Positions 1 through 39,896 of a stretch of 39,896 bases of DNA are shown in pieces. The DNA comes from Archangiaceae bacterium (lineage in GTDB: Bacteria > Myxococcota > Myxococcia > Myxococcales > Myxococcaceae). Where the stretch lies: assembly GCA_016879935.1 (NCBI GenBank), contig JAACJQ010000057.1, forward strand, positions 1 to 39,896, written 5' to 3'. Made by a program: the position numbers and the translations under genes. Numbering within the stretch: the stretch's first letter is position 1; every line of letters begins with the position of its first letter. Below the pieces are notes generated by a model, which was given only the letters and a program-made list of their open reading frames with translations, was not told the origin of the DNA and ran no database searches.

Positions 1-250
1 CGTCTCCGAAGTCGAAGACCTGGGCGATGTTGCCGTGCGAGAGCCCCATCACGATGCGCGCTTCGTTCGTGAACATCGCGATGAAGGCGCGGTTCGCGGC
101 GTAGTGCGGGAGGATCTTCTTGATGACGACGGGCTTCACCACGCCCGGCGCCGGCGAGTAACGCGCGCGGAAGATCTCGGCCATGCCGCCGGCGGCGATA
201 CGTTCGATCAGCTCGTACTTGCCGAACTGAGTGTCTGACGACGAGGGCAC
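1..250 (-). CDS. Serine/threonine protein kinase, N-terminal part (cut by left edge)
   Basis: The minus strand from a GTG at 250 encodes the beginning of a Hanks-type Ser/Thr kinase and continues past the window edge. After a five-residue lead the frame reads DTQFGKYELIERIAAGGMAE, the glycine-rich loop in the form common in myxobacterial kinases, followed by IFRARY and VVIKKILPH. The first Lys of VIKK is the likely ATP-binding lysine. FTNEARIVMGLSHGNIAQVF follows, covering helix C with its conserved Glu and the next strand. Only about 83 residues are visible, so the catalytic HRD and DFG motifs, any transmembrane segment and any sensor domain are outside the window. The gene is divergent from the plus-strand gene at 440. 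The kinase fold is well supported; the substrate is unknown. Confidence 0.85.
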   Translation of the reverse strand, partial: MPSSSDTQFGKYELIERIAAGGMAEIFRARYSPAPGVVKPVVIKKILPHYAANRAFIAMFTNEARIVMGLSHGNIAQVFDFGD

Positions 251-439
251 GGAAATGACGGGGCGGCACCGTATTCCCGCGCGTGGTGGGAGTCGATCGA
301 TTCGAAGGCCGCGACACCCATGGCAGGCCGACAGTTCTCGCGGGCGACGGCTCCTCAGAGTTCCGTGACCACTGGAATGGAACTCGCCGGAATCGTTCGA
401 GCGCCGTGCTGGCCTTGAGGTTGCTCAGGGCCACTCGCC

Positions 440-2797
440 ATGCACGCCTTCGTCATGCTGCTGCTCGCCGTCGTCGCGGACCCCGAGCTTGGCTCAGAAC
501 AACCGGTCGACGCTCCGCGAGTCGGGCGCTCGGCTGGCCTCGAGAGCGGCGCGGCGATCGCCACGATTCCCGGTGGCGCCGTCGTCGTCTTTCGCAGCGA
601 GCGTCGCGGCCAGAGCGATCTGTGGATGACCCGGGTCGATGACAGCGGCCTCGTTCGGACTCCGGCGCGGCGCGTGAGTGACAGCGACGAACTGAACCCG
701 CTCGTGCCGCCGTCGGTCGCGTGCGTGGCCGATCGCTGCGTGGTCGCGTGGCAGACCGGGGAGTTCCCCAAAGGCGATCTGCGCTTCCGCCGCTTCACGC
801 TCGACGGCGTGTCACTCGATCAGTTCGATCAGGTGCTGACGGCCCAGCCGCACCACGAAGGTGACCGATCAGCTGCGGCCACCGCGACCGACGTCGTCGC
901 GCTGTTCACGGTGGCGCGCGGAGCGGGCTCCGAGTTGCTGACCGCGCGCATCTCGCTCGACGGCGCCCTGTCCAACCAGAGGGCGATGGGTCTGGGGAGC
1001 CTGGGAAAGCTGCGTCAGAGCCGCGCCGGCTTCGAGCTCGGGTGTGTCGATCAGCTGGGGCGCGTGGTGCTGCGACGGTTCTCGGCGACGCTCGAGGAGC
1101 AGGGCCAGCAAGTCATCGCCACGCCGCAGAGCGCGCTCGAGTCGTTCAACTCGGTCGATCTCGCGGTCTCTGGAGATCGACTGCTCGTTGCGTGGACGCG
1201 GGTGCTGGCGCGGCCGGGCCTGGGTTCGGAGTTCGAAGTGCTTGGGTGGCTCGATGGCGCTGCGGCGCCGTTCCCGCTCGTCGCGTTGCCCGAGGTGGCG
1301 TTCTCGCCGTCGCTCGTCGTCGATGGCGCACAGTTTCGCGTGACGATGATGTCGCGTGGAGCGGCGACGATCGTGAGTCGGCTCGTCGACCCGATGAGTG
1401 GAGCGCTCGGGCCGCTGACCACAGTCTCGACGCGGCGGTTGCCACAGCCTGCGGTGCTGGTGAGCGCGTTGCTGGGCTCGTCGGTGCTCGTCGCGTTCGA
1501 CGTCTTCGAACACGGGGCGAGCACGATCGACGCGGCCATTCTCTCGGCGGGTACGCCACGTTCGCTGCTGCTCGTCCCCGCGGGGAACTCGCAACGTCAG
1601 GTCGCGATGACTGCGTTCGGTTCGGGCCTTCTCGCCGTCTGGCAGGACTCGCGGAACGTCGAGCAGCACGCAGACGATCTCTTCGCGGCTCGTATTTCGA
1701 GCGATGGCCAGTTGCTGACGGAGCCGTTTCCCGTCGCCGTCGATCCAGCGTTTCAGGGCTTCGCGAGTGTCGCGGCGAACAAGTCGATGGCGCTGGTGGC
1801 CTGGTACGACGAGCGGAACGGGTCGTCGATTCGGGCGGCGCGTATCGACCCGACGGGCACCGTGCTCGACTCCACGCCGCTCGTGATCGCCGAAGACACG
1901 GGCGGGCTCGTGAACTCGCTGTCGTTTCCCGTCGTCGCTACCGATGGAAAGAGCTTCGTCGTTCTCTACTCGGACCTGCGAGACGACACGCTCCGAGTGG
2001 TGCACGTCGCAGTTGACGGAGTGGTCTCGCCTTCGAAGATCGTGCGGCAGGGCAACGGCACGGCCGATCTCGCGTTCGGTGGTGGTCACTATCTGGTGGT
2101 GTCGACCGACGAAGACGTGAACACCTCGAAGTTCGAGGTGTGGCTCACCGTGCTCGGCGCCGACGGTTCGGTGTTCACGCCCGCGAAACGAATCGTCACG
2201 GGCGACGGGCTGCGGTCGTTCCCACGAATCGCGTTCGGAGGCGCGGAGTTTCTCACGGTGTGGGCCGACGGCCACCGCACCAGCGGTTCGAACGTGCTGA
2301 GTGATGTGCGGGCGCTGGCGCTCGACGTCGCGGGGCGCCCCGACGGCGGTCCCTTCGATGTCTCGAGCACAGGAGTCGATCAAGAGCCGGCAATCGCCTT
2401 CGATGGCGCGTCGTTTCAGGTGACGTGGTTCTCGTTCTCGTCGGCGCTCACGACGGCGGTTCGTCGCGCCGTGGTGAATCGAAACCAGGTGCTCTCGACG
2501 ACGCTCGTCTCGGGGCTGCCACGCCTGAGACAGGTCTCGCCTCGCATCGCCTTCAATGGAGACAAGGGTGTGGTCGCGTTCGAGCGGTTCGAGGCAGGCG
2601 CTGAAGCGCAGCGGCTCGTGCTCCGAACCAGCGCCACCTCGAGAGAAACGGGGAGCGCGATCATCTCTGACCCGACGGACACGAATCCTCCTCCCCTCGG
2701 GCTGTCACCGTTCACCTGTCGCTGCGCGGCGTCTCCTGCGTCGGCCCTGCTCGGGGTGCTCGCGCTCGTTCTCGCTTCACGAAAGAGGTCACGATGA
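440..2797 (+). CDS. Secreted repeat protein with MYXO-CTERM-like tail
   Basis: A 785-residue protein with a short N-terminal hydrophobic stretch (FVMLLLAVVA) that looks like a signal peptide. The body repeats units of the type AVWQDSR...DDLFAARISSDGQ and VAWYDERN...IRAARIDPTG, about 50-60 residues apart. This pattern suggests a beta-propeller-like secreted protein. The C-terminus has two cysteines (CRC), a hydrophobic segment (ALLGVLALVLA) and a basic end (SRKRSR). That is the layout of MYXO-CTERM tails, which are processed for surface attachment in myxobacteria. The ATG at 440 has only a weak ribosome site (AGGG at 427-430). The stop overlaps the start of the next gene by four bases (ATGA), so the two are probably co-translated. 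The ligand or enzymatic role is unknown. The tail call is by eye and is the main functional clue. Confidence 0.75.
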   Translation: MHAFVMLLLAVVADPELGSEQPVDAPRVGRSAGLESGAAIATIPGGAVVVFRSERRGQSDLWMTRVDDSGLVRTPARRVSDSDELNPLVPPSVACVADRCVVAWQTGEFPKGDLRFRRFTLDGVSLDQFDQVLTAQPHHEGDRSAAATATDVVALFTVARGAGSELLTARISLDGALSNQRAMGLGSLGKLRQSRAGFELGCVDQLGRVVLRRFSATLEEQGQQVIATPQSALESFNSVDLAVSGDRLLVAWTRVLARPGLGSEFEVLGWLDGAAAPFPLVALPEVAFSPSLVVDGAQFRVTMMSRGAATIVSRLVDPMSGALGPLTTVSTRRLPQPAVLVSALLGSSVLVAFDVFEHGASTIDAAILSAGTPRSLLLVPAGNSQRQVAMTAFGSGLLAVWQDSRNVEQHADDLFAARISSDGQLLTEPFPVAVDPAFQGFASVAANKSMALVAWYDERNGSSIRAARIDPTGTVLDSTPLVIAEDTGGLVNSLSFPVVATDGKSFVVLYSDLRDDTLRVVHVAVDGVVSPSKIVRQGNGTADLAFGGGHYLVVSTDEDVNTSKFEVWLTVLGADGSVFTPAKRIVTGDGLRSFPRIAFGGAEFLTVWADGHRTSGSNVLSDVRALALDVAGRPDGGPFDVSSTGVDQEPAIAFDGASFQVTWFSFSSALTTAVRRAVVNRNQVLSTTLVSGLPRLRQVSPRIAFNGDKGVVAFERFEAGAEAQRLVLRTSATSRETGSAIISDPTDTNPPPLGLSPFTCRCAASPASALLGVLALVLASRKRSR

Positions 2798-3855
2798 AGA
2801 GGCTGATTGGAGTCGTCATGGCGGCGTTTGCGTTCGTCTCGTGCACCGAGGAGTGCATGACGACGCGCGATTGCGGACCGTCGATGACGTGCGCGCAGTC
2901 GCGCTGTGCGGTGCTCGACGGGGGGGCGGGCGGCGGTGCTGCCAGTGCCGGTGGTGCTGCGAGTGCCGGTGGCTCTGCGAGTGCCGGTGGCTCTGCGAGC
3001 GCCGGAGGTGCCGCGAGCGCTGGCGGTTCTGCGAGCGCCGGAGGGTCCGCGAGCGCTGGTGGTTCTGCGAGCGCCGGAGGTTCCGCGAGCGCTGGTGGCT
3101 CCGCGATCGCGGGAGGGCAGGGCGGCGGCACGTTCAATCCCGCAGGCGCGTACGAAGCGCGGCTCACCGGCTCACAGGCGAGTCCATCGACCGATGCCGG
3201 CCCGATCGGACGAATCGACTTCACCATCGGCTCGGTCGACGGCGGCGCATCGGTGCTTTCGTGGGCGGGGACGCACAGCGCAGGTGCGGAGCTGACGCTT
3301 CGGTTCGGGGCGCCCGGTGGCCTCGCGCTGCAACAGGGCTTCACGCCCGACATCGCGCTCGTGACCGACGGCGGTTCGACGAGCGGGTCGAGCACCATTC
3401 CGCTGCCCGCGACCGCAGGGCTCTCGAGTCACCTCGCGTTCGTCGAGGTTCGTACGGGCTCGACGACGATCGCGCGCGGCCAGGTGCTCCCGCGGCCCTC
3501 TGGCTTCGCGACCGTTCAGATCTCGCTGCCCGATGGCGGTGTCGCGGCCGGTGGTCACTTCGTCATTCCCCTCGATGGTGGCGCTCCAGTGCCCGGTCGC
3601 AGCTCCTACCTGCTCGACTTCCCCGGCATGACGAGCGTCGACTCCGCGGTCGTTCGCCAGGGTGGCCCTGGCGCAACGGGCCCGCTCATTCTCGAGCTCC
3701 AGCTCATGCAGGGCGTCGGTCAGGCCGCGCGTGCGGCCGGCTTCTTCGACGCGGTGACGCTCGCGGTCGCGAACACCGATGGTGGCGTCTTCGTCGAAGT
3801 GCGTGACGAGTCCATCGACGCAGGCTTCCGCGGGCAGGTGGTGATTCACCAGTAG
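2794..3855 (+). CDS. Lipoprotein with Ala-Ser-Ala-Gly-Gly hexapeptide repeats
   Basis: A 353-residue predicted lipoprotein. The N-terminus is MKRLIGVVMAAFAFVSC, a signal peptide ending in a lipobox-like FVSC with Cys17 as the lipidated residue. A short Cys-rich segment follows (EECMTTRDCGPSMTCAQSRC), as in many myxobacterial outer-membrane lipoproteins. Residues 49-108 are ten tandem hexapeptides of the type (A/S)ASAGG, a flexible linker. The C-terminal 230 residues are rich in beta-type sequence with no motif I recognise. ATG at 2794 overlaps the stop of the upstream MYXO-CTERM protein, which suggests both act at the cell surface. Many antisense frames across the repeat stay open only because of the repeat composition. 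The lipoprotein call is firm; the function is unknown. Confidence 0.8.
   Translation: MKRLIGVVMAAFAFVSCTEECMTTRDCGPSMTCAQSRCAVLDGGAGGGAASAGGAASAGGSASAGGSASAGGAASAGGSASAGGSASAGGSASAGGSASAGGSAIAGGQGGGTFNPAGAYEARLTGSQASPSTDAGPIGRIDFTIGSVDGGASVLSWAGTHSAGAELTLRFGAPGGLALQQGFTPDIALVTDGGSTSGSSTIPLPATAGLSSHLAFVEVRTGSTTIARGQVLPRPSGFATVQISLPDGGVAAGGHFVIPLDGGAPVPGRSSYLLDFPGMTSVDSAVVRQGGPGATGPLILELQLMQGVGQAARAAGFFDAVTLAVANTDGGVFVEVRDESIDAGFRGQVVIHQ
2938..3117 (+). repeat. Ten 18-bp tandem repeats coding (A/S)ASAGG
   Basis: Ten consecutive 18-base units inside the lipoprotein gene, each coding Ala/Ser-Ala-Ser-Ala-Gly-Gly. The last unit has Ile in place of the third-position Ser. Units differ mostly at wobble positions (for example GCCGGTGG, GCCGGAGG, GCTGGTGG). 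The array is therefore old enough to have diverged, yet regular enough to change copy number by slippage in whole codons. Confidence 0.9.
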
Positions 3856-3884
3856 CGCTCACGCGCAGCCGATATGCTGGCGGC

Positions 3885-4847
3885 GTGCGAACTCTGTTGC
3901 TGCTCAGTTGCTGCGTCGCGGTGACCGCCGTGGCGCAGCCGGTGGTGCTGCTCTTCCCGGCGGTGGGAACCACGTCGCAGGTCACGCTGTCGGGTCGGGT
4001 CTTGAAGAACGGCCCTTCAGGCGGCAGCTCGGTGATCTCCAAGAACCTGCGTCGCCTCACCACCAGCAACTGGGAGGGCGCGGAGGTCGACGTTCGTTTT
4101 CAGAACCAGCAGACGCTGGTGAAGAGCGGGCACGACGGCAACTTCGAGGCGACGTTCTCTGCCGGCAAGACGCCATTCCCGACCGGGTTGTGGACGGCCG
4201 AAGCCGGTGTGAAGGGCGCAGAGCCGGGCAGGGCGACGGTCGACGTCATGGCCGCCGATGCTCCGTTCTTCGTCATCAGCGACTTCGACGACACCATCGC
4301 CATCACCAACGTGCTCGAGCGCCGCAAGTTCGTCGAGAACGTGTTCGCGAAGGACGAGCTCACGCAGCCTGTCGTGCCCGGCATGTCGGCCTTCTATGGC
4401 TGTCTGCGCGCGAAGCCCTCGAAGCCGGTGTTCGCGCTCGTGAGCGGTTCGCCGGTGCAATACGTCACGCGCGTCTCGCGCTTCCTGCAGATGCACGACT
4501 TCCCCGTGTTCGGGCTGTACCTGCGCGACCTCGGGCCCAACACGCTGTCTGACTACAAGCAGCCGATCATTCGTTCGCTGCTCAAGGCGGTGCCCGGCCC
4601 CGTGGTGCTCGTCGGCGACTCGGGAGAACACGACCCCGAGGTGTACGCGCAGATTCGCTCCGAGTTCCCCGAGCGCGTGAAGGCGATCTTCATTCGAAAC
4701 GCCGGCCGCGCCGAAGACGCGAAGCGCTTCGAGGGCATGACGTTGTTCGAGACGCCGAAAGACGCTGCCCTGGTGGCGGCAACCCAGGGGCTGCTCGAGA
4801 AGAAGTGCGCCGAGGCCATCTCGCTCGGTGATGGAGGAGTTCCGTGA
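3885..4847 (+). CDS. App1-like (DUF2183) phosphatase, secreted
   Basis: A 320-residue protein with a signal peptide (MRTLLLLSCCVAVTAVAQ), so probably periplasmic or exported. Residues 20-125 form a beta-rich N-terminal region. From residue 129 the sequence reads FFVISDFDDTIAITN, with the DxDxT phosphatase motif at D133, D135 and T137. It is followed by FALVSGSPVQYVTRVSRFL and VLVGDSGEHDPEVYA. These are the three hallmark blocks of the App1/DUF2183 catalytic domain, related to the LNS2 domain of lipins; the yeast member is a phosphatidate phosphatase. The GTG start at 3885 lies 29 bases after the preceding stop. The stop overlaps the next start (GTGA). The family is clear; a phosphatidate or other phospholipid substrate is inferred from the family. 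Confidence 0.85.
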   Translation: MRTLLLLSCCVAVTAVAQPVVLLFPAVGTTSQVTLSGRVLKNGPSGGSSVISKNLRRLTTSNWEGAEVDVRFQNQQTLVKSGHDGNFEATFSAGKTPFPTGLWTAEAGVKGAEPGRATVDVMAADAPFFVISDFDDTIAITNVLERRKFVENVFAKDELTQPVVPGMSAFYGCLRAKPSKPVFALVSGSPVQYVTRVSRFLQMHDFPVFGLYLRDLGPNTLSDYKQPIIRSLLKAVPGPVVLVGDSGEHDPEVYAQIRSEFPERVKAIFIRNAGRAEDAKRFEGMTLFETPKDAALVAATQGLLEKKCAEAISLGDGGVP

Positions 4848-5629
4848 GAGTCGCGTTCGTTGCGTTGGTGGTCGTGGTTGCAGGGTGCCGGTCGTCGTCG
4901 ACGGTCGACGCGGGGCCGAAGAAGCCGATCGAGAAGCTCGAACCGCTCGAGGCCGTGAAGGGCCCGCGTGTCGTGACCGATGCGTCGGCCGCCGATGAAC
5001 GCGAGGCGATCTTCCAGATCGTTCCGCTCCAGGTCGTGGGCCCGGCTGCTCCCGAGAAGGCCGTGCGCCTCGAGCTCGATGGTGAGTCCGTGAAGTCCAA
5101 CGGAGCGCCCTTCGACTTGAAGACCGTGAAGCAGGACGACGACGTGATCCTCGTGCCGGTCGGAGAGACGTACCTGGTGCAGACCGCGGCCGTGCTGGCG
5201 GCGCTCGATGACGTCGGCGCCGATGCGTACCTGCAGCACCCCGACCTGCCGATCGCGTGGCCGATCGACCTGCGAGACGAAGGCGCCTTCCAGTCGTGGA
5301 TCGACGATCCCGAGCCAGGAAAGGTGCGGGTGATTCAGCGCGCTGACGGCTTCGAGGTGCAGACCAACCTCGGCAAGCTGCCCGGGCAGGACCCGAACGG
5401 CCCGACGGTGCCGGTGCGGGGTGGCCAGCTCGATCTGAAGACCCTCGCCCGCGGCCTCGAGAAGGTGTCGCTGCGCTTCAAGACGAAAGACGTCTGCTTC
5501 GTGCCCTCGTTCGGCATGGAGCTTCAGCAGGTCAGCCGCGCCATTGCCGCGAACTGGAAGTCGGCCGACGTCGCGTGGTTTCCCACCGCGTGCCTCGTCT
5601 ACCCACGCCCTCGCGCGAAGACGCCATGA
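4844..5629 (+). CDS. Predicted lipoprotein of unknown function
   Basis: A 261-residue protein starting at a GTG that overlaps the stop of the phosphatase gene by four bases. MRVAFVALVVVVAGC is a lipoprotein signal with lipobox VAGC and Cys15 as the modified residue. The mature part is acidic and hydrophilic. It includes a segment near residues 85-110 (DLKTVKQDDDVILVPVGETY) and a C-terminal segment (CFVPSFGMELQQVSRAI). I recognise no family. The tight coupling to the phosphatase and to the next two small genes suggests one transcription unit and a common envelope role. Confidence 0.65.
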   Translation: MRVAFVALVVVVAGCRSSSTVDAGPKKPIEKLEPLEAVKGPRVVTDASAADEREAIFQIVPLQVVGPAAPEKAVRLELDGESVKSNGAPFDLKTVKQDDDVILVPVGETYLVQTAAVLAALDDVGADAYLQHPDLPIAWPIDLRDEGAFQSWIDDPEPGKVRVIQRADGFEVQTNLGKLPGQDPNGPTVPVRGGQLDLKTLARGLEKVSLRFKTKDVCFVPSFGMELQQVSRAIAANWKSADVAWFPTACLVYPRPRAKTP

Positions 5630-5748
5630 GCGAGAAGAAGAGCGACCTCGGGCAGATCCTCATGGGCCTGCTGATCGGCGCGGCCTGTGCGATCGCGTTG
5701 AAGGCCCTCATCTGGATCGCGCCGTTGATGATGTTCGTGGGTGATTGA
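5626..5748 (+). CDS. 40-residue single-span membrane protein
   Basis: A small ORF, ATG at 5626 overlapping the stop of the lipoprotein gene (ATGA) and ending TGA at 5746-5748, which shares one base with the next ATG. The product begins MSEKKSDLGQILMGLLIG and then continues hydrophobic to the end (AACAIALKALIWIAPLMMFV, then GD). It is therefore a cytoplasmic Lys-containing head plus one or two short membrane spans. Support comes from the exact end-to-start packing on both sides and from composition; I know no family. It could be a regulatory or accessory membrane peptide. Confidence 0.6.
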   Translation: MSEKKSDLGQILMGLLIGAACAIALKALIWIAPLMMFVGD

Positions 5749-6209
5749 TGAACGCGTCGGCCGTCATCGCTGCGGCCCGTGCGCTGCAAGGCGCGCTCGG
5801 GTTGTTCCATGGAGATCTCGCCGTGGTGGTCGTCGGTGAGACGGTCGAGGTGCTGCACCCGGTCGCGAGCCTCGATGCCATGAAGCACGGCGATCAGAAC
5901 CGCCGCGCGCACGAGCTGGTGGGGCAGCCGCGCGATCCCGAGGGGCTGGTTGCTGCTGGCGATCGGCTCCGAGGGCAGCCCTCACGAGGCCAGCTCGTCG
6001 CTTCGACGGTCGGGGCGGCGCTCGCGAGACTCGAGCAGCACCTCGCGTCGACCCAGCGCGGCGTGTTGCCGTTCGCGGCGTTCGTCGCGACGCTCCCAGC
6101 CGAGGCGACGTGTTTGGTGGTCGAAGGTGGCCCCGTCGATCGCACGACCATCGTCATCGTCGACGGCGGCGTTTCGCTTCTGCTCGACTACGCCGGCGAC
6201 GGCCCGTGA
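5748..6209 (+). CDS. Hypothetical protein, about 153 residues
   Basis: ATG at 5748 shares its A with the TGA of the 40-residue membrane protein gene. A TTG three bases upstream is a less likely start. The product has no signal peptide. It begins NASAVIAAARALQGALG, has a beta-type segment LAVVVVGETVEVLHP, a central Arg/Gln-rich part, and ends with TTIVIVDGGVSLLLDYAGDG. The alternation of helix and strand suggests a small soluble alpha/beta domain. No motif is recognised. It is the last gene of the plus-strand string from 440 and is convergent with the DUF2378 gene three bases away, with no obvious terminator between them. Confidence 0.55.
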   Translation: MNASAVIAAARALQGALGLFHGDLAVVVVGETVEVLHPVASLDAMKHGDQNRRAHELVGQPRDPEGLVAAGDRLRGQPSRGQLVASTVGAALARLEQHLASTQRGVLPFAAFVATLPAEATCLVVEGGPVDRTTIVIVDGGVSLLLDYAGDGP

Positions 6210-6212
6210 GCG

Positions 6213-6755
6213 TCAGTCCCACTTGCAGCGGTAGGTCGTGCCTTCCGAGTCGCGCAGCTTCACCTCGACGCTGCAGTTCTTCGCGCCAATCGTCTCGAGC
6301 GCCGCTTGAATCACGCCCTGGTTCACGAACGGCACGTGCACCTCGTTGATCCACAGCTCGTACTCGCTGTCTGAGATGGGCGTGACGCGGTCTTCGGTGA
6401 AGTTGTTGCCGGTGCGGAACGAGCGGCTGATGCGGCCGAACGCGCGGCGCGGCCCCACCACCTTCAGCGTCGTCATCAAGGCCCGGCCGATGAGGGTCTT
6501 CTCGTACTCGTGAATGAAGAGCTGCCCGAGCCTGTACTCGGCGATCGGCACCGACTGCTGCGGAAAGAGCGCCTGCGCCACGCAGCTCGTCGCGGCCTTC
6601 CACACGTCGGCGGGGTAGGCGGCCTGCAGCTTCGTGACGTCGACGCCGAGCTTGCTCAGCGGCTCCTTCAGCTCGGGCTTTCGCGCGTTCACGATTCGTA
6701 CGAGCGCTTCGAACACGCTCGCGAAGACGACACGTTCGCTGGGCGGAACTGCCAT
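6213..6755 (-). CDS. DUF2378 / TIGR02265 family protein
   Basis: A 180-residue minus-strand protein from ATG at 6755 (MAVPPSERVVFASVFEALVR). It matches what I know of the myxobacterial paralogous family DUF2378/TIGR02265. The shared features are a domain of about 180 residues, a central ...LGQLFIHEYEKTLIGRAL, then VVGPRRAFGRISRSFRTGNN and the late YELWINEVHVPF. A frame open further upstream (to 6998) belongs to composition, because the lipoprotein gene occupies that stretch in another frame. The gene starts four bases after that lipoprotein stop, so the pair is likely an operon. The role of this family is not known. Its presence is one of the better hints that the genome is myxobacterial. Confidence 0.75.
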   Translation of the reverse strand: MAVPPSERVVFASVFEALVRIVNARKPELKEPLSKLGVDVTKLQAAYPADVWKAATSCVAQALFPQQSVPIAEYRLGQLFIHEYEKTLIGRALMTTLKVVGPRRAFGRISRSFRTGNNFTEDRVTPISDSEYELWINEVHVPFVNQGVIQAALETIGAKNCSVEVKLRDSEGTTYRCKWD

Positions 6756-6759
6756 GACC

Positions 6760-7089
6760 TCAGATGCCTTCGGGGCCGACGCACACGGGCGTCGACGAGT
6801 TTCGCTCGGTCTTGCACACGTACCCTGCGCGACAGTCCATCGAGGTGCGGCACGAGCGCAGACAGCCCGGCACGTCACGGCCCACGGCGTTGTCGACACA
6901 GATGCTGCCTGCGGGGCACGCGGCTCCACCGACGGTGCAGCCGAGCGAGCAGTAGCCACCCGGCGTGAAGTCACGGTTGAGACAGAGCCCCGCGCCACAG
7001 TCCTTCTCGGTGGTGCAGGCGTCGCCGATGGTGGCTCCGCAGCCGGTCAGGGTGACGAGCAACGTGGCAATCAGAAGGAGCGGACGCAC
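6760..7089 (-). CDS. Small Cys-rich lipoprotein
   Basis: A 109-residue protein read from a GTG at 7089, MRPLLLIATLLVTLTGC, with lipobox LTGC and Cys17 as the lipid-modified residue. The mature part has twelve further cysteines in EGF-like spacing. Examples are DACTTEKDCGAGLCL, GGYCSLGC, CPAGSIC, CLRSCRTSMDCRAGYVC and PVC. This is the pattern of myxobacterial Cys-rich lipoproteins in which each short loop is held by disulfides. A longer frame reaches 7890, but its upstream part overlaps the secreted protein gene on the other strand and has no membrane or lipobox signal, so the GTG is preferred. It is followed after four bases by the DUF2378 gene. Confidence 0.7.
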   Translation of the reverse strand: MRPLLLIATLLVTLTGCGATIGDACTTEKDCGAGLCLNRDFTPGGYCSLGCTVGGAACPAGSICVDNAVGRDVPGCLRSCRTSMDCRAGYVCKTERNSSTPVCVGPEGI

Positions 7090-7170
7090 CGCCACACCAT
7101 GCTTCCGCGCAGCCTTCGCATCAACTTTCTGCCGGGCATCTTTCCGTGTGGGCGGGGTTTGAGGGAAAAC

Positions 7171-8100
7171 ATGCCCATGCTGCTGCCGCTCCTGCTCGCC
7201 GCGACTCCGTTTCCTGCGCCGGCTCCCGTGACCCTCGAGAACTGCGCGCGCGCCGCCTGCACCACCGCCGCCGACGTTCGCGTCGGCAAGTGCCTCGCGC
7301 CCAACGTGGAGTCGGTCGATCTGATGGTCGTCGATCGCCCCACCGAGCGGCGCGTGCTCTGGGCCACCTCGAATCATCTCGGTGAGGTGACTGACTTCTC
7401 GGTGCAGCAGGCCGATCTCGACGGCGACGGCTCCAACGAGCTCATCGTGGCGAGCCTCATGAGCGAGTCGAACGGCATGGCGATTCGTTCGTGGGACGTG
7501 TCGATCGTCGACGGCAAGGAAGACGTCGCGCTGCACGTGGTCGCGCACGATCTCGGCGCCGACCTCCTCAAAGGCCAGACACTCCTCGTCACCGAGTGGA
7601 GCTGGGTCGGGCTCGAGAAGGAGAACGCGCTCTTCTTCATCGGCCGCGAGTACGCGTACCGCTCGGGCAACCTGATTCCCACGAAGAGCCCGGTGCTGCG
7701 GCGCCGCTACACGAACGAGTTCGAGAAGGAGCGCCTCGCCGCATTCGAGAAGAGCACCGATCGCCTGCTGCCGGGCCGCGCGTTCCTCTCGCACCCGTCC
7801 ACCACGAAGGGCGCCGACGACCCGCCGAAGTCGTTCAAGCTGGGCACCATCAAGGCCGTGACGCGTGACGAGCCCGAGTACGAGGTGCACGCCGAAGACG
7901 AGAAGGGCCAGCTCGTCGCGTTCTCGTCAGACGGTGAAGGTGGGCCCGTGGTTCGCCTGGGCGACTTCAAGAGCAAGCGGCTGTTCCCGCTGCGCTACTG
8001 GCCGAAGGATCTCGAAGGCGCGCTGCTCGGGCACTTCGTGTCGATGGGGCTCTCGAGCGAGGGGCAGCCGACGGGCGTGATGTTCGTGCAGGAGAAGTGA
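7171..8100 (+). CDS. Secreted protein with a DLDGDG calcium-type motif
   Basis: A 309-residue protein. The ATG at 7171 is chosen because GAGGG lies at 7161-7165, about five bases upstream, and the product then begins with a clear signal peptide (MPMLLPLLLAATPFPA). An alternative ATG lies two codons downstream. The mature protein has CARAACTTAADVRVGKC near its start and QADLDGDGSNELIVASL around residue 90. The latter resembles the Asp-rich loop of FG-GAP/VCBS repeat units, which binds calcium. Only one such loop is evident. The remainder is unassigned. It is divergent from the Cys-rich lipoprotein and convergent with the PilZ gene six bases away. Confidence 0.65.
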   Translation: MPMLLPLLLAATPFPAPAPVTLENCARAACTTAADVRVGKCLAPNVESVDLMVVDRPTERRVLWATSNHLGEVTDFSVQQADLDGDGSNELIVASLMSESNGMAIRSWDVSIVDGKEDVALHVVAHDLGADLLKGQTLLVTEWSWVGLEKENALFFIGREYAYRSGNLIPTKSPVLRRRYTNEFEKERLAAFEKSTDRLLPGRAFLSHPSTTKGADDPPKSFKLGTIKAVTRDEPEYEVHAEDEKGQLVAFSSDGEGGPVVRLGDFKSKRLFPLRYWPKDLEGALLGHFVSMGLSSEGQPTGVMFVQEK

Positions 8101-8106
8101 CGCGAG

Positions 8107-8820
8107 TCACTTCATCAGCGCTATCGCGTCGGCGCCGAACGCGAGCCGCGCGATCCACGGCGGCTGCGGCAGGGCTTTCAGCGTCAGCAAGTCGTCGAGC
8201 ATCGTCGCGGTCGCGGGAGTCAGCCTGCCGAAGTGAACGCCGACCCGCGCGGGCATCGACTTCTCTTTGTCGGGCTGCACGATCCAGATGATCTCGCCGT
8301 GCGCCGCGAGCTGGCCGGTCGTCAGCTTCATCTGCACCATCGCCGGAGCGCCGATGGCCAGGTGAGGCGGCAGCACCGCGCACTCGACGTCGAGGCCCAT
8401 GCCGCCGCGTGAGAGATCACGAATGCGGTACACGGGCGAGTCGGGCTTGGTCTCGGTCGCGCGCACGTGGAGCGGCACTCGCGGCGTGCGTCGGCGCTTG
8501 TCGGCTTCGGTGGCCTCGAAGATGCGCTTGAGCACCGCGTCGAGGCCCTGCCGGTTCTTCGGCGGCTCGTAACGAATGTGCAACACGTAGCGGCCAGGTG
8601 CGGTCTCGGTGACGGTCTGCACCACGCCGTTCACTTCGACGCTTTCTTTGACGCCGACGCTCTTGAGCTCGAAAACGAACTTCGTGCCCACGGGGACAGT
8701 TCGTTTTGCCTCGATGCGCACTCCGCCGCGGCCGACACTCTTGGTCAGCTCGCCGAGCAGCGTCTCGGGCGTCTTGTACCCAACCTTGAGGCGGATCGGC
8801 CCGCCAGCCTGCGGCGACAC
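8107..8820 (-). CDS. Protein with two PilZ domains
   Basis: A 237-residue protein from GTG at 8820, preceded on its strand by an AGGGAG ribosome site. The N-terminal half (about residues 5-85) resembles the divergent PilZ type found in Myxococcus proteins (VGYKTPETLLGELTKSVGRG, then GGVRIEAKRTVPVGTKFVFEL). The C-terminal half from about residue 108 is a canonical PilZ domain. It has the arginine motif KRRRTPRVPLHVRA and the RDLSRGGMGLDVE (D-x-S-x-x-G) signature that together bind c-di-GMP. A further strand, ARVGVHFGRL, closes the barrel. The second domain has the residues expected for c-di-GMP binding; the first lacks the RxxxR motif. The gene is divergent from the dcw cluster, separated by about 260 bases. 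Confidence 0.8.
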   Translation of the reverse strand: MSPQAGGPIRLKVGYKTPETLLGELTKSVGRGGVRIEAKRTVPVGTKFVFELKSVGVKESVEVNGVVQTVTETAPGRYVLHIRYEPPKNRQGLDAVLKRIFEATEADKRRRTPRVPLHVRATETKPDSPVYRIRDLSRGGMGLDVECAVLPPHLAIGAPAMVQMKLTTGQLAAHGEIIWIVQPDKEKSMPARVGVHFGRLTPATATMLDDLLTLKALPQPPWIARLAFGADAIALMK

Positions 8821-8871
8821 GGGGCGCTCCCTAACTCATGTCGGCCCTGCGCACACCTTGGCATTTCAGTG

Positions 8872-8885
8872 GGATCGTATGATCC
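8872..8885. repeat. Small inverted repeat GGATC-N4-GATCC
   Basis: Two five-base arms, GGATC (8872-8876) and GATCC (8881-8885), flank GTAT in the non-coding stretch between the PilZ gene and mraZ. Its place upstream of the PilZ start suits an operator for that gene. A single 14-base site in this context could also be chance. Confidence 0.25.
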
Positions 8886-8971
8886 ACCGCGCTGCGCATT
8901 GGCCGCTGACCAAGGCCTGGGCTGACTCGGCGCGTCAGGGCGCCCCAAGCTACAGGCTGGATCATGGTTTC

Positions 8972-9000
8972 TTGACCCTCCGTGCAAGCGCCCATAATTT
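8972..9000 (+). promoter_or_regulatory. Probable sigma-70 promoter of the dcw cluster
   Basis: TTGACC at 8972-8977 and TAATTT at 8995-9000 are separated by 17 bases, close to the TTGACA/TATAAT consensus. An overlapping CATAAT (8993-8998) would give a 15-base spacer. The expected transcription start is near 9006-9008, directly before the AAGTGG repeats and about 50-75 bases before mraZ. An AT-rich hexamer is rare in this GC-rich region, which strengthens the call. Confidence 0.6.
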
Positions 9001-9008
9001 CGCCGGCG

Positions 9009-9058
9009 AAGTGGCAAGAAGTGGTATTCGGCGGATCAGATTCCCATCCCATAAGTGG
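9009..9058 (+). promoter_or_regulatory. Probable MraZ operator (10-bp spaced AAGTGG repeats)
   Basis: AAGTGG occurs at 9009-9014 and 9019-9024. The related CGGCGG follows at 9029-9034 in exact 10-base phase, and a further AAGTGG is at 9053-9058. On the opposite strand between them, 9041-9050 reads as two TGGGA-like units. MraZ in E. coli binds 10-base phased TGGG-type repeats, and in Mollicutes it binds AAAGTG-type repeats with the same spacing. The array sits just downstream of the predicted start of transcription and upstream of mraZ, where MraZ autorepression would act. Confidence 0.6.
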
Positions 9059-9081
9059 ATGGTGGCAAGGCGGGCCGCAGC

Positions 9082-9534
9082 GTGTTCCGGGGCGTCTACG
9101 AGCATCAGATCGACGCGAAGGGGCGAACGAGCTTCCCGGCGAAGCTCCGTGAAGTTCTCGTCGGCCAGTACGACGAGCGGCTGATCGTCACGACGTCGCT
9201 CGATGCGTGTCTGCACTGCTACCCGGTGAAGGAGTGGGAGCAGCTCGAGACGGCGCTCGCGCGACGAAACCCCATGGAGCCCGGCGTGAAGTCGCTGCTG
9301 CGGCTCTACGTGGCGCCCGCGCAAGAGGTGAGCGTCGACAAGCTGGGGCGCGTGCTGCTGCCGCCTTCGCTGCGAAGCCACGCGCACCTCGAGAAGGACG
9401 TGATCTGGGCGGGCATGGTGAAGGTGATCGAGCTCTGGTCGAAGTCGGGCTGGGACGCTGCGCAGGCAGAAGCGCGCACGGCCGCCGACTCCGCCGACGT
9501 GATGCGGGTGCTGACCGAGCTGCGGCAGGGCTGA
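9082..9534 (+). CDS. mraZ: Transcriptional regulator MraZ
   Basis: MraZ is a DNA-binding regulator of the dcw operon with an AbrB-like fold, usually about 145-152 residues; this one is 150 from the GTG at 9082. Starting there the protein begins with the family's usual [20 protein letters not shown] (N-terminal residue first read as Met). Both DxxxR-type half motifs are present: DAKGR near residue 11 and DKLGRVLLP near residue 87. An in-frame GTG at 9055 would add nine residues but matches the family less well. AAGG at 9067-9070 is only a weak ribosome site for 9082. The gene opens the cluster behind a sigma-70-like promoter and phased repeats that are probably its own binding sites. Confidence 0.93.
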
Positions 9535-9572
9535 GTGTTCTTTCGGCGTTTTTCCGAGGGGCGAGAGGACCA

Positions 9573-9998
9573 ATGAGCGAGCTGGCGACGATGGACGTGA
9601 TGCAGAGCGTGGTGACGTCGACCACGACGACGAAGAAGACGAGCAACGCGAAGCCGGTGGCGCGCCCGAAGGCCATGACGATGGCGATCGACGGCGAGAT
9701 CGGCCGCGACGAGATGGCCGAGATCGGCGAGATGTTGATCACCCTGTCGATGGACGGCGTGACCGACCTCGTCATCGATCTCAAGGGCGTCACGCACCTC
9801 GACTACCGCGCGGTGCCGGCGCTCGTTCGCCGCGCCGAGGTGTTCCGCGCCACGGGCGGCGACATCAAGCTGGCGAACCTCTCGGCGTACCTCTTCACGA
9901 TCTTCCAGGCGGCCGGCGCCCACGACGAGTTCGACTACTTCGCCGACGTGTCCGACGCGCAGCGGGCCTTTCGCGACGCCGTGATGGTGCAGGGCTGA
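9573..9998 (+). CDS. STAS-domain protein (anti-sigma antagonist-like) inside the dcw cluster
   Basis: A 141-residue protein, ATG at 9573 behind an AGAGGA ribosome site. Residues 1-33 are a Thr/Lys-rich tail (STTTTKKTSNAKP). Residues 34-140 have the STAS pattern: a first strand (MTMAIDGEIG), the VIDLKGVTHLD strand, a helix (AVPALVRRAEVFRATGGDIK) and the late LFTIFQAAG. Where antagonists such as SpoIIAA have DSSG with a phosphorylated Ser, this protein has D77-Y78-R79-A80. It therefore lacks the phosphoacceptor and probably does not work by the classical partner switch. It lies between mraZ and rsmH, two genes that are normally adjacent, with 38 bases before it and one base after it. A role in linking division gene expression to another signal is inference. 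Confidence 0.8.
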   Translation: MSELATMDVMQSVVTSTTTTKKTSNAKPVARPKAMTMAIDGEIGRDEMAEIGEMLITLSMDGVTDLVIDLKGVTHLDYRAVPALVRRAEVFRATGGDIKLANLSAYLFTIFQAAGAHDEFDYFADVSDAQRAFRDAVMVQG

Positions 9999-9999
9999 T

Positions 10000-10914
10000 T
10001 TGTCATTCACGCACCAGACCGTCCTCAAGGACGAGGTGGTGCGGTTGTTCTCGCCGGGAGTAGCGCGAGTGATCGTCGATGGCACGCTCGGAGGTGGTGG
10101 TCACAGCGAGGCGCTCCTCGAGGCGGGGTTCCGCGTCGTGGGCGTCGATCGTGATCCCGTCGCGCTCGCGGCGGCCACCGAGCGGCTCTCGCGGTTCGGC
10201 GAGAAGTTTCGCGCGGTGAAGGGCGAGTTCGGCGACGTGGCGACGCTGGTCGAGGGCCCCATCGACGGGCTGGTGCTCGATCTCGGCGTCAGCTCACCGC
10301 AGATCGACACGCCCTCGCGCGGCTTCAGCTTTCAGCACGACGGCCCGCTCGACATGCGCATGGGTGACTCGGGCGAGACCGCGGCCGAGCTGATCGTGCG
10401 CCTGCCCGAGAACGAGCTGGCCGACGTCATCTATCAGTATGGAGAAGAGCGCTTCTCGCGGCCCATCGCCCGGTCGCTCAAGAACGCGCAGCCGAAGACC
10501 ACCTTCGAGGCCGTCGAGGCGGTGAAGCGTGGCGTTCCCCGCAAGGCGTGGCCGAAGGAGATCAACGTCGCCACGCGGACCTTCCAGGCGTTGCGCATCG
10601 CGGTGAACCGTGAGCTCGAGCAGCTCGAGTCTGCGCTCGCGGCGATTCCCACGCTGCTCGCACCCGGCGGCATCGCCGCCATCATCAGCTTCCACTCGCT
10701 CGAAGATCGGCTCGTGAAGCAGACGTTCAAGCGTCTCTGCGGCGACATCGACGAGACCCCGAAGGACTTTCCGCTGCTCCGTCAGAGCGTGGCGACCTTC
10801 GAGTCACTTTCCCGCAAGGCCATCGTCGCGACCGAAGCCGAGGTCGAGGCCAACTCCCGTTCCCGCAGCGCGAAGCTGCGCGCCATTCGCAAAAAAGCCG
10901 GAGTCGTCTCATGA
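10000..10914 (+). CDS. rsmH: 16S rRNA (cytosine1402-N4)-methyltransferase RsmH
   Basis: RsmH (MraW) methylates N4 of C1402 in 16S rRNA using S-adenosylmethionine. The 304-residue product is of normal size. It has the SAM-binding VDGTLGGGGHSEALL at residues 27-41, VGVDRDPVAL, and the catalytic-region GLVLDLGVSSPQID. RGFSFQHDGPLDMRM and the C-terminal ISFHSLEDRLVKQTFK follow. The start is a TTG at 10000, two bases after the STAS stop codon begins to end; no ATG or GTG gives the expected N-terminus (SFTHQTVLKDEVV). Translation is therefore probably coupled to the STAS gene. The stop overlaps the ftsL ATG by four bases. Confidence 0.96.
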   Translation: MSFTHQTVLKDEVVRLFSPGVARVIVDGTLGGGGHSEALLEAGFRVVGVDRDPVALAAATERLSRFGEKFRAVKGEFGDVATLVEGPIDGLVLDLGVSSPQIDTPSRGFSFQHDGPLDMRMGDSGETAAELIVRLPENELADVIYQYGEERFSRPIARSLKNAQPKTTFEAVEAVKRGVPRKAWPKEINVATRTFQALRIAVNRELEQLESALAAIPTLLAPGGIAAIISFHSLEDRLVKQTFKRLCGDIDETPKDFPLLRQSVATFESLSRKAIVATEAEVEANSRSRSAKLRAIRKKAGVVS

Positions 10915-11231
10915 GCGTCGTCATCGAAGCCCGCAACCGCGGTGGCCTGCCGCTGTCGGTCATTCTCGGAGAGATTCTGCCCGCCGCGCTGGCCGTCATG
11001 CTGCTCGCCACCGTCGGCATCATTCACGTCACCTCGCGCGTGCTCGTCGTGGCCCAGGGCTACGAGCTGTCGCGCCTCGACGCACAGTCGACCGACCTCA
11101 TGCGCGAGAACGATCAGCTCAAGCTCGAGCTCGCCACGCTGAAAGGCCCGCAGAAGCTCGAGGCCGTCGCGCGCACGAAGCTGGGCATGGTGCCGCCGTC
11201 TCCGGCGCTCGTCTTCCACGTCAAGAAGTGA
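10911..11231 (+). CDS. ftsL: Cell division protein FtsL
   Basis: A 106-residue bitopic membrane protein: a short cytoplasmic part (MSVVIEARNRGGLP), one transmembrane segment at about residues 20-48 (EILPAALAVMLLATVGIIHV), then a leucine-rich coiled coil (LSRLDAQSTDLMRENDQLKL). The end KLEAVARTKLGMVPP is typical of FtsL, which forms the FtsQLB scaffold that activates FtsWI. Size, topology and place between rsmH and ftsI identify it; sequence similarity in this family is always low. ATG overlaps the rsmH stop (ATGA). Confidence 0.88.
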   Translation: MSVVIEARNRGGLPLSVILGEILPAALAVMLLATVGIIHVTSRVLVVAQGYELSRLDAQSTDLMRENDQLKLELATLKGPQKLEAVARTKLGMVPPSPALVFHVKK

Positions 11232-11240
11232 CCTTTCACC

Positions 11241-13265
11241 ATGCGCGACCTGAAGAACCACCAGCCCTCCGTCGAAGCACCCGGCAAGTGGATGCGGGTG
11301 CGTGTGTCGCTCGTGGGCTTCGTCTTCGTGGCGCTGCTCGGCGGCATGTTCGCGCGCGCGGTGAACCTGCAGATCCACCAGGGCAACCGGCTGCAGGGCA
11401 TGGCGCAGGATCAGTACCTGCGTGAGCTCGAGATTCCCGCGCGCCGTGGCGACATCTTCGATCGCCGGGGCACGCCGCTCGCGCAGAGCGTCGACGTCGA
11501 CTCCATCTGGGTCGACCCGTCGATGCTGCCCGACGCGCGCGACACCGCGAAGAAGCTCTCGAAGATTCTCAACGTCGAGTCGAAGGAGCTGCTCGAGCGC
11601 ATGCAGAAGGGCCGCCGCTTCGTCTGGGTGAAGCGTCAGGTCACGCAGACCGAGGTCGAGAAGGTGAAGGCGCTCAACCTGCCGGGCTTCGGCTTCACCA
11701 AGGAGCCGCGCCGCTTCTACCCGCAGCGTGAGCTCGCCGCCCATGTCATCGGCCTCGTCGGCACCGACTCGCACGGCCTCGATGGCCTCGAGCTCTCGTT
11801 CGAAGACGAGCTCTCTGGAGACAAGGCCAAGCGCGCCTCGGTGCGTGACGCCAAGGGCCGCAAGGTGCTCACCAACGGCGTCGAGAACCCGCTCTCGCGG
11901 CAGGGTGCGGCCGTCACCCTGACCATCGATCGCCAGCTGCAGTACGTGACCGAGAAGGCGCTCGTGAAGGCCGTCGACGACGCGAAGGCCGTGGCCGGAA
12001 TGGCCGTGGTGCTCGACCCGAAGACGGGCGAGATCCTCGCGGTCGCCAACGCGCCGCGCTTCAACCCGAACGCGCCGCAGGGCGTGACGGCCGACGTCTT
12101 CCGCAACCGCGCGGTGACCGACGCGTTCGAGCCGGGCTCCACGTTCAAGGCCTTCGTCATCGCGCGCGCGCTGGAAGACGGTGTCATCACGCCGGCGTCG
12201 ACCTTCGACTGCGAGAAGGGCCACATGGCCATCGGCCGGCACGTCATTCACGACACGCACCCCAGCGGCATGCTCGACGTGAAGGGCATTCTGCAGGTGT
12301 CGTCGAACATCTGCGCCGCGAAGGTGGGCCAGAAGCTCGGCCGCGAGCGCCTCGTCGAGAACTACCAGCAGTTCGGGTTCGCCGAACGGTCGGGGCTCGG
12401 GCTGCCCGGTGAAGCGAAGGGCGTCATTCCGTTCCCGCGGGCCGAGATCTCGCTGGCGACGCAGAGCTTCGGGCAGGGCCTGACCGCGTCGCCGCTGCAG
12501 GCCGCGGCCGCGTTCGGAGCGCTCGCCAACCGCGGCGTGCTGATGAAGCCGTACCTCGTCTCGAAGGTCGTCGACTCCGATGGCCTCGTGCTGCTCGACA
12601 ACAAGCCGACCGAAGTTCGCCGCGTGGTGAGCGAGAAGACCGCGCGCACCGTCGTCGAGATGCTCGAGAGCGTGGTGGAGAAGGGCGGCACGGCTCCGAA
12701 GGCGCGCATGGACGCGTACCGAGTCGCGGGCAAGACGGGCACGGCGCAGAAGGCCGACCCGGTCGCGCGCGGCTACTCCGACAAACACTTCGCGAGCTTC
12801 ATCGGCATGGTGCCCGCCGAAGACCCGCGCGTCGTCATCGCCATCTTCATCGACGAGCCGAAGACCGACATCTACGGCGGCCTCGTCGCGGCGCCCGCGT
12901 TCAAGGAGATCGCCGAGGTCGCGATGCCGCACCTGGCGGTGCCTCCGTCGCGCGTCGTGCCCGTGCAGGAAGTCGCAGCAAGACCAGAACCGGCGCCGAA
13001 GCCCGAAAAGTCCGCGGTCGTCGCGGCCATCGAGCGGCTCGACACCGTCACCGAAGTACCGGCCGAGGGCGCCGTACGCGTGCCCGATCTCACCGGACAG
13101 CCTGGACGGTCGGCCGTCTCCCAGGCCCTCACCGCGGCTCTCGAGCCGCGTCTCATTGGAAGCGGACGCGTCGTCGCCCAGACGCCCCCCGCTGGAAGCC
13201 TCGTCGAGAAGGGCGCCCGCATCACGCTGGAGCTGGCAGGCAACTTGCCCTCCGTCACACGTTGA
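11241..13265 (+). CDS. ftsI: FtsI/PBP3-type peptidoglycan transpeptidase with C-terminal PASTA domain
   Basis: The septal class B penicillin-binding protein, 674 residues, cross-links peptidoglycan in the periplasm. It has a short cytoplasmic N-terminus, a membrane anchor at about residues 20-42 (VSLVGFVFVALLGGMFARAV) and the dimerisation region with EIPARRGDIFDRRGTPLAQS. The transpeptidase domain carries S300-T-F-K303 (nucleophile Ser300), S354-S-N356 and K498-T-G-T. After a Pro/Ala-rich linker (about residues 570-605), residues 610-670 form a PASTA domain (VPDLTGQPGRSAVSQAL, then TPPAGSLVEKGARITLEL). PASTA domains on this protein are typical of Gram-positive PBP2x/SpoVD and absent from E. 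coli FtsI. ATG at 11241 is nine bases after the ftsL stop. Confidence 0.95.
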   Translation: MRDLKNHQPSVEAPGKWMRVRVSLVGFVFVALLGGMFARAVNLQIHQGNRLQGMAQDQYLRELEIPARRGDIFDRRGTPLAQSVDVDSIWVDPSMLPDARDTAKKLSKILNVESKELLERMQKGRRFVWVKRQVTQTEVEKVKALNLPGFGFTKEPRRFYPQRELAAHVIGLVGTDSHGLDGLELSFEDELSGDKAKRASVRDAKGRKVLTNGVENPLSRQGAAVTLTIDRQLQYVTEKALVKAVDDAKAVAGMAVVLDPKTGEILAVANAPRFNPNAPQGVTADVFRNRAVTDAFEPGSTFKAFVIARALEDGVITPASTFDCEKGHMAIGRHVIHDTHPSGMLDVKGILQVSSNICAAKVGQKLGRERLVENYQQFGFAERSGLGLPGEAKGVIPFPRAEISLATQSFGQGLTASPLQAAAAFGALANRGVLMKPYLVSKVVDSDGLVLLDNKPTEVRRVVSEKTARTVVEMLESVVEKGGTAPKARMDAYRVAGKTGTAQKADPVARGYSDKHFASFIGMVPAEDPRVVIAIFIDEPKTDIYGGLVAAPAFKEIAEVAMPHLAVPPSRVVPVQEVAARPEPAPKPEKSAVVAAIERLDTVTEVPAEGAVRVPDLTGQPGRSAVSQALTAALEPRLIGSGRVVAQTPPAGSLVEKGARITLELAGNLPSVTR

Positions 13266-13297
13266 AGGCCGAGAAGCCGCGGCCAGAAGGACACGCG

Positions 13298-14791
13298 ATG
13301 AAGCTCACCGAAGTGCTGGCAGGAGTCGGAACGGAGCCGGTCGCCTCTGCGAAGGCGAAGATCGACGTGGCCGGCGTCTGCTCCGATTCGCGGCAGGTGA
13401 AGACGGGAGATCTGTTCATCGCCGTTCCCGGAACGACGGCTGATGGCGCTCAGTTCGCGCGCACGGCTGCCGAGAAGGGCGCCGTCGCCGTCATCGCCGA
13501 GAAGCCGATTCCCGGGTTGTCGGTGCCGCTCTTCATCACGCCGTCGGCACGCAAGGCCGTGGCGCTCATCGCCGGCAACTTCTACGGAAACCCCGCGCGC
13601 GAGATGTCGCTGCTCGGCATCACCGGCACCAACGGCAAGACGACGACCGCGTGGCTGCTCGAGAGCATCATGACGGCGGGCGGCTCGGTGTGCGGGCTCT
13701 TCGGCACCATCGAGGTTCGCTTCCAGGGCAACAAGCGCGTGCCGACGCACACCACGCCCGACCCGATTCAGCTGCACCAGACCTTCCGCGAGATGCTCGA
13801 CGCGGGCTGCGACACGGTGGTGATGGAGGTCTCGAGCCACGCGCTCGCGCAAGATCGCGTGCACGGCCTCACCTTCCGCGCGGCGGGCTTCACGAACCTC
13901 TCGCGCGATCACCTCGACTTCCACAAGGACATGGAGTCGTACTTCCAGGCGAAGCGGAAGCTCTTCACCGAGAACCTCTCGCCCGGCGGCGTGGCGGTGG
14001 TCAACGGCGACGACACCAACACCAACCGCATCTACAGCGAGCTGCGCGGCCAGAAGCGCATGGCGTGGAAGTTCTCGCGCCTCGGCGCCGGCGAAGTCAG
14101 CTGCGGCTCGGCCGAGCTCACCACCACCGGCATCAAGGCGACGCTCAAGACGCCGGCCGGTGACATTCCCATCAAGAGCCAGCTCGTCGGCGCGCACAAC
14201 CTCGACAACATTCTCACCGCCGCGGGCATCGCGCTGGCGGCGGGCGCCTCACGTCGCGACGTGCAGGACGGTGTGGAGCGCGTCACCCGCGTGCCCGGCC
14301 GCATGGAGCGCCTGAGCGGCAAGGGCATCACCGTGCTCGTCGACTACGCGCACACCGACGACGCGCTCGTTCGCGCCATCGACTCGGCCCGCAACGTCAC
14401 CAAGGGCAAGCTCATCGTCGTCTTCGGCTGTGGCGGCGATCGCGACACCGGCAAACGCCCGCTCATGGGTGAAGCTGCGGCGCAGGCCGATCTGCCCATC
14501 GTCACCTCTGACAACCCGCGCAGCGAAGACCCCGACGACATCATCTCGGAGATTCTGCCCGGCCTCGAGAAGGGCGGGCTGCGCCGCATGAGCCCGGCCA
14601 AGGCGCGCACGGGTGAGAAGGGCTACCTCGTCGAGGCCGATCGCAAGGCCGCCATCACCACCGCCATCTCGCTCGCGAAGGAGAACGACACGGTGCTGAT
14701 CGCCGGCAAGGGCCACGAGGCGTACCAGGAACAGAACGGCACCAGGACGCCGTTCGACGATCTCGAGGAGGCTCGCAAGGCCCTGGGCTGA
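13298..14791 (+). CDS. murE: UDP-MurNAc-tripeptide synthetase MurE (meso-DAP type)
   Basis: MurE adds the third amino acid to UDP-MurNAc-L-Ala-D-Glu in the cytoplasm. The 497-residue protein has the N-terminal GVCSDSRQVKTGDLFIA and the P-loop LLGITGTNGKTTTAWLLES (Lys114). The VVMEVSSHALAQDRVHG block follows, then the NLSRDHLDFH region and the carbamylated-Lys segment (YFQAKRKLF). D405-N-P-R408, within TSDNPRSEDP, is the signature of enzymes specific for meso-diaminopimelate rather than lysine. The start is placed at ATG 13298 because AGAAGG lies eight bases upstream; a TTG at 13262 would add a segment unlike the family. The product has no membrane segment. Confidence 0.95.
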   Translation: MKLTEVLAGVGTEPVASAKAKIDVAGVCSDSRQVKTGDLFIAVPGTTADGAQFARTAAEKGAVAVIAEKPIPGLSVPLFITPSARKAVALIAGNFYGNPAREMSLLGITGTNGKTTTAWLLESIMTAGGSVCGLFGTIEVRFQGNKRVPTHTTPDPIQLHQTFREMLDAGCDTVVMEVSSHALAQDRVHGLTFRAAGFTNLSRDHLDFHKDMESYFQAKRKLFTENLSPGGVAVVNGDDTNTNRIYSELRGQKRMAWKFSRLGAGEVSCGSAELTTTGIKATLKTPAGDIPIKSQLVGAHNLDNILTAAGIALAAGASRRDVQDGVERVTRVPGRMERLSGKGITVLVDYAHTDDALVRAIDSARNVTKGKLIVVFGCGGDRDTGKRPLMGEAAAQADLPIVTSDNPRSEDPDDIISEILPGLEKGGLRRMSPAKARTGEKGYLVEADRKAAITTAISLAKENDTVLIAGKGHEAYQEQNGTRTPFDDLEEARKALG

Positions 14792-14804
14792 GCGAGAAGA
14801 CACG

Positions 14805-16205
14805 ATGGCCGTTCGGTTCTCCGACTCTCAGGTGTGCCAGGCGACGGGCGCGAAGAAGACGCGCTCGGGCGGCCGTGCGTCGTTCGACGCCGTGTGCACC
14901 GACAGCCGGCAGATCACGAAGGGCTGTCTCTTCGTCGCGCTCAAGGGCGAGAAGTTCGACGCGCACGACTTTCTCTCGCAGGCGGTCGACGCGGGCGCAG
15001 GCGGTGTGATCGTCGAGCAGGGCAGGGCGGGCGCGCTCGAGGGCAAGGACGTCACGGTCTTCGAAGTGACCGACACGCTGCACGCGCTGGGGCGGCTCGG
15101 GCGGGCGCACCGCGATCGTTTCAGCTTCCCCATCGGCGCGGTCACCGGCTCGAACGGCAAGACGACGACGAAGGAGCTGATCGCGTCGATCCTCCAGACA
15201 CGCGGCCCTGCGCTGAAGACGCAAGGAAATCTGAACAACGAGATCGGCGTGCCGCTCACGCTCTTCAACCTCGAGCCTCGCCACGTCGCCGCCATCGTCG
15301 AGATGGGCATGAACCACGCGGGTGAGATCTCGCGCCTCACCGACATCGCGCGGCCCGACGCCGGGCTCATCACCGTCGTGCAGCCGGCGCACATCGAAGG
15401 CCTGGGCTCCATCGAAGGTGTCGCGATGGCGAAGGGCGAGCTGTTCGGCGGGCTCTCGGAGAAGGCCATCGCCGTGGTGAACCTCGATGACTTTCGCGTG
15501 GCTGGTCAGGCGCCGCGCGCGAAGGGCCCCCAGCTCACCTACGGCCGCGACGAGAAGGCCGACGTTCGCCTCGTCTCCGTCACCGCGCAGGGCCGCGATG
15601 GGCTCTCGCTCACGATTCGCGCGAAGGGCGTCGACTCCTCCGTCGCGCTGCGGCTCGTCGGCGACCACAACGCGATGAACGCGACCGGTGCCTTCGCGAT
15701 GGGGCTCGCGCTCGGGTACACGGGCGACGAGTGCGTTCGCGGCCTCGAGTCGGCGCAGGCGCACGCGCGTCGCCTGCAGATCCTCGACGCTCCGAACAAC
15801 GTCACGGTCGTCGACGATTGCTACAACGCGAACCCCGCCTCGATGACCGCGGCGCTCGAAACGCTCTCGTCGCTGGCCACCTCGGGCCGGCCGGTTGCAG
15901 TGCTCGGCGACATGCTCGAGCTCGGTTCAGATGAAGCGAAGGCCCACGCGCAGATGGGCGTGGTGGCGAGTGACAGGGCCCGCGTGATCGCGTTCTTCGG
16001 GCCACGCATGAAGGCCGCGTACGAGAACGCGAAGAAGAAGCTCGGCCAGGCCGCCCAGCACTTCGAAGACGTGACGAAGCTGAACGAGTGGCTCTCGCTC
16101 GAGCTGCGCGCCGGTGACGTGGTGCTGGTGAAGGCCAGCCGCGGCATGAAGCTCGAGCGCGTCGTCGAAGCCCTCACTGGCCACCGCTCGGCGGGAGGTC
16201 ACTGA
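14805..16205 (+). CDS. murF: UDP-MurNAc-pentapeptide synthetase MurF
   Basis: MurF ligates D-Ala-D-Ala to UDP-MurNAc-tripeptide to complete the pentapeptide. The 466-residue protein shows the N-terminal AVCTDSRQITKGCLFVALKG and the ATP loop GAVTGSNGKTTTKELIA (Lys119). NLNNEIGVPLTLFNL, EMGMNHAGEI and the C-terminal VVDDCYNANPASM are all classic MurF motifs. ATG at 14805 begins 13 bases after murE. The D-Ala-D-Ala ligase gene is not in this cluster, so the dipeptide must come from a ddl gene elsewhere. The position directly after murE is usual. Confidence 0.96.
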   Translation: MAVRFSDSQVCQATGAKKTRSGGRASFDAVCTDSRQITKGCLFVALKGEKFDAHDFLSQAVDAGAGGVIVEQGRAGALEGKDVTVFEVTDTLHALGRLGRAHRDRFSFPIGAVTGSNGKTTTKELIASILQTRGPALKTQGNLNNEIGVPLTLFNLEPRHVAAIVEMGMNHAGEISRLTDIARPDAGLITVVQPAHIEGLGSIEGVAMAKGELFGGLSEKAIAVVNLDDFRVAGQAPRAKGPQLTYGRDEKADVRLVSVTAQGRDGLSLTIRAKGVDSSVALRLVGDHNAMNATGAFAMGLALGYTGDECVRGLESAQAHARRLQILDAPNNVTVVDDCYNANPASMTAALETLSSLATSGRPVAVLGDMLELGSDEAKAHAQMGVVASDRARVIAFFGPRMKAAYENAKKKLGQAAQHFEDVTKLNEWLSLELRAGDVVLVKASRGMKLERVVEALTGHRSAGGH

Positions 16206-16208
16206 CCC

Positions 16209-17375
16209 ATGCTCTATCTCTTCTACGAGTGGCTCAAAGATGGCGAGGCCGCTCGCTACCTGAACTTCCTGCGGTACCCGACGTTCCGCATCGTCGCGAG
16301 CTTCGGCTCGTCGCTGGTCATCGGCATGATGATCGGCCCGAAGCTGATCGAGCGCCTGCGCATCGCGCAGTACGGCATCTCGAACGTTCGTGAAGACACG
16401 CCCGAGTCGCACCAGAAGAAGAAGGGCACGCCGACGCTCGGTGGCTCGCTCATTCTGCTCGGCATCTTCATCGGCACGCTGCTGTTCGCCGACCTGCGAA
16501 GCCGCGTGGTGCTCGTCGCGTTGCTGATGACCGCGGGCTACGGCTTCACGGGCTTCCTCGACGACTGGCTCAAGCTCTCGAAGAAGAACTCGAAGGGCCT
16601 CGCCGGCCGCTACAAGATCGTGCTGCAGACGGGCTTCTTCCTCGTCAGCGTCTTCGGGCTGCTCATCGACTGGAGCGGCGGCGTTCCGCACCTGCTCATC
16701 GACACGAAGCTCACCGTGCCGTTCATTCCCACGCGCTACGCGAACCCCGATCTCGGCTGGGTCTACGTGTTCTTCGCGTGGATCGTCGTCGTCGGAACGT
16801 CGAACGCGGTGAACATGACCGACGGCCTCGACGGTCTCGCCATCGCGCCCACCATCGTCGCGGCGCTCGTGTTCGCGGTGCTCTGCTACGTCGCAGGCAC
16901 GTCGGTGGAGATCGCCGACTCCGCGATGGTGAACGGCACGAAGCAACTCGTCGGTGTACCCGTCTACCAATACCTCGGCATCGCGAAGGTCGACGGCGGC
17001 GCCGAACTCGCTGTCTTCTGCGCGGCCATCGTCGGCGCGGGCATCAGCTTTCTCTGGTTCAACGCCTACCCGGCGAGCGTGTTCATGGGCGACGTCGGCT
17101 CGCTCGCGCTCGGTGGAGCGCTCGGTACCGTCGCGATGCTCAGCAAGAACGAGCTCGTCAGCGCCATCGTGCACGGCGTGTTCCTCGCCGAGATCCTCTC
17201 GGTGATGATCCAGGTGACCAGCTTCAAGACGACCGGAAAGCGCGTCTTCAAGATGGCTCCGCTGCACCACCACTACGAGAAGAGCGGCATGTCGGAGACG
17301 AAGATCGTCGTCCGCTTCTGGATCATCTCGCTGCTGCTCGGCGGTGTGGCGCTCGCGTCACTGAAACTGAGGTAA
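16209..17375 (+). CDS. mraY: Phospho-MurNAc-pentapeptide translocase MraY
   Basis: MraY transfers phospho-MurNAc-pentapeptide to undecaprenyl phosphate, forming lipid I at the inner membrane. The 388-residue product has the expected ten hydrophobic segments. Its cytoplasmic loops read KKGTPTLGGSLILLG, GFLDDWLKLSKKNSKGLAGR (D118, D119) and NAVNMTDGLDGLAI. NAYPASVFMGDVGSLALGG (D295) and the histidine motif PLHHHYEKSG complete the active site. It starts three bases after the murF stop and ends three bases before murD. Confidence 0.97.
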   Translation: MLYLFYEWLKDGEAARYLNFLRYPTFRIVASFGSSLVIGMMIGPKLIERLRIAQYGISNVREDTPESHQKKKGTPTLGGSLILLGIFIGTLLFADLRSRVVLVALLMTAGYGFTGFLDDWLKLSKKNSKGLAGRYKIVLQTGFFLVSVFGLLIDWSGGVPHLLIDTKLTVPFIPTRYANPDLGWVYVFFAWIVVVGTSNAVNMTDGLDGLAIAPTIVAALVFAVLCYVAGTSVEIADSAMVNGTKQLVGVPVYQYLGIAKVDGGAELAVFCAAIVGAGISFLWFNAYPASVFMGDVGSLALGGALGTVAMLSKNELVSAIVHGVFLAEILSVMIQVTSFKTTGKRVFKMAPLHHHYEKSGMSETKIVVRFWIISLLLGGVALASLKLR

Positions 17376-17378
17376 CCG

Positions 17379-18734
17379 ATGGCGTCGCTCGAGGGAAAAC
17401 ACTTCGTCGTCATCGGCCTCGGCAAGAGCGGCATCGGTGCTGCGTCGCTGCTGCTCAACCGTGGTGCGCGCGTGACGGCGCTCGACGAGAACGAGAAGGC
17501 GACCGCGCCGTTCACGTCCGACCGCTTCACGCTGAAGAAGGGCCCGTTCCCCGCGAAGTTCTGGGAGGGCGCCGAGGCCGTCGTCGTCAGCCCCGGCGTG
17601 CCGCTCTCGAAGCCCGAGCTGGTCGCCGCGAAGCAGGCCGGCGCCGTCGTGTACGGGGAGATCGAGCTCGCGTGGAGGTTCCGCCCTGAAGGTGCGGGCC
17701 CGATGTTCGGCATCACCGGCACGAACGGCAAGAGCACCACCACGGCGCTGCTCGGCGAGCTGATGAAGCGCCACGAGCCGAACACCTTCGTCGGCGGCAA
17801 CCTCGGCACGGCGCTGACCCGCGCCTACGAAGACCCCGCACAGAAGCCGTACGCGATGCACGTCGTCGAGCTCTCGTCGTTTCAGCTCGAGGGCATCATC
17901 GACGCGTCGTTTCAGGGCACGGCGATTCTGAACCTGACGCCCGATCACCTCGATCGGTACGCCTCGCACGACGAGTACGGCCTCGCGAAGGCGCGCATCT
18001 TCTCGACGCAGCCGCCGAAGGGCTTCGCGATCGTGAACGCCGATGACGCGCACGTCGTTCGGCTCGGGCGTGCTGCGAAGGTTCCACTCTACGGCTTCAC
18101 CAGCGACGCCATGCGCACGAACGCTGGCTTCACGGGCGTCGCGGTCGGTGGCGGCTCGAAGTTCATCCTCGCGTTCGGCGACAAGCCGGTTTTCCACGTG
18201 CGCAATCGTTCGCTCCGCGGCAAGCACAACCTCGAGAACGCGATGGCCGCCGCGATGATGGCGCACCTCGCTGGCGTTCCCACCGCCACGATTCAAGAAG
18301 GCCTCGACGCGTTCCCCGGCTTGCTGCACCGCATGGAGTTCGTGCGCGAGCTCGATGGCGTCGAGTGGCTCAACGATTCGAAGGCCACCAACGTCGACTC
18401 CTCGCTCGTCGCGCTCAACGCGTTGCCCGGCCGCATCTGGTTGATCGCCGGCGGCAAGGGCAAGGGCGCGCCGTACACGCCCATGGTCGACGCCGCGAAG
18501 GGCAAGGTGCTCGGCGTGCTGACGATTGGGAAAGACGCTCCGGCAATCGCCGACGCGTTCAAGAACTTCCCCGTGCACGGCTGCGAGACCATCGACGTCG
18601 CGGTGAAGAAGGCACGCGAGCTCGCGAAGTCGGGCGACATCGTTCTGCTCTCACCCGCCTGCGCTTCGTACGACCAGTTCAACCACTTCGAGCACCGCGG
18701 CGACACGTTCAAGTCGCTGGTGAAGGGCCTCTGA
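17379..18734 (+). CDS. murD: UDP-MurNAc-L-Ala-D-Glu ligase MurD
   Basis: MurD adds D-glutamate to UDP-MurNAc-L-alanine. The 451-residue protein starts with a Rossmann-like domain (HFVVIGLGKSGIGAASLLLN), has VVSPGVPLSKPE and the ATP loop FGITGTNGKSTTTALLGEL (Lys118). NLTPDHLDRY and DSKATNVDSSLVAL follow, then GGKGKGAPYTP and the final LLSPACASYDQFNHFEHRGD. These are diagnostic for MurD. The C-terminal SPACASxDxF motif is complete. ATG at 17379 is three bases after mraY; ftsW begins one base after its stop. Confidence 0.97.
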   Translation: MASLEGKHFVVIGLGKSGIGAASLLLNRGARVTALDENEKATAPFTSDRFTLKKGPFPAKFWEGAEAVVVSPGVPLSKPELVAAKQAGAVVYGEIELAWRFRPEGAGPMFGITGTNGKSTTTALLGELMKRHEPNTFVGGNLGTALTRAYEDPAQKPYAMHVVELSSFQLEGIIDASFQGTAILNLTPDHLDRYASHDEYGLAKARIFSTQPPKGFAIVNADDAHVVRLGRAAKVPLYGFTSDAMRTNAGFTGVAVGGGSKFILAFGDKPVFHVRNRSLRGKHNLENAMAAAMMAHLAGVPTATIQEGLDAFPGLLHRMEFVRELDGVEWLNDSKATNVDSSLVALNALPGRIWLIAGGKGKGAPYTPMVDAAKGKVLGVLTIGKDAPAIADAFKNFPVHGCETIDVAVKKARELAKSGDIVLLSPACASYDQFNHFEHRGDTFKSLVKGL

Positions 18735-18735
18735 C

Positions 18736-19917
18736 ATGAACGACTCCCGCAAGGCGACCATCGCGTACGACCCGGTGCTGCTCGCGGCCATCTTCGGCCT
18801 CGTCGGCTTCGGCCTCGTGATGGTCTATTCGTCGAGCGCCATCACCGCGCAGGACAAGCTGGGCGACGGCTTCTTCTTCTTGAAGCGTCAGGCGTTCGCG
18901 GCGGCCATCGGCCTCGTCGCCATGGCCGTGTCGATGAAGCTCGGCTACCGGCGCATGGCCCGCCTGGCGTACCCGCTGCTCGTGGTCGCGGTGATTCTGC
19001 TGATCGCGGTGCTCATTCCCGGCATCGGCACGAAGGTCGGCGGCGCCAAGCGGTGGATTCGTTTTCCCGGTGTGTCGATTCAGCCTGCAGAGATCGCGAA
19101 GGTCGCCTGGGTCATCTACCTCTCGTACTCGCTCGCGAAGAAGCGCGAGAAGGTGCAGCACTTCTCGATCGGCTTCCTCCCGCACCTCGGCATCGCCGGC
19201 TTCCTCGTCATTCTCTGCATGCTCGAGCCCGACTTCGGCAGCTCGGTCGCGCTGTTGTTCCTCATGTTCGTGATGCTGTTCGCCGCGGGCGCGAAGCTGT
19301 CGTGGCTGGTCGGCTCGGTGCTGCTCGCGATTCCGTTCGCGTACACGGCCATCGCCACCAGCGAGTACCGCATGAAGCGCATCACCGCGTTCCTCGACCC
19401 GTGGGCGAACCGCCAGGGCTCGGGCTACCAGGTCGCGGAGTCGCTCATGTCGATCGGCTCCGGCGGCGTGTCGGGCCTTGGCCTCGGCGACGGCCGGCAG
19501 AAGCTGTTCTTCCTGCCCGAGGCGCACACCGACTTCATCTTCGCGATCATCGGTGAAGAGCTCGGCCTGCTCGGCGTCGCGGCGCTCATCTCGCTCTACG
19601 GCCTCGTCATCTGGCGCGGCATTCGCGCTTCGTTGAACGCGACCGAGCCGTTCGGCACGTACCTCGGCCTCGGCATCACCACGCTCATCGGCTTCCAGGC
19701 GGTGGTGAACATGTCGGTGGCCATGGGCCTCGTGCCCACGAAGGGCCTCACGCTGCCGTTCATCTCGTACGGTGGCAGCTCGCTCATCGTGCTCATGGGC
19801 GCGGCGGGGCTGCTGCTGTCGATCAGCGGCGCTGCCGACGGCGGCAAGAACCGCGTGAAGGCCGTGAAGGTCACGAAGGCCGACCTGCCCATGGGCGGAG
19901 CGGAGGCCACTGCGTGA
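18736..19917 (+). CDS. ftsW: Septal peptidoglycan polymerase FtsW
   Basis: FtsW is the SEDS-family glycosyltransferase that polymerises lipid II at the septum together with FtsI. The 393-residue protein is hydrophobic with about ten membrane segments. It has VGFGLVMVYSSSAITAQ near the N-terminus, GAKRWIRFPGVSIQPAEIAK, and MLEPDFGSSVALLFL, which includes the Asp of the proposed catalytic region. The large periplasmic loop GYQVAESLMSIGSGGVSGLG, then LPEAHTDFIFAIIGEELG, and LPFISYGGSSLIVLMGAAG close the set. These place it in the FtsW/RodA family, and the position within the dcw cluster makes it FtsW. It overlaps murG by four bases (GTGA). Confidence 0.95.
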   Translation: MNDSRKATIAYDPVLLAAIFGLVGFGLVMVYSSSAITAQDKLGDGFFFLKRQAFAAAIGLVAMAVSMKLGYRRMARLAYPLLVVAVILLIAVLIPGIGTKVGGAKRWIRFPGVSIQPAEIAKVAWVIYLSYSLAKKREKVQHFSIGFLPHLGIAGFLVILCMLEPDFGSSVALLFLMFVMLFAAGAKLSWLVGSVLLAIPFAYTAIATSEYRMKRITAFLDPWANRQGSGYQVAESLMSIGSGGVSGLGLGDGRQKLFFLPEAHTDFIFAIIGEELGLLGVAALISLYGLVIWRGIRASLNATEPFGTYLGLGITTLIGFQAVVNMSVAMGLVPTKGLTLPFISYGGSSLIVLMGAAGLLLSISGAADGGKNRVKAVKVTKADLPMGGAEATA

Positions 19918-21058
19918 GGGTGTTGATCGCCGGCGGTGGAACGGGCGGGCATCTCTTCCCCGGCATCGCGCTGGCGGAGGAGGTCGTCACCCGTCACCCG
20001 AAGAACGACGTCGTCTTCGTCGGTACGAACCGCGGCCTCGAGGCGCGCGTGGTGCCGCAGAACGGCTTCGTCTTCGAGTCGATCACCTCGCGGGGCCTCA
20101 AAGGCATGGGCGTGCTCAAGCTGCTGCTCGGCCTGCTCACGCTGCCGTGGAGCTTCTTCGAGTCGCTGTCGCTGGTGCGCAAGTACAAGCCAGACATCGT
20201 CATCGGCGTCGGCGGCTACTCGTCGGGCCCGGTCGTCATGGCGGCGTGGCTGCTCGGCGTGCCGACCGCGGTGCAGGAGCAGAACGCGCTGCCCGGCCTC
20301 ACCAACAAGCTGCTCGGCAAGTTCGTGAAGTCGGTGTTCCTGTCGTTCGACGAGACGCAGCGGTTCTTCCCGCAGGGCAAGGCGCACGTGCTCGGCAACC
20401 CGATTCGTCGCTCGCTGCTCGACAACTTCCTCAAGCCCTCCATCGCCCACGAGAAGTTCGCGGTGCTGATCTTCGGCGGCTCGCTCGGCGCGCGTGGGCT
20501 CAATACCCGCGTCGTCGACGCGCTGACCGTGCTCGCCAGCGAGAAGGAGTCGCTGCGCATCGTGCACCAGACCGGCAAGGCCGACCTCGAGACCGTGAAG
20601 CAGGGCTACGAGGGCAAGGGCTTCGACGCCGACGTGCGCGAGTTCATCGACGACATGAGCGCCGCCTACCTCGCGTGCGATCTCGTCGTCTGTCGCGCAG
20701 GCGCCACCACGATCGCCGAGCTGACGACCTGCAAACGCGCCTCGATTCTCGTGCCGTTCCCCTTCGCGACGGACGATCACCAGGCCGTGAACGCCAAGGC
20801 GCTGGTCGACGCGGGCGCGGCGCTGATGTTCCGCGAAGGCGAGCTCACCGGTGAGAAGCTGGGCACGGCGATTCTCGAGCTGAAGGCCGACAAGGCGCGG
20901 CTGCAGAAGATGGAGAAGGCCGCCGGCAACCTCGGTCGCCCGGAAGCTGCGCGGGAGATCGCCGACGTGCTCCAGCAGATGTGCCTCGTGAAGTGGGGCG
21001 CGCTCACCGGCCAGAAACGCGAAGGCGAGCCCATGCGCCCGAAGACGGAGAAGAAGTC

Positions 21059-21062
<4 letters not shown>
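19914..21062 (+). CDS. murG: Lipid II synthase MurG (GlcNAc transferase)
   Basis: MurG adds GlcNAc to lipid I, producing lipid II on the cytoplasmic face of the membrane. The 382-residue protein has the N-terminal [20 protein letters not shown], the [19 protein letters not shown] loop and [16 protein letters not shown]. The UDP-GlcNAc-binding C-terminal half has [26 protein letters not shown] and [16 protein letters not shown]. All MurG signature blocks are present. The last 20 residues are basic and extend past the usual end. The GTG start at 19914 overlaps the ftsW stop, and the stop overlaps the murC ATG. Confidence 0.97.
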
Positions 21063-22470
<1,408 letters not shown>

Positions 22471-22474
<4 letters not shown>

Positions 22475-23406
22475 GCGCCGTGGCCGTCATTCGCCCTTCG
22501 AGCTTCGCGGAGTGGCTCGAGCGCGTCGCTCCCGCCGAGGTGAAGCGGAACGAACCGCTCGCGCCCTGGTGCTCGGTGCGCGCGGGTGGGCCGGCTGACG
22601 TGCTGTTTCGTCCGAAGACGCCTGACTCGCTGGTGACCGCGCTCGCGATGGCGAAGGACTCGGGCACACCGGTCTCGATTCTCGGCCTCGGCGCGAACAC
22701 CCTGGTCGGCGATCTCGGCGTCCGTGGCCTCACGCTCAAGCTCCCGAACTCGACGTTTCAGGAAGAGATCGCCCTCGACCCCGCAGGCGGCACGTTCGTG
22801 TTGAGCGCTGGAGCGTCGATCGCCCGCCTCGTCACGTTGATGAAGCAGCACCAGCTCGTCGGTGCCGAGTTCCTCGCGGGCGTGCCAGGCACCATCGGCG
22901 GAGCGGTGACGATGAACGCCGGCACGAAGAACGGCGAGTGCATGTCGCGCGTCGTCGCCATCGAGGTCGCGACGGCCGATGGCCTCGGGTGGATTCCGCC
23001 GCCCACCTTCCGCTACCGCCACACCGACGTGCCCGCCGGAGCCGTCATCACCCGCGCGAAGTTCCGCCTGCCCACCGGTGACGTCGCCGCCAGCCAGGCC
23101 GCGATGGACGCGGACCTCGGCTATCGCAAGCGCACGCAGCCGCTCTCGCAGCCGAACTTCGGCAGCGTCTTCACCAACCCGCCCGGCCACGCTGCTGGGG
23201 CGCTCATCGAGAAGACCGGCCTCAAGGGCCACACCATCGGCGGCGCGCAGATCTCCACGCTGCACGCGAACTGGATCGTGAACCTCGGCGACGCGAAGGC
23301 CCACGACGTCACCTCGCTCATGGCGCTCGCCCAGACCCGCGTTCGCGAGACGTCCGGCGTCGAGCTCACCCCCGAGGTCAAGCGCATCGGGGAGTTCCTC
23401 CCGTGA
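22471..23406 (+). CDS. murB: UDP-N-acetylenolpyruvoylglucosamine reductase MurB
   Basis: MurB is the FAD- and NADPH-dependent enzyme that makes UDP-MurNAc. The 311-residue product has the FAD-binding blocks [16 protein letters not shown] and [40 protein letters not shown], then [20 protein letters not shown] (with the proton-donor Ser) and the last [17 protein letters not shown] follow. The length and the absence of an extra C-terminal domain fit the shorter type II MurB rather than the E. coli type. The GTG start overlaps murC by four bases; the stop TGA (23404-23406) overlaps the candidate GTG start of ftsQ. Confidence 0.96.
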
Positions 23407-24335
23407 TCGCCCTCGCCATGTGTGACACCCGCTACAGCCACATCGCTGTGGCCAGAAATTTGCGGGGTCGTGAAACCGGCCTGACGATGGCGGCGTCGAT
23501 GTTCCGCTCCCGCCGCAACCGCCGCAAAGTCGATCTCGCCAAGAAGACGAGCGAGCTGAAGGCCTCCGTCAAGCACCACGCTCCGTCGGTGCTCAAGGCG
23601 CTTGGCGCGACGGCGCTCTCGGTCGGCCTCGTGTACGGCGGCTGGAAGGGCTGGGCCTGGGCGAACACGACCGAGTCCTTCGCGATGAAGCAGGTGCAGG
23701 TGCTCGGCAACGCGCGCGTGACCGACGTGCAGGTGACGAAGCTCGGTGGCCTCGTGCTCGGGTCGAACCTGATCGCGATGGATGTCGGCAGCGTCGAGCG
23801 CGCGTTGTCGTCGCACCCCTGGGTGAAGTCGGTCGTCGTTCGCCGCCACCTGCCGGGCACGCTCACCGTTCAGATCACCGAGAACCAGCCAGTCGCGCTG
23901 CTCGCCCTCGACGAGCTCTACCTGGTCGACGGCGACGGAGAACCCTTCAAGCGCGCTCAGGCCGCCGAGGCGATGGACCTGCCGCTGGTGACCGGCATCG
24001 CCCGTGACGCGCTCGTGTCTCGCCGCGACGAGACGCGCCTCGTGATTCGCCGCGCGCTGATCGCCCTCGATGCGTACGGCCGCTCGGCCGTCTCGAAGGG
24101 CCACGCCGTCTCGGAAGTCAACGTGTCGGACTCGGGGCTCACGCTCGTCACCACGAGCGGGCAGGAGATCGTCCTCGGTGAAGCCGACGTCGAGCCTGCC
24201 CTCGAGCGGCTCGCACGCATTCGCAAAGAGCTCTCGGCGCGGCAGCTGACCGCCGAGGTCATTCGTCTCGACAACCGCACCCGCCCCGACTGGGTCGCCG
24301 TGCAGACGTCGAAATCAAAGAGCCGGGCTCCCTGA
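23403..24335 (+). CDS. ftsQ: Cell division protein FtsQ
   Basis: FtsQ is the bitopic POTRA-domain protein that recruits FtsL/FtsB and FtsW/FtsI. From the GTG at 23403 it has 310 residues: a basic cytoplasmic part, a transmembrane segment at about 62-86 and a POTRA domain from Met95 (MKQVQVLGNARVTDVQVTKL) to about 163. A beta domain ending in RPDWVAVQTSKSKSRAP follows. The GTG is supported by GGGGAG at 23390-23395 and by the GTGA overlap with murB. However, residues 8-22 are encoded by a repeated structured element, and ATG 23487 (or 23499) starts directly before the natural-looking basic head (MFRSRRNRRKVDLAKK). If 23487 is right, the gene has an 80-base leader holding the element, and 282 residues. 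The downstream ATG has no clear ribosome site. Identity is sure; the start is not. Confidence 0.88.
   Translation: MIALAMCDTRYSHIAVARNLRGRETGLTMAASMFRSRRNRRKVDLAKKTSELKASVKHHAPSVLKALGATALSVGLVYGGWKGWAWANTTESFAMKQVQVLGNARVTDVQVTKLGGLVLGSNLIAMDVGSVERALSSHPWVKSVVVRRHLPGTLTVQITENQPVALLALDELYLVDGDGEPFKRAQAAEAMDLPLVTGIARDALVSRRDETRLVIRRALIALDAYGRSAVSKGHAVSEVNVSDSGLTLVTTSGQEIVLGEADVEPALERLARIRKELSARQLTAEVIRLDNRTRPDWVAVQTSKSKSRAP
23428..23467 (+). promoter_or_regulatory. Structured repeat element, copy 1 (5' end of ftsQ)
   Basis: A 40-base segment beginning CCCGCTACAGCCAC and ending TTGCGGGG. It matches a second segment at 25651-25684 in both outer blocks. In RNA, CCCGC pairs with GCGGG as an outer stem. 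Inside, GCCACA (23436-23441) pairs with TGTGGC (23446-23451) around the loop TCGC. A purine-rich 3' side (AGAAATTT) is left unpaired. Copy 2 has a different inner stem length but the same outer stem. The same frame also codes RYSHIAVARNLRG within the longer ftsQ reading. RNA element, DNA repeat and short peptide are all possible. Confidence 0.5.
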
Positions 24336-24383
24336 GAGGGGAACTCCGGTTTCGCAGCAAACGGCTCCTCCGAGAGGCGGAGC
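24323..24383 (+). promoter_or_regulatory. Tandem hairpins at the ftsQ-ftsA junction, one with GAGA tetraloop
   Basis: The first hairpin has CCGG (24323-24326) with CCGG (24346-24349), and inside it CCC (24330-24332) with GGG (24338-24340). The loop TGAGA contains the ftsQ stop codon. The second runs from GCTCC (24364-24368) to GGAGC (24379-24383), with CC/GG closing a GAGA loop at 24372-24375 and one T-C mismatch. GAGA is a GNRA-class tetraloop. The ribosome site AGGGAG of ftsA (24384-24389) follows at once, so folding would control its access. Confidence 0.45.
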
Positions 24384-24395
24384 AGGGAGAACACC

Positions 24396-25631
24396 ATGGC
24401 CAAGCAGCGGGGAGGAGAGATCATCGTCGGCCTCGACATCGGCACGACGAAGATCTGCGCCATCGTCGGAGAGCTGACCGACGAGGGCATCGACATCATC
24501 GGCATCGGCACCAACCCCTCGCGCGGTCTGCGGAAGGGCGTCGTCGTCAACATCGAGTCGACCGTGCAGTCGATTCAGCGAGCCATCGACGAAGCCGAAG
24601 CGATGGCCGGCACCGAGATCACCCACGTCTACACGGGTATCGCCGGAGGCCACATCAAGAGCTTCGGCGGCCGTGGCGTCGTCGCGCTCAAGGACCGTGA
24701 GGTTCGTGAGGCCGACATCGCGCGTGTCATCGAGCAGGCGAAGACGGTCAACATCCCCGTCGATCGTGAGGTCATTCACGTGCTGCCGCAGGAGTTCATC
24801 GTCGACGAGCAGAGCGGCATCAAGGAACCGCTCGGCATGACCGGCGCCCGCCTCGAGGCCCGCGTGCACATCGTCACCGGCGCCGTCACCAGCGCGCAGA
24901 ACATCGTGAAGTGCGCGAACCGCGGCGGCCTCAACGTCGCCGACATCGTGCTGCAGCCGCTCGCCTCGAGCGAGGCCGTGCTCACCGATGAAGAGAAGGA
25001 ACTCGGCGTCTGCCTCGTCGACATCGGCGGCGGCACCACCGACATCGCCGTGTTCCAGAACGGCTCCATCGTGCACACCGCCGTCATCGCGCTCGGCGGC
25101 AACAACCTCACCAACGACATCGCCATGGGCCTTCGTACGCCCATGGAGCAGGCCGAGCGCATCAAGCAGAAGCACGGCTGCGCGCTGACCTCGATGGTCG
25201 ACAAGCAGGAGATGATCGAGGTGCCGTCGGTCGGTGGCCGCGAGCCCCGCGTGATGGGCCGGCAGATCCTCTCCGAGATCCTCGAGCCCCGCGTCGAAGA
25301 GATCTTCCAGCTCGTACACCACGAGATCGAGCGCAACGGCTTCTCCGAGCTGCTCGCGTCGGGCGTCGTCATCACCGGCGGCTCCACGCTGCTGCCCGGC
25401 ATGGCCGAGCTCGCGGAAGAGATCATGGGCGTGCCCGTTCGCCGTGGTGTTCCCCGCGGCATCGGCGGCCTCGTCGACGTCGTGAAGAGCCCCGTCTACG
25501 CGACCGGCGTTGGCCTCGTCGTCTACGGCGCCAGGAATCTCGATCGCCGCATGTTCCGCATTCGTGAGAGCGAGAACGTGTTCAAGAAGGTGAAGCGCCG
25601 CATGGGGGAGTGGCTGCAGGAGGTCTTCTGA
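24396..25631 (+). CDS. ftsA: Cell division protein FtsA
   Basis: FtsA is the actin-like protein that anchors FtsZ to the membrane. The 411-residue product has the phosphate-1 motif IIVGLDIGTTKICAIVGEL near the N-terminus, the 1C-domain region EITHVYTGIAGGHIKS, phosphate-2 VCLVDIGGGTTDIAVFQNG and the adenosine motif VVITGGSTLLPGM. The C-terminal end VFKKVKRRMGEWLQEVF is an amphipathic helix that targets the membrane. ATG at 24396 has AGGGAG at 24384-24389, six bases upstream. It is separated from ftsQ by 60 bases holding two hairpins and from ftsZ by 116 bases. Those gaps are much longer than those in the rest of the cluster. Confidence 0.97.
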   Translation: MAKQRGGEIIVGLDIGTTKICAIVGELTDEGIDIIGIGTNPSRGLRKGVVVNIESTVQSIQRAIDEAEAMAGTEITHVYTGIAGGHIKSFGGRGVVALKDREVREADIARVIEQAKTVNIPVDREVIHVLPQEFIVDEQSGIKEPLGMTGARLEARVHIVTGAVTSAQNIVKCANRGGLNVADIVLQPLASSEAVLTDEEKELGVCLVDIGGGTTDIAVFQNGSIVHTAVIALGGNNLTNDIAMGLRTPMEQAERIKQKHGCALTSMVDKQEMIEVPSVGGREPRVMGRQILSEILEPRVEEIFQLVHHEIERNGFSELLASGVVITGGSTLLPGMAELAEEIMGVPVRRGVPRGIGGLVDVVKSPVYATGVGLVVYGARNLDRRMFRIRESENVFKKVKRRMGEWLQEVF

Positions 25632-25650
25632 CCGCTGCAGTTCCCCACAT

Positions 25651-25684
25651 CCCGCTACAGCCACGTGGCTGAAAACTTGCGGGG
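25651..25684 (+). promoter_or_regulatory. Structured repeat element, copy 2 (ftsA-ftsZ gap)
   Basis: A 34-base copy of the element at 23428-23467: the same CCCGCTACAGCCAC block and the same TTGCGGGG end. It lacks six bases in the middle. The centre is a perfect palindrome, CAGCCACGTGGCTG (25658-25671), which as RNA folds as CAGCC/GGCTG around ACGT. The outer stem is CCCGC (25651-25655) with GCGGG (25679-25683). It starts 20 bases after the ftsA stop. In the ftsA frame it codes [11 protein letters not shown], so the peptide is also alike with synonymous differences (AAT/AAC, GGT/GGC). Confidence 0.55.
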
Positions 25685-25690
25685 CTCTTC

Positions 25691-25719
25691 GGCCGGGCAA
25701 AAGTCGCTTCCGCCCGGCC
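25691..25719 (+). promoter_or_regulatory. Perfect 8-bp GC hairpin before ftsZ
   Basis: GGCCGGGC (25691-25698) pairs perfectly with GCCCGGCC (25712-25719) around a 13-base loop (AAAAGTCGCTTCC). It stands seven bases after the repeat element and 29 bases before the ftsZ start. No T-run follows (ATTCCC), so it is not a usual terminator. An attenuator, an RNA processing barrier or a stabiliser of the ftsZ message are likelier. GAGGA at 25737-25741 is the ftsZ ribosome site and stays free. Confidence 0.55.
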
Positions 25720-25747
25720 ATTCCCAACACGATTTCGAGGACCTCTC

Positions 25748-27070
25748 ATGAACGAGTTCGAGCAGAGCAAGCAGGCAGCGAAGATCCGGGTGGTCGGCGT
25801 CGGCGGCGCGGGCAGCAACGCCGTGAACACGATGATTCAGTCAGGCCTCGAGCGGGTCGACTTCATCGCGCTGAACACCGACGTGCAGGCGCTCGCCAAC
25901 AACAAGGCGCCGACGCGGCTGCAGATCGGCAAGGAGCTGACGCGCGGTCTCGGCGCCGGCGCCAACCCCGAGATGGGCCGTCAGGCCGCCACCGAGTCGC
26001 GCGAAGAGATCGCCGCGCTGCTCCAGGGCGCCGACATGGTGTTCGTCACCGCAGGCATGGGCGGCGGCACGGGCACGGGCGCGGCGCCGGTCGTCGCCGA
26101 CATCGCGCGTGAGCTCGGCTGCCTCACCGTCGGTGTCGTCACCAAGCCGTTCCTCTTCGAAGGCAACCGTCGCCGCAAGGCGGCCGAGCAGGGCCTGCAG
26201 GAGCTGAAGGCCGCGGTCGACACGCTCATCACGATTCCGAACCAGCGCCTGCTCACGCTTCAGACCGAGCCGCTGCCGTTGCTCGACTCGTTCCGCACGG
26301 CCGACGAGGTGCTGCTGCACGCCGTGCAGGGCATCTCCGATCTCATTCAGTACCACGGGTACAGCAACGTCGACTTCGCCGACGTGAAGACGATCAGGAG
26401 CGAGCAGGGCCTGGCGCTCATGGGCACCGGCCGCGCGTCGGGTGAGAAGCGGGCGCTGCGCGCGATGGAGCAGGCGATCGCGTCTCCGCTGCTCGAAGAC
26501 GTGACGATCGACGGCGCGCGTGGGCTGCTCATCAACATCACCGCGGGTCGCGACATCACGCTGCAGGAGATCCACGAGGCGATCTCGATCGCGCAGGAGT
26601 CGGCTGACTCCGAGGCGAACATCATCTTCGGCTCGCTCGTGGACGAGAACGTGAAGGACGAGGTGAAGATCACGGTCATCGCGACGGGCTTCGTGGGTCG
26701 CGACGTGAAGGTGAGCTCGCGTGGCTCGGGTGAGTTCCGCCCGGCGACGCAGGGCTCGCTCATTCCCGGCCGCACCACGTCGGTTCCGTCGATGCCCGCC
26801 GTGATGGCGCCCGTCACCGTGACCGCGCAGTCATCGTCGAGCACGATGTCGATGAGCCCGGCGATGTCGCGTCCGCAGGCGCAGGAGCCGGTGGAGCAGG
26901 TCGCGACGCTGGTTCCGAACAAGGTGGGCTCGCGTCAGCTCGGCTCGAACGAGCGCCCGCAGTCGCCGCGCATCGTGACGCGTGACGCGTCGCTGCCGCT
27001 CGACGAAGACCAGTACGACATTCCGACGTTCCTGCGCCGCCAGGGCGGCCACAGCAACGATCCGGCGTAA
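25748..27070 (+). CDS. ftsZ: Cell division GTPase FtsZ
   Basis: FtsZ polymerises into the division ring. The 440-residue protein has [19 protein letters not shown], the tubulin signature [20 protein letters not shown], the T7 loop [10 protein letters not shown] with catalytic Asp residues, and VTVIATGF in the form ITVIATGF near residue 310. After a variable Pro/Ser/Thr-rich linker (residues about 335-420) the C-terminal peptide [10 protein letters not shown], which binds FtsA, is intact. Following the T7 loop this protein reads TIRSEQG where most FtsZs have a Met-rich loop; other parts are ordinary. ATG at 25748 follows a GAGGA ribosome site. It is the last gene of the cluster, ahead of a strong terminator. 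Confidence 0.97.
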
Positions 27071-27091
27071 TCAGACTTGGCGGTAGATGGA

Positions 27092-27138
27092 CACGAGCCG
27101 AGGGGCGCTTGGCGGCCTCCCTCGGCTCGTGGTGTTTT
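27092..27138 (+). terminator. Rho-independent terminator of the dcw cluster
   Basis: CACGAGCCGAGGG (27092-27104) pairs perfectly over 13 bases with CCCTCGGCTCGTG (27119-27131), around a 14-base loop. GTGTTTTC follows. The stem starts 21 bases after the ftsZ stop. The T-run is short but the stem is very strong. Read in reverse it may also serve the minus-strand gene that ends at 27195. Confidence 0.85.
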
Positions 27139-27194
27139 CAGAGGCGGCCGCTCGCATCGGCGCAGTGTGCCGACGCCAGCTTCAGCCGGTCAAC

Positions 27195-28040
27195 TCAGAG
27201 CGGCGTGATGGCGAGGTTGTCGAAGTACAGCTGCGCTTCCCAGCTCGAGAACCCGAACCGGTCGTGGCCCTTGCCCTTGAGCGGGAACGGGTCGTCGAAG
27301 CGCATGAACTCCCGGCCATCGATCGACCAGATGATCGTCGAGCCACGACGCTCGATGTGCCAGTGCTCCATGCGGCCGATCTGCACCGGCCACGGGTTCG
27401 CCTCGACACGCATGCGGGTGTTCTCGCGGAACACGCCCGTCTTCACGAGATCGGCATCAGGCAGGTTCTTCTCGCGCTGAAGCCGGCCAGCCTCGGCCTG
27501 GAGCGCCGCCAGCGACGCGCCGTGCTCGTCGAGCCGCGCGATGATGCTGATGGAGTTGTTCCACCCGCCGTGAATCAGCACGTAGCCCGACGCGTGATTC
27601 CTGCCGTCGCCGAAGATCTCGCACTTGATGTCGCCCTCGGGAGACATGGAGCGAACGTCGAAATCGACCGCCACGTTCTCGGGCAGCTTCGCCTTGAGCC
27701 AGAGCGGGTTGTTCTTCACGCCGGGCGACAAGAGCTCGCCGCCGACCGTGCGCCACATGCCACCCGTCGACCAGAAGTCGGTCTCGACGACCGCCGGAGC
27801 ATCGAAGCTCTGCGGGCCGTAGGGCACGGTCGTGGTGACGGCCGACTCCCCGCGAAGCAGGAAGTAGTGAATGAGCGGCAGGTTGAAGATCGCGACCGCG
27901 GCGACGATGCCGATGATCGACGATCGGGGCAGGGAACCAGGCTTCTGCCACGGCGTTGCGGCGACTGCTTCGGTGCTGCTGACCGCGGGGGTCGATGACT
28001 CCACCGACTCCTCCTTGTCCTTGCGCTTCGGCTGTCCCAT
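27195..28040 (-). CDS. Membrane-anchored protein with a concanavalin-type (DUF1080/DUF1961-like) domain
   Basis: A 281-residue minus-strand protein. Residues 1-40 are charged and Ser/Thr-rich. Residues 41-64 are a transmembrane segment (SIIGIVAAVAIFNLPLIHYF). The outer part, about residues 80-280, has TDFWSTGGMWRTVGGELLSP, KLPENVAVDFDVRSMSPEGD, IHGGWNNSISIIARL and IWSIDGREFMRFDDPFPL. The sequence ends in FGFSSWEAQLYFDNLAITPL. This order of strands is that of lectin/laminin-G-like domains in the DUF1080 and DUF1961 families, some of which act on sugars. No catalytic residues are identified, so a sugar-binding role is only likely. Start is ATG 28040. It is convergent with the dcw cluster. Confidence 0.65.
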   Translation of the reverse strand: MGQPKRKDKEESVESSTPAVSSTEAVAATPWQKPGSLPRSSIIGIVAAVAIFNLPLIHYFLLRGESAVTTTVPYGPQSFDAPAVVETDFWSTGGMWRTVGGELLSPGVKNNPLWLKAKLPENVAVDFDVRSMSPEGDIKCEIFGDGRNHASGYVLIHGGWNNSISIIARLDEHGASLAALQAEAGRLQREKNLPDADLVKTGVFRENTRMRVEANPWPVQIGRMEHWHIERRGSTIIWSIDGREFMRFDDPFPLKGKGHDRFGFSSWEAQLYFDNLAITPL

Positions 28041-28090
28041 GACGACGGCGGCCCTAGCACGAGCCTCGGCGAGATGTCATCGCGAAGCCC

Positions 28091-28537
28091 TCATCGTCGT
28101 CGCAGCCAGATTCGGGTCATCGCGTTGGCCACCGCAGCGTGCTCGAGCAGGTGCGCGGCCATCACCCTCGGAGCGCCGCCCTGCGTCCACGTCCACAGCG
28201 GCGCGCCCGTGTCGACGAGCGAACTCCACTCGACACCGTACACGCTGCCTGTCGGAACACGATCGTCGTGCTTCTCGCCGATGATCACGAAGTCGGGCGT
28301 CTCGACGCGGCCCGGCGAGAACTCCGAGAGGCGCTGCCAGCTCTTGGGTAACCAGATGCGAAACGGCAGGCGGTCGGTGAACGTGCAGTCACTCAGCACG
28401 CGGCGAAGCGCGGGGTGAACCACGCCCCCAAAGCGGCCCTCGAGCGCGCTCCAGGCAGCGGCGTCGATGTCGAGTTCGACCGCGTCGACGGGCAGGCTCA
28501 GCAACTGGGCTGCCAGGGCGTCGGTGCGTGTCGTCAC
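28091..28537 (-). CDS. Hypothetical protein, 148 residues
   Basis: GTG at 28537, three bases after the stop of the upstream membrane protein gene, so the two are likely co-translated. The product has no signal peptide and is probably soluble. It includes VELDIDAAAWSALEGRFGGV, a middle with FRIWLPKSWQRLSEF and FVIIGEKHDDRVPTGSVYGV, and ends in a basic IWLRRR. The Trp-rich middle suggests a small alpha/beta domain, but I know no family. The coding call rests on operon packing and composition. Confidence 0.55.
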   Translation of the reverse strand: MTTRTDALAAQLLSLPVDAVELDIDAAAWSALEGRFGGVVHPALRRVLSDCTFTDRLPFRIWLPKSWQRLSEFSPGRVETPDFVIIGEKHDDRVPTGSVYGVEWSSLVDTGAPLWTWTQGGAPRVMAAHLLEHAAVANAMTRIWLRRR

Positions 28538-28540
28538 GGT

Positions 28541-29275
28541 TCAGTCGCCTTTGCCGCTGTCCTTCGTGTAGCTGGCCCACCGCTTCTCGACCTGCTTCTT
28601 CTCGGCGGCGGCCTTCTTGGCCATCACCTTGTCACGCTTTGCCTGCGCCGCCTTCTCGGGTGGGGGCAGCACGAACATCTGGTACCCGAAGCCCGCCACC
28701 GCGAAACACGACGCCACCGACACGGCCGCCGGCCACAGCCCGGCGAGCTTCTCGACGAGGGCCGGAATCGCGGGGCTCAGCGCCGCCATCAACCCGATGA
28801 GCGTGAGCCACCCGCCAGTCAACGTCGCGAGCAACACGCTGATGGGCCGCTCCATCACGACGCCCAGCGCCCCGCCGATGATGAACGCCGGCACGAAGCC
28901 GAGCAGCCAGTCACTCTGGCCCGCGAGGTTGGCCGCCATCAGCCCGATGGGAATGCCGAAGCCGAAGAAGACGCTCGAGGCCGGCACCACGAAGCCGAGC
29001 ACGCAGAGCAATGCCGAGGCACCCAGCGCGATCTGCTGCTGCTGGGTTCCAAACCCCAGGCGCGCCGCCAACGGTCCAATCCAGATCTGGCCGATGACGA
29101 GCCCGAGCGGCCCCGCCACCGCGCGAAACAACATGCCGCCGCCGCGGAGCAACATCGCGACGCCGATCGCCGACATCACGAGCCCGGCCCACACCGGCAG
29201 AAAGCGGAACAGCGCCACCCACCCCGCAGGGTCGAAGTGTTTGTACGGCTCGAGGGCTCGCTGCAGCGTCTCCAC
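28541..29275 (-). CDS. Polytopic membrane protein of unknown function
   Basis: A 244-residue protein from GTG 29275, with GGAG about eight bases upstream on its strand. Six or seven hydrophobic segments can be seen from about residue 20 to 205 (for example VWAGLVMSAIGVAMLL, IALGASALLCVLGFVV and VPAFIIGGALGVV). The C-terminal 40 residues are highly charged and rich in Lys/Ala (KAAQAKRDKVMAKKAAAEKK), a probable cytoplasmic tail. No transporter motif is recognised. It stands between the tail-anchored protein and the soluble protein, all minus strand with gaps of 3-11 bases, an operon of unknown function. Confidence 0.65.
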   Translation of the reverse strand: METLQRALEPYKHFDPAGWVALFRFLPVWAGLVMSAIGVAMLLRGGGMLFRAVAGPLGLVIGQIWIGPLAARLGFGTQQQQIALGASALLCVLGFVVPASSVFFGFGIPIGLMAANLAGQSDWLLGFVPAFIIGGALGVVMERPISVLLATLTGGWLTLIGLMAALSPAIPALVEKLAGLWPAAVSVASCFAVAGFGYQMFVLPPPEKAAQAKRDKVMAKKAAAEKKQVEKRWASYTKDSGKGD

Positions 29276-29286
29276 GAACGGCTCCG

Positions 29287-29694
29287 TCAGTGCGAAGAGG
29301 CCACGCCACCGTCAGCCGCGCTCGACACCGCGTCGGCCGGCTTGCCCGAGTAACGGGTCGTGGCGAGCGTGACGAGCACGAGAAACACCGCCAGACAGAT
29401 GCCCGCGTAGAGGTACGGCTTGGGCGGAACGACCGAGCGATTCACGATCGCCTGCGCGACCTGCTCGGGCAGCTCACCGATGTTCTCGTCCTGCGCCGAG
29501 TATTCCTTCGCCAGCCGCTTCGCGACCTCGTCGTCGTCGGGGCCCTTCTTGCCTTCGATGACGGCCTTCGCGAGCGTTCGCGCGGTGACGACGTCGCCCG
29601 ACTCGAGCGCAGCGGCCGCCACGGCCAGCACCGACTTCTTCTCGTTCTTCTCGGCCCGTGCGTCTGGGGAGGCCTTCTTCGAAGCCTTCGACAT
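29287..29694 (-). CDS. Small helical protein with a single C-terminal membrane segment
   Basis: A 135-residue protein from ATG 29694 (MSKASKKASPDARAEKNEKK); a longer open frame upstream is not needed. Residues 1-20 are basic. Residues 22-90 look helical (LAVAAAALESGDVVTARTLA, then GPDDDEVAKRLAKEYSAQDE), reminiscent of a short TPR-like region. A transmembrane segment at about residues 96-118 (YLYAGICLAVFLVLVTLATT) leaves a short outer tail. It overlaps in layout, not in sequence, with the next gene, whose start lies 11 bases after this stop. First gene of the minus-strand unit, divergent from the DUF4159 gene across 50 bases. Confidence 0.6.
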   Translation of the reverse strand: MSKASKKASPDARAEKNEKKSVLAVAAAALESGDVVTARTLAKAVIEGKKGPDDDEVAKRLAKEYSAQDENIGELPEQVAQAIVNRSVVPPKPYLYAGICLAVFLVLVTLATTRYSGKPADAVSSAADGGVASSH

Positions 29695-29744
29695 GCGCGG
29701 GCGTATAGCGTGATTCCGGGATAAGGGAACGCCCCGGAGGTTGC

Positions 29745-30488
29745 GTGCGTTCGAGGTCGGTGACACGTCGGGCACTCCTGCTGTCGTCTCTGGCGCCGGC
29801 CATCGCGCGCGCGTTCGGTGATGCCTCGCGGTTCATTCCCGCCGTCGCCCAACACTCCGGCACCTGGGACGTGCGCGCTTCCGGCCTTCGTCGCCTCGCC
29901 TGGGAGCTGCAGCGCCGCACCTCGGTCGAGTCGATCCTCGAAGCGCGCGCCACTCCGCTCGACAGCCCGAAGTTGTTCGAGCTGCCGTTCCTGTACCTCT
30001 CGAGCGATCGCGAGCTGCCTGCCTTCACCCCTGCGCAGACCGAGAACCTGCGGCGCTACCTCACCTTCGGCGGCTTCGTGTTCGCCGACGCCAACGATGC
30101 TTCGGCCGGCACCGGCTTCGACGCGAGCTTCCGCCGCGAGATGGCGAAGGTGCTGCCGCAGGTGCAGGCCCGCCCGCTGCCCGCCACGCACGTGGTGTTC
30201 AAGTCGTTCTTCCTGCTCGACACGGCTCCGGGCCGCGCGCTCACCTCGGCGCAGCTCGACGCCTGGAGCATCGGCAAACGCGCCGCCGTCATCTATTCGC
30301 AGAACGACGTCATGGGTGCGCTCGCTCGCGACGAGTCGGGCACCTTCGAGTTCGACGTGATGCCCGGCGGAGAGCGCCAGCGCGAGTACGCCACGCGCCT
30401 CGCCATCAACATCGCGATGTACGCGCTCTGCCTCGACTACAAAGACGACGGCGTGCACATCCTCGAGATCATGCGGCGGAGGCGCTGA
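29745..30488 (+). CDS. DUF4159-type exported protein
   Basis: A 247-residue protein with a Tat-like or Sec signal (SVTRRALLLSSLAPAIARAF). After residue 30 it has a domain of the DUF4159 type: PLDSPKLFELPFLYLSSDRE, then FTPAQTENLRRYLTFGGFVF, FADANDASAG and FDASFRREM. It ends with the long helix YATRLAINIAMYALCLDYKD. These are glutamine amidotransferase-like folds found next to VWA membrane proteins in MoxR/BatA-type loci; the gene that follows is just such a VWA protein. GTG 29745 has GGAGG at 29736-29740. An in-frame GTG at 29760 is an alternative start. Role unknown; family call moderate. Confidence 0.7.
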   Translation: MRSRSVTRRALLLSSLAPAIARAFGDASRFIPAVAQHSGTWDVRASGLRRLAWELQRRTSVESILEARATPLDSPKLFELPFLYLSSDRELPAFTPAQTENLRRYLTFGGFVFADANDASAGTGFDASFRREMAKVLPQVQARPLPATHVVFKSFFLLDTAPGRALTSAQLDAWSIGKRAAVIYSQNDVMGALARDESGTFEFDVMPGGERQREYATRLAINIAMYALCLDYKDDGVHILEIMRRRR

Positions 30489-30495
30489 CGGCTTC

Positions 30496-32769
30496 GTGGA
30501 CTCTTCGGCCGTCGACACCTGGAAGCTGGTCAGTCTCTCGGGGCTCCCGGTGTGGGCGCTGTGGACGCTCGGCGTCGCCGTCGTCGTCGCGGCCGTGCTC
30601 GCGTGTCTCGGCGTCGCGAAGGAGTCGATCGCCGCCCGCAAATGGTCGCTGTGGATTCTGCGAATTCTCGCGGCCGTCGCGGCCATCTTCTTCCTGATCG
30701 AGCCGGGCCTTCGCAAGGTGCAGGTCGCCCGCGTGAAGAACCGCGTGGCGGTGCTGGTCGATCGCTCCGCCTCGATGACGTTCCCCGTCGCGGTCGGCGA
30801 GAAGAGCCGCAGCGCTGCCGTCGCCGAGTCGCTGAACGCGCTCACGCCGCAGATGGAGGCGATGAAAGACCGCTTCGCCTTCGAGCTCATCGGGTTCGAT
30901 CCCGAACTTTCTCCGACGAGCGTGAAGTCGATCGAGAGCGACCCCGCGCGCGGTGGAAAGACCGATCTCCTCTCGACGCTGCGTTCGCTGAAGGCGTCTG
31001 AGGGAACGAGCGCACGCAAACTCTCTGGCGTGATCGTCTTCTCCGACGGCGCCGACAACGGAGAGCTCGCTCAGGGCCTCAACGGCCGCGCCAAGCAGGT
31101 GCTGCAGGACTTCGGCGTGCCGGTCTCGACGGTGGCGGTGGGGCAGGGGGGCCTGAAGGATCTCGCCATCGACAACATCAAGGTCGACGACTTCGCGTTC
31201 GTGCGAAACAGCATCACCGCCGAGGTCGAGGTGCGCGCCCGCGGCTTCTCGAACCAGGCCACACAGGCGGTGCTGCGCCGAGAAGGCCGAGTCGTGGCGA
31301 GCGCGCCGATTCGCTTCGCGTCGGACGACGACGTGCAGGTGGCCAAGTTCACCTTCGCGCCCGACCAGACCGGGCGCTTCGTCTACACCGTCTCGGTGCC
31401 CGTCTTTCAGGACGAGGCCGTCACCGAGAACAACTCCCGCGCGTTCACGCTCAAGGTCATTCGTGATCGGGTGCGCGTGCTGCTCGTCGCCGGTCGCCCC
31501 TCGTGGGACGAGCGCTTCCTGCGCGGGCTCCTCAAGCAGGACGCCAACGTCGAGCTCATCAGCTTCTACATCTTGAGGAACACGCCCGACGACCCGATGG
31601 TCGGCCAGGACGAGCTGTCGCTCATTCCTTTTCCGCGTGACGAGATCTTCAGCGAGAAGGTGCACACGTTCGATCTGCTCGCGATCCTCAACTTCAACAA
31701 CGACGACCCCAGCATCTCGCTCGGCCAGTACGAAGACTCGATCAAGCAGTACCTGCTCAACGGCGGCGCGCTCGCCTACGTCGGCGGCGATCGAACGTTC
31801 GGAGACGCCCGCTTCACCTCGTTCGGCGACGTGCTCCCCGTCACGAGCGCAGGCACCTCTGACCCGACGCCCTTCAAGGTGCGACTCACGCCCGAAGGCG
31901 CGCGTCACCCCATCACCGCCCTCGGCACCGGCTCGCAGTCGACCGAAGCGGCGTGGGAGGCGCTGCCGCCGATTCCGGGCATGAACACCGTGCGCGCGCG
32001 CCAGGGAGCGACCGTGCTGCTCGACAACCCGTTCTCGCTCGTCGACGGCAAGAACGCTCCGGTGCTGAGCATCTGGGACTACGGGCGTGGCCGCGTGATG
32101 GCGCTGACGACCGACGGTGCCTGGTCCTGGGCGTTCACCTCGCACTCCGCCGGAGCGCAGACGCGCGTGTTCGAGCGCTTCTGGAGCAACGCCGTTCGCT
32201 GGCTCGTGCGCGACCCCGAGCTCACGGCGATGTCCGTCACCGCCGATTCGCCCACCGTCGAGCCGGGCAAACCAGTTGGCATCTCGGCCGTTGCGCGCTC
32301 GAGCGACTTTCAGCCCGCCGCGGGAGCCCAGGTCACCATCGAGCTCATCTCGGCCGACGATGGGCAGGTCGTCGCGCACCAGACGGTCGCAGCCGCGGCC
32401 GATGGTACGGCGCACGTGGAGTTCCCCTCGCCGCCAGCCGGCCCGTACAAGATCGTCGGCAAGGCCACCGCGGGCGAGAAGGTGCTCGGAGAGATGTCTG
32501 ACGCCGTCGCCGTTCGCGCCTCTGGCCCCGAGCTCGCAGATGCGCGCGTGAACGCCGGTCTGCTCGAGGAGATCGCGAAGGCCACGAAGGGCACGTTCTT
32601 CGACAGTCCGTCGTTCTCGCTCAGCGACGTTCCCTTCAAGGAGCCGCCGCTGGTCGAGGTCGGACGCTCGAGAGATCAGCCGCTGTGGGACCGCTGGTAT
32701 TGGCTCGTGCTGATGGTGGTGATCATGGGCGCCGAGTGGGCCCTGCGTCGTCGCTTCGGGTACATCTGA
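30496..32769 (+). CDS. Membrane protein with VWA and amidotransferase-like domains
   Basis: A 757-residue protein. Two transmembrane segments occur near residues 15-40 and 52-75, and one at about 733-750 near the end. A VWA domain from about residue 83 has VAVLVDRSASM, with the MIDAS residues D89, S91 and S93, and VIVFSDGADNGELAQG. Beta domains follow. From about residue 320 there is an amidotransferase-like region (VRVLLVAGRPSWDERFLRGL, then LLNGGALAYVGGDRTFGD). Before the last helix lies another beta domain. This layout is the VWA/glutamine amidotransferase type of the MoxR-BatA family loci. The preceding DUF4159 gene ends eight bases upstream, supporting one unit. MoxR and DUF58 genes are not in the window. 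Confidence 0.8.
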   Translation: MDSSAVDTWKLVSLSGLPVWALWTLGVAVVVAAVLACLGVAKESIAARKWSLWILRILAAVAAIFFLIEPGLRKVQVARVKNRVAVLVDRSASMTFPVAVGEKSRSAAVAESLNALTPQMEAMKDRFAFELIGFDPELSPTSVKSIESDPARGGKTDLLSTLRSLKASEGTSARKLSGVIVFSDGADNGELAQGLNGRAKQVLQDFGVPVSTVAVGQGGLKDLAIDNIKVDDFAFVRNSITAEVEVRARGFSNQATQAVLRREGRVVASAPIRFASDDDVQVAKFTFAPDQTGRFVYTVSVPVFQDEAVTENNSRAFTLKVIRDRVRVLLVAGRPSWDERFLRGLLKQDANVELISFYILRNTPDDPMVGQDELSLIPFPRDEIFSEKVHTFDLLAILNFNNDDPSISLGQYEDSIKQYLLNGGALAYVGGDRTFGDARFTSFGDVLPVTSAGTSDPTPFKVRLTPEGARHPITALGTGSQSTEAAWEALPPIPGMNTVRARQGATVLLDNPFSLVDGKNAPVLSIWDYGRGRVMALTTDGAWSWAFTSHSAGAQTRVFERFWSNAVRWLVRDPELTAMSVTADSPTVEPGKPVGISAVARSSDFQPAAGAQVTIELISADDGQVVAHQTVAAAADGTAHVEFPSPPAGPYKIVGKATAGEKVLGEMSDAVAVRASGPELADARVNAGLLEEIAKATKGTFFDSPSFSLSDVPFKEPPLVEVGRSRDQPLWDRWYWLVLMVVIMGAEWALRRRFGYI

Positions 32770-32785
32770 GCCAGCACCTCGTGCT

Positions 32786-33079
32786 ATGCGCGCCCGACCT
32801 GTGGCGCTGCGAACCGTTCACCTCCGCATCGAAGGCCTCGTGCAGGGCGTCTCGTACCGGGCCTCGGCTCGCGACGAAGCGACGCGCCTGGGGCTCAGTG
32901 GCTGGGTTCGCAATCTGCCGAACGGTGACGTCGAAGCGCTCGCGGCCGGCCCCACCAACGCCGTCGTGCAGTTCGTCAGCTGGTGTAAACGCGGCCCCGA
33001 CGAAGCCCGCGTGTCGAACGTGACGATGACCGAAGCCGCCGCGGAGCCCGGTCTTCACGGCTTCGAGGTGCGGCGATGA
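32786..33079 (+). CDS. acyP: Acylphosphatase
   Basis: A 97-residue enzyme that hydrolyses acyl phosphates, cytosolic. It has the catalytic VQGVSYR (Arg) in RIEGLVQGVSYRASARDEA and the catalytic Asn in GWVRNLPNGDVEALAAG. The usual Phe of VQGVxFR is Tyr. Full-length fold is present. The stop overlaps the next ATG by four bases. The family call is certain. Confidence 0.93.
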   Translation: MRARPVALRTVHLRIEGLVQGVSYRASARDEATRLGLSGWVRNLPNGDVEALAAGPTNAVVQFVSWCKRGPDEARVSNVTMTEAAAEPGLHGFEVRR

Positions 33080-33501
33080 CGTACGGTCCTCCCGAGCTGC
33101 TCGTCTCGTTGCTCGGCATTCGCCCCGGCATGAACGTCTCGGTTCGCAACGCGCCGCCCGGCTTCATGGACGCGTTGGGCGCGCTGCCCGATGGCGCCTG
33201 CCTCGTCGAGACCTCACGCACCGGCATCGATCTCACCGTGCTCTTCGCGCAGCAGAAGCTCGCGCTCGTCGACCACCTCACCCGCGCCGTCGGCCTCATG
33301 AGCGTCACCGGCTTCGTCTGGGTCGTCTTCCCCACGCAGCCCAGCCCCATCGCGCCGAGCGAAGACTTCGTGCGGCTCGCCGGGTTCGAATTGGGTCTCG
33401 AAGACTCTCGCCGGCTGCTCCTGGGAGACCAGTGGACGGCCCTTCGCCTGCAGCGCCGAAAGGGTGCTCCGCGGCTCGAGAAGCCCCAGGCACAGGCCTG
33501 A
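33076..33501 (+). CDS. DUF3052-like protein
   Basis: A 141-residue soluble protein whose ATG overlaps the acylphosphatase stop. It reads LLGIRPGMNVSVRNAPPGFM, DALGALPDGACLV, a middle ALVDHLTRAVGLMSVTGFVW, then VVFPTQPSPIAPSEDFVRLA and AGFELGLEDSR. This order (G-x-x-PG, NAP-GF, then a W-V-x-P strand and a helix ending in GL-D) is the pattern of DUF3052 proteins, which have about 130-145 residues. The biological role of DUF3052 is not known. No transmembrane segment. The last 15 residues are basic and Pro/Gln-rich and may be disordered. Confidence 0.6.
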   Translation: MTYGPPELLVSLLGIRPGMNVSVRNAPPGFMDALGALPDGACLVETSRTGIDLTVLFAQQKLALVDHLTRAVGLMSVTGFVWVVFPTQPSPIAPSEDFVRLAGFELGLEDSRRLLLGDQWTALRLQRRKGAPRLEKPQAQA

Positions 33502-33851
33502 TGCACCGCGGCACGGGCGTTTTCGGCAGCTGACGGTTTCCTTCGGCTACCGATTCGTGTCAGAATTCACGCGTTTCCCACTTTTCGACGGGCCCCGCTC
33601 AACGGCAAGACGTTCTCGCTCACGACCGGGTCCACACGGGTTTCCGCCCCCCACTTTCCCGGGCGGTTGAGTTCACCGGCGGGAGGTCCAGCGTTTGGTC
33701 GACCTTCGCGGCATGACACCATCAGGTGTACATCGAGCGAGGGCGGCCTTGCTGGCCAGCCTCCAGCCTTTCGCAGTCGAGTTGGCGCCGTCTCACTTCG
33801 TCTCCCGTCCGGAGCGGCACGTCGCGCCATCGACACAGGCAGGTTCATCAC
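33502..33851 (+). promoter_or_regulatory. 350-base leader of the RNase E/G gene
   Basis: No convincing gene in this stretch. It holds a weak hairpin CCCG..CGG with CCG..CGGG (33658-33683, loop TTGAGTTCA), an AGGTC/GACCT pair flanking 33685-33706, and ACACC-ATCA-GGTGT (33716-33729). An open frame runs from 33726 into the gene but lacks family similarity. Long leaders through which the enzyme limits its own message are known for E. coli rne; the same here is inference. I see no clear promoter. Confidence 0.35.
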
Positions 33852-36152
33852 ATGAGCAGCATTCTCGTCATCAACGCGGCCGGCCGCGAGACGCGTGTCG
33901 CGCTGGTCGAAAACGGTGGAATCGCTGAGTTCTATCTCGAGCGAAAGAAGGACAAGGGAATCGTCGGCAATGTCTACAAGGGCCGCGTCACGCGCGTGCT
34001 CCCGGGCATGCAGGCCGCCTTCGTCGACATCGGAGAAGAGAAGGCGGCGTTTCTCTACGTCGGCGACGTGCTCTTCGACCCCGATGTGACGCGTCATCAG
34101 TTCGACCTCACCGAGGGCGAGCACGACGAAGACGTCAACGAGGTGCCGGAAGAGAACGATCACGACGTTCCTCAACCGTCGCCGTCGTCACCGAACCCCG
34201 AAGGCAGCATCGCGGCCGCGCCTCCAAGCGAGACCGTCGCGGCTCCTGAAGGCAGCGCTCCCGTCGAAGCGGCTCCCGTCGCGGGCGCCGAAGTCGTTCA
34301 GGCCGCCGTCGCCGATGCGCAGGCCACGCCCACGGGCGCCGAGGTCGTCGAGGCCGCGAAAGATCTCGCTGCCACGCCGTCGGGCGCCGAGGTCGTTCAA
34401 GCGGCTGTCGCTGATGCGGCTCCGGTCGCCGAGGCTGCTCCCGCCGCTGAGGCCGCTGCTGCCGTCGAAGGCGCACCTGCTCCCGCTGCCGAGGCCGCTC
34501 CCATCGTCGAGGGGACGGTCGAAGTGCCGCGCTCCCAGGCGCCGCGCGATCTGAAGCTCAAGGAACAGAAGCCCCAGCACCAGCACCAGAAGAAGGAGCG
34601 CAAGCCCGAGCACGCCCCCCGCAAGGAGGCGAAGATCGAGAACCTGCTCAAGGTCGGCCAGGAAGTGATGGTGCAGGTCTCGAAGGACCCGATCGGCACC
34701 AAGGGCGCGCGCGTCACCTCGCACATCTCGATTCCCGGCCGTCACCTCGTGTTCATGCCGACCGTCGATCACGTCGGCATCAGCCGCCGCATCGGCAACG
34801 AGAAGGAGCGCCGCCGTCTGCGCGAGATCGTCGATCGCCTGCGCCCGCCCGGAACCGGCTTCATCGTGCGCACCGTCGCCGAGAACGTGCCCAGCGAGAA
34901 GCTCGAGGCCGACATCCGCTTCCTCATCGAGGTGTGGAACGAGACCGTTCGCAAGAGCGAGAAGACGCACCGCGCTGGCCTCGTTCACCCCGACCTCGAC
35001 CTCATTCTCCGCGCGACCCGCGACCTCTTCGCTCAGGACGTCGAGCAGCTCATCATCGACGACCGTGACGAGTACGAGCGCGTGCTCGGCTTCGTGATGG
35101 CGCAGGACCCGGCCCTCAAGGAGCGCGTGAAGCTGCACGAAGGTGAAGAGCCGATCTTCGACGCCTTCGGCATCGAGGAGGAGATCAAGCGCGCCTCGGC
35201 CCGCAAGGTGTGGCTCAAGTCGGGCGGCTACCTGATCATCGATCAGGCTGAAGCGCTCACCGCCATCGACGTGAACTCGGGCCGCTACGTCGGCAAGAAG
35301 AACCTCGAAGACACGATCCTCAAGATCAACACCGAGGCGTCGAAGGAGATCGTCTACCAGCTCCGTCTGCGCAACATCGGCGGCATCATCATCTGCGACT
35401 TCATCGACATGGAGAAGCAGCAGAACCGCGACAAGGTCTTCAAGTCGCTCCAGGAAGCGCTGGGCCGCGACAAGGCGAAGACGAACGTACTGCGCATCAG
35501 CGAGCTCGGCCTCGTCGAGATGACCCGCAAGCGCGTGCGCGAGTCGCTCGGCCGCGTGCTCCACGAAGACTGCGGCTACTGCAACGGCCAGGGCAGCGTG
35601 AAGTCGGCCACCACGGTCGCCTACGAGATCTTCCGCGAGCTGCGCCGCTCGGGCCCTGCGTACAAGGACCCGACCCTCGTCGTGCAGTGCCAGACGGAGG
35701 TCTCGAACGTGCTGCAGGGTGAAGAGCGCGATGAGCTTCGCCACCTGATGGATCGCTACAACAAGACCATTCAGGTGCGCGCCCAGCAGCAGTACCACCG
35801 CGAGCAGTACGACATCTACGCGCGGCCTGTCAGCGGCGTCGAACTCAAGGTCGCGACCAGCGTCGTCGAGTTCGAGGCGAGTGGTGGCCCGGCGCGCAAG
35901 CCCCAGAACCAGGAGTCGAACCGCTTCGAGCAGCGTGGCGGTGGTGGTGGCGGTGGCGGTGGCGAGCGCGGAGGTGGTGGTGGCGGCGGCGGCGGCGGCG
36001 ACCGCGGCAATCGACGCAACCGCAATGGGCGTGGTGGTGGAGGGGGTGGGGGCGGCGGTGGCGGCAACCGCAATCAGAATCAGCCCCGGCCGTCGGCGCC
36101 TCAGCAGGGCGGCGGTGGTGGTCGCGACGACGGCCTCGCTTCAGGAGAGTGA
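33852..36152 (+). CDS. rne: Ribonuclease E/G
   Basis: RNase E/G cuts AU-rich single-stranded RNA in mRNA decay and rRNA processing. The 766-residue protein starts at ATG 33852 (SSILVINAAGRETRVALVEN), with the S1 region NVYKGRVTRVLPGMQAAFVD. The S1 domain is then interrupted at about residues 76-265 by a Glu/Ala/Pro-rich insertion that contains a threefold GAEVV(Q/E)AA motif and a basic KPQHQHQKKERKPEHAPRKE. The catalytic Asp pair is D473 (AIDVNSG) and D516 (ICDFIDM), 43 apart as D303 and D346 in E. coli. The zinc link is C574-G-Y-C577, again at the E. coli spacing. The tail from about 695 is nearly all Gly with Arg/Asn (an RGG-like RNA-binding end). No E. coli-type degradosome scaffold is seen. 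Could also be named rng. Confidence 0.93.
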   Translation: MSSILVINAAGRETRVALVENGGIAEFYLERKKDKGIVGNVYKGRVTRVLPGMQAAFVDIGEEKAAFLYVGDVLFDPDVTRHQFDLTEGEHDEDVNEVPEENDHDVPQPSPSSPNPEGSIAAAPPSETVAAPEGSAPVEAAPVAGAEVVQAAVADAQATPTGAEVVEAAKDLAATPSGAEVVQAAVADAAPVAEAAPAAEAAAAVEGAPAPAAEAAPIVEGTVEVPRSQAPRDLKLKEQKPQHQHQKKERKPEHAPRKEAKIENLLKVGQEVMVQVSKDPIGTKGARVTSHISIPGRHLVFMPTVDHVGISRRIGNEKERRRLREIVDRLRPPGTGFIVRTVAENVPSEKLEADIRFLIEVWNETVRKSEKTHRAGLVHPDLDLILRATRDLFAQDVEQLIIDDRDEYERVLGFVMAQDPALKERVKLHEGEEPIFDAFGIEEEIKRASARKVWLKSGGYLIIDQAEALTAIDVNSGRYVGKKNLEDTILKINTEASKEIVYQLRLRNIGGIIICDFIDMEKQQNRDKVFKSLQEALGRDKAKTNVLRISELGLVEMTRKRVRESLGRVLHEDCGYCNGQGSVKSATTVAYEIFRELRRSGPAYKDPTLVVQCQTEVSNVLQGEERDELRHLMDRYNKTIQVRAQQQYHREQYDIYARPVSGVELKVATSVVEFEASGGPARKPQNQESNRFEQRGGGGGGGGGERGGGGGGGGGGDRGNRRNRNGRGGGGGGGGGGGNRNQNQPRPSAPQQGGGGGRDDGLASGE

Positions 36153-36155
36153 CCG

Positions 36156-36476
36156 ATGGCCAAGACGGTGGAGCGGCGGATCTCGGTTCGCAAGACGATC
36201 AACCACGAGTTCGCCTCGGTCGACGAGTTCATCAACGAATACGTCACCAACATCAGCCGCTCCGGCGTCTTCATTCGCTCCGATGAGCCGTTGCCCATCG
36301 GTACGCGCGTGAACCTTCGCTTCACCGTCATCAACGACGAGCTCGAGACCATCGAAGGGCTCGGCGAAGTCGTGCGCGTCGTCGAGAAGGGGCGTCAGAA
36401 GGGCATGGGCGTGGTGTTCGTCGAGCTCTCGCAGGTCTCGCGGGAGCTGATCGAGCGCATTCTCGTGCGCCGGTGA
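36156..36476 (+). CDS. PilZ-domain protein (c-di-GMP type)
   Basis: A 106-residue single PilZ domain protein. ERRISVRKTINHEF gives the arginine motif at the N-terminus, and VTNISRSGVFIRSDEPLPIG the N-x-S-x-x-G motif, together expected for c-di-GMP binding. It has LNLRF-like (VNLRFTVINDELETIEGLGE) and GMGVVFVELSQVSRELIERI, like the Myxococcus PilZ subtype TIGR02266. Three bases after the RNase E/G stop, seven before the YihY-type gene, so probably co-transcribed with both. A role in linking c-di-GMP to RNA turnover is possible only from position. Confidence 0.85.
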   Translation: MAKTVERRISVRKTINHEFASVDEFINEYVTNISRSGVFIRSDEPLPIGTRVNLRFTVINDELETIEGLGEVVRVVEKGRQKGMGVVFVELSQVSRELIERILVRR

Positions 36477-36482
36477 GTCATC

Positions 36483-37796
36483 GTGGAGACGACGCCCGAC
36501 ACGCCGACGGAGCCAGTCACCACACCGGCCCCCGCCCAGCCGTCGGCTTCGTCGAAGTCGCTCACGGTGAAGGGGTTGTGGCGCCTGCTCGTCGCGGTGG
36601 TCGTCGGCTATCGCGGTGAGAAGCTCGCGCTTCGTGCCGGCAACCTCACCTTCATCACGCTGACGTCGCTGGTGCCGCTCGCGGCCGTCATTCTGGCGCT
36701 GCTCCACGCGTTCGGTTCGACCCAGGTCGAGGCGCTCGTCATCAAGTTCTTCGAAGATCTGCTGAACCCCGGCGGTCGTGCTCAGGCGGAGCGCGCGTTG
36801 CGGGAGTTCAAGGCCGCAGCGAACTCCCCCACCGGCTCAAGCCTCTCGTTCCTCGTGCTGCTCGTGTCGTCGGGCGTGATGCTCAGGCACCTCGACGCCT
36901 CGCTCAACGACGTCTGGGCCGTACGCCGCTCGCGGCCGATTCTGGGAACCCTCGGGCTCTATCTGGGCGTGCTCATCGTCGGCCCCATCGCGATGGCGCT
37001 GTCGTTGCTCGGCAGCGACGGCATGAAGCGCGTGCTGCTGCTCGTGAACTTCCCGCTCTCGGGCGCCGCCTTCACGCTCGGCGCGATCATCTCGGCGATG
37101 ATCGTCTTCACGCTGCTCTACAAGATCGCTCCGCACGCGCACGTGCCGTGGCGGTCGGCGCTCATCGGCGGCGCGACGGCCGGCGTCGCGTGGGAAGTCG
37201 CCCGACACGTCTACGGCACCATCGCGAGCATCTTCTTCTCTGCCAACGCCGTGTACGGCTCGCTCGGCATCGCGCCGCTGTTCCTCACCTGGGTCTACGT
37301 CAGCTGGTACGTCATTCTGAGCGGCGCGCGCCTCGCCTACGCCGTCGAGCACGCCGACTTTCACGACGAGTTCCGCGACATCTCGGCGCACCCGCGCAGT
37401 GACGAGCTCATCGCCACACGCATCGCGCAGCTCGTCGCGCGTGCTCGGGTCGCTCAGGTGCCAGGCCCCGCATCGCTCGGCCTCGCGATTCAGCTGCGGT
37501 TGCCCACGCAGCGCATCGAAGAATCAGTCGACCGACTGCTCAAAGCGGGGCTGGTGAAGCTCGAAGCGGGCGCCCTCATTCCAGCGAAGGACCTGGTCGA
37601 TCTCACCGTCGCCGACATCTCACTTGCGGTCGGCGGAGCCGCACGAACCCTTCATCGCGAGCGCCTCTCCCGCACGGGCCAGTTCGACGCCGCCGCTGCC
37701 CTGTTCGAGGCTGCCGACGAGGTAAGTGTCGAGAAACTCAAGAAAATCACCTGGGCAGACCTCGCGCTGCTGCCAGAGCATGAGCCAAAAGCGTAG
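36483..37796 (+). CDS. YihY/UPF0761-family membrane protein with C-terminal extension
   Basis: A 437-residue protein from GTG 36483. A Pro/Thr-rich head of about 28 residues leads into the YihY (BrkB-like) domain with about six membrane segments. It includes ALRAGNLTFITLTSLVPLAA (the conserved Ala-x-x-Leu-Thr-Phe-type start of the family), MLRHLDASLNDVWAVRRSRP, HVPWRSALIGGATAGVAWEV and ANAVYGSLGIAPLFLTWVYV. The C-terminal 130 residues, from about 305, are soluble and helical (ELIATRIAQLVARARVAQVP, RIEESVDRLLKAGLVKLEAG), resembling a winged-helix arrangement. The family was once called RNase BN in error; its true function is not known. Follows the PilZ gene by six bases. Confidence 0.8.
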   Translation: METTPDTPTEPVTTPAPAQPSASSKSLTVKGLWRLLVAVVVGYRGEKLALRAGNLTFITLTSLVPLAAVILALLHAFGSTQVEALVIKFFEDLLNPGGRAQAERALREFKAAANSPTGSSLSFLVLLVSSGVMLRHLDASLNDVWAVRRSRPILGTLGLYLGVLIVGPIAMALSLLGSDGMKRVLLLVNFPLSGAAFTLGAIISAMIVFTLLYKIAPHAHVPWRSALIGGATAGVAWEVARHVYGTIASIFFSANAVYGSLGIAPLFLTWVYVSWYVILSGARLAYAVEHADFHDEFRDISAHPRSDELIATRIAQLVARARVAQVPGPASLGLAIQLRLPTQRIEESVDRLLKAGLVKLEAGALIPAKDLVDLTVADISLAVGGAARTLHRERLSRTGQFDAAAALFEAADEVSVEKLKKITWADLALLPEHEPKA

Positions 37797-37801
37797 GTTT
37801 C

Positions 37802-37831
37802 TTGCGAGGTTGGGTGTTCCGTGGGTAGCAT
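37802..37831 (+). promoter_or_regulatory. Possible promoter of the HU/IHF gene
   Basis: TTGCGA (37802-37807) and TAGCAT (37826-37831) are 18 bases apart, which gives a fair sigma-70 type match. It lies 55 bases before the GTG start. No other clear pair is seen in the 89-base gap. Moderate to low support. Confidence 0.35.
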
Positions 37832-37885
37832 TCCCGAAAGCCCAGTGGTTCCGGGCCTCTCGACCCGATCTCTAGGGGGTACTCG

Positions 37886-38209
37886 GTGCTGAAATCCGAC
37901 CTCGTCAACATCCTGGTGCAGAAGAAGGGCGTCACGCAGAAGCAGGCTGAAGCCACCGTCGACGTCATCTTCAACGCGATGAAGGATGCGCTCGTCGCGG
38001 GCGAGAACATCGAGATTCGCGGCCTCGGTGCTTTTCACGTGAAGCACTACGGCGCGTATCAGGGCCGCAACCCGAAGACCGGTGAGCCGATTCCGGTGAA
38101 GGCCAAGCGCGGCATTCGCTTCCGTGCCGGCAAAGAGCTGAAGGATCGCGTGAATCGCCCGGGTCCTGACGGCAAGGTGCCGCCGCTCCCCTCGTCGAAC
38201 ACGCCCTGA
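37886..38209 (+). CDS. HU/IHF-family DNA-binding protein
   Basis: A 107-residue nucleoid protein that bends DNA. The GTG at 37886 follows AGGGGGT (37874-37880). It has MLKSDLVNILVQKKGVTQKQ, AEATVDVIFNAMKDALVAGE, then IEIRGLGAFHVKHYGAYQGR. The beta-arm tip GRNPKTGEPIPVKAKRGIRF is typical of this family, including the Pro that intercalates DNA. The last 15 residues (NRPGPDGKVPPLPSSNTP) are a Pro-rich extension beyond the usual 90-95 residues. It resembles IHF-beta or HU; which, cannot be settled from sequence alone. A strong hairpin terminator follows. Confidence 0.93.
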   Translation: MLKSDLVNILVQKKGVTQKQAEATVDVIFNAMKDALVAGENIEIRGLGAFHVKHYGAYQGRNPKTGEPIPVKAKRGIRFRAGKELKDRVNRPGPDGKVPPLPSSNTP

Positions 38210-38231
38210 CGTCGGCTCGTTCTCGACAGCA

Positions 38232-38275
38232 CGATGCCCCGGCAACCGAACTGGTGACCGGGGCATCGGTGTTTC
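38232..38275 (+). terminator. Rho-independent terminator after the HU/IHF gene
   Basis: CGATGCCCCGG (38232-38242) pairs perfectly over 11 bases with CCGGGGCATCG (38258-38268). Within the 15-base loop ACC and GGT can extend it. GTGTTTC follows, much like the GTGTTTTC after ftsZ. It may also stop the minus-strand export gene, which ends at 38284. Confidence 0.8.
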
Positions 38276-38283
38276 TGGCGTGC

Positions 38284-39896
38284 TCAGTGCGCGACTGGGG
38301 CGAGCCGGCCGACGGGCCGAACCTGCAGCTCGGGGTCGAGCTCGGCGAACGTGAGCACGGCCACCTCTGGGAAGGCGCCCTCGACGAGCTTCTTGAGCAG
38401 CCGGCGAACGTCGGGCGACGCGAGCAGCACTGCGCGGCCCTGGCGCGCGACCGACTTCATGCCCTCGAGAATCGCGCCGGCTTCGCGGGGATCGATCGCC
38501 TGACCGGCGGTGCGCAGCGTCTCCTCGATGCCGGGATCGACGAGGTACGCAAAGAGCGACCCCGACGGCGCGTACTGGTGCGAGATCTGCCGCGCGAGCG
38601 CCTGACGGCACCGATCGGCCAGCTGCATCGCATCGCCCGCCGTGCTCGGAGACACGAGCGCGTCGAGAATCGCCTTCAGGTTGCGAACGCTCACCTGCTC
38701 GCCGAGCAGCTTCTTCAACACGTCGGTCATCAGCGGCAGCGGCACCTTCACGAGCGCTTCCTTCACGAGCGCGCCGTGCGTGGCTTCGATGGCCGAGAGC
38801 GCTGACTGCACCTCCTGAACGCCGAGGAACTGGTGCGCGCGTTTGCGCAGCTGCAGCACGAGGTGCTCGCAGACGTACTCGCGAGCCGAGAGCAACGGCA
38901 CCTGGCCCGCACGGGCCTTCGCCTCGTCAGCGGCCGGAACCATCGTGAGCGCCCGACCCAGGCCCGATTCGGGCAGCGGCGTGCCCACGATGCCCATGAC
39001 CTGCAGGTCGCCAACCGACATCGGGGTCACGAAGCGCAGCTCGCCGATGCTCCCGCGACCAGCAGGAATCTCGTCGATCGACAGTGCCCAGCTGCTGGAA
39101 GGGAGCGGCGCTCCAGTGCGAACGCGGAAGCCTGGCAGCTTCACACCGAGGTCCTGGTGCACGCGCTCGCGAACGGTGTCGAGGTCGTTCTTCACGAACT
39201 GGCCGTCGAGCTCTTCGACCAGCCACGTGAGATCGGCCGAGAGGTCGAGCGTCAGCGGCGAAACGCCAGGGTTCAGCTCGGGGCCCTTCTTCTCGCCAGC
39301 AGGCCCCGAGGCGTTCGCCGATTTCGTCACGCTGTTCGACGGGGCTTTCGGCTGGTCCTGCACGCGCTTGAGCCCGAAGCCGACCGCGATGAGCGCCGCC
39401 GCGATGAGCACGAACGTGAGGTGGGGCATGCCCGGCATCAGCGCGAGCGCCAGACACAGCCCGGCGACGACGAAGAGCGCCTTCCACTGGCCGAAGAACT
39501 GCGACCCGATGTCACTGCCGAGCGAGGCCTCTTCGGTCTCCGAGGCCACTCGGGTGACGACGAGGCCGGCAGCGACGGCGATGCACAACGACGGGATCTG
39601 CGAGACGAGGCCGTCACCGATGGAGATGAGCGCGTAGGTGCCCGCCGCCTCGGCCGCGGTCATGCCGTTCTGGAGCGTGCCGATGACGATGCCGCCGATG
39701 AGGTTGACCGCGGTGATGACCAGACCGGCGATGACGTCGCCCTTCACGAACTTCATGGCGCCGTCCATCGAGCCGAAGAGCTGCGACTCACGCTCGAGGT
39801 CTCGGCGGCGCGCGCGGGCCTGGTCCTGCGTGATGGCTCCGGCGCGAAGGTCGGCGTCGATCGACATCTGCTTGCCCGGCATCGCGTCGAGCGTGA
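38284..39896 (-). CDS. Type III export gate protein, FlhA/SctV family (cut by right edge)
   Basis: About 537 codons of a minus-strand gene whose start is beyond the window; the ATG at 39882 is internal, as the frame continues (TLDAMPGKQMSIDADLRAGA). That block with RDLERESQLFGSMDGAMKF, VKGDVIAGLVITAVNLIGG, and YALISIGDGLVSQIPSLCIA is the conserved membrane part of FlhA and SctV (LcrD/HrcV/EscV). Two further membrane segments come next, then a cytosolic domain of about 330 residues, including LLSAREYVCEHLVLQLRKRA and QALARQISHQYAPSGSLFAY. It forms the nonameric ring that receives substrates under the export pore. Flagellar or injectisome identity is not decided here because the neighbours are outside the window. 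The terminator at 38232 may be shared. Confidence 0.85.
   Translation of the reverse strand, partial: TLDAMPGKQMSIDADLRAGAITQDQARARRRDLERESQLFGSMDGAMKFVKGDVIAGLVITAVNLIGGIVIGTLQNGMTAAEAAGTYALISIGDGLVSQIPSLCIAVAAGLVVTRVASETEEASLGSDIGSQFFGQWKALFVVAGLCLALALMPGMPHLTFVLIAAALIAVGFGLKRVQDQPKAPSNSVTKSANASGPAGEKKGPELNPGVSPLTLDLSADLTWLVEELDGQFVKNDLDTVRERVHQDLGVKLPGFRVRTGAPLPSSSWALSIDEIPAGRGSIGELRFVTPMSVGDLQVMGIVGTPLPESGLGRALTMVPAADEAKARAGQVPLLSAREYVCEHLVLQLRKRAHQFLGVQEVQSALSAIEATHGALVKEALVKVPLPLMTDVLKKLLGEQVSVRNLKAILDALVSPSTAGDAMQLADRCRQALARQISHQYAPSGSLFAYLVDPGIEETLRTAGQAIDPREAGAILEGMKSVARQGRAVLLASPDVRRLLKKLVEGAFPEVAVLTFAELDPELQVRPVGRLAPVAH

Follow-up and report, generated by a model that had tools for sequence, protein, structure and literature searches.

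The window, that is, the whole stretch of 39,896 nucleotides of Archangiaceae DNA that was analysed, carries a gene for an endoribonuclease with two low-complexity regions, one inside its S1 domain and one at its C terminus. This locus raises the question of which enzyme of the RNase E/G family is encoded here and what its two additional arms do. The gene and the parts of its product are located as follows (positions in the window):

33852..36152, forward strand: Rne/Rng-family endoribonuclease of 766 aa, on the RNase G side of the E/G split (translation, profiles, tree)
33852..34070, forward strand: residues 1-73, N-terminal part and first S1 strands (41-50, 55-61, 64-69; AlphaFold, alignment with E. 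coli RNase E)
34071..34625, forward strand: residues 74-258, S1 insertion, low-complexity Ala/Pro/Glu, predicted mostly disordered (alignment, AlphaFold, dN/dS)
34077..34124, forward strand: residues 76-91, conserved island DPDVTRHQFDLTEGEH at the insertion's left end (class conservation; model helix 77-83)
34284..34397, forward strand: three GAEVV repeats, at residues 145, 162 and 178 (sequence, shuffle test)
34530..34625, forward strand: residues 227-258, basic right end of the insertion (sequence; loop charge in the class)
34626..35816, forward strand: residues 259-655, rest of S1, 5'-sensor, DNase I-like catalytic domain, zinc link and small domain (profiles, alignment, AlphaFold)
35268..35270, forward strand: catalytic Asp473, E. 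coli D303 (residue mapping; invariant in 55 sequences)
35397..35399, forward strand: catalytic Asp516, E. coli D346 (residue mapping; invariant in 55 sequences)
35571..35582, forward strand: zinc-link Cys574-Gly-Tyr-Cys577, E. coli C404 and C407 (mapping; both Cys invariant)
35868..36149, forward strand: residues 673-766, Gly-rich, RGG-containing disordered tail (AlphaFold, sequence, class tails)

The domain names given for residues 259-655 follow those of E. coli RNase E and a published account (PMC4245959).

The assignment to the RNase E/G family is borne out by profile scores. The window protein matches Pfam PF10150 (RNase_E_G) at 350.6 bits (cut-off 25.5), PF20833 (RNase E/G thioredoxin-like domain) and the general Rne/Rng model of NCBIfam, TIGR00757, at 493.2 bits (cut-off 325.95). 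Its highest NCBIfam score is to the RNase G model (531.4 bits), yet this falls under the equivalog cut-off of 594. In a tree of 59 rows, the E/G split separates E. coli RNase E from E. coli RNase G with support of 100/100, and the window enzyme groups with the latter. The same split receives 100 SH-aLRT in a 99-row tree, in which E. coli RNase G sits on a long branch. All Myxococcia sequences (28 in the larger tree, 21 in the smaller) fall together in a single G-side clade (support 94 and 99/96, respectively). An RNase E orthologue is therefore excluded by both trees, and the label "RNase E/G" of a preliminary description of this DNA stands for the family and is refined to the RNase G side of the split. 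The enzyme is not RNase G proper, and the compact build expected of RNase G is not seen: it has an insert of 185 aa and a long tail.

The preliminary description had also stated that the catalytic Asp and zinc Cys residues keep their E. coli spacing with the first Asp 170 residues later (473 against 303). Both statements hold to the residue. D303, D346, C404 and C407 of E. coli RNase E correspond to D473, D516, C574 and C577, each with an offset of exactly 170, which is accounted for by the 185-residue region between S1 strands 3 and 4. The S1 positions F57, F67 and K112 map to F57, F67 and K284, and the 5'-sensor residues R169/T170 map to R340/T341. Every one of these window residues is invariant in an alignment of 55 sequences that includes the window's own; Pro405 of the E. 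coli zinc link is Gly575 here. With its catalytic and sensor residues kept, the product is an active-looking endoribonuclease, in which S1 and the 5'-sensor would form the RNA-binding face, the Asp pair would hold the metal, and the zinc link should pair subunits as in E. coli RNase E.

Between positions 73 and 259, the window protein has 185 residues in place of the 14-15 found in the E. coli enzyme. A full-length AlphaFold model, built from the 55-sequence alignment (mean pLDDT, 70.7), places them between S1 strands 64-69 and 271-278, so that the Ala/Pro/Glu insertion is indeed inside S1, as first described. Most of it is predicted to be disordered: 140 residues within 83-249 fall in segments with pLDDT <50, and a charge-hydropathy estimate classes the tail and, by a narrow margin, the insert as disordered but the core as ordered. 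Near its left end, at residues 77-83, the insert forms a short helix in the model. This helix recurs in a second AlphaFold model, of the class member L002 (insert given as 50 aa), which apart from it is again mostly disordered. A Foldseek search with the window model, whose disordered arms raise the rmsd, returned RNase E, with 4OXP among the hits, and FAU-1/RNase W as a distant match; it gave nothing new on the insert. Rfam gave no matches in the window.

An assembly or frame error behind the insert can be ruled out, given that the frame is kept in relatives, dN/dS is below 1 and the insert is class-wide. Across seven pairs within or near the genus, dN/dS is 0.21-0.46 for the insert versus 0.02-0.19 for the core. 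The insert is coding and constrained, but relaxed relative to the core.

The tail has the Gly runs with Arg and Asn that were first reported: there are four runs (9, 10, 11 and 5 residues) and three RGG motifs, and G, R or N make up 76% of residues 696-766. Its net charge is near zero, and pLDDT is <50 at 673-744 and 751-763. Condensate formation by an RGG-like tail of this composition is possible.

The class is named Myxococcia here after its named relatives (Myxococcus, Corallococcus, Archangium, Anaeromyxobacter), and named loci were assigned to it by grouping of near relatives. Sequences with identical core and loop were counted once. L112, L114, L116 (same as L205) and L202, which are odd or from other lineages, were dropped before the counts. 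The loop counts are for sequences with a readable N terminus, which sets aside nine from Myxococcia, and the tail counts are for sequences that do not run off a contig end. Among the 79 distinct Myxococcia sequences, loop length ranges over 52-446 aa (median, 240) and reaches at least 100 aa in 77, the two short ones being L002 (52 aa) and L008 (80 aa). In other G-type enzymes it measures 10-85 aa (median, 39; n = 35), and in E-type enzymes of other classes 8-20 aa (n = 32). Myxococcia tails have a median length of 176 aa after the core; 55 of 79 hold at least two RGG motifs (up to 17 in relatives, some of which have none), 24 hold fewer than two, and 39 contain a Gly run of five or more. The tails of other G-type enzymes have a median of 61 aa and no RGG (n = 35), and those of E-type enzymes have a median of 257 aa, with at least two RGG in 4 of 31.

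At the left end of the loop lies an island of the pattern DP-[DE]-F...[FY][DE][LM]TEGE (DPxF...LTEGEH). Its part [FY][DE][LM]TEGE occurs in 73 of 79 Myxococcia loops versus none of the 35 other G-type loops, and Pro77 is kept in 79 and Asp76 in 77 of the 79. The first 40 residues of the loop are net negative in all 79 and the last 45 net positive in 74, while the middle diverges greatly between genera. The threefold GAEVV of the preliminary description is present in the window protein and above chance: when the insert was shuffled 20,000 times, at least one copy arose in 62 cases and two copies in none. It is, however, a repeat of the window's genus and near kin. A GAEVV-like motif occurs in 20 of the 79 loops, the window's own included (11 of them with two or three copies), and copy number among relatives varies from 0 to 3, so we dismissed it as a family hallmark. 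The features general to the class are the left island, the acidic start, the basic end and, often, an RGG tail.

These comparisons show the insertion across the class and indicate that the two arms were probably gained early in Myxococcia. For the insert, they stop short of the base of the class, since the sole sequence of family f10 (L118) is among those with an unreadable N terminus.

How many enzymes of this family a genome holds bears on what the armed one may do. PF10150 was matched in 174 of 193 Myxococcota genomes. By our count, 145 of the 193 belong to the window's class. Within the class, 132 of 145 genomes have a match. Exactly one copy is found in 131 of these, and in the other a full gene is accompanied by a fragment of 42 positions; of the 13 genomes without a match, 11 are <90% complete. 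The frame at 33852-36152 is the sole match in the window's genome (95% complete). Outside the class, 42 genomes were matched: 32 of them two or three times, with some fragments among the extra matches, and 10 once. The single match is G-type in five, E-type in three (G035, G065, G087) and untyped in two (G055, G073). RNase E was not found in the sampled Myxococcia genomes. Thus, outside the class the long tail is on the E-type enzyme and the G-type is compact, whereas in the class both arms are on the G-type enzyme and the E-type was not found.

The search for RNase Y used its N-domain alone. This domain had no match in the window's genome, where all candidates were scored. Across the 193-genome sample, scored for at most 15 candidates per genome, one class genome (G025) has the full domain, and partial matches over the cut-off were obtained in G028 (34.5 bits, 809-aa frame) and G121 (40.1 bits with neighbours, 284-aa frame). 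The remaining class hits, below the cut-off and mostly in frames of at least 800 aa, were taken as coiled-coil noise. The window's genome also has two matches to RMMBL, a domain of RNase J. The window enzyme is the sole RNase E/G/Y-type candidate found in its genome. Since the sampled class genomes show no other RNase E/G enzyme and hardly ever a full RNase Y N-domain, we suggest that it probably initiates much of the mRNA decay and RNA processing.

Only a G-type enzyme was found in five genomes outside the class (G036, G037, G050, G053, G058). Their loops measure 10-54 aa and they have no long tail. Two of the five have RNase Y. The other three (G037, G053, which is only 59% complete, and G058) show no match to it and weaken a simple compensation, in which loss of RNase E and RNase Y led to the arms. 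Loss of RNase E and RNase Y is therefore insufficient to explain the arms.

We propose, with a probability of roughly 0.58, that the two arms are a re-created scaffold and RNA-holding device on a G-side enzyme. The arms would stand in for the scaffold that RNase E carries at its C terminus. RNA would be bound and retained by the tail together with the insert's basic end, the acidic LTEGEH island, perhaps with short helical repeats, would dock partners such as a helicase or an exonuclease near the RNA entrance, and together the arms may concentrate the machine in foci. This proposal is supported by the invariance of the catalytic and sensor residues, by the island and the charge layout kept through the class, by the single G-side clade of the Myxococcia sequences, by the combination of a long loop and a tail longer than in other G-type enzymes on a single-copy enzyme, by the near absence of a full RNase Y N-domain from the class genomes, and by disorder in two models. 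There are also precedents in other bacteria: in Caulobacter, RhlB binds a catalytic-domain fragment that contains the S1 insert (PMC4245959), and in Pseudomonas, disordered, repeat-bearing regions of RNase E bind RNA and form foci (PMC11964227). Against it stand the hypervariable middle of the insert, the ease with which Ala/Pro/Glu sequence drifts in a high-GC genome, the five armless G-type-only genomes, the short loops of L002 and L008, the 24 tails with fewer than two RGG motifs and the 13 class genomes without a match.

The same variability could be due to neutral processes. The insertion would then be a tolerated, low-complexity expansion of a surface loop in a high-GC genome, with no partner. 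Such an origin would fit a length that ranges over 52-446 aa, a GAEVV-like motif present in zero to three copies, insert-to-core dN/dS ratios of about 2 to 15 in the seven pairs, the GC-rich codons of Ala, Pro and Gly, and the disorder of most of the insert in both models. We consider it rather unlikely, given that the insert's dN/dS still shows constraint, that the left island is kept in the class and absent from the 35 other G-type loops, that the charge layout is maintained at both ends, and that E-type paralogues of the same phylum hold the same loop at 8-20 aa.

The acidic start of the loop, net negative in every class member, also lends itself to a regulatory explanation, according to which the insert would inhibit or gate the enzyme from within: its first 40 residues would mimic RNA and cover the S1/5'-sensor channel until RNA or a partner releases them. 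The short helix at 77-83 in both models agrees with this, and in Caulobacter an S1-insert helix protrudes into the predicted RNA site, where acidic side chains could mimic RNA (PMC4245959). Most of the insert, however, has pLDDT <50 in the models, and we regard a gate as unlikely. The scaffold and RNA-holding device thus remains our preferred explanation of the arms.

Control of the enzyme may come from the gene next to it, which starts 3 bases past the RNase stop codon. The downstream features are as follows:

36143..36148, forward strand: AGGAGA, a putative Shine-Dalgarno-like site for the PilZ gene, within the end of the RNase gene (read from the sequence)
36156..36476, forward strand: single-domain PilZ protein of 106 aa with RxxxR and NxSxxG (PF07238; neighbour kept in part of the phylum)
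36483..37796, forward strand: YihY/BrkB-family membrane protein, the next gene (profiles; many class loci have a relative downstream)

We take RxxxR and [DN]xSxxG, used as loose patterns, to be the c-di-GMP motifs of PilZ proteins. Both are present in the window's PilZ protein and in all 32 PilZ proteins beside G-type genes, and they are missing in all three beside E-type genes. By these motifs, the neighbour is a candidate c-di-GMP receptor. A search with the window protein found an orthologue (at least 92 bits; best other PilZ, 75) in 18 of 32 Myxococcota genomes. The orthologue adjoins the G-type gene in 15 of the 18 (gap of 0-162 bp from frame end to match), and these pairs span 14 family codes; of the remaining three, one lies 2.1 kb away and two are elsewhere. 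Since the window's genome has 39 PilZ matches, chance adjacency would be expected in an estimated 1 in 200 genomes, if some 8,000 genes are assumed. Counted by distinct G-type loci, PilZ is adjacent in 21 of 76 in the class (12 more are too short to tell) and in 11 of 35 outside it. The pair is widespread but far from universal. The 14 searched genomes without the orthologue include five of the window's own family, which measure 9 to 13 Mb and are 98-100% complete (G012, G016, G077, G103, G175).

Although the PilZ gene is conserved beside many G-type genes, it is very improbable that the insert is its docking site, through which c-di-GMP would act on the enzyme, as other classes pair PilZ with insert-less G-type genes, and the two enzymes read from those five same-family genomes keep the insert (L014 from G012, 264 aa; L016 from G016, 238 aa). 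If PilZ binds, the core is a likelier site than the insert. We conjecture that, in lineages where its gene is retained, PilZ serves as an accessory regulator; it may be a c-di-GMP sensor that switches or places the RNase. A joint reading, in which a Myxococcota RNase G-side enzyme under PilZ/c-di-GMP control was rebuilt in Myxococcia as an RNA-decay hub with two disordered arms, is put forward only tentatively.

The re-created scaffold, as we propose it, suggests that the scaffold part of an RNA-decay machine is not only lost or swapped C-terminally but can arise anew at a different site and on the other paralogue, here in a bacterial class with complex development. The pair of an RNase G-type gene and a PilZ gene offers a testable link from c-di-GMP to RNA turnover; such control, if true, would tie RNA decay to a signal that governs motility and developmental decisions in many bacteria. 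Literature searches, by titles and abstract openings, found neither the RNase G-side placement nor the single-copy state nor the PilZ neighbour. Searches on RNase E in Myxococcus gave nothing on this enzyme by title, and one on PilZ, RNase E and c-di-GMP named no RNase-PilZ gene pair in the titles and abstract openings of the matches listed. "Myxococcota" appeared in none of the matches listed for Myxococcota with RNase E and RNase G, and no treatment of the RNA-decay enzymes of class Myxococcia was found by titles and abstract openings.

S1 insertions themselves have precedents in other groups. Insertions of about 50-150 aa are described in alpha-proteobacterial and plant RNase E (PMC4245959), compared with 185 aa in the window and 52-446 aa in its class. 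The closest likeness is to Caulobacter crescentus RNase E (4OXP; PMC4245959), whose S1 insertion is likewise charged and mostly disordered. Past the insert, the alignment resumes with window residue 254 at 4OXP chain residue 160 and window residue 260 at E. coli residue 88, which would fit the same loop, only the right edge being aligned. The Caulobacter protein is called an RNase E, whereas the window enzyme is on the RNase G side of a tree that does not hold the alpha-proteobacterial and plant proteins. The chloroplast RNase E of Arabidopsis, which we liken to it by description only, has an S1 insertion too, reported as needed for full activity (PMC4245959).

Closest by descent among the E. 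coli enzymes is RNase G (L208, b3247), which lies on the same side of the split and shares 46% identity in the core, against 35% for RNase E. Unlike the window enzyme, it has an 18-aa loop and ends soon past the core (501-aa open frame). In gamma-proteobacteria, RNase E and RNase G are orthologous groups, and E. coli RNase E is distinguished by its C-terminal extension (PMC4435900). The scaffold-bearing RNase E proteins of E. coli, Pseudomonas and the BR-bodies of Caulobacter (PMC4435900, PMC11964227, PMC10412687) likewise combine a conserved core with a disordered tail of variable repeat number. The window enzyme differs from them in being G-side and in carrying a second arm inside S1, and its tail, Gly-rich and near neutral, seems unlike the arginine-rich alternating charge blocks described for the C-terminal region of Caulobacter RNase E (PMC10412687). 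The complex of DgcO/PdeO, RNase E and PNPase in E. coli also ties c-di-GMP to the RNA-decay machine (PMC5635695). There, PNPase binds c-di-GMP; in the window, the candidate receptor is a PilZ protein encoded in tandem with the RNase G-type gene.

The window carries a PilZ gene directly behind the RNase gene and a second PilZ-domain gene, together with other features:

36156-36476 (+), PilZ gene, starting 3 bases past the RNase gene
8107-8820 (-), second PilZ-domain protein of the window
11241-27070, an ordinary cluster of division and cell wall genes
38284-39882 (-), FHIPEP protein (FlhA/type III export gate family), close to the window's end

The window-type PilZ gene has an orthologue in 18 of the 32 Myxococcota genomes searched, and in 15 of these the orthologue adjoins the G-type RNase gene. 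Among the same 32 genomes, no PilZ orthologue of the window type was found in five large genomes of the same family.

A different, weaker PilZ-like gene lies 145-259 bp downstream of the E-type RNase gene in family f13 (loci L168, L170, L175 and L178). The f13 PilZ-like proteins are 31-39% identical to the window PilZ protein, and the [DN]xSxxG motif is absent from all three examined. In two f13 genomes (G033 and G049), a window-type PilZ orthologue is located on a separate contig.

The division and cell wall cluster encodes several Mur ligases, MurB, a PBP transpeptidase that carries PASTA, MraY-type and MurG-type transferases, an FtsW/RodA family protein, and FtsQ, FtsA and FtsZ.

An open frame of 1395 aa in a Myxococcota genome (G040:C107; L116 / L205) has an RNase E/G core that is divergent, at 36-44% identity and with a split PF10150 match, and about 460 aa beyond that core; the same genome also holds a normal G-type gene. 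A record titled Comamonas sp. KCTC 72670 (L086) contains an enzyme of the myxobacterial type, with 86% core identity and a 335-aa insert; its title or assembly is probably wrong.

The sister lineage to Myxococcia on both trees (support of 93 in one and 95/85 in the other) is represented by L124, from genome G037. Its loop of 54 aa is made up of two runs, the first acidic and the second rich in Arg and Gly, and it is possible that this loop represents an early form of the acidic-then-basic insert.
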